Virus record (IMG/VR): IMGVR_UViG_3300042731_006720 | Span: 1-35,189 of that record | Source: a virus | Strand: one strand, 5' to 3' | Length of the DNA stretch: 35,189 bases | Part shown: positions 1 to 35,189 of the stretch, one piece after another | Layout: the number at the start of each line of letters is the position of its first letter | Numbering within the stretch: the stretch's first letter is position 1 | Made by a program: the position numbers and the translations under genes | Notes under the pieces: model-generated | What the model was told of the DNA's origin: nothing | The model's database searches: none | The model's input: only the letters and a program-made list of their open reading frames with translations

Positions 1-1
1 C

Positions 2-553
2 ACCCAGGCCTTCGACCTCACCACCTTCACCGGATGGCAGCCCGGTTGGAGCCGCATCACCAGCATCGAACACCCGACCGGGAACATTCCCCGCACCACC
101 CTCGACAGCCAGGACTACCACGTCGAGGACGACGAGAACACCCTCGAGCTCGAGGAGCCGCCCGCCGACGGCACCGACAACATCAAGGTCCGGTTTACAG
201 GGACCTGGGCCTTCCCCGACGACGACCCGACGGACGACGACCCGGCCATCCCCGAGGTTTACGCCCACGCCATCGCGGACCTCGCAGCGAGCCGCACCAT
301 CCGAGGGAAGGCCGTCGAGTTCGCCCGGCAGCAGTCCACGAGCGTCGCCGGCGACCTCTTCCAGCGGGACGCCGGCCCCCTCTTCCAGGCGGCCGACGCC
401 CTCAAGACCAACTACGAGCAGACCGTCCTCGGCCGGCCAGCCGACGAGAACACGGCGAGCCCCGTCGCCATGGCCGTCGCCGACGTTGACGTCTTCCCCG
501 CCTCGGTATTCCACCGGCGGGAGGACTACATCCGCGAGGAGGACTACAGCTAG
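2..553 (+). CDS. head-tail adaptor/connector protein, 5' partial
   Basis: The reading frame is open from the first bases and ends at TAG 551-553, giving 183 residues of a protein whose start lies outside the window. A beta-rich first half with acidic runs (HVEDDENTLELEEPP and a later DDDPTDDDP) is followed by a helical segment starting near IPEVYAHAIADLAASRTIRG and running to TNYEQTVLG. That alternation fits gp6/gp15-like head-tail adaptors, which bind the portal ring and form the neck. Position agrees: tail completion, tail terminator and tail tube genes follow downstream, and the portal is at the other end of the window. The family call rests on pattern and gene order, not a specific motif. 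A different neck or minor capsid protein is possible. Confidence 0.55.
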   Translation, partial: TQAFDLTTFTGWQPGWSRITSIEHPTGNIPRTTLDSQDYHVEDDENTLELEEPPADGTDNIKVRFTGTWAFPDDDPTDDDPAIPEVYAHAIADLAASRTIRGKAVEFARQQSTSVAGDLFQRDAGPLFQAADALKTNYEQTVLGRPADENTASPVAMAVADVDVFPASVFHRREDYIREEDYS

Positions 554-583
554 ATGAAACACCCGACGCCGCTGCAGGCGGAC

Positions 584-597
584 TAGCCTCAACACCC
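584..597 (+). promoter_or_regulatory. TAnnnT promoter (-10 TAGCCT) before the 185-aa structural gene
   Basis: TAGCCT at 584-589 lies 35 bases before the GTG at 624. The same hexamer recurs at 8835 and 16872, where it sits directly before start codons. No TTGACA-like -35 is visible. The hexamer overlaps the stop of a 10-codon ORF (554-586). CGCC/GGCG arms around CTGCAG lie just upstream. Inference from the repeated pattern; no start site has been mapped. Confidence 0.5.
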
Positions 598-623
598 GGA
601 GCCGACAGGAACAGGAGCCCCCA

Positions 624-1181
624 GTGCAGACAGACCGAGCGAAAACCATCGACAAGGTGACGGCACGCCTCACCCGAGGCCGCCAGCCCGAGGAGCGGGT
701 CCGACACACCGGCCTCGTCGTCGCCCGCCTCTTCGGACCGGACGGAGCCCTCAAATACGAGGAGCAGGGCCGCAACCTCGTCACGAACTACGGCGACGAA
801 TTCCTCGCCACCCGCGCCTACGACGACACCGTGGACATCGTGACCGGCATGAAGCTGGGCACCGGCACCACGGCCGTCACCAAGGCCGACAACATCGAGA
901 CCTACATCACCGGCAGCAACGAGGCCCTCGACGCCGCCGCCACCGACTCGGACCTGGGAGCCGGCAGCGGCCACCGGGTGATCTACGTCTGCACGTGGGT
1001 CGCCGGCGACGTCACCAACGGCGCCATCGGCGAGGTGGTCCTGACCAACCAGACGGCCCTGGCGGACAACGCCGGAGCGGCCACCGACAAGGTCGCCCGC
1101 TACGTTTTCGCCTCGACGATCGACAAGCAGGCCGGAGACTCGCTGGAGGTCACCTGGAACATCGACGTGCTGGGCGCCTAG
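624..1181 (+). CDS. putative virion structural protein, 185 aa
   Basis: The start is GTG 624 with AGGAG at 613-617 seven bases upstream; no ATG competes. The N-terminal 30 residues are basic. The rest is beta-rich, with KYEEQGRNLVTNYGDEFLA, then MKLGTGTTAVTKAD, and an even spread of Thr, Ala and Asp. The stretch naming a geometry of LGTGTTA followed by paired strands is common in small phage structural proteins that carry an Ig-like or decoration fold, but I cannot assign a family. It sits in the neck/appendage block and is followed by an intrinsic terminator at 1213-1245. That terminator makes 624-1181 the end of a transcript that begins at or before TAGCCT 584. Function unknown; a capsid decoration or neck protein is the likeliest role. 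Confidence 0.7.
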   Translation: MQTDRAKTIDKVTARLTRGRQPEERVRHTGLVVARLFGPDGALKYEEQGRNLVTNYGDEFLATRAYDDTVDIVTGMKLGTGTTAVTKADNIETYITGSNEALDAAATDSDLGAGSGHRVIYVCTWVAGDVTNGAIGEVVLTNQTALADNAGAATDKVARYVFASTIDKQAGDSLEVTWNIDVLGA

Positions 1182-1212
1182 AGCCCGAGCCAGTCGGCAC
1201 CGGAACACGACG

Positions 1213-1245
1213 AGGGGTCGCCCTAACCGGCGGCCCCTTTCGTTT
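1213..1245 (+). terminator. intrinsic terminator after the 185-aa gene
   Basis: AGGGGTCGCC (1213-1222) pairs over ten positions, one of them G-U, with GGCGGCCCCT (1229-1238) across a six-base loop CTAACC. TTTCGTTT-like sequence follows at once (T tract 1238-1245). It is one of only two convincing Rho-independent terminators in the window. Its last T is the first base of the next -10 hexamer. Confidence 0.8.
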
Positions 1246-1258
1246 ACCCTGAACACCC
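1245..1258 (+). promoter_or_regulatory. TAnnnT leaderless promoter abutting the terminator
   Basis: TACCCT at 1245-1250 is followed by eight bases and then ATG 1259. That places the expected transcript start on or next to the start codon. There is no Shine-Dalgarno sequence between terminator and ATG, so translation would have to be leaderless. The same terminator-promoter-ATG arrangement is seen before the portal gene. Confidence 0.55.
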
Positions 1259-2413
1259 ATGGCCGCCACCACCCTCACCGCCACGGCCGACCAGGGAGCC
1301 ACCAACGTCGTCAACCAGGCCGACGCCGCCAGCCCCCTTTACAGCGCCATCGACGACGACCCGGACACGCCCACCGACGCCGACTTCATCAACAACGCCG
1401 TCAACCCCGGAACCGCAGAGGCCTGGTTCGACCTGACCGACATGCCCGGCGACTTCGCCACGATGGACGCCCTCAGCATCGAGAGCCGGGCCCTCGCCAC
1501 CGTCCTCGGGGAACTCGGCTTCTACACCCTCGCCTCGGCCAACCAGGAGTACCTGCGCCTCCCCGACCAGGCCGACTTCGACCTGAGCAACGGCGGCATC
1601 TGCTACGTCTGGTTCGCCGCCTTCGACGACTGGGTGGGGAGCGGGACGAACCAGTGGCCGATCAACCGGGCCAACGGGACGAACTCGGCGTGGGGCAACG
1701 GCGTCACGAGCGGCGGCGGCCTCCAGGTCCTTCACCGCAGCGGCGGGTCCAACTACTTCGACAACTTCGCCGGGAACTTCCAGACCGTCACATCGGCGGT
1801 CGACGGCGAGGTCATGGGCATCCGCATCGAGATCAACTTCGACGACGCCGGCCAGCTCACCGGCAGCGCCTGGTACTCGACCGACGTGGAGAACTTCGAC
1901 CCCGACGACCCGATCAACTCGGTCACCTGGAACGTCTACGAAACCGGGGCAGTCCTCGACACCACCGCCCGCCCGCCCGACGCCTCGACCAGCAGCGTCG
2001 GCCTCGGCGTCTACGACCCCGACAGCTACTCCTCGTCGATGGACGGCGACCTTTTCTACTGCGGCGTGTGGGACGGCCCGGACCTTTCGACCGCCACCCG
2101 GATCATCTCCTGCGACTTCCGCACCGACGCCGGCGGATGGACGAGCCCGCCCGGCACCGATGATGAGGGGAACAGCGTCATCGAGGAGGCCGCCACCGGA
2201 ACGCCCACCTACACGGCCCCGACGGCCGGCCTCACCCTCGCCGCCCGCATCTACCAGAGCGACGAGACCACGCCCCTCACCGACGAGGTAACCGTCGCCA
2301 GCCCCGGGACCAGCTTCGCCAACGAGACAGTCGCCTTCACCGGCGTCAACACGAGCGCCAACAAGGCGGCCTGGGACGGAGCACGCATCCGCTTCCGATG
2401 GGTCGCCGCATGA
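1259..2413 (+). CDS. LamG-like virion appendage protein, 384 aa
   Basis: ATG 1259 is chosen because it is the first in-frame start after the terminator and lies eight bases behind TACCCT; there is no ribosome site. Residues about 95-290 look like a concanavalin/LamG jelly roll: EYLRLPDQADFDLSNGG, then strands rich in Trp, Tyr and Asp, and DGDLFYCGVWDGPDL near the end. Such domains bind glycans and are common in phage fibres and neck decorations. The C-terminal 80 residues form a second, Thr-rich beta region. The stop overlaps the next start (ATGA 2410-2413). Its place between adaptor and tail-completion genes suggests an appendage on the head or neck rather than the tail tip. Domain call by eye; the ligand is unknown. 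Confidence 0.65.
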   Translation: MAATTLTATADQGATNVVNQADAASPLYSAIDDDPDTPTDADFINNAVNPGTAEAWFDLTDMPGDFATMDALSIESRALATVLGELGFYTLASANQEYLRLPDQADFDLSNGGICYVWFAAFDDWVGSGTNQWPINRANGTNSAWGNGVTSGGGLQVLHRSGGSNYFDNFAGNFQTVTSAVDGEVMGIRIEINFDDAGQLTGSAWYSTDVENFDPDDPINSVTWNVYETGAVLDTTARPPDASTSSVGLGVYDPDSYSSSMDGDLFYCGVWDGPDLSTATRIISCDFRTDAGGWTSPPGTDDEGNSVIEEAATGTPTYTAPTAGLTLAARIYQSDETTPLTDEVTVASPGTSFANETVAFTGVNTSANKAAWDGARIRFRWVAA

Positions 2414-2697
2414 CCCTGCCCCACGACGTCGCCTACTGGGACAAGCCCGAACAGGTCATCTGGGTGGACGTCGGACCCCGCCGCCTCCAGGGCATGGACT
2501 TCATGTGGGTCGGCGAGGACCGCTACGGCATGTGGAACGACCCCCGCAACCGGCACATCTACGACGGCCGGCAGGCGGTCGCCTGGACGTGGGACGGCGC
2601 CACCGAGGAGGAGGCGTGGCCCTGCGAGATTAGGGGCCGGGTCTACGAGGGGTTCATGCTGACCACAGAGCAGGCCGAGGCCGTGGGGATCCTCTGA
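2410..2697 (+). CDS. hypothetical protein, 95 aa, Trp-rich
   Basis: The start is ATG 2410, sharing ATGA with the stop of the LamG-like gene. An in-frame start 12 bases upstream would only add four residues and deepen the overlap. The protein is rich in Trp, Tyr and acidic residues (AYWDKPEQVIWVDVG, RYGMWNDPRNRHIYDG). It has no membrane segment and no Cys pair. It also overlaps the next gene (TGATG 2695-2699), so it is translationally coupled to both neighbours. I do not recognise a family. Its position between two appendage-like genes makes a small structural or assembly protein plausible. Confidence 0.65.
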   Translation: MTLPHDVAYWDKPEQVIWVDVGPRRLQGMDFMWVGEDRYGMWNDPRNRHIYDGRQAVAWTWDGATEEEAWPCEIRGRVYEGFMLTTEQAEAVGIL

Positions 2698-5186
2698 TGC
2701 CGACGCTTTACGCCACGACCACCGCCGTCGGCACGCCGGTCTCCCCCGCAGTCGCCGTCTACGAGCTGTCGGCGACCGCACCGGGAGCCACCACCCTCAC
2801 CGGCGAGAACACGCAGGACACCGCATACGGCACGATCGACAACGCCTGGGAGATCGCATACGACGGGTCATGGCAGGGAGGGTCGGAAACCTGGGACGTC
2901 GACCTCGACGTGACCGCCCTCAGCGGAACCGTCACCTACCGGTTCCGGCTCGCCCGATACAACAGCGGCGGCACCCTCCAGGCGAACAGCGCATGGTCGA
3001 CCGACTACACGACCACCGGCGTCAAGAACCTCAACACCACCTGGGACTCCGGGACCTGGGCGGCCGGCGACGTCCTCGTCATCGAGGTCGACCACTACCG
3101 CAGCGGAGGCCACGGCAACGTTTCGCTCGAGTTCGGCATCGGATCGGCCGACACCCTCGTCAACGCCCCCGACCCGCCCGCCAACAACTACCAGGAGTCG
3201 GAGACCGAGGCCGCCGGCGTCACCGACAGCACCACCTACACGAAAACCCGACCGGAGGCGGCGACCGACGACGCCGGCGTCACCGACAGCGTCGCCACAG
3301 ACCTCACCCTCGAGGCGGAGCTCCGCCTTTCGGGGTTCCGCATCGACGCCACCTACACGGCGGGAGGCCTCAGCGAAACAGCGACGGACGACGCCGGCGT
3401 CACGGACAGCACGAGCCACGCCACCGACGCCGCCCGAGCGGCCACCGACGACGCCGGGGTTACCGACGCGACGACGGCAGCGAAGGCCATCGCCGTTGCG
3501 ATCACCGACAGCGTCGGCGCCGCCGACACGACCGACCGGGCCCTAGCGGCCGCCAGGACCGCCACAGACGCCGCAGGAGCGGCCGACGCCACACAGGCCG
3601 CCAAGACAGCCGCCCAGGCCGTCAGCGACGCCGTAGGGGCCGCAGACGACACGACAGCAGCGACGGCAGCCGCCAGAACGGCCACGGACGCCGTAGGCGC
3701 AGCAGACAGCACCACGAGAGCCCACCAGGCGGCCAGGACGGCCACGGACGACGCCGGGGTGACGGACGCCACCGCCGACACCCTGGGCATCAGCGAAACC
3801 GTCACCGACGCCGCCGGCGTAGCAGACGCCACGGCGAGGGCCCACGCCGCAGCGCGGACGGCGACCGACCCGGCGGGAGCAACGGACGACACCACCGCCG
3901 CCAAGACCATCACCATCGCCATCACGGACGCCGCCGGGGCGACGGACCAGGCGAGCCCGGCGAAGGCGAGCCCGAGGACGGCGACGGACGCCGCCGGAGT
4001 CACCGACAGCACCAGCGAAGTCCTCAGCGCCAGCACAGCGGAGACCGCCACGGACCCGGCCGGCGTCACCGACACCACGAGCAGAGCCCACCAGGCCGCC
4101 CGCACGGCGACGGACGCCGCCGGCGCCACAGACACCGCAACCCCAGCGAAAACCGCCGCAGCGGCCGCCACAGACCCCGCAGGGGCGACGGACACGACGA
4201 CACGAGCCCACCAGGCGGCCAGGACAGCGACCGACCCCGCCGGGACGACCGACACGACGGCAGCAGCGAAGGCCAGCGCCAGGACGGCGACCGACCCGGC
4301 CGGCGTCGCCGACACGACAGCGACGGCGAGGACCATCGCCCGGACCATCACGGACCCCGCAGGCGCCACCGACGCCACGAGCCGGGCGCACACCGCGGAG
4401 CGGACCGCCACCGACGCCGCCGGCATCACCGACTCGACCGCCGAGCAACTCAGCGGAGCCGGCACGGAAACCATCAGCGACGCCGCCGGCGTCCAGGACT
4501 CGACCAGCAGGGCCCACACCGCAGCCCGGACGGCCACCGACCCCGCCGGCGCCACGGACACGGCGACGCCGGCCAAAACCATCCAGGTCGCCATCACCGA
4601 CCAGGCGGGAGCAACGGACACGACGACCCGGACGGCGCCGGCCACCCGCACCATCAGCGACACCGCCGGCATCGCGGACAGCACCGCCGAGCAGCAGAGC
4701 GGAGCCGGCACCGAGGTCATCACCGACCAGACGGGCGCCCAGGACACGACGACCCGCACCCACACCGCCGAACGGGCGGCGACCGACACGGCAGGAGCGA
4801 CCGACGAGGCGACCGCAGCCAAGACCATCACCGTCACCATCACCGACACGGCAGGAGCCGCCGACGACACGACCGCCGCCAAGACCATCACGGCGACGAT
4901 CACCGACGGAGCGGCCGCCACGGACACGACCGGCCGCACCGTCGCCTACCAGCGGACCGCCACCGACACGGCAGGAGCAGCGGACACCGCCAACCGGACC
5001 GTCGACTACACGAGGACCGCCACCGACCAAGCCGACGCCACCGACGCCACCACCTTCCTCCTCCTCGACGAGACCAACCTCCAGCCCATCGGCGTCGGCA
5101 TCCCCCAGCAGGGCGCCGCCGGCAGAACCGTCCACGGCGCTAGATTCCCAACAGGCATCCCCCAGCAAGGGAGGACAACACCATGA
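2697..5186 (+). CDS. repeat-rich fibre-like protein, 829 aa
   Basis: ATG 2697 overlaps the previous stop. Residues 1 to about 160 form a beta-sandwich-like domain (TTLTGENTQDTAYGTIDNAW, then SGTVTYRFRLARYNSGG). Residues 171 to about 786 are roughly 30 head-to-tail copies of a 20-residue repeat, consensus T-A-T-D-x-A-G-A-T-D-T-T-x-x-A-K-T-x-x-R. The tail carries two GIPQQG motifs in GVGIPQQGAAG and PTGIPQQGR. The repeats are almost all Thr, Ala, Asp and Gly with no Cys, as expected of an extended fibrous stalk. The role is inferred: a head or neck fibre with an N-terminal anchor. The reverse strand and another frame are also open here, only because the repeat is GC-rich. The last 46 bases hold the promoter for the next gene. 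Confidence 0.75.
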   Translation: MPTLYATTTAVGTPVSPAVAVYELSATAPGATTLTGENTQDTAYGTIDNAWEIAYDGSWQGGSETWDVDLDVTALSGTVTYRFRLARYNSGGTLQANSAWSTDYTTTGVKNLNTTWDSGTWAAGDVLVIEVDHYRSGGHGNVSLEFGIGSADTLVNAPDPPANNYQESETEAAGVTDSTTYTKTRPEAATDDAGVTDSVATDLTLEAELRLSGFRIDATYTAGGLSETATDDAGVTDSTSHATDAARAATDDAGVTDATTAAKAIAVAITDSVGAADTTDRALAAARTATDAAGAADATQAAKTAAQAVSDAVGAADDTTAATAAARTATDAVGAADSTTRAHQAARTATDDAGVTDATADTLGISETVTDAAGVADATARAHAAARTATDPAGATDDTTAAKTITIAITDAAGATDQASPAKASPRTATDAAGVTDSTSEVLSASTAETATDPAGVTDTTSRAHQAARTATDAAGATDTATPAKTAAAAATDPAGATDTTTRAHQAARTATDPAGTTDTTAAAKASARTATDPAGVADTTATARTIARTITDPAGATDATSRAHTAERTATDAAGITDSTAEQLSGAGTETISDAAGVQDSTSRAHTAARTATDPAGATDTATPAKTIQVAITDQAGATDTTTRTAPATRTISDTAGIADSTAEQQSGAGTEVITDQTGAQDTTTRTHTAERAATDTAGATDEATAAKTITVTITDTAGAADDTTAAKTITATITDGAAATDTTGRTVAYQRTATDTAGAADTANRTVDYTRTATDQADATDATTFLLLDETNLQPIGVGIPQQGAAGRTVHGARFPTGIPQQGRTTP
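3207..5055 (+). repeat. about 30 tandem 60-bp (20-aa) repeats inside the fibre-like gene
   Basis: Copies are in frame, mostly exactly 20 codons, with a few of 22 that end in SGAGTE or SASTAE. The fixed core is T-D-x-A-G-x-T-D. DNA copies have diverged at third positions, so this is an old, maintained protein repeat rather than a fresh duplication. Confidence 0.85.
5141..5152 (+). promoter_or_regulatory. TAnnnT promoter (TAGATT) inside the end of the fibre-like gene
   Basis: TAGATT at 5141-5146 lies 36 bases before ATG 5183, within the last codons of the repeat protein. The leader carries a strong AAGGGAGG (5167-5174). The local sequence is less GC-rich than its surroundings. Candidate only. 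Confidence 0.4.
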
Positions 5187-5536
5187 CCCAAATCGTCGCA
5201 GACCTCGGAGAACTCGGCCCCGTCGGGGCGACCCTCCACCCCATCGACCTCCCCCTGCTACGCAACGGCGCCACCTGGGACCTCACCGGCTACGGCCTCG
5301 ACGGCACCACCCCCATCCGGGTCTGGCCGCTGCGGACCAGGGAAGCCCTCGCCACCACCCTCGGCACCACCCAAATCCGAGCGCCGGCCACCGACGGCAT
5401 CGTCCGGTGGACGCCCGTCAACCAGACCTTCCCCGAGAGCGGCATCTACGAGGCCCGCCTCTACCTCGTCGCCCCGGACCTCGAAAGCGAGGCAAGCGGC
5501 CTGTTCCGGTTCTCCATCGCCGCCCAGCCGACATGA
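5183..5536 (+). CDS. BppU N-terminal-like baseplate/neck protein, 117 aa
   Basis: ATG 5183 has AAGGGAGG eight bases upstream and overlaps the previous stop by four bases. The order of strands resembles the N-terminal domain of upper baseplate proteins (BppU_N): an early LRNGATWDLTGYGLDG, a middle DGIVRWTPVNQ, and late GIYEARLYLV and GLFRFSIAAQ. In lactococcal phages that domain anchors receptor-binding arms. Here it stands alone and sits before the tail-completion genes, so it may anchor the preceding fibre-like protein to the neck. Similarity is by pattern; no distant search was possible. Confidence 0.6.
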   Translation: MTQIVADLGELGPVGATLHPIDLPLLRNGATWDLTGYGLDGTTPIRVWPLRTREALATTLGTTQIRAPATDGIVRWTPVNQTFPESGIYEARLYLVAPDLESEASGLFRFSIAAQPT

Positions 5537-5685
5537 AGCTGATCCGCCCCGCCGACCCCACCCAGCCGATCCGCATCAGCAACGCCACCGTCACCACCCT
5601 CGAGGAGCCGCCCGAGGCCTGGTGGCGGGACAACATCGCCTTCGCCATCGAAAGCACCGACGTGGAGCTAGAGCCCGATGGCTGA
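5533..5685 (+). CDS. hypothetical protein, 50 aa
   Basis: A 50-residue frame starting at ATG 5533, sharing ATGA with the BppU-like gene and overlapping the next gene by eight bases. It starts MKLIRPADPTQPIRISNATVT and ends in an acidic tail (STDVELEPDG). There is no membrane segment and no Cys. Codon use matches its neighbours (nearly all third positions C or G), and coupling on both sides supports translation. Family not recognised. It may be a small neck or assembly factor. Confidence 0.6.
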   Translation: MKLIRPADPTQPIRISNATVTTLEEPPEAWWRDNIAFAIESTDVELEPDG

Positions 5686-6184
5686 GAGCATCCGATACAA
5701 GATCGTCCCCGGCAAGTTCGGCGCCGCCGCAGCGGACGCCGCAGCGACGAGCAAGAAGGGCATGAACGCCCTGGTGCGGAAGGCCATCGAGGACGGCCGC
5801 ACCAACATCGTCAAGCGGAGCCCTGTCGGCCACAGCGGAGCCCTCAGAGGCGGCTACCAGACCGAGGTGCGACGCCGCAACACGAGCCACCCGATCGGCG
5901 TCATCGCCAACCCGATCATCTACCACGACGCCGTAGAGGAGGGCCGAGCGGCAGGGAAGCCACCACCGAGCAGCGCCCTCATCCCCTGGGTAGGATCGAA
6001 ACTGGGCATCCCGCCGGGCCCGCAGCGGAACAGTGTCGCCTTCCTCGTCGCCCGCAAGATCGGCCAGACCGGCACCGACCCGCAGAAGATGGTCGAGGAG
6101 GGCTGGGAGCAGACCCGCCAGACCCTCAAGGCCGAACTCAAATCCCTCGGCCTTCGGGTCGTCAAAGTCACCAACTACAAATGA
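5678..6184 (+). CDS. HK97 gp10-like tail completion protein, 168 aa
   Basis: The start is ATG 5678. A long N-terminal helix (residues 12-45, GAAAADAAATSKKGMNALVRKAIEDG) is followed by RSPVGHSGALRGGYQTEV, the Pro-x-x-(S/T)G-x-L-(R/K) pattern of the HK97 gp10/minor tail family. IIYHDAVEEGRAAGKPPP then matches the family's Y-x-x-x-V-E-x-G motif. Members join the head-tail connector to the tail during assembly. The next gene, overlapping by four bases, has the size and position of a tail terminator, as is usual for this pair. Confidence is good on motif and context together. Confidence 0.78.
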   Translation: MAESIRYKIVPGKFGAAAADAAATSKKGMNALVRKAIEDGRTNIVKRSPVGHSGALRGGYQTEVRRRNTSHPIGVIANPIIYHDAVEEGRAAGKPPPSSALIPWVGSKLGIPPGPQRNSVAFLVARKIGQTGTDPQKMVEEGWEQTRQTLKAELKSLGLRVVKVTNYK

Positions 6185-6696
6185 CCTACACCAGCGAATA
6201 CAACGCCCAGCTCAACGCCATCAGGACGGCCATCCTCACAGTCCCCGCCGTCGGCCGGGTCCACGACCGGCCCCGCCACGGAGACTTCAGGGAGCGGTGG
6301 GTGACGAACATCGGAGGCATCAACCAGATCAGAGCCTGGGAGATCAGCCCGCAGCCCGACGAGGTCATACGGCGGGAGCAGGGCCGCCGCCACCGCTACC
6401 GCACCTGGCAGATCACCGGCACCGTCGGGCTCGAGGACCTCGCCGCCGAACAAGACCCGAACACGACCGACCCGGCGGACGCCTACCCCGCCGCCAGCTT
6501 CCACGTCCTCCGCACCCTCGCCGGCGAAATCAGCGACGCCCTCGACGCCGCCAGACCCGCCTGGGTCGCCGCCGGCACCTTCATCGACACCGACCCCACC
6601 CAGCAGGGCGAGGCCCAAGTCGTCACGATTGGCGGCGGAGCGCTGTGCTGGGGCACTACCCTGACAATGCGTGGATACACGATCGTGACGCCATGA
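6181..6696 (+). CDS. tail terminator protein, 171 aa
   Basis: ATG 6181 shares ATGA with the gp10-like gene. The protein starts with a helix (YNAQLNAIRTAILTVPAVGRVHD). It goes on to strands such as RRHRYRTWQITGTVG, a central helix (FHVLRTLAGEISDALDAARP), and a C-terminal beta pair. This alpha-beta order and length (140-200 residues) are those of gpU/lambda-type tail terminators, which cap the tube and join it to the connector. Assignment rests mainly on position between tail completion and major tail protein. The sequence itself is not distinctive. Confidence 0.6.
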   Translation: MTYTSEYNAQLNAIRTAILTVPAVGRVHDRPRHGDFRERWVTNIGGINQIRAWEISPQPDEVIRREQGRRHRYRTWQITGTVGLEDLAAEQDPNTTDPADAYPAASFHVLRTLAGEISDALDAARPAWVAAGTFIDTDPTQQGEAQVVTIGGGALCWGTTLTMRGYTIVTP

Positions 6697-6709
6697 GGAG
6701 CAACCCGAC

Positions 6710-6901
6710 ATGAAGATCAGATGGCTGGGCCGCCCGAGGCGGCTGGCATTCACCACCGGCGAAGGCGCCAACGCCAAGCGCCACACCCACCACGTCAAGG
6801 CCGGCGACGAACTCGACGTCCCCGACGGCGTGACACTCGGCGGCGAGGGCGTAGCCTGGGAGAAGGCTAAGGCCAAGAGCAGCAGCAAGGAGACCAGCTA
6901 G
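6710..6901 (+). CDS. hypothetical small basic protein, 63 aa
   Basis: ATG 6710 follows GAGGAG at 6695-6700, which overlaps the previous stop. The protein is basic at both ends (MKIRWLGRPRRLAF and KAKAKSSSKETS). It has a short middle strand pair (AGDELDVPDGVTLGG) resembling small SH3-like phage proteins of the FluMu type. Its stop TAG abuts the ATG of the major tail protein with no gap. Family uncertain. Position between tail terminator and tube protein is a usual place for a small accessory neck protein. Confidence 0.6.
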   Translation: MKIRWLGRPRRLAFTTGEGANAKRHTHHVKAGDELDVPDGVTLGGEGVAWEKAKAKSSSKETS

Positions 6902-7918
6902 ATGCCCACGCAACCCGTCAGCCCAGCCGACTCACGCTCGTACCTCGGCTACGGACGCCAGAGCGCCAAGGGCACCGGCGTCGCCCCGAGCTTCTTCGCC
7001 ACCTACATCGGCGGCATCGACTTCGCGCACAACCCGAACCTGCGGCAGGTGCGGGAGGCCGGCGGAGGCCTCGTCGCCGCCCGAACCCTCAAGGACTACA
7101 TCGCCCCGGCCATCCAGTTCGGCGCCCCGATCCGCCCCCTCGACATTGGCGCCGTCCTCGCCTACTTCTTCGGGGCAGCGGGAGCCCCGACCGGGACCGA
7201 CCCCTACACACACACCATCACCCCCGCCGACGGCAGGGAGCTGGTGACGTTTGAGCGGAACATCGCCGACGATGTGATCGAGCGGATCGTCGACGGCGTG
7301 ATAACCGGCATGACCCTCAGCTACCAGAAGCGGGACAGCGGCCCCGAACTGATGTACACGGCGACGGCGGAGGGCCGCAGCGAGGAGGACCAGGGAGCCG
7401 CCACCGCCGAGAGCTACGAGACCGACCGGCCGTTCCTTCGCAGCGACTGCACCTGGACCGTCGACACGAGCCTCACCCCCACGAACGTCGAGAGCGCCAC
7501 CATCGACATTCAAAAGGAGTTCGACGCGACGATCCTGGCGGACAGCGTGGTCCGCAGCGACATCGTGCCCCTCCGGTACAGCATCAGCGTGGAACTCGTC
7601 CAGCTCTTCGAGAGCAGCGACGAGGCGGACGCCTACCGGCTCACCCACTACTACGACGGCACGGCGACCCCCGGCACCGTCCCCGGCGAACTCGTCTACC
7701 CCGGCGACCTCGCCGTCAGCGCCGCCTACGACGGAGGGGACCGGACCTTCGGAATCACCATCCCCGACATCGACTGGGGCGAGGCGGAACTCACCGAGAA
7801 CGACCCGGAGGCCAGCGAGGCCATCCGCCTGACCCGGCGAGGCGACGTGGTGGCGGGAGCGGGAGCGCCGATCACGGCGACGGTCATCAACAGCCAGAGC
7901 ACCGACTACCTCGCCTAG
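6902..7918 (+). CDS. major tail (tube) protein, 338 aa
   Basis: ATG 6902 directly follows TAG 6899-6901. The N-terminal half holds GYGRQSAKGTGVAPSFFATYIGG, DYIAPAIQFGAPIRPLDIGAVLAYFFGA and YTHTITPADGRELVTFERNI. This is the layout of Phage_tube/TTP families, in which a test-site strand, an inner helix and a hydrophobic loop build the tube. The C-terminal part (from about residue 210) is an extra beta domain. It sits just before the chaperone pair and the tape measure, as the major tail protein does in nearly all siphophages. As the most abundant tail protein it would polymerise around the tape measure. Confidence 0.82.
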   Translation: MPTQPVSPADSRSYLGYGRQSAKGTGVAPSFFATYIGGIDFAHNPNLRQVREAGGGLVAARTLKDYIAPAIQFGAPIRPLDIGAVLAYFFGAAGAPTGTDPYTHTITPADGRELVTFERNIADDVIERIVDGVITGMTLSYQKRDSGPELMYTATAEGRSEEDQGAATAESYETDRPFLRSDCTWTVDTSLTPTNVESATIDIQKEFDATILADSVVRSDIVPLRYSISVELVQLFESSDEADAYRLTHYYDGTATPGTVPGELVYPGDLAVSAAYDGGDRTFGITIPDIDWGEAELTENDPEASEAIRLTRRGDVVAGAGAPITATVINSQSTDYLA

Positions 7919-7926
7919 AGGCCAGG

Positions 7927-7958
7927 GCGACGCCGGCGACCAGCTAAGCTGCGGCGGC
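7927..7958 (+). promoter_or_regulatory. TAnnnT leaderless promoter with 20-bp repeated upstream element
   Basis: GCGACGCCGGCGACCAGCTA at 7927-7946 is identical over 20 bases to 22447-22466. The last bases begin the -10 hexamer TAAGCT (7945-7950). Eight bases later comes ATG 7959. CGCCGGCG within the element is palindromic, so it may be a protein-binding site between the -35 and -10 positions. Confidence 0.6.
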
Positions 7959-8072
7959 ATGGAAACGCTCATCAAGATCGCCATTACGGCGAGCGTCGGC
8001 ATCGTGGCATTCGCCGCAGTCGCCCTCACCCTCGCCGCATGGTTCCTCGACCAGCCGGCCGAGGACGAGTAA
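7959..8072 (+). CDS. 37-aa single-pass membrane protein
   Basis: A 38-codon frame from ATG 7959 to TAA 8070-8072. The protein starts METLIKIA, has one hydrophobic segment (residues about 7-29, ITASVGIVAFAAVALTLAAW) and ends in an acidic tail (DQPAEDE). ATG lies eight bases behind TAAGCT with no ribosome site, so expression would be leaderless. It stands alone between the tail tube and chaperone genes, where a membrane protein is not expected. A single helix with charged ends could be a small holin or antiholin-like, superinfection-exclusion or host membrane-acting peptide; nothing in it decides. The promoter in front and codon use support that it is real. Confidence 0.6.
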   Translation: METLIKIAITASVGIVAFAAVALTLAAWFLDQPAEDE

Positions 8073-8100
8073 CCAGCCGCTCACGAGAAGGGAGCACCCC

Positions 8101-8532
8101 ATGAGCAAGAACCTCAAGCGCGAGGACATCCTCGCCGCCACCGACATGCCGATGGACTTCGTCGACGCCCCACGCTGGGGCGGCCAGGTCCTCGTCAAGG
8201 CCATGCCCGTCGGCCACCCCCGGTACAACATCTACGTCACCGGAGGCAGCAAACAGAAGGGCCCCCTCCCACCGCGCGAGGAGTTCGCCCGCCGCATGGT
8301 CGGCGCCGTCATCATGAGCGCCCTCGACCCCGACACCGAAAAGCCGATGTTCACCTGGGACGACGCCGACGCCCTCAGGGAGAAACACTGGAACACGGTC
8401 CTCGCCGTAGCCAACAAGGCCTTCGAACTCGCCGGGCCCCGCGAGGAGTACGGCGAGACCGACGACGAGGACGAGCCCGCCGAGGGGCCCGACAACGCCG
8501 AGGAGCCCGAGAGCCCTTTAGAGGACGAGTAG
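8101..8532 (+). CDS. tail assembly chaperone, short form, 143 aa
   Basis: ATG 8101 follows CACGAGAAGGGAGC, the phage's strong ribosome-site box. The helical body (residues 5-120, KREDILAATDMPMDFVDAP, then FARRMVGAVIMSALDP and KHWNTVLAVANKAFELAG) is followed by a very acidic tail (ETDDEDEPAEGPDNAEEPE). Length, acidic tail and place between tail tube and tape measure fit gpG-type chaperones. These bind the tape measure during tail assembly and are not in the virion. The frame ends at TAG 8530-8532, twelve bases after a slippery heptamer that feeds the longer product. High confidence from the whole arrangement. Confidence 0.85.
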   Translation: MSKNLKREDILAATDMPMDFVDAPRWGGQVLVKAMPVGHPRYNIYVTGGSKQKGPLPPREEFARRMVGAVIMSALDPDTEKPMFTWDDADALREKHWNTVLAVANKAFELAGPREEYGETDDEDEPAEGPDNAEEPESPLEDE

Positions 8533-8552
8533 ACGGAGGGGACGACCCCCTC
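8514..8552 (+). promoter_or_regulatory. programmed -1 frameshift site (CCCTTTA) with downstream hairpin
   Basis: CCCTTTA at 8514-8520 reads C CCT TTA in the chaperone frame, an X XXY YYZ heptamer. The short frame stops at 8530-8532. GAGGGG (8536-8541) can pair with CCCCTC (8547-8552) across ACGAC, starting 15 bases after the heptamer, rather far for a stimulator. The -1 frame is open to 8822. Confidence 0.85.
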
Positions 8553-8822
8553 GGCACCTACAAGACCTTCCTCCGCCAGAAACCGGGGATGCGGCGTCTG
8601 TACCGCCTCTGCGTGCAGAACCTCGGCCGCCTCCCATACGAGGTCGTCCGGGACGCCCCGCCACACCAGCTCCTCCTCGGCATGGCACTTCTCGCCATCG
8701 AGGAGGAGGACGCCGCCCGAGCCCTCCACGCCCGCATGAGGGAAGCCCGCACCCCGCCCAAGTGGCGGAAGATTCACGCCAGCCTCGACCGGGCCGCACG
8801 AGCGATGGGCCACCAGAACTAG
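8520..8822 (+). CDS. C-terminal part of frameshifted tail assembly chaperone (gpGT-like)
   Basis: This -1 frame segment has no start of its own with a ribosome site. It is read by ribosomes that slip at CCCTTTA, giving a product of about 240 residues: 140 from the short form plus 100 here. The extension begins RGRVDGGDDPLGTYKTFLRQ and is basic and helical (MRRLYRLCVQNLGRLPYEVV, then KWRKIHASLDRAARAMGHQN). It contrasts with the acidic end of the short form. This is the typical gpGT pattern of siphophages, where the ratio of the two products matters for tail length assembly. The stop at 8820-8822 is followed by the tape measure promoter. An internal ATG at 8589 exists but lacks support. Confidence 0.82.
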   Translation, partial: RGRVDGGDDPLGTYKTFLRQKPGMRRLYRLCVQNLGRLPYEVVRDAPPHQLLLGMALLAIEEEDAARALHARMREARTPPKWRKIHASLDRAARAMGHQN

Positions 8823-8834
8823 GCCGCCGGCCGC

Positions 8835-8847
8835 TAGCCTCACCGGC
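8835..8847 (+). promoter_or_regulatory. TAnnnT leaderless promoter of the tape measure gene
   Basis: TAGCCT 8835-8840, then seven bases, then GTG 8848. The bases before the GTG (CACCGGC) contain no ribosome site. Same hexamer as at 584 and 16872. Confidence 0.55.
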
Positions 8848-11091
8848 GTGACCATCCGCGAGAAAGTCATCCTCGAGGGCGAGGACCAGGCATCCCAGGC
8901 ATTCGACAGGGCCGGCGGATCGTTCGACAAGATGGGCAAGACCCTCAAGCGGGTGGCCGTCGCCGGCGGCCTGGCCATCGCCGCCAGCGGCCTCGCCCGA
9001 GTCGGCACCCAGGCCATCAACATGGCCATCGACGCCGAGGAAGCCGCCGCAGCCTTCGACACCACCTTCGGCGCCGCCCTTCCCCAGGCGAGCCGCTTCG
9101 TCGACGACTTCGCCAACAAGGCCGGGTTCGCCACCTACGAGCTGGAGCAGATGCTGGCGGTCACCGGCAACGTCGTCCAGGGCATCGGAGCCACCGAGGA
9201 GCAGAGCGCCGCCCTGGCCGAGGAGATGGCCACCCTCGCCGGCGACGTCGCCAGCTTCTCCAACGCCGCCGGCGGAGCCCCGGCCGTCATGCAGGCCCTC
9301 CAGAGCGCCATCAACGGCGAGCGGGAAGCCCTGAAAACCTACGGCCTGGCCATCAGCGAGGCGGAGGTTCAGGAGCGGGCCCTCACCGACACGAGGAAAG
9401 AAAGCGCCGACGAACTCACCCGCCTTGAGAAGGCGAACGCCACCATGGCCATCGCCTACGAGAAGGCCGGGAAGGCCGTCGGCGACCTCGACCGCACCCA
9501 GGACAGCAGCGCCAACACCCTCCGCCGCATCCAAGCCCGCCTCAAGGAAGCCGGCGTGGCCGCCGGCCAGGAATTCCTCCCCGCCCTTGAGGACCTTCTG
9601 CCCGTAGCCGAGGACCTCATACCCATCCTGGGCGAGGTCGGCGGGATGCTCGCCCAGCTTGCCGGGAACGCCGCCACCGCCGCCAGCGGACCCCTCAGCA
9701 AACTGCCCGACCTCTTCGACGGCCTCAGCATCGCCGCCAACAGCTTCATCCACGTCGGCGCCGGCGTCGCCAACGTCATCGCCGAAGTTTTCTCAGCCGG
9801 CCACTACGACGGAGCCCTCGCGGAGACCGCCCGCTTCGCCGCCCACGCCAACGACATCCGGAAGATCAACCGGGAACTCCGAGCCGAGATGGAGAAGGGC
9901 CGGCCGGCAGCCGACGTCTACGCCGACGGCATCCTCGCCCTGGCCCGAGCGAGCGACCTGAGCGAGGAAGGCCTCGACCGGATGGCGACCGCCACCGGAG
10001 CGGACACCCAGCAGCAGCTCGACGCCATCATGACCCTGCAGGCGTACGGCGAGGCGCAGGGATGGCGAGCCGAGAACCTCGCAATCCTCAAGGACCGCTA
10101 CCACGAGCTCCAGGGCGCCGTGGACATGGCCACCGGCAGCGAGGAGGGCCTGTACGGGGTCGTGGAGGGCTTCTCGGACGGGTGGGCGGACAACACCACC
10201 GCCATCTACGAGAACAACGCCGCCCTCGAGGAGGTCCCCGAGGCCGCCCGCGACGCCGCCGACGAAATCCTCGAGATGGAAGCCGCAGCGCAGGAGGCCG
10301 CCGAGGCCTTCCGCGACGACCTGGCCGAGGAGGCCAACGACTTCATCACCGGCTTTGAGAAGCTGCCCAAGCGGGCCAAGACCACCATGGACCAGTTCGA
10401 GAAGAACCTGACCGACCGGGTGAGCGCCCAGGCGGAGTTCTGGTCGAACCTCGCCGCCCTGGCGGAGGCCGGGTTCGGAGACCTGGCGGAGGCGATCCGC
10501 ATGGAGGGCCCGGAGCAGGCCGGCCTCCTGGAGGACCTGGTAGGCGACATGGAACGGGCCGCCGAACTGGACGACATGATCCGGGAGGGCGGCGAGCAGA
10601 TGCGCGACCTCACCGACGAGTACGCGACGGCGCTGGAGCAGAACGGCGACCAGATTCTCACGCCCCTCGGCGAGTTCGGCCAGGACATGATCGACAAGAT
10701 CGGCGAGGGCATCAAGGCGGGGAACCTCACCGGCATTCTCCTCGCCGAGGTTCAGGCGGCCGTGAACCGGGTGACCGGCAGGAGCTGGGCGCCGCCGAGC
10801 CCGAGCGACACCGGAGGTACCCGATTCCACGACGGAACGTGGGAGGTGCCCGGCAGCGGAGACTTCCAGGCGACCCTCCAGGGCGGCGAGATCGTCGTGC
10901 CGGCGCAGACCGGAGGCCGGGCGGCCTTCGCCCGGGAACTCGCCACCGAACTCGGCCGGCAGGGCGGAACCCGGAGCGACCGGCCCAACATCAGCGTCAA
11001 CGTCCAGGTCACCGTTCCCCGAGGGACGACGGTCAGCGAGGCCATCGCGGAGGCCGCAGCGCAGGGCGCCATCGAAGCGATCATGAACTGA
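8848..11091 (+). CDS. tape measure protein, 747 aa
   Basis: GTG 8848 is chosen because it lies seven bases behind TAGCCT and begins VTIREKVILEGEDQASQAFDRAG, a usual opening for this family. A hydrophobic stretch follows at residues about 33-52 (KRVAVAGGLAIAASGLARVG). Long helices and Ala/Glu-rich coiled coil run to about residue 640. The C-terminal region has a Gly/Pro linker (SWAPPSPSDTGGTRFHDG) and a hydrophobic end (VSEAIAEAAAQGAIEAIMN). The tape measure sets tail length and is ejected with DNA. At 747 residues it predicts a tail of roughly 110 nm by the usual 1.5 angstrom per residue rule. No peptidase or lysozyme domain is evident. Directly after the chaperone pair, as expected. Confidence 0.88.
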   Translation: MTIREKVILEGEDQASQAFDRAGGSFDKMGKTLKRVAVAGGLAIAASGLARVGTQAINMAIDAEEAAAAFDTTFGAALPQASRFVDDFANKAGFATYELEQMLAVTGNVVQGIGATEEQSAALAEEMATLAGDVASFSNAAGGAPAVMQALQSAINGEREALKTYGLAISEAEVQERALTDTRKESADELTRLEKANATMAIAYEKAGKAVGDLDRTQDSSANTLRRIQARLKEAGVAAGQEFLPALEDLLPVAEDLIPILGEVGGMLAQLAGNAATAASGPLSKLPDLFDGLSIAANSFIHVGAGVANVIAEVFSAGHYDGALAETARFAAHANDIRKINRELRAEMEKGRPAADVYADGILALARASDLSEEGLDRMATATGADTQQQLDAIMTLQAYGEAQGWRAENLAILKDRYHELQGAVDMATGSEEGLYGVVEGFSDGWADNTTAIYENNAALEEVPEAARDAADEILEMEAAAQEAAEAFRDDLAEEANDFITGFEKLPKRAKTTMDQFEKNLTDRVSAQAEFWSNLAALAEAGFGDLAEAIRMEGPEQAGLLEDLVGDMERAAELDDMIREGGEQMRDLTDEYATALEQNGDQILTPLGEFGQDMIDKIGEGIKAGNLTGILLAEVQAAVNRVTGRSWAPPSPSDTGGTRFHDGTWEVPGSGDFQATLQGGEIVVPAQTGGRAAFARELATELGRQGGTRSDRPNISVNVQVTVPRGTTVSEAIAEAAAQGAIEAIMN

Positions 11092-11098
11092 GGACACC

Positions 11099-11914
11099 AT
11101 GGCAACCATCGACCCCTGGCATGTGAAGATCGACGGCGAAGTGATGGGGACCTACGCCAAGGCCATCGAGGACCTCGACGGCCTCGAAAGCCTGCCCGGC
11201 CGGCGGGTGCGGGAGCAGTACGCCGCCGGCGTGGACGGAAGCTGGCCGGCGCCGGCAGCGGGCCCCGCCATGTTTCAGGAGAAGCGGCAGCGCCTCCGCA
11301 TTTGGGTCAGCCCCTTCGACGCCGACGGGGCCGTCACCTACGCCAACGGGCCCCGAGCCCACCTGCGGGAGAACCTCGACGACCTCTACCGGGTCATCGC
11401 CGGGACGAGCCGCAGCGCACACACCATCCAGTGGATCGTGCCCACCCCGACCGGGACGATCACCCTCGAGAACACCGCCCGCATCACGACGCCGATCAGA
11501 GCGGCGGCAGGGAGCCGCCTCGTCCGCCGGTTTGACATTGAACTCGTCTACCCCTGGCCGTTCTTCCGAGACATCACCACCGGCCTCCAAACCCTCGGAC
11601 CGTTCACCGGCAGCCAGAGCTTCACCCCGCAGGGCACCGCACCCCTCGCCGACATGGTCCTCACCTGCACCAGCGCCGGCACCATCACCCACGACGAGAC
11701 CGGCGAGGCGATCACCGCAGAGGCCGGCTTCACCACCGCCCTCGTCATCGACCAGCGGCCCCCGAGGAGCATCACCCACGCCGGAGGCGCCAGCGACGGC
11801 CGGGCCTACTACAACCCGACACACACCCACGGCCTCCGCTTCGACGCCGGCGTCCAGGCCAACCTCACCATGACCGGGACCTGGCAGCTCGACTACTACC
11901 CGCAGCACCACTGA
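11099..11914 (+). CDS. distal tail protein (Dit-like), 271 aa
   Basis: ATG 11099 has GAGG eight bases upstream, within the end of the tape measure gene. An N-terminal half with RVREQYAAGVDGSWP, RLRIWVSPFDADGAV and NLDDLYRVIAG matches the ring-forming domain of siphophage Dit proteins. The second half (from FDIELVYPWPFFRD) is a galectin-like beta sandwich, with ADMVLTCTSAGTITHDETG and YYNPTHTHGLRFDAG. Dit joins the tail tube to the tip complex. Gene order (tape measure, this, tail hub) supports the call. The stop overlaps the next start (TGATG 11912-11916). A generic minor tail protein label would also fit. Confidence 0.7.
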   Translation: MATIDPWHVKIDGEVMGTYAKAIEDLDGLESLPGRRVREQYAAGVDGSWPAPAAGPAMFQEKRQRLRIWVSPFDADGAVTYANGPRAHLRENLDDLYRVIAGTSRSAHTIQWIVPTPTGTITLENTARITTPIRAAAGSRLVRRFDIELVYPWPFFRDITTGLQTLGPFTGSQSFTPQGTAPLADMVLTCTSAGTITHDETGEAITAEAGFTTALVIDQRPPRSITHAGGASDGRAYYNPTHTHGLRFDAGVQANLTMTGTWQLDYYPQHH

Positions 11915-14900
11915 TGACGAGCTGGAGAGTTGAGGCCTGGACGCACCCAGGCGACCCCGGAGGGTTTGCGGTCAGGGACGCCGCCCTGCCGCTTCTGGCG
12001 TACGCCGGCAACGACCCCGAGGAGCCCCGAGGCCGGGTGAAGATAACCCTCCCCGCCACCTACGACTGGCAGACCCTCATCAGCACCCCGAACCCGACCG
12101 ACCCGGCGGACACGAGCATGATCCGGGTCTACCGGGAGGGCCAGGACCACACCACCGCCCCGGACGTCGAATACGTCCTGGAACGCTTCCAGAAGCGCCT
12201 AGACGACGTTCTCGGCGAGGTTGTGGAGGTCTACGGCGTCGATTGGAGGCTTGCGGGCCTGGACACCACGGTGCTCCGCTGGCACGACTGGGAGCCCGGA
12301 GCGACCAAGACCAACCAGCCCGACTGGATCTACGGCGGCAGCAACATCCTCGAAGGCGGGTTCGAGGACACCGGCGACGTCGGCCAGCAGTTCGAAATCT
12401 GGCACGACGGCGATGGAGGAGACTTCACCCTCAGCGACGGCGTCGACCCGACCGACCCCATCGCCTGGAACTCCTCGGCGAGCGGCGTCGAGAACGCCCT
12501 AGAAACCGACATCGCATCGATCACCGACGTCCTCGTCACCGGCGACGGCACCGAGAGCAGCCCGTGGGTGGTCGTCTACAACGTCCCGAAATTCGGCAAC
12601 ACCCTCACGGCCGACTTCTCCGGCATCACCGGAGACACCCAGCAGACCATCCAGGAGACCGAGGCCGGCGGGTGGAACACCGGCGGGTGGACGACCGCCC
12701 GGACCGTCAGCGACGGCACCGTCTACATCTTCGGCGGCTACGCCAGCAGCGGCGGGTTCGAGGTCACCGACGCCATCGCCCACACCGGCAGCCGCAGCCT
12801 CCGAGTCAACCCCCTCGACATTGCCACCCACGGCCGATACCCCGGAGCGCAGATCGTCCTCACCGGCCTCACCCCAGGCACCTACCAGGCCAGCATCTGG
12901 GCGTACACGAGCAGCACCACGGACCGCTTCCGGTTCATCGCCCGCACCATCTGGGAGGGCGAGCTCTACCGGGAGGACGGCCAGCTCGCCAGCAGCACCG
13001 GCGACCTCGGATACATCACCTTCCCCGCCAGCACCTGGACCCAAGTCACCATCCCCGACATTGTGGTGCCCGAGGGCATCGACCAGATCATCCTCCGCTT
13101 CTCCAACGTCGACGCCAGCGGCAACCCGAGCCCCTGGCACCTCGACGACCCGCACTTTGCGATGGGGATGCCGGCCAGGAACTGGGGCATCATCTCCAAC
13201 GAGGTCCTCGACGACGCCAACGTCGACCACGTCGCGACCGTCCCCCGCCTCACCTACATCACCGGCCGCACCTGGGACGGCACCGATGACTCCAGCAACA
13301 CGCCATGGCCCAGGGACGAGAGCGTCACCCTCCGCCGAGGCCAGAAATACGGCCGGCACCTTTTCGGCGGCACCGGCCGAGCCCTCGGCTACACCTACGA
13401 CCTCACCCCGAACACGACCGACCCAACCGACCCCGAATGGGACATGCACATCTGGGCGGCGGGGAACCGGGGCGTCACACACACCGACATTGGCTTCCAC
13501 GTCGGAGCGGGCGCAGCCGGCGGCCTGGTGGCAGGCCGCACCCCCAAGGCGACCCGCTGGCTGGCGGAGGGCGCCGACGGAATCATCGCCGAGGTCGCCG
13601 ACACCGACCAGGAGGACGAGACCGGGGTGGTCGAGGACTACTTCGGCAACAAGGACATCACCGACATCACGACCCTCACCGCCGCAGCGACGGAAGCCCT
13701 CAACGAGGACCTCGCCAACCGGATCGCCATCACCCTCGAGCTGGACGACAGCGCCCCCACGCCCTACGAGGACTTCAACGTGGGCGACCGGGCCGAGTTC
13801 GGCGCCGCCGGGACGATGGAGAAGCACGAGCGGACCATCAGCGACATTGCCCTCAGCGCCGAGGTCGCCAGCGGCGGGGAGCTTTCGTGGACGGCGACGA
13901 TCACCGCCAGCAAGCTGCTCACCGGCGAGGCCGCCTGGAAAGAGGCCGTGTACCGCTACCTCAGCGAGTTCAGAGGCATCCCCGAGGGCGGCAGCGGCAC
14001 CGCCGGCATCGGGGCAGGAGACCTCTTCGTCGGCGGCGACGTGTTCGCCGCGGACGCCGTCGTCGTGGAACTCGCCAGCGGCGTCCCCCTCACCCAGGCC
14101 ACCCACGTCACCGACGGCAGCACCGACAGCGCCACCATCCAAGCAATCATCAACACCCTCCCGGTCGGCGGCGGGACGATCTACTTCCATCCCGGCAACT
14201 ACTACATCACGACGGCCCTGCAACCGCCCGACGGCGGACGGCTCCGATTCAACTGCGCCCCAGGAGCGATCTTTCACATCACCGACGGCGTCAGTTTCGT
14301 TTCGATGTTCGGGAGCATCGTCAACGCCCAAGGGTTCTACATGGACGGCGGGCAGATCGTCGGCAACCCCGGCACCGGAGGCAACTCGGCGATCATCGGA
14401 GGAGGCGGAATCGGCAACGGGTTCGCAGACGTATTCCTCCAAAACGTCTACGTCCACGACATCGACTGCTCCTACGTCGTCGGCGGCGGGTGGGGAGGAC
14501 GGCGGATCATCACCAACTGCTTCTTCAAGAACATCAACCTGCGCCAAGCGGGGGGAGGTTTCACCGAGGGAGCGATCGTCGGCTACCAGGAGCCGAACAA
14601 CCAATACTCGATCACGATTTTCGCCAACAACCACGTTGACACCGTCACCTACACGCCCGGAACCGGCTGGTCCGGATGGATCGTCTACACCGAAACCCGG
14701 AACGGCATCGGCCTCGCCATCGGCAACCAGGTCCAAAACTGCTCAGGGTTGAACGGCGGCTACTGGGGCGACACCACGGTCGGCGTCCACAACGTCATCG
14801 ACGACTTCCACGAGGCGGGCGACCACACCGACACCATCGGCGAAATCTGGACCCAGCCCGAATTCCTCGCCGGCACCGTCAACATCATCAACTTCCACCA

Positions 14901-15252
14901 GGCCGGCACCCTCACCCCAGGGACCGGCGTGTTCAAAATGCCATTCCCGGTCGACGGCACCCTCGTTTCAGTGATCCTGGCGGCAGCGACGAGCCCGACC
15001 GGCGACGACATCATCTGCGACGTCAACCTCAACGGCACGACCGTGTTCACAGCCGGCACAGACCGGCCCACCATCCCCGCCGCAGACGCCGACGGAGTGG
15101 GAGGCGTCGCACCGATGCCCGACAGCGTCACGGTCCCGACCGGAGTTGCCGTCTCCGCAGGCGACTACCTGACCGTCGACATAGACCAGGTCGGGTCGAC
15201 CATCGCCGGGGAGAACCTGACCGTGTCGGTAGCGTGGAGGCCCGACGCATGA
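11914..15252 (+). CDS. tail hub/tailspike protein with beta-helix, 1112 aa
   Basis: ATG 11914 overlaps the Dit-like stop. The first 130 residues or so (TSWRVEAWTHPGDPGGFAVRD, then WQTLISTPNP and VEYVLERFQKR) resemble tail hub N-termini. A carbohydrate-binding-like domain lies around residues 270-410. From about residue 705 the sequence is a pectate-lyase-type right-handed beta-helix: THVTDGSTDSATIQAIINTL then GGGTIYFHPGNYYI, followed by Gly/Asn-rich rungs to about residue 945. The last 125 residues are a jelly-roll-like domain (GVFKMPFPVDGTLVSVILAA). Such helices in tail tips bind or cleave surface polysaccharide. A single chain combining hub and depolymerase-like spike is the inferred role. 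The active residues cannot be fixed by eye. Confidence 0.72.
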   Translation: MTSWRVEAWTHPGDPGGFAVRDAALPLLAYAGNDPEEPRGRVKITLPATYDWQTLISTPNPTDPADTSMIRVYREGQDHTTAPDVEYVLERFQKRLDDVLGEVVEVYGVDWRLAGLDTTVLRWHDWEPGATKTNQPDWIYGGSNILEGGFEDTGDVGQQFEIWHDGDGGDFTLSDGVDPTDPIAWNSSASGVENALETDIASITDVLVTGDGTESSPWVVVYNVPKFGNTLTADFSGITGDTQQTIQETEAGGWNTGGWTTARTVSDGTVYIFGGYASSGGFEVTDAIAHTGSRSLRVNPLDIATHGRYPGAQIVLTGLTPGTYQASIWAYTSSTTDRFRFIARTIWEGELYREDGQLASSTGDLGYITFPASTWTQVTIPDIVVPEGIDQIILRFSNVDASGNPSPWHLDDPHFAMGMPARNWGIISNEVLDDANVDHVATVPRLTYITGRTWDGTDDSSNTPWPRDESVTLRRGQKYGRHLFGGTGRALGYTYDLTPNTTDPTDPEWDMHIWAAGNRGVTHTDIGFHVGAGAAGGLVAGRTPKATRWLAEGADGIIAEVADTDQEDETGVVEDYFGNKDITDITTLTAAATEALNEDLANRIAITLELDDSAPTPYEDFNVGDRAEFGAAGTMEKHERTISDIALSAEVASGGELSWTATITASKLLTGEAAWKEAVYRYLSEFRGIPEGGSGTAGIGAGDLFVGGDVFAADAVVVELASGVPLTQATHVTDGSTDSATIQAIINTLPVGGGTIYFHPGNYYITTALQPPDGGRLRFNCAPGAIFHITDGVSFVSMFGSIVNAQGFYMDGGQIVGNPGTGGNSAIIGGGGIGNGFADVFLQNVYVHDIDCSYVVGGGWGGRRIITNCFFKNINLRQAGGGFTEGAIVGYQEPNNQYSITIFANNHVDTVTYTPGTGWSGWIVYTETRNGIGLAIGNQVQNCSGLNGGYWGDTTVGVHNVIDDFHEAGDHTDTIGEIWTQPEFLAGTVNIINFHQAGTLTPGTGVFKMPFPVDGTLVSVILAAATSPTGDDIICDVNLNGTTVFTAGTDRPTIPAADADGVGGVAPMPDSVTVPTGVAVSAGDYLTVDIDQVGSTIAGENLTVSVAWRPDA

Positions 15253-16271
15253 GCATTTCAGCGATGGATTCCTGCCGCCAGCCGACCACCGCCAGCGGAG
15301 CGGGCCAGTGGTACTCCGAGAACATCGCCGACAAAGACCCCGGCCTCATCGACGGCCGCCAGTGCTACCGGATGGGAAGCGGGATGGTGCGCCACGCCAT
15401 GGCGGACGCCTCGACGGTCGTCGTCGGATACCGCCTCCGCTTCGAGAACTCGGCGACCAGCAGCACCAACGCCGCCGCCGCCCAGCTAATGACCATCCGG
15501 GCGGCGGGAGGAGCACTCGGCTACCTCCAGCAGGCGGGAACCCAACTCATCTGGCGGAACGACGACGGCGACGTGGCCCTGGCGACGACACCGCTCGGCA
15601 CCCTCCCGTTTCTGAGCTGGGTTTACGTCGAGGTCAAGGTCGTCCTCGACGCCACCGCAGGCGAGGTCGAAATCTGGATGAACGGCCAACTTCAAGCGTC
15701 GGCCTACAACGTCGACACCATCGGCCCCGCCGGGAGCGTCTGCGACGACCTCTGGCTTGGCGGCTTCACCAGCCAGAGCTACGGCCGAGGCTACATGTGC
15801 GACGTTTACGTCCTCGACGACGCCGGGACCGCCTTCAACGACGTCCTCGGGCCGGTCGTCATCGAATCGCTTCGCCCCGACGGAGCAGGCAACTACACGA
15901 ACTGGACGCCGAGCGCCGGAGCGAACTACGCCGCCGTGGACGACCCGCCCGAGGCCGACCACGACGGCGACGCCACCTACGTCGAAACCGACGTCGCCGA
16001 GCGGGACTCGTACACGGTCGAGGACCTGGCCTCGCCGCTGGACCCGCTCGCCGTCCAGGCGTCGGTGCGAGCCCGATACACGACCGCCGCCCGCACCATG
16101 AACACGTTCCTCCGGAGAAGCGCCACCGACGACGACGGGCCCGACGACACGACCCTCCAATCGGGCTACGAGACCCACGCCATCACCATCTGGGAGGAGG
16201 ATCCCGTCGCCGCAGGAGCGTGGACCAACGCCAACTTCGACGCCACCGAGTTCGGGATCAGGACGACCTGA
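15249..16271 (+). CDS. LamG-like tail tip protein, 340 aa
   Basis: ATG 15249 shares ATGA with the previous stop. The frame stays open upstream only as a shadow of the spike gene, so the overlapped start is preferred. Residues about 10-215 have a concanavalin/LamG order: GMVRHAMADASTVVVGYRLRF, then WVYVEVKVVLDATAGEVEIWMNG and DLWLGGFTSQSYGRGYMCDVYV. The remainder (from about residue 215) is a second beta domain ending TNANFDATEFGIRTT. This family of tail tip proteins is common in actinophages, where the C-terminal half repeats a description of layer and thickness; the role is probably receptor or glycan binding. Confidence 0.68.
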   Translation: MSISAMDSCRQPTTASGAGQWYSENIADKDPGLIDGRQCYRMGSGMVRHAMADASTVVVGYRLRFENSATSSTNAAAAQLMTIRAAGGALGYLQQAGTQLIWRNDDGDVALATTPLGTLPFLSWVYVEVKVVLDATAGEVEIWMNGQLQASAYNVDTIGPAGSVCDDLWLGGFTSQSYGRGYMCDVYVLDDAGTAFNDVLGPVVIESLRPDGAGNYTNWTPSAGANYAAVDDPPEADHDGDATYVETDVAERDSYTVEDLASPLDPLAVQASVRARYTTAARTMNTFLRRSATDDDGPDDTTLQSGYETHAITIWEEDPVAAGAWTNANFDATEFGIRTT

Positions 16272-16492
16272 TGGCGGAGGCACGAGTCACATCGGTCGTC
16301 GTCGAGGCGATCACCTCGCCCGGCGACCCGGACGCCAGGACAACGAGCCTGGTGGTCGAGGCGATGACACCGGCAGGCGACGCCGACGCCAGGGTCACCA
16401 GCCTCATCGTCGAGGCGATGTACCTCGACCCCGCCTTCCAGCCCCTCGAGACAGCCGGCGCCGGCTACGGCATTCCAGCGGGGATCACATGA
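16271..16492 (+). CDS. small tail-associated repeat protein, 73 aa
   Basis: ATG 16271 overlaps the LamG-like stop (TGATG). The protein consists almost entirely of three copies of a unit A-R-V-T-S-L-V-V-E-A-M followed by TPAGDAD or a close variant, then LDPAFQPLETAGAGYGIPAGIT. Short proteins with ARVTQ/ARVTS-VVVE repeats follow tail tip genes in several actinophage genomes known to me; no function is established. Its stop overlaps the next start. A strand-swap add-on to the tail tip would fit the beta-prone repeats, but that is a guess. Confidence 0.68.
   Translation: MAEARVTSVVVEAITSPGDPDARTTSLVVEAMTPAGDADARVTSLIVEAMYLDPAFQPLETAGAGYGIPAGIT
16277..16420 (+). repeat. three in-frame copies of the ARVTSxVVEA unit
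   Basis: Copies begin near 16280, 16337 and 16391 and have diverged mostly at third positions. The spacer between the first two is four residues longer than a strict repeat, so the array is imperfect. Confidence 0.6.
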
Positions 16493-16842
16493 TGCCAGCG
16501 GACCAGACGGAGCTCTACGCCGCTGTAACGGACCTGGGCGCACGGTTTGAGCGGGTGGAGCGGGCGATACTGGGCGACCCGGAGGCGGGCCACCTTGGGG
16601 CGATAGCACGCCTCAACGCCATCGACGACCAGCACCGCAACATTCCCGAGGAGCACGGCGCCCTGGACGAACGCCGGATCGAGGGCGACCGGCGCCTCCA
16701 CCAACGCATCGACGACCACGAGGCGAACCTCACCCGCGTGGAGAAGAAGATCGACCGGACCATCTGGCTGATCGCCGGCAGCGGCATCGCAGCCTTCACC
16801 GGCGGGTGGATCGCCGCCGGCGGAACCTTCCCCGTCCCCTGA
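16489..16842 (+). CDS. coiled-coil membrane protein, XhlA/holin-accessory-like, 117 aa
   Basis: ATG 16489 shares ATGA with the previous gene; a second ATG follows at once. A helical, charged region (residues about 10-90, with heptad-like spacing in FERVERAILGD and LTRVEKKIDR) is followed by one membrane segment at 91-111 (TIWLIAGSGIAAFTGGWIAA). An N-terminal coiled coil with a C-terminal anchor is the architecture of XhlA-like lysis proteins, and the endolysin gene follows. It could also anchor a tail or host-takeover protein. Position on the border of the tail and lysis blocks favours lysis. A CCCTG/CAGGG stem around its stop (16835-16852) lacks a T tract and is not called a terminator. Confidence 0.6.
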   Translation: MMPADQTELYAAVTDLGARFERVERAILGDPEAGHLGAIARLNAIDDQHRNIPEEHGALDERRIEGDRRLHQRIDDHEANLTRVEKKIDRTIWLIAGSGIAAFTGGWIAAGGTFPVP

Positions 16843-16871
16843 AAAGCCAGGGCTCGAGCGGGGATCCGGTC

Positions 16872-16885
16872 TAGCCTCAACGGCC
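16872..16885 (+). promoter_or_regulatory. TAnnnT leaderless promoter of the endolysin gene
   Basis: TAGCCT at 16872-16877, eight bases, then ATG 16886. No ribosome site lies between. GCCAGGGC upstream (16846-16853) also occurs before the promoter at 7945 (7921-7928), possibly a shared upstream element. Confidence 0.55.
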
Positions 16886-17632
16886 ATGAGCACCGTATGG
16901 GAAGGGCGGTGGCGGGTCGCCGGCACCAACTGGGAAGGCCGAGGCTGGCACCTCGCCCCGAGCCTCCGCCAGCTTGCGAAACAGGTCAGCGCCGACCAGC
17001 CCGCCGGCCAGCCGGGCGACGGCACCGTCGCCAGCCAACGCCACGACCAGGTGAGCCCGAACAGCGACCACCGGCCGAGCCCCCACGACGAGGAGGACAA
17101 CGCCACCGTCAGGGCCATCGACATCGGGGAGACCACCGACGAGGTCGGCCGCCGCATCGTCGACGCCATCGTCGACAGCCGAGACCCGAGGGTCCGGTAC
17201 ATCATCTACGAGGGCCGCAGCATTTGGGCCGAGCTGCACAACGGCTACCTGCCCTGGGAGTGGCAGCCCTACCGAGGCCTCGCCCCGCACACCGGACACT
17301 TTCACCTGAGCATCCGCAGGACAGCCAAGGCGGAGAACGACACCACCGAATGGAGGATCGACCCGATGGTCAGACGGACAGACAAGGCGGACGACGGCAA
17401 CCCGGACCTCGCCCCCAACTTCAACACCATGCAGCAGCGCGGCGTATTCACCGAGCACACCCAGCCGGGAGGCGTCACCTTCAATGACGAGTTCGGCACC
17501 TTCCTCCTCCGCCACGAGGCCTACCTGGTGGCGAAGTACGGCCTCGGCACCGGCGCCGGCGGACACGAGCCCACCGAGGAGGAGATCGACGCCGTAGTCG
17601 AGGAGATCATCGAACGATTGGAGAACGGATGA
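16886..17632 (+). CDS. endolysin, M15-type peptidase, 248 aa
   Basis: ATG 16886 lies eight bases behind TAGCCT. Zinc-site candidates of the VanY/M15 family are in order: SDHRP (His62), AIDIG (Asp79), and HTGHFHLS with His138 and His140. Between them, GRRIVDAIVDSRDPRVRYIIYEG is a typical mid-domain helix and strand. M15 enzymes cut peptide bonds in peptidoglycan stems, here from inside to burst the cell. The domain ends near residue 150. The remaining 100 residues, rich in Asp, Glu and Thr and ending EEEIDAVVEEIIERLENG, show no known wall-binding domain. No signal peptide is present, so release depends on a holin. Neighbours are small membrane proteins, as in a lysis cassette. Confidence 0.82.
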   Translation: MSTVWEGRWRVAGTNWEGRGWHLAPSLRQLAKQVSADQPAGQPGDGTVASQRHDQVSPNSDHRPSPHDEEDNATVRAIDIGETTDEVGRRIVDAIVDSRDPRVRYIIYEGRSIWAELHNGYLPWEWQPYRGLAPHTGHFHLSIRRTAKAENDTTEWRIDPMVRRTDKADDGNPDLAPNFNTMQQRGVFTEHTQPGGVTFNDEFGTFLLRHEAYLVAKYGLGTGAGGHEPTEEEIDAVVEEIIERLENG

Positions 17633-17844
17633 GGCGCCTTTGGAACGACCTGCTCAACGAGCCGGTCCTGATCTTCACCGCCACGACCGCCGGCTGGCAG
17701 GCGGCAGCGACCGCCACCGGAGAAGCCTGGGTGCAGATCGTCACCCTCGTCTGGACGGCGACAGCCGGAGCCATCACCCGCCACTACGTGAGACCCGAGC
17801 GGACCCTCGACCGCCCCGCCGGCCGCCACGAAGCCGATGGCTAG
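17629..17844 (+). CDS. small membrane protein, holin candidate, 71 aa
   Basis: ATG 17629 shares ATGA with the endolysin stop. Residues about 10-53 hold two adjacent hydrophobic stretches (PVLIFTATTAGWQAAATATG and WVQIVTLVWTATAGAITRH). The C-terminal tail is basic (RPERTLDRPAGRHEADG). Two short membrane segments with a charged tail, directly behind an endolysin, is the usual profile of a small holin. Thr, Ala and Trp dominate. The next gene overlaps by eight bases and is also membrane-bound, so which of them is the holin cannot be decided here. Confidence 0.62.
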   Translation: MRRLWNDLLNEPVLIFTATTAGWQAAATATGEAWVQIVTLVWTATAGAITRHYVRPERTLDRPAGRHEADG

Positions 17845-18067
17845 GAAACCCAAGAGCCTCTGGTTCTGGATTTGGATGGCGTGGCTTGGCGCCTTCGCCG
17901 GGCTCGAGGCGTGGGCCATCATCGACCAAGACCCCGGCGACACCCTCAGCGAAACCATCTGGTTTCTCCAGGGCCAGTGGGCAGGCCTGACCTACGGCCT
18001 GGCCGCCCTCTTCGTGTTCCTCATCGCCCACTTCATCATCGACCGCCGGGCGAGGGGTGGAGACTGA
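17837..18067 (+). CDS. small membrane protein, holin candidate, 76 aa
   Basis: ATG 17837 overlaps the preceding stop by eight bases. The start is basic (MARKPKS). There are two clear membrane segments, residues about 8-29 (LWFWIWMAWLGAFAGLEAWA) and 48-68 (AGLTYGLAALFVFLIAHFII). The end RRARGGD is basic. Between them is an acidic loop (DQDPGDTLSE). This fits a class II holin with two helices and both ends in the cytoplasm. Together with the preceding gene it could be a holin/antiholin pair. Assigned from topology and context only. Confidence 0.66.
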   Translation: MARKPKSLWFWIWMAWLGAFAGLEAWAIIDQDPGDTLSETIWFLQGQWAGLTYGLAALFVFLIAHFIIDRRARGGD

Positions 18068-18251
18068 ACCGGCGGCCCTAACCGGCGACATCCTCGGCGG
18101 CAGCGACGGACCCCACCGGGAGACCGCCGAGGCCTTCCTCGCCGGCACCCTCTGCGAGGACTGCTGGGCGGAGCCCGCCACCGCAGACCCGACGGAGCGC
18201 CTCGGGCCCGCCTGCCTCGCCCGCATCCTAGAGGCGCCACAAACCACTTGA
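18057..18251 (+). CDS. hypothetical small Cys-containing protein, 64 aa
   Basis: GTG 18057 overlaps the previous gene by eleven bases and has GAGGGG close upstream. The protein carries Cys33-x-x-Cys36 (TLCEDCWAEP) and Cys53, with acidic N-terminus. One CxxC and a third Cys could bind zinc but the fourth ligand is not evident. Its stop TGA at 18249-18251 lies inside the -35 TTGACA of the next promoter, so it is the last gene of the late transcript. Family not recognised. Confidence 0.55.
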   Translation: METEPAALTGDILGGSDGPHRETAEAFLAGTLCEDCWAEPATADPTERLGPACLARILEAPQTT

Positions 18252-18283
18252 CACCGGGCGGGTTCCTGGGCATAGTCAAAGGT
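18248..18283 (+). promoter_or_regulatory. TTGACACC-class promoter of the early-type array
   Basis: TTGACA at 18248-18253, 17 bases, CATAGT at 18271-18276: the same boxes and spacing as the three island promoters. Here the start codon is not leaderless; a 35-42 base leader with AGAAGGGAG leads to GTG 18318. Only part of the upstream GAAACCGC...AAACCCC sequence is present (CACAAACCAC at 18238-18247). Confidence 0.75.
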
Positions 18284-18295
18284 GACAAGCGTCAC
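18282..18295 (+). promoter_or_regulatory. inverted repeat GTGAC-AAGC-GTCAC, possible operator
   Basis: Perfect 5-bp arms separated by four bases lie at the expected transcription start of the promoter at 18248. A repressor bound there would block initiation, and the RNA could also form a small hairpin. GGTGACAAG also occurs at 22911-22919 beside the iterons. The binding protein is not known; the helix-turn-helix protein at 19947 is one candidate. Confidence 0.45.
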
Positions 18296-18317
18296 GTCTC
18301 AAGAGAAGGGAGACCAC

Positions 18318-18650
18318 GTGACCACCACGAACACCGCAGGGAAACTCCTCTGCGACATCGTCGAGGACGCCGCCCAAGTGGCAGACACCCTCGGCCTCCA
18401 CACCCGCTTCCGGGCCCAGCCCCGGCAGCTCACGGTCTACGGCGTCAACTACGACGGCACCGACCGGAGCAGCCGGCTGAGCAAGAAGGCGGACAAGGTG
18501 CGGGTCACGGACTACGGCACCTACGCCGTCATCCTCACCCTCACCGGCAACAACGCCAGGGTCGCCGAACGGCAGATCCACGCCGAGACCGAACCCGACA
18601 GGGAGGGCCTCACGGACCTGCTCAGCGACATTCTCGGGGAGGTGGCCTGA
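18318..18650 (+). CDS. hypothetical protein, 110 aa, first gene of the early-type array
   Basis: GTG 18318 is chosen because AGAAGGGAGA ends just before it. An in-frame GTG at 18282 would sit only five bases behind the -10 and inside the inverted repeat. The protein has an N-terminal helix (LLCDIVEDAAQVADTLGL), a beta hairpin region (RQLTVYGVNYDGTDR, then DYGTYAVILTLTG) and an acidic C-terminal helix (REGLTDLLSDILGEV). No Cys pair, no membrane segment. Family not recognised. As the first gene after the strongest-looking promoter it is likely expressed early and in quantity. Confidence 0.65.
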   Translation: MTTTNTAGKLLCDIVEDAAQVADTLGLHTRFRAQPRQLTVYGVNYDGTDRSSRLSKKADKVRVTDYGTYAVILTLTGNNARVAERQIHAETEPDREGLTDLLSDILGEVA

Positions 18651-18937
18651 TGGCCACCACCCGAGTTTTCCTGACCCTCAACGGCGGCTGGATGGCGACG
18701 AGCGGCGACCCGGCAACCCCGGACGCCCACTGCATCGCGGTGCCGGCCGACCGGCCGAAGGGCTCCTGCGCCATCCCCCTCTACGCCATCTGCCCCGAAT
18801 GCGAAACCCCCATCGGCCTCCGGGAGACCGAGCCGACGCCCGAGGGCAGCAGCCGCTACACCGGCAGCGAATACCAGGAGCACTTCTGGCACGAGCACAC
18901 CAGGCCGGCCCTCCGCTACGAGGAGACCGCATCGTGA
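18650..18937 (+). CDS. hypothetical protein with CPEC and His cluster, 95 aa
   Basis: ATG 18650 overlaps the previous stop (TGATG). Cys48-P-E-Cys51 and a His cluster at 78-83 (EHFWHEH) are placed like ligands of a small zinc site. Cys28 and Cys40 flank a Pro-rich loop. The N-terminus MATTRVFLTLNGGW is beta-prone. The family is not recognised. Many phage early proteins of this size carry a treble-clef-like zinc site and act on host proteins or DNA, but no target can be named. Confidence 0.62.
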   Translation: MATTRVFLTLNGGWMATSGDPATPDAHCIAVPADRPKGSCAIPLYAICPECETPIGLRETEPTPEGSSRYTGSEYQEHFWHEHTRPALRYEETAS

Positions 18938-19254
18938 TCGACATCGACCCCTGGAAGGCGCAGAAGGCAATCCTCCACCTCGACCAGACCCTCACCGAGG
19001 CGTTGGTGGAGGCCCGAGCGGAGGAGATCAGAACCCGAGCCCTCTACGAGGCGAGCCACGGAGACCTCGACCTTCTCCAGGACGCCCGCGAGGCGGCCGG
19101 CCAGATCGGAGGCCTGGCGGAAGCCCGGCGCCTCTTCACCGCCGCCGTCGAGAAGGCCATCGGCGCCTGCCGGTGGTGCGGAGGACCGGACGACCACGGC
19201 CAGGACTGCCGGCCGGCGCCCCACGGCACCCAACACCCGAGGAAGGTCCGATGA
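18934..19254 (+). CDS. hypothetical helical protein with C-terminal zinc-type motif, 106 aa
   Basis: GTG 18934 shares GTGA with the previous stop. A long helical region (residues 6-76, WKAQKAILHLDQTLTEALVE, then LYEASHGDLDLLQDAREAAG) leads into CRWCGGPDDHGQDC: Cys79, Cys82, His88, Cys92, a plausible zinc knuckle. The basic tail is GTQHPRKVR. Not recognised. A nucleic-acid or protein binding role would fit, but is not shown. Confidence 0.62.
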   Translation: MIDIDPWKAQKAILHLDQTLTEALVEARAEEIRTRALYEASHGDLDLLQDAREAAGQIGGLAEARRLFTAAVEKAIGACRWCGGPDDHGQDCRPAPHGTQHPRKVR

Positions 19255-19415
19255 GACCCCTCGCCGCAGCCGCCGCAGCCACGACGGCCCTGCTGATCCT
19301 GGCAGCGGCCATCGAGGCCGACCGCGGCACACTTGACACCGCCCTCATACTTGGGGCACTCGCCCTGGCGACGGCGGCGGTGTTCGCCATCACACACAAG
19401 GAGGACGGCCGATGA
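19251..19415 (+). CDS. small membrane protein, 54 aa
   Basis: ATG 19251 shares ATGA with the previous stop. Two hydrophobic segments, residues about 4-23 (LAAAAAATTALLILAAAIEA) and 29-47 (LDTALILGALALATAAVFAI), are joined by DRGT and followed by a short charged tail (THKEDGR). It lies in the early-type array, far from the lysis genes. That makes a membrane-acting early function (host takeover, superinfection exclusion) as likely as a holin. The ATGA link to the next gene supports translation. Confidence 0.62.
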   Translation: MRPLAAAAAATTALLILAAAIEADRGTLDTALILGALALATAAVFAITHKEDGR

Positions 19416-19621
19416 CCAAGACCACGAACCAGAGACCACGGACCAACACCAAGAACCAGCCAGACCCCGTCTGGGCGGTCATGTGGGCCAAGGGCAACCA
19501 GAGGCGGGTGCGCGAGCTGCACACCAGCCAGAAGGGCGCCCAGGCCGCCATCGACGGCCACAAGCCGGCCGCCGAGCGGGAGCACCTCGAGATCGAGCGC
19601 ATCCCCGTCACCCGGCCATGA
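19412..19621 (+). CDS. hypothetical basic protein, 69 aa
   Basis: ATG 19412 shares ATGA with the membrane protein. The N-terminus is rich in Thr, Asn, Gln and Lys (TKTTNQRPRTNTKNQ). The middle PDPVWAVMWAKGNQRRVREL and later GAQAAIDGHKPAAEREHLEIER look like a small alpha/beta domain. No Cys. High positive charge suggests nucleic acid contact. Family not recognised. Its stop overlaps the next start. Confidence 0.58.
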   Translation: MTKTTNQRPRTNTKNQPDPVWAVMWAKGNQRRVRELHTSQKGAQAAIDGHKPAAEREHLEIERIPVTRP

Positions 19622-19950
19622 GGTACGGCACGACCGTCGCCAAGAGCAACCGGGGCTACTACCACATCAGCATCGACCGAGGGAACCTGACCGCCAAGTG
19701 GAGACCCATCTGCGGGGCCCGGCCGCCGCAGCGGATGAGAAGCGGCAGCCCCAACGACCAGGCGACGACCGCCGGCGAGATGCTGCGGAAGTGGGAGAAC
19801 ACGATCCACCCGGACCTCAGGTGCACGGCGTGCACGAGCGAGGCCCGACGCCAGCGGGAGGCCGAGACCGAGGACGGACGGGTCCCCGAGCGGACCACGA
19901 GAAGGGCTGACGTCGGGCCCGCGAACCAGAATAGGCAGGAGACCCCATGA
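19618..19950 (+). CDS. hypothetical basic protein with Cys pair, 110 aa
   Basis: ATG 19618 shares ATGA. Residues 1-30 are beta-prone (MRYGTTVAKSNRGYYHISID). Cys32 and Cys69-x-x-Cys72 (DLRCTACTS) are candidate metal ligands, with one still unaccounted for. The C-terminal 35 residues are highly charged and low in complexity (EARRQREAETEDGRVPERTT). CACGAGAAGGG, the phage's ribosome-site box, occurs within the gene near 19896 but does not precede a start at the right distance. Not recognised. Confidence 0.58.
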   Translation: MRYGTTVAKSNRGYYHISIDRGNLTAKWRPICGARPPQRMRSGSPNDQATTAGEMLRKWENTIHPDLRCTACTSEARRQREAETEDGRVPERTTRRADVGPANQNRQETP

Positions 19951-20165
19951 GCACGAGCACCACCACCCTCCGAGACCCGGTAGGCATCAACGAGATCGCC
20001 GAACGGCTGCACGTCGAACCATCGACGGTGCGGAGCTGGCGGACCCGAGGGAAGCACATGACCCGGCAGGCGCCGATGCCCGAACCGAAACTCCACCTCA
20101 CCAACACCCCGTTGTGGGAGTGGAGCCAGATCGGAGCGTGGGCGGAGGAGACCGGCCGCCTTTGA
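19947..20165 (+). CDS. helix-turn-helix DNA-binding protein (MerR/excisionase-like), 72 aa
   Basis: ATG 19947 shares ATGA with the previous gene and has GGCAGGAG upstream. Residues about 12-36 are a clear helix-turn-helix (VGINEIAERLHVEPSTVRSW, then RTRGKHM). A wing-like segment follows (MPEPKLHLTNTPLWEWSQIGAW). This is the HTH_17/excisionase fold used by phages as Xis, Cox or small regulators. Ser-Thr-Val-Arg-Ser-Trp is the recognition helix. No integrase is seen in the window, so a regulator of phage promoters is as likely as an excisionase. It is the only obvious small regulator here besides the replication initiator. Confidence 0.78.
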   Translation: MSTSTTTLRDPVGINEIAERLHVEPSTVRSWRTRGKHMTRQAPMPEPKLHLTNTPLWEWSQIGAWAEETGRL

Positions 20166-20177
20166 ACGGAGCACCAA

Positions 20178-20384
20178 ATGAGGAGAACCGCCCGACGCCA
20201 GCGGTGGCAGGCCCGGACCAGAGCCATCCGGTACTACCCGCTGACCTACATCCCCCACCCCGAGGAGACACATGGCCAACATAGACCGCATCCGCCAGGC
20301 GACCGCCGCCGGCGCCGCCGCAGCCTGGACCGACGAGGACTGGGACGAGCTGATCGCCGGGGAACTATCCAGGCAGGCTTCTAG
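20178..20384 (+). CDS. doubtful small Arg-rich ORF, 68 aa
   Basis: ATG 20178 has CGGAG eight bases upstream. The first 31 codons (MRRTARRQRWQARTRAIRYY) fill an otherwise empty gap of about 100 bases and follow the phage's codon bias. The rest overlaps the next gene by 113 bases in another frame and is a run of Arg and Gly, typical of a shadow of GC-rich coding sequence. Such a long overlap is out of character for this genome. Listed at low confidence; the gap may simply be a leader for 20272. Confidence 0.3.
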   Translation: MRRTARRQRWQARTRAIRYYPLTYIPHPEETHGQHRPHPPGDRRRRRRSLDRRGLGRADRRGTIQAGF

Positions 20385-20931
20385 CACCGGAGCCAGCGAG
20401 GCGGAACTCGCCTGGCTGATCCAGGGAGCCCTCGCCGAATGGAAGGCGACGATCAGCGCAGCGCAGAAGGCCCTCGACCGGTGGAGGGCCGCCGACGTGG
20501 CCGACAACGGGCCCGTCCGCTTCGGCGACACGTTCGTCAGGACCGCCCCCAAGACCACCCGAAAGATCATCGACCAGGCGGGCCTCCTCGGCTGGCTCGA
20601 CCACACCGCCAAGACCCTCGGCGCCCAGGAGGACGCCGCAGACCTCATCGCCGCCGTCTGGCGCCTCGACGCCGGCAACCTCCGCATCTCGACGCTGCGG
20701 AAGCTGGCCGAGCGGGCCTACCGGCAGGCGCACGAGGACGCCGACGACGACGCCGTCGCCGGCTACGTCCGGGCCATCGAGGAGACCTTCATCGAAACCA
20801 CCTGGGAGGAGGCCGGCACCCTCCAGGACGTCCCCATCGACAAGGCGCCGAAATACGCCGGGAAGCTGGAGCACGGCCACCGGGTCGGCACCTTCACCAA
20901 CACGGAGGAGCCCGATGACGGCCCTGCTTGA
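20272..20931 (+). CDS. hypothetical helical protein upstream of the recombination gene, 219 aa
   Basis: ATG 20272 follows GAGGAGACAC. The protein is mainly helical and acidic. It has an N-terminal segment of small residues (RIRQATAAGAAAAWTDEDWD), a middle FVRTAPKTTRKIIDQAGLLGWL, and a long helix (LRISTLRKLAERAYRQAHED). There is no Cys pair. It lies two genes before the annealing protein, so a role in DNA metabolism is possible. I do not recognise a nuclease, helicase or polymerase motif. The end overlaps the next gene by 17 bases. Confidence 0.7.
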   Translation: MANIDRIRQATAAGAAAAWTDEDWDELIAGELSRQASSTGASEAELAWLIQGALAEWKATISAAQKALDRWRAADVADNGPVRFGDTFVRTAPKTTRKIIDQAGLLGWLDHTAKTLGAQEDAADLIAAVWRLDAGNLRISTLRKLAERAYRQAHEDADDDAVAGYVRAIEETFIETTWEEAGTLQDVPIDKAPKYAGKLEHGHRVGTFTNTEEPDDGPA

Positions 20932-21211
20932 AATCCCCGACATGACCCTGGAGGACCTCGCCGCCCTCCACCCGAGGGCGACGTGCGTGCCCCGGCTCGG
21001 CACCGAGCGGATACTGCCCAAGCGGAGCACCCCGACCAGCGGCCTCATGGAGTGGCGGTGGAGCGCCGTCCCCCACCCGCTGATCCTCGACAACGCCCTC
21101 ATCCAGATCGGCGACCGGACCTGGACGGCGCGCGACCCGCACGACCCGATCATCCGCCTGGCACCACGGACGCCGCTGGTCCTCCGGGCCCGCCTCAACG
21201 ACTTCCGCTGA
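20915..21211 (+). CDS. hypothetical protein, 98 aa
   Basis: ATG 20915 is preferred although it overlaps the previous gene by 17 bases, because GGAGGAG stands just upstream and no later start is well placed. Content: a short helix (MTLEDLAALHPRATCVP), then strands with HPLILDNALIQIGDRTWTAR and APRTPLVLRARL. This resembles a small beta barrel. It is the last gene before the intergenic segment 21212-21274. Family not recognised. Confidence 0.6.
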   Translation: MTALLEIPDMTLEDLAALHPRATCVPRLGTERILPKRSTPTSGLMEWRWSAVPHPLILDNALIQIGDRTWTARDPHDPIIRLAPRTPLVLRARLNDFR

Positions 21212-21232
21212 GAAAGTGACACACCCGCCCCT

Positions 21233-21246
21233 TACCATGGGGCACA
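21233..21246 (+). promoter_or_regulatory. possible TAnnnT promoter before the annealing-protein gene
   Basis: TACCAT at 21233-21238 sits inside GCCCC-TTACCAT-GGGGC (21226-21242), a 5-bp inverted repeat. GTGACACACC lies upstream (21216) but too close for a -35. The leader to ATG 21275 holds AGAAGGAGG. Weak candidate. Confidence 0.3.
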
Positions 21247-21274
21247 GCATGGCAACCAAGAGAAGGAGGACGCC

Positions 21275-22438
21275 ATGACCGACACAGCAACCACCACCGA
21301 GGACATCATCGACGTGGAGCCCGAGCCCGACCACCTGCCGGCCCCGACAGCCGGCCAGGAGGCGCCAGGAGCGAGCGCAGCCCTCTTCGGGACCACAGAC
21401 CCCGTCGAAGTCCTTACGGCCGCCAGGAGGGCAGCGGAGGCCCTCGTAGAGGTTCTGGAGGAACGGAAGCTTTACAAGCAGATCGGCAGCAAGAAGCACG
21501 TCTACATCGAGGGGTGGCTGATGCTCGCCGGGATGCTCCAAATCAGCACCCCGAACGTTTGGGTGCGGCCGATCAACGGCGACGAGGCCATCGGCTGGGA
21601 GGCCCGCTACGAGGCCCGAGCGGCGGACGGCCGGCTCCTCAGCAGCGCCGAGGGCGAATGCCGCCGGCTCGAGGAGGACCGGAAGCGCAACGGGGAAGTC
21701 GTCCGGAAGTGGGAGCACCGCGCGGAGCACGCCATCAGGAGCATGGCGCAGACCCGAGCCCAGTCGAAAGCCCTCGCCAGCGCCCTCCGCTGGGTCGTGG
21801 AACTCGGCGGCTTCTCCGGGACACCCGCCGAGGAGATGACCGGCGGCGACGAGGAGCCGATGCTGACCTGCCCGGCCTGCGGCAAGAACACCGTCCGAGA
21901 CAACCGGGCCGCCAAGAAGGCCGACCCGGAGGGCAAGGACCGCTGGCCGTCGTTCGGCTGCCGCAACAACGCCTGCACCGGCGGCAACAACGGCCGGTCG
22001 TGGGCGACGTGGGACGACGACTACTACGAGCCGAGGGTCGACCGCCAGAACCAGGCCAAACAGCGGGTGCTGGACATCGTCGCCGACAGGGAGGACGCCT
22101 GGCGGGCGTACTACGAGCCCGACGCCCCCGGATACACCGCCGACGAGGAGCACCTCCTCCACAGCATCCACGAGACCGGCGACCAGCGGCAGATGGCCGG
22201 CTTCCTTTGGAACCGCCTCATCGACGCCTTCGACCGGCACACCGGACAGGCCGACCTGCCCGACGCCGAGCGGGAATACGACTGGGCCATCATCGTGCGA
22301 GCAGCGGACAACGCCCTCGCGCAGGCAGCGGAGGACGAGCCCGACATCATCCTGGAGGACCAGGCCATCGCCATAGCCGAGGAACAGGTCATGGACGAGG
22401 CCGCAGACGCCGACGGCGGCTACTCCGACTACGCCTGA
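21275..22438 (+). CDS. putative single-strand DNA annealing protein with zinc ribbon, 387 aa
   Basis: ATG 21275 follows AGAAGGAGGACGCC. Residues about 58-190 read like a family of phage recombination proteins seen often in actinophages and metagenomes: LYKQIGSKKHVYIEGWLMLA, GWEARYEARAADGRLLSSAE, then the characteristic RSMAQTRAQSKALASALRW and GGFSGTPAEEM. A zinc ribbon follows, Cys199/Cys202 and Cys229/Cys234. The C-terminal third is helical and acidic. Such proteins anneal single strands during recombination-dependent replication. The neighbour is the replication initiator, which fits. An alternative reading as a generic DNA-binding replication factor remains open. Confidence 0.65.
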   Translation: MTDTATTTEDIIDVEPEPDHLPAPTAGQEAPGASAALFGTTDPVEVLTAARRAAEALVEVLEERKLYKQIGSKKHVYIEGWLMLAGMLQISTPNVWVRPINGDEAIGWEARYEARAADGRLLSSAEGECRRLEEDRKRNGEVVRKWEHRAEHAIRSMAQTRAQSKALASALRWVVELGGFSGTPAEEMTGGDEEPMLTCPACGKNTVRDNRAAKKADPEGKDRWPSFGCRNNACTGGNNGRSWATWDDDYYEPRVDRQNQAKQRVLDIVADREDAWRAYYEPDAPGYTADEEHLLHSIHETGDQRQMAGFLWNRLIDAFDRHTGQADLPDAEREYDWAIIVRAADNALAQAAEDEPDIILEDQAIAIAEEQVMDEAADADGGYSDYA

Positions 22439-22446
22439 AACACAGC

Positions 22447-22470
22447 GCGACGCCGGCGACCAGCTAGAGT
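22447..22470 (+). promoter_or_regulatory. TAnnnT promoter with the 20-bp repeated upstream element
   Basis: GCGACGCCGGCGACCAGCTA at 22447-22466 matches 7927-7946 exactly. The -10 is TAGAGT at 22465-22470. Unlike the copy at 7927, this one has a leader of about 98 bases with a strong hairpin and a ribosome site. Confidence 0.6.
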
Positions 22471-22502
22471 AAGCCAGCAGCGGCCGGCCTAGAAACCGCA
22501 GA

Positions 22503-22534
22503 GCCGGGCCCCACGGTGCACCAACGGGCCCGGC
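22503..22534 (+). promoter_or_regulatory. leader hairpin before the replication initiator gene
   Basis: GCCGGGCCC (22503-22511) pairs perfectly with GGGCCCGGC (22526-22534) across a 14-base loop, which itself contains the palindrome GGTGCACC (22515-22522). No T tract follows, so it is not an ordinary terminator. It could be an RNA control element or a DNA-binding site ahead of the gene. Confidence 0.5.
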
Positions 22535-22575
22535 GAGCCGCACCACGACCAAGGGAATCAAGAGAAGGGATCCCC

Positions 22576-23472
22576 ATGAGCATCAGGCAGATCGGCGAAT
22601 GCTTCTACACGCCGACCCTCGCCCCCAACGAGCGCCTCGTCGCCATCGCCCTCGCGGACTTTGCCGACGACCACGGCCGGGCCTGGCCCAGCCTCAAGAC
22701 CATCGCGGAGAAAACCGGCTACAGCCGCCGGCAGACCCAGCGGATCGTCCACCAGCTCCAGGAGAAGGGCTACGTCGAGATCATCATCGAGGCGAACTGG
22801 AACAGGACGCCGCTCTACCAACTCCACCCCGAGAACCTCAAGACCAGGGAGGCGCCGACGGAGGCGCCGCTGCCCTTCCACGAGGACGCCCAAGAAGCCC
22901 TCGACAGACGGGGTGACAAGATGACACCCCCGGACACCGGCGACACCCCAGGGGATGACACCGGCGACCAGGAGGGGATGACACCCACGACCAGAGGGGA
23001 TGACACCGGCGACACCCAAACCGTCATAGAACCGTCAGATGAACCACCACCTGAACCGTCAGTCGCGCCGCTCCCAGCAATCGTCGAAGGCGAGGAGCAC
23101 ATCGAACGGTTCACCGACGCCACCGTTTCACGTGAAACACCACGACCCCGCAACCCCGGCTGGGACGCCCTCACAGACGTCTTCGGCTACGACCCCGAGG
23201 AGACCGGCGAACGAACCCTGTGGGGCCGCCTCGCAGCCCGAGCGAACGCCGAGCCCGACCCCGACGCCGCCGTCAAGGAACGAGCCCGCCGCATCATCGC
23301 CCAATGGGGCGTCGGGAAACTCACCCCCGCCAGCCTCAACAAATGGTGGCAACGCTTCGGCACGCCCCTCGGCGCCGCCACCGACCAAGATGCGGAAGCA
23401 ATGAGAGAAGCCCACGAGCGGGAACAACGACGCCAGCGGATGGGCGCAGCACAACTAGAGGAGGGGACATGA
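22576..23472 (+). CDS. replication initiator with winged helix; carries origin-like repeats, 298 aa
   Basis: ATG 22576 follows AGAGAAGGGATCCCC; an upstream GTG at 22516 has no ribosome site and lies inside the leader hairpin. Residues about 18-82 are a winged helix (ERLVAIALADFADDHGRAWP, TIAEKTGYSRRQTQRIVHQL, EKGYVEI), as in HTH_36 phage replication proteins. A Pro/Asp/Thr-rich linker (about 112-180) contains the iteron DNA. A helical C-terminal part (WGRLAARANAEPDPDAAVKE, then GVGKLTPASLNKWWQRFG) would bind a loader or helicase. The plan, with initiator gene containing its own origin, recalls lambda O. The next gene may be the loader. The family call is good; origin function is inferred. Confidence 0.75.
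   Translation: MSIRQIGECFYTPTLAPNERLVAIALADFADDHGRAWPSLKTIAEKTGYSRRQTQRIVHQLQEKGYVEIIIEANWNRTPLYQLHPENLKTREAPTEAPLPFHEDAQEALDRRGDKMTPPDTGDTPGDDTGDQEGMTPTTRGDDTGDTQTVIEPSDEPPPEPSVAPLPAIVEGEEHIERFTDATVSRETPRPRNPGWDALTDVFGYDPEETGERTLWGRLAARANAEPDPDAAVKERARRIIAQWGVGKLTPASLNKWWQRFGTPLGAATDQDAEAMREAHEREQRRQRMGAAQLEEGT
22951..23017 (+). repeat. iteron array: three abutting 22-23 bp direct repeats, candidate replication origin
   Basis: Copies begin at 22951, 22974 and 22996, each starting GGGGATGACACC and continuing with GGCGAC or CACGAC. Two degenerate copies precede them (GGGGTGACA at 22910-22918 and ATGACACC at 22921-22928), and GACACCGGCGAC recurs at 22933-22944. Spacing of 23 then 22 bases breaks the reading frame, so copies encode different peptides (GDDTGDQE versus GMTPTTR). 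That points to selection on DNA. Confidence 0.72.
23020..23061 (+). repeat. three ACCGTCA boxes beside the iterons
   Basis: ACCGTCA occurs at 23020-23026, 23031-23037 and 23055-23061, in a segment that is A/T-richer than the rest of the gene. It may be the easily melted part of the origin or a second set of binding boxes. Short boxes, so chance cannot be excluded. Confidence 0.45.
23125..23138 (+). promoter_or_regulatory. parS site (perfect 14-bp bacterial ParB-binding core)
   Basis: GTTTCACGTGAAAC is the palindromic core of the chromosomal parS bound by ParB/Spo0J in most bacteria. With its flanks it reads CGTTTCACGTGAAACA, 15 of 16 bases of the classical consensus. It encodes Val184-Ser-Arg-Glu-Thr188 with codons GTT, TCA and CGT, which the phage otherwise avoids. 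That suggests the DNA is what is kept. Confidence 0.75.
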
Positions 23473-23948
23473 GCCCGAACGAACTCATCAAAGTCATCGA
23501 ATACTGCGAGGACCGCTGGCCCGGAACCCGCAACTACCGCGCCGTCGAGAAAGCCGCCTGGGACTTCGCCGCCATCCCCGCCGAGGCCGTCCACCAGGCA
23601 GCACAAAACCACTTCGCCGCCGGCGAACGCAGCGCCCCAACCCTCAGCCAACTCCGAGCCGAGGGCGCCCGCATCGCCGCACAGCGAGGCCTCACCGACC
23701 CGCAGGGCACCGACTGCGACGTCCGGAAACACCACGGCGCCTGGGCCCTCGACTGGGCTCGAGACAGCCACGGCCGCACCAAGACCGACGACGCCGGCCA
23801 CCCCCTCCGGGAGGCCATGTGCGTCGACTGCGGCACGACGGTGATCCGACCCGCCAACCAGCTCCTCACCGTCGGCGAACACGAGGCGCAGCGGGAGGCC
23901 GGCCAAGAACCGCAGGGCCCGACCCTCACCGACATCGTCGCACCGTGA
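23469..23948 (+). CDS. possible helicase loader with zinc motif, 159 aa
   Basis: ATG 23469 shares ATGA with the initiator stop and has GAGGGG upstream. The N-terminal 72 residues (ELIKVIEYCEDRWPGTRNYR, AAWDFAAIPAEAVHQAAQNH, RSAPTLSQLRAEG) resemble the helical domain of phage helicase loaders such as the G40P loader. These share W-x-x-x-L/F, a helix, and a Pro-x-x-x-x-L/I segment. A second part has Cys83, His88/89 and MCVDCGTTV (Cys118, Cys121), a likely zinc site. Position directly after the initiator supports a loader role. No Walker motif is present, so it is not a DnaC-type ATPase. The identification is tentative. Confidence 0.5.
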   Translation: MSPNELIKVIEYCEDRWPGTRNYRAVEKAAWDFAAIPAEAVHQAAQNHFAAGERSAPTLSQLRAEGARIAAQRGLTDPQGTDCDVRKHHGAWALDWARDSHGRTKTDDAGHPLREAMCVDCGTTVIRPANQLLTVGEHEAQREAGQEPQGPTLTDIVAP

Positions 23949-24289
23949 CCACCCTTCCCACTCCCGACCAAGTACGAGAAGCGCTGTCATGGCAGGACTG
24001 GCACGCTGCGTTTCACATGAGTGGGCCCGATTCCGAGACAATGCTCAACATGACTCGCATCATCGCTCAGGCGTATGTCGATGGCTCCCTGGTCGCCATC
24101 CCCTGCGGAGGAAGCGGATCACTTGGGAGCGTCACCATCTCAGACGTGGACGTATTTGTGGCTGAGTTCGCTAGCCGATTATTCGACAGCAAGCGTGAAG
24201 ACCCAGACCGGGTGCTGGTGGGGAGAGCCACAACCGAACTGTTGAACATGCTCGACGACCTGGCCGCTCCCAGAGAGGAGACGAAGTGA
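23945..24289 (+). CDS. hypothetical protein of unlike composition, 114 aa
   Basis: GTG 23945 shares GTGA with the previous stop. The codons differ sharply from all neighbours: TTG, TTA, GCT, CGT, TTT, GTA, TCA and AGT are frequent, and GC content is visibly lower (by eye in the high fifties per cent against the high sixties). That indicates recent transfer from another source. The protein has two helical regions (VREALSWQDWHAAFHMSG, then TTELLNMLDDLAAP) around a Gly-rich turn (PCGGSGSLGSVTISDVDVFV). No motif was recognised. It keeps four-base overlaps on both sides, so it is built into the operon. GTTTCACATGA at 24010 resembles a parS half. Confidence 0.6.
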   Translation: MTTLPTPDQVREALSWQDWHAAFHMSGPDSETMLNMTRIIAQAYVDGSLVAIPCGGSGSLGSVTISDVDVFVAEFASRLFDSKREDPDRVLVGRATTELLNMLDDLAAPREETK

Positions 24290-24717
24290 CCGCCCGTCGC
24301 TGCGCCTACTTCCCGAACCGGCAGCACCGCTACACACACAACGGCCGCTGCCCCTGCGGCGAGGAGAGCCCCGGCGAACAAGGCAACCTCTTCGACACGC
24401 CCCGCCCCGACCCGGCCAGGAACACGACCGCCACGTCCGGCCGCCACCCGGAGACAAGCTACAAGGCGGCCGCCCAGGCCCTCCCCCGCACCGGAACGCA
24501 GCGTGCGAAGGTTCTCAAGGCTCTGATGGAAGCCTGGCCCGGCGGCCTCACCGACGAGGAGCTCCAGACCCGCACCAACATCATCCTCCAATCAGAGATC
24601 CCCGCCCGGAACAGCCTCGTCAAAGACGGTTGGGCCCGGGACAGCGGCCACCGCCGCAACACGGCAAGCGGGAACCCCGCCATCGTCTGGACCTACCGAC
24701 CGGAGAACAACACATGA
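24286..24717 (+). CDS. zinc-finger plus winged-helix DNA-binding protein, 143 aa
   Basis: GTG 24286 shares GTGA with the previous stop. Cys6, His18, Cys22 and Cys24 form a possible N-terminal zinc site (RRCAYFPNRQHRYTHNGRCP). Residues about 73-137 are a winged helix, RAKVLKALMEAWPGGLTDEE through IPARNSLVKDGWARDSGHRR and a wing ending AIVWTY. The same wHTH with ARNSLVxxGW and SGNPAIVW recurs in actinophage proteins near DNA metabolism genes. Likely a DNA-binding regulator or replication accessory; the target is not known. It overlaps the next gene by four bases. Confidence 0.68.
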   Translation: MTARRCAYFPNRQHRYTHNGRCPCGEESPGEQGNLFDTPRPDPARNTTATSGRHPETSYKAAAQALPRTGTQRAKVLKALMEAWPGGLTDEELQTRTNIILQSEIPARNSLVKDGWARDSGHRRNTASGNPAIVWTYRPENNT

Positions 24718-24965
24718 CCACCGAACCGACAGAACGAGAGTGGCTAGAGGGCACCCACCCCGACGCCGAGGACGACGCCCGACCCCACCGAATCCCACCC
24801 TTCCCCGAACCCACCCCCGCCGAGGAGGAGGACCTCGCCAAGGCGAAAGCCCGAGCCCTCGCCGCCCTCCAAGAACTCACGGACCGCCTCAACGCCGCCC
24901 TAAAAGCCCAGGACGACACCACCCGAGTCACCATCACCATCCACACCAACGAGGAGCGCCTGTGA
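24714..24965 (+). CDS. hypothetical acidic/helical protein, 83 aa
   Basis: ATG 24714 shares ATGA. The N-terminal half is acidic and Pro-rich (EWLEGTHPDAEDDARPHRIP). The second half is a long helix (EEEDLAKAKARALAALQELT, then DRLNAALKAQD) and a final strand (TRVTITIHTNEERL). No motif is recognised. It couples the winged-helix gene to the methyltransferase gene, whose GTG overlaps its stop. Confidence 0.6.
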   Translation: MTTEPTEREWLEGTHPDAEDDARPHRIPPFPEPTPAEEEDLAKAKARALAALQELTDRLNAALKAQDDTTRVTITIHTNEERL

Positions 24966-26470
24966 GCCCGACCCCGATCGTCAGCACCCGCGAGGCCCCC
25001 ATCAAAGACCTCGCACCCCACCCGCAGAACCCGAACGAGCGGGAGACCGTCGAGGACATCCGCCGGAGCCTCCGCCGCTTCGGCCTCTACCGGACCATCG
25101 CCATCCAACAGTCCACCAACCACGTCATCGTCGGCAACCACACCTTCCTCGCCGCCCGCGAGGAGGGCTGGAAAACGATCAAGGTCAACGTCCTCGACGT
25201 CGACGACGAAACCGCCCTGGCGATCATGCTCGCCGACAACCGCCTCGCCGAGGCAGGAGCCCGAGACCCCGAAACCCTCGCCGACCTCCTCAAGCGCCTC
25301 GACGCCACCGACCTCGGCCTCGAGGGCACCGGCTACACCACCGCCGACCTAGCGGAACTCCTGGGCCCCGACCGGGCCGCCACCGGCACACCCCTCACCG
25401 AAAACTTCCTCGTCCCGCCCTTCACCGTCCTCGACAGCCGCCAGGGCTACTGGAAAGCCCGGAAACAGGAGTGGATGGCCCTCGGCATCCGCAGCGAACT
25501 CGGCCGGGACCAAAACCTCGCCATGGACAGCCTCAGCGGCCGGGTGCCCGACTACTACGACCAGAAGCGCACCATCGAGGCGTACCTGGGCCGCACCATC
25601 CCCAACGCCGAGTTCGAGGAGAAGTGGCTCCGCATGCCCGAGAACGAGAGCACCATGGGCGCCAGCGGCACCAGCATCTTCGACCCGGTCCTCTGCGAGG
25701 TCGCCTACCGCTGGTTCGCCCCCGAGGAGGGCCACGTCCTCGACCCCTTCGCCGGCGGCAGCGTCCGAGGCATCACCGCCGCCCTCACCGGCCGCACCTA
25801 CACCGGCATCGACCTCGCCGGCGACCAGCTCGCCGCCAACCGGGCGCAATGGCAGGCCATCGACGCCGCCCTCATCGACGCCGGCCCCCAACCCGAATGG
25901 ATACACGGCGCCAGCCCCGACGCCATCCCCGACGAGCCCGCAGACCTCATCTTCACCTGCCCGCCGTACTTCGACCTGGAGCGGTACAGCGACCACGAGG
26001 ACGACCTGAGCAACATGACCTGGGCCCAATTCAAGAAGGCCCACGACGCCGTCATCGAGGCCAGCCTCGCCCGCCTCCGGGAGAACCGCTTCGCCGTCTG
26101 GGTCATCGCCGACGTACGCGACAAGAAGGGCAACTACCGAGGCCTCGTCGCCGAAACCATCCGCAGCTTCCAACGCCACGGAGCCCACCTCTACAACGAC
26201 GCCGTCCTCGTCACCCCCACCGGCAGCCTCGCCGTCACCGCCGGCCGCCAATTCCGAGCCAGCCGGAAGCAAGGGAAACAACACCAGAACGTCCTCGTCT
26301 TCGGCAAACCCGGCGACGACCCCCTCGGCCAGGCCGTCCACGAGGCATTCACCGAGGCCTGGACCCTCGGCCGCAACCACCAGAACGTCCTCACCTTCGT
26401 CAAAGGCGACGGCAAGAAGGCCACCGGCGACCTCGGCGACGTCGCAGTCGATACCCTGCCAGAGCTATGA
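24962..26470 (+). CDS. ParB-like domain DNA methyltransferase, 502 aa
   Basis: GTG 24962 shares GTGA with the previous stop. Residues about 10-110 are a ParB/sulfiredoxin-type domain: DLAPHPQNPNERETVEDIRR, GLYRTIAIQQ, VIVGNHTFLAAREEGW. The C-terminal part is an amino-methyltransferase: motif I at Asp261 (VLDPFAGGSVRG) and motif IV at 332-336 (TCPPY, with Cys where Ser is usual). Between lies a probable target-recognition segment. The fusion is known in phages and would modify adenine or cytosine in phage DNA, guarding against restriction. It lacks the helix-turn-helix of segregation ParB, so parS binding is not expected from this protein. Confidence 0.78.
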   Translation: MSPTPIVSTREAPIKDLAPHPQNPNERETVEDIRRSLRRFGLYRTIAIQQSTNHVIVGNHTFLAAREEGWKTIKVNVLDVDDETALAIMLADNRLAEAGARDPETLADLLKRLDATDLGLEGTGYTTADLAELLGPDRAATGTPLTENFLVPPFTVLDSRQGYWKARKQEWMALGIRSELGRDQNLAMDSLSGRVPDYYDQKRTIEAYLGRTIPNAEFEEKWLRMPENESTMGASGTSIFDPVLCEVAYRWFAPEEGHVLDPFAGGSVRGITAALTGRTYTGIDLAGDQLAANRAQWQAIDAALIDAGPQPEWIHGASPDAIPDEPADLIFTCPPYFDLERYSDHEDDLSNMTWAQFKKAHDAVIEASLARLRENRFAVWVIADVRDKKGNYRGLVAETIRSFQRHGAHLYNDAVLVTPTGSLAVTAGRQFRASRKQGKQHQNVLVFGKPGDDPLGQAVHEAFTEAWTLGRNHQNVLTFVKGDGKKATGDLGDVAVDTLPEL

Positions 26471-27009
26471 CCGGCCGCCCCACCAAATTCGACCAGCAGA
26501 CCGCCGACCTCATCGTCACGCTCGTCGAACGAGGCGTACCCCGCCACCGAGCAGCCGCCGCCGCCGGCATCAGCAAGAGCACCCTCCAACTCTGGATCAA
26601 GAAGGGCCGCGAGGAGCAGACCGTCGACCCCGACGACCACACCAAGAAACAACTCCAAGCCATCGCCAGCCAGCGGAACATCCACACCCCGAGCGGAGCC
26701 ACCAAGGCCGACATAGCCGACGCCATCAACGACAACCGCTCCCCCTTTTCGGACTTTTCGGACCGGCTCTACGCAGCAGACTCGCGGTTCTACGCCGCCG
26801 CCGTCGCCAAGATGCAGGACGTCGGAGCCGACGACTGGAGGCAATGGCAGGCCAGCATCCACCTCCGCTTTCCCGAGACCCGCCCCGGAGCAGAGGCCGC
26901 CGGCCTCACCGAGCCCGAGGACGTCGGCACCGAACACGACGCCCAACGCCAACTCGAGCGAGCCGAGGCCATCCGGGTCAAGATGCTGGGCACAGGGACC
27001 GACGGGTGA
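26467..27009 (+). CDS. putative terminase small subunit with inserted HeH/SAP-like segment, 180 aa
   Basis: ATG 26467 shares ATGA with the methyltransferase. Residues 4-47 are a terminase-type helix-turn-helix (GRPTKFDQQTADLIVTLVER, AAAAAGISKSTLQLWIKKG). A second small helical fold at about 59-88 (TKKQLQAIASQRNIHTPSGA, TKADIADAIN) reads like a HeH/SAP domain, a DNA-binding fold not usual in TerS. The C-terminal part (RLYAADSRFYAAAVAKMQDV, then DWRQWQASIHLRFPET) matches the TerS helical core. TerS recognises the pac or cos site and feeds DNA to TerL. TerL lies four genes downstream, an unusual separation. A different DNA-binding role is possible. Confidence 0.6.
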   Translation: MTGRPTKFDQQTADLIVTLVERGVPRHRAAAAAGISKSTLQLWIKKGREEQTVDPDDHTKKQLQAIASQRNIHTPSGATKADIADAINDNRSPFSDFSDRLYAADSRFYAAAVAKMQDVGADDWRQWQASIHLRFPETRPGAEAAGLTEPEDVGTEHDAQRQLERAEAIRVKMLGTGTDG

Positions 27010-27614
27010 GCCGCATCGACCACGCCGACGCCTTCCCCTGGCTCGCCGACCAGCAGCCGGGCCCCGTCGTCGTCAGCATCCCCACCGCCACCGAGGTCGG
27101 CATGAGCCCCGGCGACTGGGACGCCTGGAGCACCACCGCCGCCGAGGCCTGCCTCGCCGTCGCCACCAACGCCGAACAGCCCGCCGTATTCATCCAGACC
27201 GACCGCCTCGCCGACGGCGAATGGCACTCGTGGCCAGCCAAGATCGCCGGCATCACCGGATGGACGTTCATCTGGCACAAGATCGCCCTCACCCGGCCAC
27301 CAGACCACACCGACCTCCACCGGCCCACCTACCGCCACGTCATCGCCGCCGGCATCGGCCGGCCAGGACGCCGCACCCCCGACGTCTGGTACGACGGCCA
27401 CCGCCGCTGGGAGAACGGCACCGGCAACATCACCGCCTGGAAGGCCGCCCTCTGGCTCGCCGAGCACAGCACCGGCACCATCCTCAACCCCTTCGCCGGC
27501 AGCGGCACCCTCATCGACGCCGCAGAGGCGGAGGGCCGCCACGCCATCGGCTGCGACCTCGACCCCCAATGGGCCCGCCCCCAAACCTGCGGCCACGGCG
27601 ACACCAGCGACTAG
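27006..27614 (+). CDS. second DNA methyltransferase-like protein, 202 aa
   Basis: GTG 27006 shares GTGA with the previous stop. The C-terminal part has a clear SAM-binding motif I (NPFAGSGTLIDAAEAEGRHA at 161-180, then IGCDLDP). This is the beta-class order of amino-methyltransferases, with catalytic motif IV expected near the N-terminus. There the sequence reads VVVSIPTATEVGM instead of (D/S)PPY. Phage relatives with S-(I/L)-P-(D/T)-x-x-E at this place are known to me, and whether they methylate DNA is unclear. Residues 79-110 (SWPAKIAGITGWTFIWHKIA) look like the usual middle helices. The TAG stop contains the first bases of the next -10. Confidence 0.66.
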   Translation: MSRIDHADAFPWLADQQPGPVVVSIPTATEVGMSPGDWDAWSTTAAEACLAVATNAEQPAVFIQTDRLADGEWHSWPAKIAGITGWTFIWHKIALTRPPDHTDLHRPTYRHVIAAGIGRPGRRTPDVWYDGHRRWENGTGNITAWKAALWLAEHSTGTILNPFAGSGTLIDAAEAEGRHAIGCDLDPQWARPQTCGHGDTSD

Positions 27615-27617
27615 CAT
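27612..27617 (+). promoter_or_regulatory. TAnnnT promoter (TAGCAT) overlapping the methyltransferase stop
   Basis: TAGCAT shares its first three bases with the TAG stop. GGCGACACCAGCGACTAG before it resembles the repeated element at 7927 and 22447 with two small insertions. The leader to ATG 27655 carries CACGAGAAGGGA (27637-27648). Confidence 0.4.
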
Positions 27618-27654
27618 CCCAAGGGCAGGAGGCAGCCACGAGAAGGGAAGCACC

Positions 27655-27915
27655 ATGAGCCTCAAAGTCACACTCACCATCACCGTCACCAACCCGGACA
27701 CCGGCTGGCAGCAGCAGACCAAGGACACCGTCCTCAGCTTCGACCCCGAGGCCACCCCCGCCGACATCGCCGAACGGGCCATGCGGTTCCTCAAAGAGGA
27801 GATCGACCACCCCCGCCTCCCCCTCGACACCGAGGACACGAGCGCCCTGAGCGACGAGGAATGGGAAGCCAGCATCGACAGCGACGAGCGGGAGCCCGAG
27901 ACCGTAGGAGCATGA
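27655..27915 (+). CDS. hypothetical acidic protein, 86 aa
   Basis: ATG 27655 follows the strong CACGAGAAGGGAAGCACC box. The start is beta-prone (MSLKVTLTITVTNPDTGWQQ). A helix follows (PADIAERAMRFLKEEI). The last 30 residues are very acidic (SDEEWEASIDSDEREPETVG). No Cys, no membrane segment. Family not recognised. Its stop overlaps the nuclease gene. An acidic protein next to a nuclease and TerL could be a partner or inhibitor, but nothing shows that directly. Confidence 0.62.
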   Translation: MSLKVTLTITVTNPDTGWQQQTKDTVLSFDPEATPADIAERAMRFLKEEIDHPRLPLDTEDTSALSDEEWEASIDSDEREPETVGA

Positions 27916-28271
27916 GCACCGTGACGCCCACCCGCATCGAGGAGACCATGACCGAGGAGGCCTTCCAACGGTGGGTCGTCGACGTCGCACGCCTCTTCAA
28001 GTGGCACGTCCACCACACCCGCCCCGCCCGGACCAGGGACGGCCGGTGGATGACGCCCATCCAAGGCGACCGGGGCTACCCCGACCTCACCCTCGCCCGG
28101 AACGGCCGGATCATCTTCGCCGAGCTCAAGACCGAGAAGGGCCGGCCGACCGCCGACCAGCAGGAGTGGCTCCGAGCCCTCAAAGGGACCGCAGACGCCG
28201 CACCGGGCCTCCCCGAGGTCTACGTTTGGCGGCCGCACGACCGAACGGACATAGAGCGCCTCCTCCGGTGA
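27912..28271 (+). CDS. VRR-NUC domain nuclease, 119 aa
   Basis: ATG 27912 shares ATGA with the previous stop; a second ATG at 27948 after GAGGAG would remove 12 residues. The active-site pattern of the VRR-NUC branch of PD-(D/E)xK nucleases is plain: Glu15 in the first helix, GYPDLTL with Asp58, IIFAELKTEKG with Glu71 and Lys73, and Gln83/Gln84 in the following helix. The C-terminal YVWRPHD strand completes the fold. Single-domain members resolve or nick branched DNA in phages. Two genes before TerL, it may remove junctions before packaging. It is complete and all catalytic residues are present. Confidence 0.85.
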   Translation: MSTVTPTRIEETMTEEAFQRWVVDVARLFKWHVHHTRPARTRDGRWMTPIQGDRGYPDLTLARNGRIIFAELKTEKGRPTADQQEWLRALKGTADAAPGLPEVYVWRPHDRTDIERLLR

Positions 28272-28474
28272 TCCGCCGGGCCCGCATCCACACCCGCCGC
28301 CTCTGGCGCCGCCTGTGGGCCCGCTACGACGTCGAACGATGCGCCCACGCCAACTACGCCGGGAGGACGTGGCCGATGTTCTGCGACCGTCCTAAAGGCC
28401 ACGGCGGACTCCACAAGGACGCCGGCAGCGGCGTCATGTGGGGCCCGAACGCCGGCATCGAACGCAAGGACTGA
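28268..28474 (+). CDS. small basic Cys/His protein, 68 aa
   Basis: GTG 28268 shares GTGA with the nuclease stop. The first 20 residues are strongly basic (VIRRARIHTRRLWRRLWARY). Cys25, Cys39, His45 and His49 (FCDRPKGHGGLHKDA) are spaced like a zinc site. The Cys-Asp...Gly-His-Gly-Gly-His pattern is familiar from short actinophage proteins of unknown role. Nothing more can be said; nucleic-acid binding is plausible from charge. Confidence 0.62.
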   Translation: MIRRARIHTRRLWRRLWARYDVERCAHANYAGRTWPMFCDRPKGHGGLHKDAGSGVMWGPNAGIERKD

Positions 28475-28479
28475 ACCCG

Positions 28480-30072
28480 ATGCCGGCCAGCCCGGAGCAG
28501 GTCGCCCGCCTAGAGGCAGACCCCCTCACCTGGAAACTCGCCCTCTTCGAGAAATACCAGACCGCCCACGACGGCGCCATCATCGCCGACGCCCCGCACC
28601 ACCGCCGCTTCTGGACCTGGCTGTGGGACATTCAACCGGGACGCCGGCCCCGCCCCTTCGTCGGCATCTGGCCACGAGGAGGAGCCAAGAGCACCAACGC
28701 CGAAATGGGCGCCATCGCCCTCGGCGCCCCACGCCAGCAGGAGGACGGCAGCCGCCGGCCCACCCGCAACTACGCCTGGTACGTCAGCGAGGTCCAGGAC
28801 CAGGCCGACGACCACGTCGAGACCGTCGGCGCCATGCTCGAGAGCAGCGAACTCGCCACCTTCTACCCCGACCTCGCCCGCCGAGCCGTCAACAAGTACG
28901 GCAGCAGCCGAGGCTGGCGCCGCAACCGCCTGAGGACCGCAGCCGGCTTCACCGTCGACGCCGTAGGCCTCGACACCGCCGCCCGAGGCATCAAGATCGA
29001 GGAGGCCCGCCCCGGCCTCATCGTCTTCGACGACATCGACGGCCGCCACGACAGCCAGGCGACCACCGACAAGAAGCGGGAGACCATCACCCAAACCCTC
29101 ATCCCCGCCGGCAGCGCAGACCGGGCCCTCATGTTCATCCAGAACCTCGTCCACCCCACCAGCATCTTCGCCCAGCTCGCCGACGGCAGCGCCGGCTTCC
29201 TCACCCAGGCGCACATCAGCGGCCCCGTCCCCGCCGTCGAGGACCTCACCTACGCCGCCAAGCGGGACCGCATCGTCATCACAAGCGGCACCCCGACCTG
29301 GGCCGGCCAGGACCTCGACACCTGCCAGGCGGACATCGACGAGATCGGCATCACCGCATTCCTCCAAGAAGCCCAACACGAAGTCGAGGCGCCACCCGGC
29401 GGCATGTTCGACCACCTCGACCTCGCCGCCCTCCGCATCGACTGGGACGACGTGCCGCCCCTCGACCGGGTCGTCGTTTGGGTGGACCCGGCCGTCACCA
29501 AGAAAGACCAGAGCGACGCCCACGCCATCCAGGCCGACGGCATCGCCGGCGACACGATCTACCGCCTCCACTCGTGGGAGCAGAGGAGCACACCCCTCGC
29601 CGCCATCAAGCGGGCCATCCAGACCGCCGCCCGCTACGGCGCCACCTACGTCGGCGTCGAAACCGACCAGGGAGGAGACACCTGGCGCAGCACCTTCCGC
29701 GAGGCCCGCACCGCCGCCGCCGAGGAGGCCACCGGCGACGACCGGGACCGCATCCGCCGCATCCGCTTCGCCGAGGCCAAGGCCGGCCAGGGCCAAGACC
29801 CCAAGACCCACCGAGCGAGCATCATGCTCGCCGACTACGAGAAGCCCGGCCGCCGCATCCGCCACGTCACCGGCACCCACCTCGTCCTCGAGAAAGCCCT
29901 CGCCCGCTTCCCCAAAACCCACCCCCTCGACCTGGTGGACGCCGGCTACTGGGCGTGGAACGACCTGAGGAACAAGCCCGAGATCGCCGGCTACGCCGCC
30001 GACATAGAAGCCGACCTCGCCGACGAGCCCAGCGACCCCTACGCCGCCGACCGGGTCTCCCGCATCTGGTAG
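28480..30072 (+). CDS. terL: terminase large subunit, 530 aa
   Basis: ATG 28480 is chosen because AAGGA lies nine bases upstream; an in-frame GTG at 28438 would overlap the previous gene by 37 bases. The ATPase domain has Walker A PRGGAKST (residues 65-72) and Walker B LIVFDD with Asp184/Asp185. The C-terminal nuclease domain has VVWVDPAV (Asp336), GVETDQGG (Glu394, Asp396) and DLVDAGYW (Asp487). Length and order are normal for TerL, the motor that pumps DNA into the procapsid and cuts it. Fold-specific hints about pac or cos packaging cannot be drawn here. Behind its stop comes the first promoter cassette. Confidence 0.92.
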   Translation: MPASPEQVARLEADPLTWKLALFEKYQTAHDGAIIADAPHHRRFWTWLWDIQPGRRPRPFVGIWPRGGAKSTNAEMGAIALGAPRQQEDGSRRPTRNYAWYVSEVQDQADDHVETVGAMLESSELATFYPDLARRAVNKYGSSRGWRRNRLRTAAGFTVDAVGLDTAARGIKIEEARPGLIVFDDIDGRHDSQATTDKKRETITQTLIPAGSADRALMFIQNLVHPTSIFAQLADGSAGFLTQAHISGPVPAVEDLTYAAKRDRIVITSGTPTWAGQDLDTCQADIDEIGITAFLQEAQHEVEAPPGGMFDHLDLAALRIDWDDVPPLDRVVVWVDPAVTKKDQSDAHAIQADGIAGDTIYRLHSWEQRSTPLAAIKRAIQTAARYGATYVGVETDQGGDTWRSTFREARTAAAEEATGDDRDRIRRIRFAEAKAGQGQDPKTHRASIMLADYEKPGRRIRHVTGTHLVLEKALARFPKTHPLDLVDAGYWAWNDLRNKPEIAGYAADIEADLADEPSDPYAADRVSRIW

Positions 30073-30138
30073 GAAACCGCCCCAAACCCCTTGACACCAG
30101 GCCGGGGCCCCGGCATAGTAGAGGGTATGAGAGACACC
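30070..30138 (+). promoter_or_regulatory. promoter cassette copy 1 (TTGACACC class, leaderless)
   Basis: Starts in the TerL stop: TAGGAAACCGCCCC and AAACCCC, then TTGACA 30091-30096, 17 bases, CATAGT 30114-30119, seven bases, ATG 30127, and the shared first codons ATGAGAGACACC to 30138. The spacer contains the palindrome GCCGGGGCCCCGGC (30101-30114). Aligns base by base with 31393-31461 and 33065-33133. Confidence 0.85.
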
Positions 30139-30495
30139 AACCTGCGCTTCACCCTGACCACCGAACACGGCACCTGGGAAGTCGAGCAAGTCAAGCCCGC
30201 CGACCCGACCGCCACCCACTGCGAGCTTTGCGGCCGGCCCAACCCCGGCAACAACGACGGCTACACCGCCTGCTGCGACGAGCTTTTCTGCGACGGCGGC
30301 ACCTGCGTCTGGCTCAAGAGCACAGACCGGAACGGCCACACCAGCACCGAGCACCACCGGAGCCGAGCCGAGGCCATCGACCAGAACACCCCAACCGCCT
30401 ACCGCGCCGAGACCGACCCCTGCGAGAAGGGCACACCCGGATGCAGCGTCCGCCACAGCGCCATCAGCATCGAGACCAACTGCCAGACCTGGTAG
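30127..30495 (+). CDS. Cys-rich zinc-binding protein, 122 aa, island operon 1
   Basis: ATG 30127 lies seven bases behind CATAGT; an upstream GTG at 30091 lies in the promoter and is rejected. The protein opens MRDT like the other two first genes of the island. Nine Cys: Cys32-x-x-Cys35 (HCELCGRPN), Cys49/50, Cys55, Cys60 (ACCDELFCDGGTC), then 99, 106 and 119. Two zinc sites are likely in the middle. Short strands surround them. Function unknown. An early or constant expression is expected from the consensus-like promoter. Confidence 0.68.
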   Translation: MRDTNLRFTLTTEHGTWEVEQVKPADPTATHCELCGRPNPGNNDGYTACCDELFCDGGTCVWLKSTDRNGHTSTEHHRSRAEAIDQNTPTAYRAETDPCEKGTPGCSVRHSAISIETNCQTW

Positions 30496-30507
30496 GAGCC
30501 GAACCGC

Positions 30508-30675
30508 ATGACGACCTTCACACCAAGAGACACCACCACCGAGGAACTGCGGAAGCACCTCGCCGGCTACGAGCAGGAACTCGAAACCGGCCTCAGCAAG
30601 CAGGCCCGGACAGCGACCCGCATCAAGGCGCAGGCCATCCGCATCGTCCTCCAAGAACGAGGAGCAGCCGAATGA
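30508..30675 (+). CDS. small helical protein, 55 aa
   Basis: ATG 30508 has GGAG at 30494-30497, eleven bases upstream, across the previous stop. Two helices: TTEELRKHLAGYEQELETGL and SKQARTATRIKAQAIRIVLQ, with many Arg and Lys. The region around TTFTPRDTTTE echoes the RDT of the promoter-cassette genes. No Cys. A short coiled-coil or DNA-binding peptide is possible; no family known. Confidence 0.6.
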   Translation: MTTFTPRDTTTEELRKHLAGYEQELETGLSKQARTATRIKAQAIRIVLQERGAAE

Positions 30676-30962
30676 GGAGCACCTACCAAGGCCGAGCCAA
30701 CGCAGCGAAGGCCTACGCCAAGATCAGCGGCCACCACGGCCACGTCGGAGGCTGGATCTTCGGCCCCACCGGCGGCCGCACCGGACGCCAGGGCTGGAGC
30801 GAATTCGGGAAGGCCCTCAACCTCGCCGGCCACATCACCAGCACCGACGAGAAGGCCCTCGACTGGATCATCACGGAGCGAGGCAGGGCCCACGCCGAAC
30901 GCCTCGCCGAGAAGTACGCCGGCCAGGAATGCCGCCACCCCGGACACCGGAGCACGCCATGA
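30672..30962 (+). CDS. hypothetical basic protein, 96 aa
   Basis: ATG 30672 shares ATGA with the previous stop. There is a basic Gly-rich segment (YAKISGHHGHVGGWIFGPTG and GRTGRQGWSEFGKAL) and a C-terminal helix (KALDWIITERGRAHAERLAE). One Cys near the end with two His (ECRHPGHRSTP). Family not recognised. It sits third in the first island operon and is coupled to both neighbours. Confidence 0.6.
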   Translation: MRSTYQGRANAAKAYAKISGHHGHVGGWIFGPTGGRTGRQGWSEFGKALNLAGHITSTDEKALDWIITERGRAHAERLAEKYAGQECRHPGHRSTP

Positions 30963-31156
30963 GCGCCAGCAGGCCCCGAGCGATCCGGAAGCGCCTCACC
31001 CTCACCCTCACCCACGCCCAATACCGACAGCTCGCCGGCGCCGTCGACCGAGCCAGCCAGGAGCTCGCAGAGGACGGCCGAGGAGGCGAAGCTGCCACAC
31101 TGGAGCGGGCCTGGGACCGCCTCCGCGACGCCTGGCACGAAGGACCTCGACAATGA
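30959..31156 (+). CDS. hypothetical helical basic protein, 65 aa
   Basis: ATG 30959 shares ATGA. The start is basic (SASRPRAIRKRLTLTLT). The rest is two helices (HAQYRQLAGAVDRASQELAE and AATLERAWDRLRDAWHEGPR). A short strand followed by two helices, with KRLTLTLTHAQYRQLAGAVD, recalls ribbon-helix-helix regulators, where the strand pair contacts DNA. That match is loose but worth a check. It overlaps the next gene. Confidence 0.58.
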   Translation: MSASRPRAIRKRLTLTLTHAQYRQLAGAVDRASQELAEDGRGGEAATLERAWDRLRDAWHEGPRQ

Positions 31157-31395
31157 GCGACCACCTCCACGACGAGCCCGAGAACACGACCAGCGGCGAA
31201 ACCGGCTGGGCCGTCTACCGCGACGGCACCCAGCGCAGCCCGAGCGGCATGACCTACGGCGAGGCCTTCGCCTGGCTTCTCCGAGCCCAGGGCCAGAGCG
31301 TCCACCACGCCACCACCCACGAGGGCTGGGAACTCCGGGAGCAGCCCTACTGCCAGCCGCACGACATCTACGACTGCCCCTTCGCCCACGGCTAA
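31153..31395 (+). CDS. hypothetical small protein with C-terminal Cys/His, 80 aa
   Basis: ATG 31153 shares ATGA. An acidic N-terminus (SDHLHDEPENTTSGE) precedes a small folded segment (GWAVYRDGTQRSPSGMTYGE, AFAWLLRAQGQSVHHA). Cys67, His70, Cys75 and His79 (YCQPHDIYDCPFAHG) would fit a metal site. It is the last gene of island operon 1. Its TAA stop is the first codon of promoter cassette copy 2. Not recognised. Confidence 0.58.
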   Translation: MSDHLHDEPENTTSGETGWAVYRDGTQRSPSGMTYGEAFAWLLRAQGQSVHHATTHEGWELREQPYCQPHDIYDCPFAHG

Positions 31396-31461
31396 GAAAC
31401 CGCACCAAACCCCTTGACACCCGAGGGTGGAGGCGGCATAGTTGACCGTATGAGAGACACC
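31393..31461 (+). promoter_or_regulatory. promoter cassette copy 2 (TTGACACC class, leaderless)
   Basis: TAAGAAACCGCACCAAACCCC, then TTGACA 31414-31419, 17 bases, CATAGT 31437-31442, seven bases, ATG 31450 and shared codons to 31461. Nearly identical to copy 1 outside the spacer, and it again begins in a stop codon. Confidence 0.85.
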
Positions 31462-31641
31462 ACACCAACGACCACCACGGTCACCTACCGCACCATCTAC
31501 ATGCCGGCCAACGCCGAGCCCCGCACCAAGACCTTCAAAGACCTGGGCCCGAGGATCGACAGCCTCACCCTCGCCCGCAACTGGATGCAGCGGAACGGCA
31601 TCGTCGCCATCACCATCGACACGACAGCAGCAGCCGAATGA
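31450..31641 (+). CDS. hypothetical small protein, 63 aa, first gene of island operon 2
   Basis: ATG 31450 is seven bases behind CATAGT with no room for a ribosome site. The MRDT start is shared with the genes at 30127 and 33122. A Thr-rich segment (TPTTTTVTYRTIYMPANAEP) leads into a helix (LARNWMQRNG) and a final strand (IVAITIDTTAAAE). The layout beta-alpha-beta is compatible with a small compact domain. No Cys. Family not recognised; coupled by ATGA to the next gene. Confidence 0.62.
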   Translation: MRDTTPTTTTVTYRTIYMPANAEPRTKTFKDLGPRIDSLTLARNWMQRNGIVAITIDTTAAAE

Positions 31642-31871
31642 GCGACCGCACCGCAGCAGCCAAGGCCAGGGTTGCCCAGGCATGGGCCGACCTCGGCGAC
31701 GACGACACACCCGACTGGCGCACCGCCAAGCCATGGCGAGGCCAGGCAGGCTGGGGCGTCGGCATCGACCACACCGGAGCCTTCTGGACCAACATGGGCA
31801 GAGGCTGGTACGGCCCCTACGAGACCGAGGCAGAGGCGCAGGCCCTCCTCGACGCCGAGACAGCCGAATGA
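31638..31871 (+). CDS. hypothetical Trp-rich small protein, 77 aa
   Basis: ATG 31638 shares ATGA. An N-terminal helix (TAAAKARVAQAWADLGDD) is followed by a segment rich in aromatic residues and Gly: DWRTAKPWRGQAGWGVGIDH, then FWTNMGRGWYGPYETEAEAQ. W-G-V-G-I-D-H-T-G and W-Y-G-P-Y look like strands of a small beta sheet. No metal ligands. It is not recognised. Small Trp-rich folds of this kind occur among anti-restriction and host-factor inhibitors, but no specific match can be claimed. Confidence 0.6.
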   Translation: MSDRTAAAKARVAQAWADLGDDDTPDWRTAKPWRGQAGWGVGIDHTGAFWTNMGRGWYGPYETEAEAQALLDAETAE

Positions 31872-31894
31872 GCGACCACGAGAAGGGAAGCAAC

Positions 31895-32101
31895 ATGACC
31901 AACCTGAACCACATCCCCGACGAGGACCTCGACCTCCTCGCCGAGCAGGCAGGCGAAATCCTCGCCGAGCAGGCCTCCGGCTTCGGCTACCCCGAGGCCA
32001 CCGTCCGCCGGGCCCGCCAGTGGATCGCCGAGCGGAACCGCCGAGCCTTCGCCGGCCTCGAGACCACCGAGGCCTGCCGGCAGGGAAGGGCCCGCCGATG
32101 A
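31895..32101 (+). CDS. hypothetical helical acidic protein, 68 aa
   Basis: ATG 31895 is preferred over the in-frame ATG 31868 because CACGAGAAGGGAAGCAAC, the phage's conserved ribosome-site box, sits directly before it. The longer form would have that box inside its coding sequence. The protein is helical (IPDEDLDLLAEQAGEILAEQ, TVRRARQWIAERNRRAFAGL) and acidic at its start. One Cys. No family recognised. Confidence 0.58.
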   Translation: MTNLNHIPDEDLDLLAEQAGEILAEQASGFGYPEATVRRARQWIAERNRRAFAGLETTEACRQGRARR

Positions 32102-32373
32102 GCCGCCCACGCCGAGCCGGCAGCGTCCGCTTCGACCCCTACTGGAAAGTCCAATGGTGGGACAAGACCAGCCTCACCTGGCGCGACATTCAGCGCAGCC
32201 ACCACACCAGGGAGGCCGCCATCGACGCCGCCGTCGCCCACCACCTCGCCAACGGCCAGCCCGGCGTCCGCCTCATGCGGATCACCGAGACCGGCCGAGC
32301 ACCCGAACCCATGAAAATCACGCCCCTCCCACCGGAGGCGGCAGCCTGGCTCAGAGAAGGGAGCACAGAATGA
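32098..32373 (+). CDS. hypothetical basic protein, 91 aa
   Basis: ATG 32098 shares ATGA with the previous stop and has GGGAAGGG upstream. A basic beta-prone start (RPRRAGSVRFDPYWKVQWWD) is followed by SLTWRDIQRSHHTREAAIDA, a helix, and a Pro-rich end (PMKITPLPPEAAAWL). The pattern of strand, W-x-D-I-Q and helix reminds me of small integrase-type N-terminal AP2-like folds, which bind DNA, but the match is weak. Unknown function. Confidence 0.56.
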   Translation: MSRPRRAGSVRFDPYWKVQWWDKTSLTWRDIQRSHHTREAAIDAAVAHHLANGQPGVRLMRITETGRAPEPMKITPLPPEAAAWLREGSTE

Positions 32374-32657
32374 CCGGACCACGAGCACGAGAACTAGCCC
32401 ACCACTGGGAGGAGGCCCGCCGAGGAGAGACCAACTTCACCGCCGGCCTATTCCGCCTCCTCGCCAAGGCCGACCCGGAGAACCGGGAGCGCATCCGGGC
32501 CGGCTTCCCCGAGGAGGTCGCCTGGCTCGAAACCTGGCACGCCATCCCCAACGGCGAGGAGTGGATACAGGACCACCTCGACGGCCGCCTAGACCACAAC
32601 GCCTACGAGGCCTTCGCCGCAGCGGCGACGACCCGAGTCCACGAGCACCAGCGATGA
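32370..32657 (+). CDS. hypothetical helical protein, 95 aa
   Basis: ATG 32370 shares ATGA and follows AGAGAAGGGAGCACAGA. The protein is helical throughout (RARELAHHWEEARRGETNFT, LFRLLAKADPENRERIRAGF, PEEVAWLETWHAIPNGEEWI). No Cys. The middle FRLLAKADPENRERIRAGFP resembles short phage proteins found as stand-alone genes in many tailed phages, whose role is unknown. Coupled to the next gene. Confidence 0.6.
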   Translation: MTGPRARELAHHWEEARRGETNFTAGLFRLLAKADPENRERIRAGFPEEVAWLETWHAIPNGEEWIQDHLDGRLDHNAYEAFAAAATTRVHEHQR

Positions 32658-33067
32658 GCGACCAGCGACACTGGATCATGAACCCCCGAGGACACCGCGC
32701 CTTCGCCAACGAGATGAACCCCCACCAGACCGGCGACACCGTCGACACCCCCATGGGCGAGGCCGTCTTCCTCAAGCTGCCCGACCCGCAGGGAGGAGCC
32801 TGGTACTGCGACATCTGCAGCAGCCAGATCCTCACCGCCTGGGGCGACGAGCCGATGCCCGTGCCGGCCGACGGCAGCTACGCCCTCTGCGGCCCCTGCC
32901 GGGAGCGGATCGAGCAGGGCCCGAGGTTCAGCGACCGCACCGGCGAACCCATCCCCAACACCCAGGCGGGCCCCTGGCCGCCCGCCGGCTGCAACTGCCC
33001 GCCATGCCAGAACACCACCCAGGCGTGGGGCCGGCAGCTCGTCAACGCCTACCACCTCACCCCCTAG
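32654..33067 (+). CDS. protein with several CxxC motifs, 137 aa
   Basis: ATG 32654 shares ATGA. A beta-rich first part (QTGDTVDTPMGEAVFLKLPD) is followed by zinc-type pairs Cys52-x-x-Cys55 (YCDICSSQIL) and Cys79-x-x-Cys82 (LCGPCRERIE), which together make a complete four-Cys site. The C-terminus adds Cys113, Cys115 and Cys118 (CNCPPCQNTT). The four-Cys arrangement fits a zinc ribbon. It is the last gene of island operon 2. Its TAG stop opens promoter cassette copy 3. Not recognised. Confidence 0.65.
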   Translation: MSDQRHWIMNPRGHRAFANEMNPHQTGDTVDTPMGEAVFLKLPDPQGGAWYCDICSSQILTAWGDEPMPVPADGSYALCGPCRERIEQGPRFSDRTGEPIPNTQAGPWPPAGCNCPPCQNTTQAWGRQLVNAYHLTP

Positions 33068-33133
33068 GAAACTGCCGCAACCCCCTTGACACCCGAGGAG
33101 GGTTGCGGCAATGTTGGAGCCATGAGAGACACC
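33065..33133 (+). promoter_or_regulatory. promoter cassette copy 3 (TTGACACC class, leaderless)
   Basis: TAGGAAACTGCCGCAACCCCC, then TTGACA 33086-33091, 17 bases, CAATGT 33109-33114, seven bases, ATG 33122 and shared codons to 33133. The -10 differs by two bases from the other copies, so it may be the weakest of the three. Confidence 0.82.
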
Positions 33134-33802
33134 GACATCAAGGCCTACCACCTGGACCCCGACAAGGACGGCGCCAGCTTCGACGACCCGAAATACGACC
33201 CCGAGAACGCCGAGGCCCTCGCCGCCGAACGGCAGGCCGACCTCGACGCCAAGCGGGAACTGGCCGCCTGGCTCAACCAGCAGAACTGGAGCGAATTCGC
33301 CAAGAGCCTCGCCGAGCAGTTCTACCGCAAGGGCATGGCCGCCGACAGCCTGAGCCCAAAACAGTGGGCCGCCGCCGAGAGCATGAAGGCGAAATGCGAC
33401 GCCAAGGCCGCCGAGCGGGCCGCCCGCAAGGAAGCCGAGGCGAGCCGCCCCGAGACCGGCATCGACCTGCGGACCATCCCCAGCGGCTACTACGCCGTCC
33501 CCGACGGCGACACCCGCCTCAAGGTCCGGGTCAACCACGTCGACAAGGGCCGGTGGGCCGGCTACACCTTCGTCGACGACGGAGCCGAATACGGCAACCG
33601 CCGCAACTACGGCCGCCAAGCCCCCGACGGCACCTACCAAGGAGACATCGCAGACGCCCTCAAGGCCATCGTCGCCGACCCGACAGCAGCAGCAGCCCGC
33701 TACGGCCACATCACCGGACGCTGCGGCATCTGCAACCGCCAGCTCGAGGACGAGGCCAGCGTGGCGAGGGGAATCGGCCCCATCTGCGCCAAGAACCTCT
33801 AG
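33122..33802 (+). CDS. protein with C-terminal DUF6011-like zinc motif, 226 aa
   Basis: ATG 33122 lies seven bases behind the -10 and opens MRDT. A helical charged region (residues 25-110, with runs of Ala, Glu, Lys) precedes a beta segment (GYYAVPDGDTRLKVRVNHVD, RWAGYTFVDDGAEY). The C-terminus RCGICNRQLEDEASVARGIG-PICAKNL carries Cys201, Cys204 and Cys222 and matches the short zinc domain DUF6011, whose hallmark is E-S/A-V-A-R-G-I-G-P-x-C. That domain occurs at the end of many phage and plasmid proteins; its role is not known. It is the only gene between cassette copy 3 and the terminator. Confidence 0.75.
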   Translation: MRDTDIKAYHLDPDKDGASFDDPKYDPENAEALAAERQADLDAKRELAAWLNQQNWSEFAKSLAEQFYRKGMAADSLSPKQWAAAESMKAKCDAKAAERAARKEAEASRPETGIDLRTIPSGYYAVPDGDTRLKVRVNHVDKGRWAGYTFVDDGAEYGNRRNYGRQAPDGTYQGDIADALKAIVADPTAAAARYGHITGRCGICNRQLEDEASVARGIGPICAKNL

Positions 33803-33836
33803 CCTTCCCCACCAGCGGAGCGGAGCGGAGGCGACA

Positions 33837-33880
33837 GCGCCCCGGCCAGCGGAGACCCCGCAGCCGGGGCGCCTTCCGTT
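33837..33880 (+). terminator. intrinsic terminator between the island and the portal gene
   Basis: GCGCCCCGGC (33837-33846) pairs perfectly with GCCGGGGCGC (33863-33872). The 16-base loop can form a small inner GCGG/CCGC stem. CTTCCGTT follows, a poor T tract much like TTTCGTTT after the terminator at 1213. Short GGAGC repeats precede it (33815-33830). Confidence 0.75.
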
Positions 33881-33881
33881 G

Positions 33882-33895
33882 TAGGCTGGGCCCCG
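33882..33895 (+). promoter_or_regulatory. TAnnnT leaderless promoter of the portal gene
   Basis: TAGGCT 33882-33887, eight bases, ATG 33896, directly after the terminator. No ribosome site lies between. It matches the TACCCT/ATG 1259 arrangement. Confidence 0.55.
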
Positions 33896-35189
33896 ATGAG
33901 CAGACTCACCGACGGCCTCGCCAACCTCCTCGGCGTCCAACCGACGAGCCCCACCATCATCAACCACATCGAGGAGGCGGCCCCGAGGGTCGACCCCGAC
34001 GACCACCTCTACCGCATCACCGGCCACGGCCTCCGAGACCTCACCGGCGCCACCCTCCGCCGAGCGCAGGACATCAGCGTGGACCTCTACCGCAAGAACG
34101 CCCTCGCCAACCGCATCGTGAAGATCTACACGACCTTCATGGCCGGCGACGGGTTCGCCCTCAGCGCCGACAACCCCGACGTCCAGGCCACCATCGAGGA
34201 GTTCTGGTACGCCGAGCGGAACGAGATGGACCTCAACCACCGCCGCTTTGCCCGAGACTGGCTGCTTTACGGCGAAGGCTTCCACCCGGTCGCCACCGAC
34301 GAGGCCGGCAACACCACCATCGGCTTCATCGACCCCCAGCAGGTCGACAAGATCACCGCCAGCAAGATGAACCAGCTTGTCCTGGAGACCGTCCACCTCC
34401 ACGCCACCGAGGAGCAGAGACCCCTCCAGATCGTCAGCCGGCAGACCGACCCCGCCCTAGAGGACCTTGGCCTCCTCACCGGCGACACGTTCGCCTGGCT
34501 CTACGACCGGATCGGAGCGAGCACCCGAGGCACCCCATTTCTCCTCCCCCTTCTGGACTGGCTCGACGCCTACGACCAGACCCTCTGGGAGTTGATCGAA
34601 CGGATGAAGGCGGTCCGAGCCTTCTTCTGGGACGTCGGCGTGGAGGGCGGAGCCGAGGAGGTCGAACAGGCCAAGGCCATCTGGGGCACGACAGCCCCGA
34701 GGAGCGGCAGCGTACGGTTCCGCAGCAACGCCATGGAGGTAGACGCCACCCAGCCGAGCATCGGCGCCTACGAGGACGTGGCAGGCGCCAGGTTCATCCT
34801 CCGCCTCATCGCCACCGGCGCCGGCCTCGCACCCCACTGGCTGGGCGACCCGGAGGACGCCAACCGGAGCACCGCCGAGCAGATGGACGTCCCCGTCCTC
34901 CGAGCCCTCGCCGACACCCAGGCCGTCTGGAAGGCGCAGATGGAGGAGGCCCTCCGCTTCACCGTCGACCGGAAGGTCGCCGCCGGGATGCTGCCCGCCG
35001 TCGTCGAACGCTACGACGAGCAGGGCAACCCGACCGGAGACATGGTGCCGGCCGGCGACACCGTCGAAGTCATCACGCCCGCCCTCACCGACGACGAGAT
35101 CGAGGCGGCCGCAGCGAGCATCGCCGCCGTCGCCGGAGCCTTCGCCCAACTCGACATGCTCGACCTGGCCGACCGCGACGCCATGCGGT
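33896..35189 (+). CDS. portal protein, 3' partial (431 codons in window)
   Basis: ATG 33896 starts an open frame that runs off the window. The sequence has the features of siphophage portals: DLYRKNALANRIVKIYTTFM then AGDGFALSA near residues 65-90 and FWYAERNEMDLNHRRFARDW. LLYGEGFHPVATDEAGNTTI and FIDPQQVDKI follow (about residues 122-160), and later RGTPFLLPLLDWLDAYDQTL and ATGAGLAPHWLGDPEDANRS. GLAPHWLGD and the acidic helical end match the stem and crown. The portal is the dodecameric ring through which DNA enters the head. Its position after the island, not straight after TerL, is unusual. The adaptor at the left edge suggests that this gene continues into the missing capsid block. Confidence 0.85.
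   Translation, partial: MSRLTDGLANLLGVQPTSPTIINHIEEAAPRVDPDDHLYRITGHGLRDLTGATLRRAQDISVDLYRKNALANRIVKIYTTFMAGDGFALSADNPDVQATIEEFWYAERNEMDLNHRRFARDWLLYGEGFHPVATDEAGNTTIGFIDPQQVDKITASKMNQLVLETVHLHATEEQRPLQIVSRQTDPALEDLGLLTGDTFAWLYDRIGASTRGTPFLLPLLDWLDAYDQTLWELIERMKAVRAFFWDVGVEGGAEEVEQAKAIWGTTAPRSGSVRFRSNAMEVDATQPSIGAYEDVAGARFILRLIATGAGLAPHWLGDPEDANRSTAEQMDVPVLRALADTQAVWKAQMEEALRFTVDRKVAAGMLPAVVERYDEQGNPTGDMVPAGDTVEVITPALTDDEIEAAAASIAAVAGAFAQLDMLDLADRDAMR

Follow-up and report, generated by a model that had tools for sequence, protein, structure and literature searches.

Several unrelated groups of phages carry the exact 14-bp core of chromosomal-type parS (GTTTCACGTGAAAC) as an orphan element, with 1 to 7 copies per genome distributed over genes and intergenic gaps. 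Judging from codon choice, controls and placement, these sites are quite likely maintained by selection on the phage DNA, where the ParB protein of the host would load in cis during infection.

The window analysed here is a stretch of 35,189 nucleotides (IMG/VR record IMGVR_UViG_3300042731_006720) from a tailed phage, with terminase, portal and tape measure genes, for which an actinobacterial host is plausible. It represents 35 kb of a genome of apparently ~41 kb, as judged from the closest relative found in IMG/VR (G001, IMGVR_UViG_3300046482_000204, 42.3 kb). The window's phage is also represented by a contig of 8.6 kb, which adds 1.4 kb and no further site; ~4.5 kb lie beyond view.

The parS core of the window

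The motif and the features around it are as follows.

22576..23472, + strand: O-like replication initiator gene containing the site (phrog_391, E 1e-20; HTH_36)
22920..23061, + strand: iteron-like direct repeats (GGGGATGACACCGGCGAC x3 and ACCGTCA x3), 64-205 bases upstream of the site
23125..23138, no strand assigned: parS core of chromosomal type without mismatch, GTTTCACGTGAAAC; codons GTT TCA CGT GAA AC(A), read as VSRET
24740..26470, + strand: open frame with a ParB_N domain fused to an N6/N4 DNA methyltransferase, 1.6 kb downstream of the site

The window scan finds the core at 23125-23138 with 0 mismatches, and together with its flanks (c...a) the site agrees with 15 of the 16 bases of TGTTTCACGTGAAACA; the flanks differ between phage copies. 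No second site with two or fewer mismatches occurs elsewhere in the window. The expected count of the 14-mer in the window is 1.2e-5 from base composition and 1.5e-5 from an order-2 Markov model, and the in-frame expectation from the codon usage of the window is 1e-7. Frame 1 of the motif reads VSRET and frame 2 contains a stop. Three of its codons are rare in the window, namely GTT (22 of 437 Val), TCA (32 of 442 Ser) and CGT (7 of 573 Arg), and the probability of exactly these codons given the peptide VSRET is ~1e-5. A sequence-only reading of this DNA had described a perfect palindrome matching 15 of 16 consensus bases, improbable by chance and written in codons that the phage avoids; the rescan and the counts confirm each of these points.

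The site falls in the linker between the N-terminal HTH_36 domain and the C-terminal region of the O-like initiator, a segment that is not conserved, including in G001. The iteron-like repeats are also found in G001 and, by analogy with lambda O, probably represent an origin inside the initiator gene. An O-like N-terminal domain and internal iterons are both present in the gene, and the origin function is putative. The downstream ParB_N-methyltransferase fusion scores 22.7 bits against TIGR00180, which is under the cut-off, and no ParB DNA-binding (helix-turn-helix) domain was recognised in it. A ParB-CTPase fold fused to a DNA methyltransferase has lately been described as a common type in phages (PMC12704722). 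The fusion in the window is not a segregation ParB, and it is not thought to read the site.

Other parts of the window also contain repeats. Three 70-nt direct repeats (30070-30139, 31393-31462 and 33065-33134) have a promoter-like core, TTGACA...CATAGT, and a start, ATGAGAGACACC, and form a repeated promoter and start cassette ahead of three genes. An 829-aa protein encoded at 2697-5186 consists almost entirely of TDxAGxTDxT repeats.

Enrichment and codon choice in viral sequences

The IMG/VR search looked for the motif in frame, flanked on either side by four codons that end in G or C. This pattern retrieves 108 stretches with the motif in GC-rich context, compared with 1 stretch for the same codons in permuted order and 5 stretches on 3 contigs for a composition-matched control palindrome built around the same CACGTG. 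When extended to GGTATCACGTGATACC, this palindrome (GTATCACGTGATAC) turns out to be a dispersed repeat in its own right, occurring 13 times in the retrieved portions of a 48.8-kb viral contig (IMGVR_UViG_3300022719_000026, L316-L318) and in 2-3 copies on two other contigs (L319, L320). Because its five stretches are thus a genuine dispersed repeat, the chance level is ~1. Between two and five copies of parS occur in 11 of 49 records (reversed control, 0), one of the 11 being a duplicate contig of G001.

Among the open reading frames with the motif are those for terminases, portals, capsid proteins, proteases, tape measures, primases, an exonuclease, a scaffold protein and a ParB-like protein. 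Because hallmark phage genes from many families are among the carriers, host contamination is not the explanation. That the sites arose by chance, or belong to host sequence wrongly binned as viral, is accordingly so improbable as to be negligible. The sequence-only reading did have many motifs to pick from, and part of the IMG/VR matches, L040, L103 and L314 for example, may come from the origin region of a host. However, the expectation in the window (<=1e-5), the controls, the hallmark genes and the complete genomes of cultured phages all speak against this explanation, and for the window and the cultured phages it is already refuted.

Some viral contigs contain clustered copies. Three lie 45 bases apart in one open reading frame (L227:4750-4853), six fall within 2.9 kb of one contig (L314) and five within 2 kb of another (L212); the latter two contigs may be host origin regions. 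Two copies in another genome (G012, 23282 and 25666, L505) are embedded in extended inverted repeats, GGCCCCCGTTTCACGTGAAACGGGGGCC, similar to the stems of terminators. An RNA hairpin or terminator was considered as a general explanation and rejected, because pairing outside the 14-mer is not a consistent feature of the sites.

A terminase family (L357-L402) was fetched regardless of the motif and allows codon choice to be compared directly. Members with the peptide GIVSRET use GTT in 19 of 23 cases and GAA in 22 of 23, among neighbouring codons with a GC3 of 0.81. In homologues with another residue in place of the serine, where the motif is impossible, the corresponding fractions are 4/14 and 6/14. 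The contrast gives p values of 0.002 (GTT) and 0.0006 (GAA), which are indicative only because the rows of the family are related. Many members are one base short of parS, and the site therefore seems to come and go within the family. The VSRET codons of this family also include palindrome variants such as GTTTCCCGGGAAAC (L400) alongside the one-base variants of parS.

Selection for the peptide VSRET is ruled out by the codon permutation together with the terminase codons. The earlier proposal that the DNA, not the peptide, is selected is thus upheld by the codon-permuted control (1 against 108) and by terminase codons that follow the DNA motif, and the view that the site is kept for its DNA is supported by codon usage and by the conservation of orthologous copies described below.

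Placement in relatives and cultured phages

Members of the window's clade were sought by terminase similarity, blind to the motif. The clade consists of three distinct phages, all of which have exact copies (one in the window, two in G001 and two in a third phage, G035), in differing genes and each read as VSRET. The initiator of G001 is 69% identical to that of the window, and its gene contains neither the motif nor the VSRET peptide. One of the G001 copies lies in an 814-aa capsid and protease protein and the other in a 1305-aa repeat-rich virion protein. Both copies in G035 fall between repeat units of a virion protein, as in the repeat-rich protein of G001. The motif is also absent from 79 other O-like gene loci, which are distant relatives. 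Searches for close named relatives of the window phage, and two genome scans for prophage relatives with named hosts, found none.

G001 lacks the motif in its initiator gene but carries it twice, without mismatch, elsewhere in its genome; the placement within the initiator of the window is thus incidental. The idea of a site kept at a fixed place in O-like genes was abandoned on the evidence of G001 and the 79 distant loci. The same evidence does not support the link to the replication gene or to control of the initiator in the sequence-only reading, the G001 copies being in capsid-protease and virion genes instead. That reading had also pointed to relatives that keep the peptide and lose the motif as the informative comparison. 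This comparison is inapplicable to G001, since the peptide is gone there too; in the terminase family, where it can be made, the codons track the DNA motif.

Cultured carriers were reached by two routes: Korravirus (Arthrobacter cluster AK) by portal similarity, and Arthrobacter sulfureus phages through a neighbouring gene of a five-site metagenomic phage. Whole records contain 7 copies in Emotion and 6 each in VroomVroom and JasmineDragon. Among Korravirus, Lucy has 3 copies, PinkFriday, Kittykat and HunterDalle have 2 each, and Litotes and Wayne have 1 each. The motif is absent from 17 of the 26 sampled named phages (including Liebevirus, Yangvirus, Microbacterium, Gordonia and Mycobacterium phages), and is therefore a trait of some lineages. 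The reversed control is absent from all sampled named phages. Over 17 genomes, 105 composition-matched palindromes give 0 exact matches, and the parS counts are nearly all-or-nothing: the motif is exact or nearly absent, with few forms having one or two mismatches. At orthologous sites the 14-mer is 100% identical, and identity of the 60-base flanks goes down to 40-98%.

The sites of Emotion are found in both coding and intergenic sequence, and 4 of the 7 are intergenic or overlap a start codon. This placement would suit an operator, if a regulator encoded by the phages had come to use the parS sequence by coincidence, and cluster EG Microbacterium phages likewise have short dispersed inverted repeats, several per genome, upstream of genes (PMC7302621). 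The cluster EG palindrome differs, however, in sequence (GATCAACCNNGGTTGATC), and it lies upstream of right-end genes, where it is presumed to be regulatory. The exact same parS 14-mer occurs in unrelated phages, within virion coding regions distant from starts, and no shared regulator is known. An operator function is therefore quite unlikely.

Host ParB as the candidate reader

No protein other than chromosomal ParB is known to recognise GTTTCACGTGAAAC. ParB is a CTP-dependent sliding clamp. For Streptomyces coelicolor ParB the chromosomal parS is reported as a 14-bp site (PMC13245405), and in mycobacteria the same palindrome is described as a 16-bp element near oriC (PMC2346475). The chromosomal ParABS systems of Bacillus subtilis, Streptomyces, Mycobacterium and Corynebacterium have the same 14-bp core in several copies, both coding and intergenic, whereas the phage sites are scattered on phage genomes with no parA or parB nearby.

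Neither a canonical ParB (TIGR00180, under cut-off) nor ParA (PF13614) is present in the window, G001 or G035, in keeping with the earlier statement that the window has no segregation-type ParB or ParA. Among 50 carriers, one has a ParB above the TIGR00180 cut-off and one a ParA (PF13614), and none of the 9 cultured carriers has a canonical ParB. A ParB of the phage's own is thus rejected as the reader for most carriers, and the window offers only the ParB_N-methyltransferase fusion. Since the site is of the host chromosomal type and the phages have no segregation ParA or ParB, the host ParB is the likely partner, and the phages probably borrow this segregation protein. The host-type site and the missing ParAB of the sequence-only proposal stand; we infer that ParB binds the phage sites and that the phage benefits.

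That reading had also suggested segregation as a plasmid-like prophage, which would be partitioned by the host ParABS. The window has no integrase and no ParAB of its own, as such an element might, but it also has no recognised repressor or plasmid-type replication protein, and published descriptions call the Korravirus carriers lytic (PMC5513430, PMC11468179). The integrase search covered the tyrosine type alone (PF00589) and only the available part of the window's phage, and it finds none in the 12 clade and cultured carriers. With no tyrosine integrase and lytic Korravirus carriers, partition of a prophage is very unlikely as a general reason for the sites.

The following sequence of events is proposed as the most likely. 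The chromosomal ParB clamp of the host would load at the phage parS during infection and spread across neighbouring phage DNA, which would thereby take on the identity of the host origin region. Possible outcomes are contact with ParA and a polar or nucleoid scaffold, loading of SMC, or a coat of clamps that alters the position, compaction or protection of the DNA. In Corynebacterium glutamicum, ParB loads SMC at parS, and plasmids are acted on by the condensin MksBEFG (PMC7083940). Condensins are thus obvious candidates. We lean slightly towards the fuller reading that unrelated phage groups, at least some of them lytic, load the host ParB clamp and perhaps SMC through orphan parS, as a cis-acting element that would position, compact or shield phage DNA in infection.

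The main rival is titration, in which replicating phage genomes act as decoys that pull ParB off the host centromere and upset segregation and SMC loading. Such a role would fit the phages, probably lytic, whose genomes have as many as 7 sites spread over them, and it would fit the free placement of the sites. Most carriers, however, have 1 or 2 sites, a weak sink until late infection, and titration is rather unlikely. Loading of the clamp in cis is favoured, because one or two freely placed sites are usually enough, as expected of clamp loading and unlike operators.

ParB loading on phage DNA is feasible, since in an engineered lambda with parS, CFP-ParB gathers on the phage genome as it replicates in lytic growth (PMC13190303). 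Lambda-parS is an artificial imaging tool, whereas the phage parS described here is a natural trait. Centromere-like sites likewise occur on the DNA of actinophages with extrachromosomal prophages, the mycobacteriophages RedRock and Miko (PMC7157519). RedRock and Miko encode ParA and ParB themselves and have arrays of 8-bp direct repeats, in contrast to the host-type palindromes without ParAB of the carriers here. In the open-access papers searched, no natural phage was described as having host-type parS, an absence that does not prove novelty.

Research has so far treated ParB and parS as belonging to the chromosome alone. Should phages that lack ParAB keep an exact parS by selection, ParB and SMC would be host factors in infection, and bacterial viruses would have a general route to exploit the segregation machinery of their hosts. 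Positioning or shielding of phage DNA in actinobacteria could then be tested at once with cultured phages. The phage copies may also enter counts of chromosomal parS and ParB ChIP data, where they call for some caution.

Follow-up and report, generated by a model that had tools for sequence, protein, structure and literature searches.

The region from 22910 to 23061 is very probably the replication origin of this phage, situated inside the gene of its own initiator protein in the manner of lambda O; it is put forward as a candidate on grounds of anatomy and comparison. The window, i.e. the whole stretch of DNA analyzed here, comprises 35,189 bases (69% G+C) and is a virus record from IMG/VR; its recognisable genes lie on the plus strand. 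The sequence-only reading had proposed a lambda-O-like internal origin, and this proposal finds support in the O-like family of the encoded protein, its winged helix, the 22-23-bp iterons, the A/T-richer boxes, and a layout shared with lambda and with 16 out of 16 phages compared. The layout is known and common to a very wide set of phages, to which the window probably adds one more member. The interest of the case lies mainly in two points, the breadth of the iteron word and the presence of parS sites. In addition, a probable origin of an uncultivated phage is located here from sequence alone.

The initiator gene (22576..23472, plus strand) encodes a protein of 298 amino acids that belongs to PHROG "replication initiation O-like". 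Its matches include the PHROG families 391 (E 1e-20), 270, 1032, 8540 and others, named either "replication initiation O-like" or "replication initiation protein". In Pfam, residues 15-67 match HTH_36 (PF13730, E 9e-16); the protein has no match to PF04492 (Phage_rep_O, lambda O proper), nor to PF06970 (RepA_N) at E 0.1. An N-terminal winged helix had been predicted in the earlier reading, and residues 1-95 (22576..22860, plus strand) are indeed modelled as such by AlphaFold with a mean pLDDT of 90, comprising helices at residues 3-10, 17-28, 40-47 and 51-63 and strands at 67-71 and 80-83. The domain is presumably the iteron-binding part. Foldseek places it next to winged-helix regulators and to 4pql (N-terminal domain of a DNA-binding protein), 5kbj (a Rep-DNA complex) and 4pt7 ("structure of initiator"), the last three of which we take to be RepA_N-type proteins; a domain-profile sequence search of solved structures yields only weak winged-helix matches. 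The start of the next gene (23469..23948, plus strand) overlaps the initiator gene. By its position, this gene may fill the slot of a helicase loader, and in relatives a P-like loader or DnaB gene is found directly downstream of such initiator genes. Neither this gene nor its counterpart in L001, a locus whose initiator protein is 69% identical, matches a PHROG or Pfam family.

The iteron array is located on the plus strand in the linker directly behind the winged-helix domain. The window contains exactly three copies of the word GGGGATGACACC, at 22951, 22974 and 22996, and the three abutting repeats of 23, 22 and 22 bp described previously are confirmed by the sequence: GGGGATGACACCGGCGACCAGGA (iteron 2, 22951..22973), GGGGATGACACCCACGACCAGA (iteron 3, 22974..22995) and GGGGATGACACCGGCGACACCC (iteron 4, 22996..23017). 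GATGACACC is found additionally at 22920 and, beyond the repeat region, at 16363. Of the two upstream copies that had been called degenerate, only the weak unit at 22930..22950, which lacks the GGGGNTGA part, deserves the term; the unit at 22910..22931 (iteron 1, GGGGTGACAAGATGACACCCCC) is a good member of the family, as a comparison with GGGGTGACATCCACGACACCCC from locus L041 illustrates, and its equivalent in L001 is GGGGTGACAAAATGACACCCCA.

The array is followed by an A/T-richer patch (23014..23061, plus strand), which from its sequence is presumed to be the DNA unwinding element. The three ACCGTCA boxes that had been noticed in this patch are present at 23020, 23031 and 23055, the second and third being in frame with each other at a distance of 24 bp. 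The G+C content of the patch is 52%, compared with 66% for the gene and 69% for the genome. The patch falls among the most easily melted 0.15% of the record's 40-bp windows, although it is not where the record would melt first (it ranks about 11th among patches of 40 bp). ACCGTCA is counted 13 times in the whole window, so a single box is not rare; three boxes within 42 bp are nonetheless notable. The box sequence CCGTCATAGAACCGTCA is common to the window and L001, the form ACCATCATTGAACC is found in the more distant locus L473, and tandem 11-12-mers adjoin the array in other loci of the family. At L050, L060 and L103, tandem A/T-rich 11-13-mers similar to AAGAGTAAATAAC take the place of the ACCGTCA boxes behind the iterons.

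Synonymous shuffling, which permutes the codons within the gene and keeps both the protein and its codons, never reproduces the 10-mer repeat content of the initiator gene (0 of 5000 shuffles; 2 of 5000 for the relative L001). Furthermore, internal identity of at least 18/20 at lags of 15-50 is seen in the initiator gene, at 22, 23 and 45, and in 0 of 12 other window genes tested. The sequence-only reading had held that the copies encode different peptides, and had argued from the reading frame for selection at the level of DNA. Within the gene, this argument is weaker, because the first and the third of the three copies lie 45 bp apart in the same frame and both encode GDDTGD, and because a 12-mer in three copies arises in 158 of 5000 synonymous shuffles (3%); the second copy does lie in another frame and encodes GMTP. 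Family-wide the argument is strong, given the 22/23-bp spacing in 86 loci. Third-position conservation between the window and L001 shows no excess in the repeats (25/32 vs 115/167 identical codons, P = 0.40), a comparison of two sequences that has little power. The cumulative GC skew, which had been expected to turn at the site, falls throughout the window; the missing turn lends no support to an origin, yet it does not seriously harm the interpretation in view of the one-strand genes.

For the breadth of the iteron word, IMG/VR was scanned on both strands, blind to proteins, for GGGTGACACC occurring twice, 6-20 bases apart. The scan returns 116 stretches, compared with 12 for the reversed word used as a control. 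An HMM built from the winged helix of the window places 86 of the 116 inside open reading frames with an N-terminal domain of the window type, as against 4-5 of about 5,500 other reading frames in these loci. The spacing in the 86 loci is 22 bp in 29 cases and 23 bp in 52, and its remainders modulo 3 (0: 23, 1: 36, 2: 58) give no sign that multiples of three are favored; among the other stretches, 35 of the 40 spacings are divisible by three, most of them 18 or 27 bp, as expected for protein repeats. In-frame protein repeats as a cause are ruled out by the spacing across the family loci. Among 75 distinct genes, the motif is oriented in the sense direction in 53 and antisense in 22, and the N-terminal domains of these loci form 42 clusters at 60% identity. 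Of 117 paired-word stretches in the genome collection, 10 lie in such initiator-type reading frames; they come from Ensifer, Rhizobium, Brevundimonas, Afifella, Modicisalibacter, Demequina, other actinobacteria, a Clostridia MAG and a Planctomycetaceae MAG. This covers alpha- and gammaproteobacteria as well as actinobacteria, besides the MAGs from Clostridia and Planctomycetes. The window's own variant of the iteron is rare, since the exact pair of GGGGATGACACC has no match in IMG/VR. An O-like HTH frame is also present in the loci of three of the 12 reversed-word stretches, which would fit origins with varying iteron words. Taken together, GGGTGACACC repeated at 22-23 bp is a marker of probable origins whose initiators differ greatly and come from several bacterial phyla, and the origins of many unstudied phages could be called by a simple scan for it.

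The family-wide alignment is too divergent for a protein-based scan of IMG/VR, and named phages were used instead: 16 of them were picked by tblastn with initiator domains, blind to repeats, including Shigella SfIV, Pseudomonas phi2, Vibrio D67 and K67, Klebsiella RothC, Bifidobacterium PMBT6, and Arthrobacter KellEzio and RedFox. Internal repeats of the linker (at least 15/20 identical, lags 15-50) are present in 16/16 of these phages and in 4/31 flanking segments, with lags of typically 17, or of 21-24 and 45. The words themselves vary (GTGCA..TTCAC, CTATGCCGCCAAAAAGCA, CACCCCCGCAG, GGGTGTCAGAGTGACG), and PMBT6 has the word of the window. Hence, the layout is general, and the word of the window is one type among others that is widespread. 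It can now be tested why a single iteron word has been retained in initiators that diverge strongly, although different words are in use among other O-like phages. It had also been reasoned that free variation of the repeats in relatives that keep the gene would speak against an origin; what we find is that position, spacing and adjoining boxes persist in L001 and L473, and that the word drifts in concert. L001 keeps the array with the same spacing of 23 and 22, and a concerted A-to-G change distinguishes GGGGATGACAC in all three window copies from GGGGGTGACAC in all three copies of L001. In L473 (record G005; protein 31% identical), the position is kept, and units of about 21-23 bp with a TGACACC half-site are followed by the boxes.

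An alternative interpretation is that the repeats are operators, and not an origin, and that the protein uses them to repress or adjust the expression of its own gene or operon. A winged-helix protein with sites in its own gene could autoregulate, and many of its solved structural neighbors are repressors. However, the sites are downstream of the gene's start, 330-440 bp into it, as they are in relatives; the protein falls in initiator families, not in repressor families; and several relatives have an A/T-richer patch with boxes next to the array. The same layout is found, moreover, in lambda O, SPP1 gp38 and pSK41 Rep, whose origins are known to lie there. We therefore regard operators in place of an origin as improbable; the two roles may well coexist.

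It is more improbable still that the array reflects a low-complexity Gly-Asp-Thr-Pro linker grown by slippage, whose DNA repeats would have no function. The peptide common to copies 1 and 3, the three 12-mer copies in 3% of synonymous shuffles and the lack of third-position excess relative to L001 are all compatible with this scenario. It accounts poorly for a 22/23-bp spacing that is indifferent to the frame in 86 loci, in contrast to the in-frame repeats seen elsewhere, and for the same DNA word recurring across 42 domain clusters (60% identity), on either gene strand and always at the same place, where other O-like phages carry different iteron words. A packaging or recombination site of pac-like or cos-like type, unrelated to initiation, is the least credible reading and hardly to be expected here. 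Some phages are generally known to hide pac sites in genes, but such sites are in or near terminase genes; the terminase of the window (28438-30072) is 5 kb away, and the repeats track initiator genes.

Under the preferred interpretation as an origin, the gene product would use its N-terminal winged helix to bind the four or five iterons of 22-23 bp. As these are two helical turns apart, the bound molecules could stack on one face of the DNA; the complex would then strain the downstream A/T-richer ACCGTCA patch, which would open, and the rest of the protein would recruit a helicase loader or the DnaB helicase. Homology and anatomy make binding, opening and recruitment the most likely course of events. 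The peptide of the linker is free to vary; hence the DNA can carry iterons at this place, and the repeat units ignore the reading frame.

A second, unexpected element lies in the same gene. parS is the bacterial centromere site for chromosome segregation, with the 16-bp consensus TGTTTCACGTGAAACA. A parS core, GTTTCACGTGAAAC, is located at 23125..23138, 63 bases behind the last box and outside the origin proper. The core matches at 14/14 positions, and the 16-mer at 23124-23139 matches TGTTTCACGTGAAACA at 15/16. Even when up to 2 mismatches are allowed, none of 100 shuffles yields such a core, and 2e-5 are expected per window by base composition. The record of L001 (G001) contains two exact parS cores, at 24023 and 31351 (L376, L377), elsewhere than that of the window. 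Among 43 further terminase-related records, the core is found in 2 and in none of the other 41: G004 (terminase 62% identical) has two sites 162 bp apart, at 22139 and 22301 (L459, L460), and G005 (terminase 53% identical) has one at 6752 (L458). In the four phages, the sites sit in different genes and at unrelated places. A parS site within an initiator-type gene is not a rule, because 0 of 120 parS-bearing IMG/VR stretches show it. In the viral collection, contigs L145 and L190 have five closely spaced exact parS sites each and are possibly plasmid or chromosome fragments near oriC. The window also encodes, at 2697-5186, an 829-residue protein of ATD-AG-TD type repeats with extreme A/T skew, and the parS sites of G001 and G004 are located in repeat-rich proteins that resemble it.

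A ParB HTH domain, an AAA_31 (ParA-type) ATPase, a tyrosine integrase and a resolvase were not detected in the four phage records, which are possibly incomplete and in which one profile may have missed a ParA. A natural guess from these sequences is that the ParB of the host would act at the phage parS sites. We can imagine, while leaning somewhat towards the opposite view, that the window gene combines initiator, origin and a dock for the host's segregation clamp, and that the lineage of the window, G001, G004 and G005 gained host-type parS and uses the host ParABS system to position or inherit its DNA, in the window directly next to the origin. A literature search found no papers on phages with host-type parS; the sites raise the testable question of whether some phages borrow the parS of their hosts. 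The gene at 24740-26470 encodes a ParB N-terminal (ParB-like) domain fused to an N6/N4 DNA methylase. Fusions of a ParB-like domain with a DNA methylase are common in phages (PMC12704722).

Among the systems available for comparison, the HTH protein of Bifidobacterium phage PMBT6 (AXF39301.1) shares the iteron word (GGGGTGACACCCATGTCACC), repeats 22/23/45 bp apart and O-like PHROGs with the window, but the protein is distant overall. To our knowledge, no experiment has been performed on it. In the RepA_N plasmid pSK41, the origin is central in rep and is bound by the N-terminal domain, and the linker encoded there can be dispensed with at the protein level (PMC5703833); the central in-gene origin resembles that of the window, whereas pSK41 is a plasmid, not a phage, and a RepA_N match is missing in the window protein. 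SPP1 gp38 binds direct repeats of oriL within gene 38, where an A/T-rich unwinding element is also found (PMC6316719). By this description, the layout is that of the window, with repeats and an A/T-rich element inside the initiator gene; SPP1 differs in having a second origin, oriR. Ori-lambda, finally, consists of iterons and an A/T-rich tract in the middle of the O gene (PMC7466680). The iteron sequences are unrelated (ATCCCTCAAAACGAGGGA in lambda, GGGGATGACACC in the window), the Pfam families differ (PF04492 for lambda O, PF13730 for the window protein), and the unwinding patch of the window, with 52% G+C in a genome of 69%, is no more than moderately A/T-rich, unlike that of lambda. The two proteins nevertheless share matches to PHROG 391, 678 and 345. 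In lambda, as in the Stx phages, the iterons are mid-gene: they occupy nt 348-432 of O, compared with nt 334-441 in the window. The lambda iterons start at nt 348, 368, 392 and 415 (spacing 20/24/23) and end at 432, where the A/T-rich tract follows, just as the patch follows in the window, reaching nt 485.

Follow-up and report, generated by a model that had tools for sequence, protein, structure and literature searches.

Leaderless genes are common in Actinobacteria and are marked by -10 boxes located ~12 bases 5' of the start codon (PMC3160421). In Actinobacteria and the phages that infect them, leaderless promoters of the sigma-70/SigA type include TANNNT starts (PMC3160421) and the PL1 and PR2 promoters of Cluster O mycobacteriophages (PMC4351075): they possess -35 and -10 hexamers and a short fixed gap between the -10 element and the ATG, their predicted +1 coincides with the initial base of the start codon, and several occur per phage genome. 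Translation of leaderless mRNAs is inhibited by structure near the start and enhanced by CA repeats downstream (PMC9031893), and in M. smegmatis an RTG at +1 is sufficient, with randomization of positions +4 to +9 revealing no preferred sequence (PMC4633059). The start-associated sequences (SAS) and ESAS of Cluster K phages are short repeats at many gene starts: SAS comprise 13 conserved bp that lie within 3-9 bp on the 5' side of the start codon, where they extend a ribosome binding site, whereas ESAS carry conserved inverted repeats of 15-17 bp and contain SigA-like promoters (PMC11373665).

The window analyzed here is the 35,189-base virus record IMGVR_UViG_3300042731_006720 of an uncultured phage with 69% GC that codes for terminase, portal, replication O-like, ParB-like/DNA methyltransferase and Holliday-junction-type nuclease proteins. 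Three small putative operons are located between the terminase and portal genes (30127-31395, 31450-33067 and 33122-33802), and the first gene of each is preceded by a promoter cassette, denoted P1, P2 and P3, respectively (Table 1). The original prediction of three such cassettes was borne out: each contains TTGACACC, a 17-base spacing, CATAGT (P1 and P2) or CAATGT (P3), seven bases, and the 12-mer ATGAGAGACACC. The cassettes form one direct-repeat family of 69-70 bases that terminates at ATGAGAGACACC; over the 70 bases, identity to P1 is 81% for P2 and 73% for P3. There is no repeat outside this unit. Duplication of whole operons, the source of similarity that would have undermined the prediction, is rejected because no similarity extends past the 70 bases. 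The joint cassette pattern produced three matches in the window compared to none in 100 dinucleotide shuffles. Alignment scores on both strands were 37-69 for P1-P3, 27.3 for the additional promoter P4 described below, and no higher than 17.4 elsewhere. A candidate decayed cassette at 30490-30535 was rejected as its score of 11.7 fell below the background of 17.

Accessory genes that sit among the late genes of a phage and carry a promoter and terminator of their own are termed morons. The island is similar in that it consists of small genes between terminase and portal with their own promoters and a hairpin at the end, but differs in that it comprises several small operons, not a single gene, and that these operons have a promoter-plus-start module in common. 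The hairpin is likely to be a terminator, although there is no clear T run. The first genes behind P1 and P2 yielded no family match.

Table 1. Positions of the cassettes, associated genes and other start elements in the window.
Feature	Position	Strand	Description
Cassette P1	30070-30138	+	AAACC block 30074-30090; -35 TTGACA 30091-30096; -10 CATAGT 30114-30119; N7; ATGAGAGACACC 30127-30138; ortholog in G001
Cassette P2	31393-31461	+	-35 TTGACA 31414-31419; -10 CATAGT 31437-31442; N7; ATGAGAGACACC 31450-31461; ortholog in G001
Cassette P3	33065-33133	+	-35 TTGACA 33086-33091; -10 CAATGT 33109-33114; N7; ATGAGAGACACC 33122-33133; no cassette before G001 ortholog
Promoter P4	18232-18320	+	CGCCACAAACCAC; TTGACA 18248; spacing 17; CATAGT 18271-18276; SD-like AGAAGGGAG before GTG 18318
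First gene after P1	30127-30495	+	122 aa; rich in Cys and possibly zinc-binding; MRDT start, also in G001 ortholog
First gene after P2	31450-31641	+	63 aa; starts MRDT, as does G001 ortholog
Gene after P3	33122-33802	+	226 aa; DUF6011/phrog_636; MRDT start in window
GC hairpin	33837-33872	+	Perfect, 10 bp; after last island gene, before portal gene
Second-class start, portal gene	33882-33898	+	TAGGCT-N8-ATG (33896); no TTGACA, no 12-mer
Second-class start, probable tape-measure gene	8835-8850	+	TAGCCT-N7-GTG (8848); conserved in G001 (23090)
Second-class start, 248-aa gene	16872-16888	+	TAGCCT-N8-ATG; possibly endolysin

Relatives were sought by pattern scans of viral contigs and by a terminase search. 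One distinct relative, G001, was recovered: it spans 42,322 bases, specifies a terminase that is 73% identical to that of the window, and is quoted here with coordinates in the window sense. Contig L034 is a near-identical fragment (99.9%) and L036 has nearly the same sequence as G001. As L034 and L036 are near-identical copies, the cassette evidence comprises five leaderless cassettes from two phage lineages. The alignment with relatives that had been proposed as a check was informative, since G001 possesses P1 and P2 at 2805 and 4344, respectively, ahead of orthologs of the same genes, and both orthologs start with MRDT. Judged against G001, ~6 kb of the genome appears to be absent from the window and further cassette copies may therefore exist.

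The five leaderless copies are conserved in blocks. Mean pairwise identity was 0.83 in the upstream block, 1.00 in the -35 element, 0.53 in the spacer, 0.80 in the -10 element, 0.37 in the seven bases before the ATG, 1.00 from +1 to +12, and 0.35 from +13 to +24. The -35 and -10 elements are separated by 17 bases in the window copies and by 16-17 bases in G001, within the 16-18 bp of sigma-70-type promoters. The gap between the -10 element and the ATG is seven bases in 5/5 copies, including G001 P1 in which the spacer is 16 bases, and a gap of fixed length but free sequence is the signature of transcription that begins with the ATG rather than that of a ribosome binding site. Correspondingly, all five copies place the -10 element within the 6-8 bases before the start that typify leaderless sigma-70-type promoters, and have no SD sequence and an unconserved gap (37% mean identity). 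The P3 gap contains GGAG, which is too near to the ATG for the usual SD role. Thus, the geometry agrees with the earlier expectation of leaderless transcripts, and P1-P3 very probably are leaderless promoters. By contrast, the stop codon that had been viewed as a component of the unit is exactly 57 bases 5' of the ATG in 3/3 window copies, but the distance is 54 bases in G001 P2, where the stop codon overlaps AAACC, and 87 bases in G001 P1. The stop codon therefore lies outside the conserved unit.

The suggested likeness to mycobacteriophage start-associated sequences holds as a general idea and no further. The seven bases preceding the ATG in the cassettes, where SAS are located, are free and conservation instead is inside the gene. 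A perfect 11-bp inverted repeat is present within P3 (33073-33083/33100-33110), but P1 has only a partial palindrome and there is none in P2 or in either G001 copy, so that a repeat comparable to those of ESAS is confined to P3.

A promoter scan revealed P4, a fourth copy of the P1-P3 promoter class that had been overlooked among the three described originally. Upstream, P4 has CGCCACAAACCAC, which corresponds to the equivalent block in P1-P3. The sequence seven bases past the -10 element is GACAAGCGTCACG and the gene start, which probably is the GTG behind AGAAGGGAG, is about 34 bases further. The 12-mer is absent from P4 both in the window and in G001 (31543), though the promoter is common to both. 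The promoter class thus is found in both leadered and leaderless forms. The 12-mer accompanies the leaderless form only, and its absence at the leadered P4 argues against a purely transcriptional element. Contacts between UP elements and the alpha subunit of RNA polymerase are made near -42 and -52. The two AAACC tracts in the upstream block, 10 bases apart at approximately -42 and -52, are probably UP-element-like or a shared activator site.

In the orthologous P1 and P2 pairs, the AAACC block, -35 and -10 elements and 7-base gap are retained and 12/12 coding bases are identical, but codons 5 onward have diverged: the next 12 bases are 33-50% identical and the spacer is 50-53% identical. The arginine codon within the 12-mer is AGA, which accounts for 31/734 arginine codons in the window and 37/980 in G001 (about 4%). 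At aligned arginines AGA occurs at eight positions in the window and 11 in G001, and three pairs are kept; these are 3/284 of the identical aligned arginines, and two of the three are the cassette starts. Retention of this rare codon amid diverged flanks implies that the 12-mer most likely is held as nucleotides and not merely as the peptide MRDT, and selection at the nucleotide level probably acts on these bases, which are the same (12/12) in all five cassettes. The available text on the leaderless promoters discussed above mentions no coding bases common to different genes beyond the start codon (PMC4351075, PMC3160421), whereas 12 are invariant in P1-P3. Leaderless promoters are already known from phages; what is unusual is the fixed coding start. 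CA repeats and the downstream box (PMC9031893) resemble the 12-mer in that coding bases after a leaderless AUG that are unstructured and A/C-rich could aid initiation. However, the 12-mer is no CA repeat but one fixed sequence copied among genes, and any enhancement by it is putative.

The DUF6011 gene exists in two states. In the window, it is located after the other island genes and possesses a promoter, leaderless geometry and MRDT. The G001 ortholog at about 4569 is directly behind the P2 gene, has GAGGA (SD-like) before the ATG, starts with MGQIRDHH, and has neither a P1-P3-class promoter nor MRDT. The window protein can be securely aligned as a homolog of its ortholog only from residue 12 onward, and the notion that homology resumes exactly after base 12 was dropped accordingly. 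Promoter and coding start have been gained or lost together in this gene, which supports the proposal that the units are portable promoter-plus-start modules and suggests that the module spread as a unit.

A second class of starts looks leaderless but is built differently. TAG[CG][CA]T is positioned 6-8 bases before several gene starts in the window, in G001 and in the more distant L037, with three and six cases compared to 0.3 and 0.2 expected, respectively. The gap at the G001 portal gene is 10 bases. The assignment of the gene at 8848 to the tape-measure protein is probable from its size and sequence. Neither TTGACA nor a shared coding start accompanies these starts; the elements are probably late promoters and the starts putatively leaderless, which suggests that the 12-mer is dispensable for leaderless starts in these phages. 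Folding energies of the initial 40 bases are 0, -5.2, -3.8, -3.9 and -2.3 kcal/mol for the five class-one mRNAs compared to a background of -10.1 ± 3.9 (SD) kcal/mol for in-frame genome windows. An open 5' end therefore is a property of the cassette genes. As second-class starts fold near background, at -4.7 to -12.5 kcal/mol, it is not a general one.

Beyond the clade, ATGAGAGACAC after promoter-like sequence was found in 17 phage stretches compared to 7 and 16 for controls of the same composition; three of the 17 are from this clade and about 10 represent a single gene start within one marine family. The 12-mer outside the clade thus occurs at the control level and is rejected as a general motif of leaderless phage genes. 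Scans of about 85,000 prokaryote genomes revealed no match to the strict P1/P2-type pattern (CATAGT -10) and no terminase relative, and a host feature is rejected on these grounds. The database search with the 69-bp query that had been advocated gave no match among phages deposited in INPHARED, in which context the nearest terminases of known phages are 24-28% identical. The module was found in 0/20 scanned records of terminase relatives at ≤62% identity, and there was no RNA family match in Rfam. Separately, a comparison of A/C-richness at leaderless-like and SD-led starts in other phages displayed a weak trend that is confounded by GC content and locus choice and was set aside.

The explanation favored by modest odds is that host-sigma-type leaderless promoters combined with a nucleotide-level start element serve the accessory island. 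P1-P3 would be promoters of the host housekeeping-sigma type, with mRNAs that begin at the A of the ATG or no more than one base from it. The leading gene in every small operon would be translated from a leaderless message, and the island, flanked by terminase and portal, would acquire its own transcription. The hairpin would end the island and the separate second-class start would serve the portal gene. The phage most likely relies on host sigma at P1-P3, in which case the island could be expressed apart from late transcription, with timing that is conjectural. The most likely role of ATGAGAGACACC is to keep the 5' end of the leaderless RNA open and rich in adenine so that ribosomes can load. 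That translation is the function of the 12-mer is given slightly less than an even chance. A more specific proposal, that AUGAGAGACACC is a sequence-specific leaderless start element that moves with the promoter and marks accessory operons for preferential or regulated translation, is tentative and rather doubtful.

Other roles for the 12 coding bases are unlikely to differing extents. They may be part of an operator, perhaps one that also includes the AAACC block or GACACC repeats (-34 and +7), by which a phage regulator co-regulates the P1-P3 island but not P4. Restriction of the block to P1-P3 and their orthologs, its absence at other leaderless-looking starts, and its identity in unrelated genes suit a DNA or RNA site, and a small HTH protein is coded at 19947-20165. 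However, the block is not palindromic, is missing in both genomes from P4 which otherwise has the same promoter, occurs outside gene starts in the window as a single copy at 30526, and has no regulator linked to it, so that an operator is considered unlikely. It is quite improbable that descent alone is responsible, with the cassette and gene start copied repeatedly and the 12-mer left over, or that the MRDT peptide is kept for a protein reason. The cassettes clearly are related and the uniform distance to the stop codon in the window copies fits with copying, but the ortholog flanks have diverged on both sides (14-53% identity) around an identical block, the rare AGA codon is kept, and the P3 gene in G001 lacks MRDT. 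Promoter-escape and start-site effects usually need fewer than 12 fully fixed bases. On this account it is very unlikely that the block, as the sequence transcribed first, is adapted to promoter escape or to start-site choice by RNA polymerase. A further objection is that the initially transcribed sequence of P4, a promoter of the same class, is unrelated to the block in the window and in G001 alike. In favor of this reading, the first base of the block coincides with the predicted +1, purines predominate at its start, and it goes with the TTGACA class only. Finally, translation from the in-frame TTG of TTGACA, which would render the 69 bases conserved coding sequence, is rejected as exceedingly improbable: no stop codon interrupts the frame between TTG and ATG in P1-P3 of the window or in G001 P2, but the spacing in G001 P1 is one base shorter, which puts TTG out of frame with the block intact, no SD sequence precedes TTG, and the predicted peptides differ.

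How ribosomes choose leaderless starts is an open question (PMC9031893), and no preference after the start is evident in mycobacteria (PMC4633059). If AUGAGAGACACC is truly a sequence-specific element, it contrasts with the view that a 5'-terminal AUG or GUG suffices. The module, its leadered sister P4 and one gene found in both states provide a natural test for such an element. The module also would be a ready-made compact expression unit.

Among the three promoter cassettes of the window, only P3 carries a perfect 11-bp inverted repeat, which spans the -35 element and spacer, folds as RNA with an energy of -30 kcal/mol, and could be either a terminator of the operon preceding P3 or an operator. 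The gene start at 30508 resembles a collapsed cassette (TAGGAGCCGAACCGC...CCTTCACACC...AGAGACACC); the candidate was rejected as its alignment score was no better than background.

Putative leaderless starts of a second class, TAG[CG][CA]T-N6..8-RTG without TTGACA, occur at a frequency well over chance and precede late-type genes. Elsewhere in the window, numerous imperfect repeats of the TDxAGxTDxT type occur in an 829-aa ORF, whose product is probably a structural protein or a fibre. The record is incomplete: sequence comparison with the relative G001 suggests that ~6 kb is absent between the portal gene at the window end and the window start.

Coordinates of the features (rc, read in the window sense)
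Feature	Sequence	Position
P3 inverted repeat	window	33073-33083, 33100-33110
Collapsed cassette (rejected)	window	30490-30535
Second-class putative leaderless starts	window	8835, 16872, 33882
	G001 rc	10238, 13294, 15053, 23077, 29708, 30129
	L037 (more distant relative)	12701, 15346
829-aa ORF	window	2697-5186
DNA methyltransferase with fused ParB-like domain	window	24965-26467
Leaderless-looking promoters	L031	1508, 2139, 4052
	L081	223, 16969
	L053	250, 574

Repeated leaderless-looking promoters also were observed in three other uncultured phages (L031, L081 and L053), in some cases with shared Thr-rich starts (MATTT, MTTT). These promoters are like the window cassettes in idea, but not in sequence.
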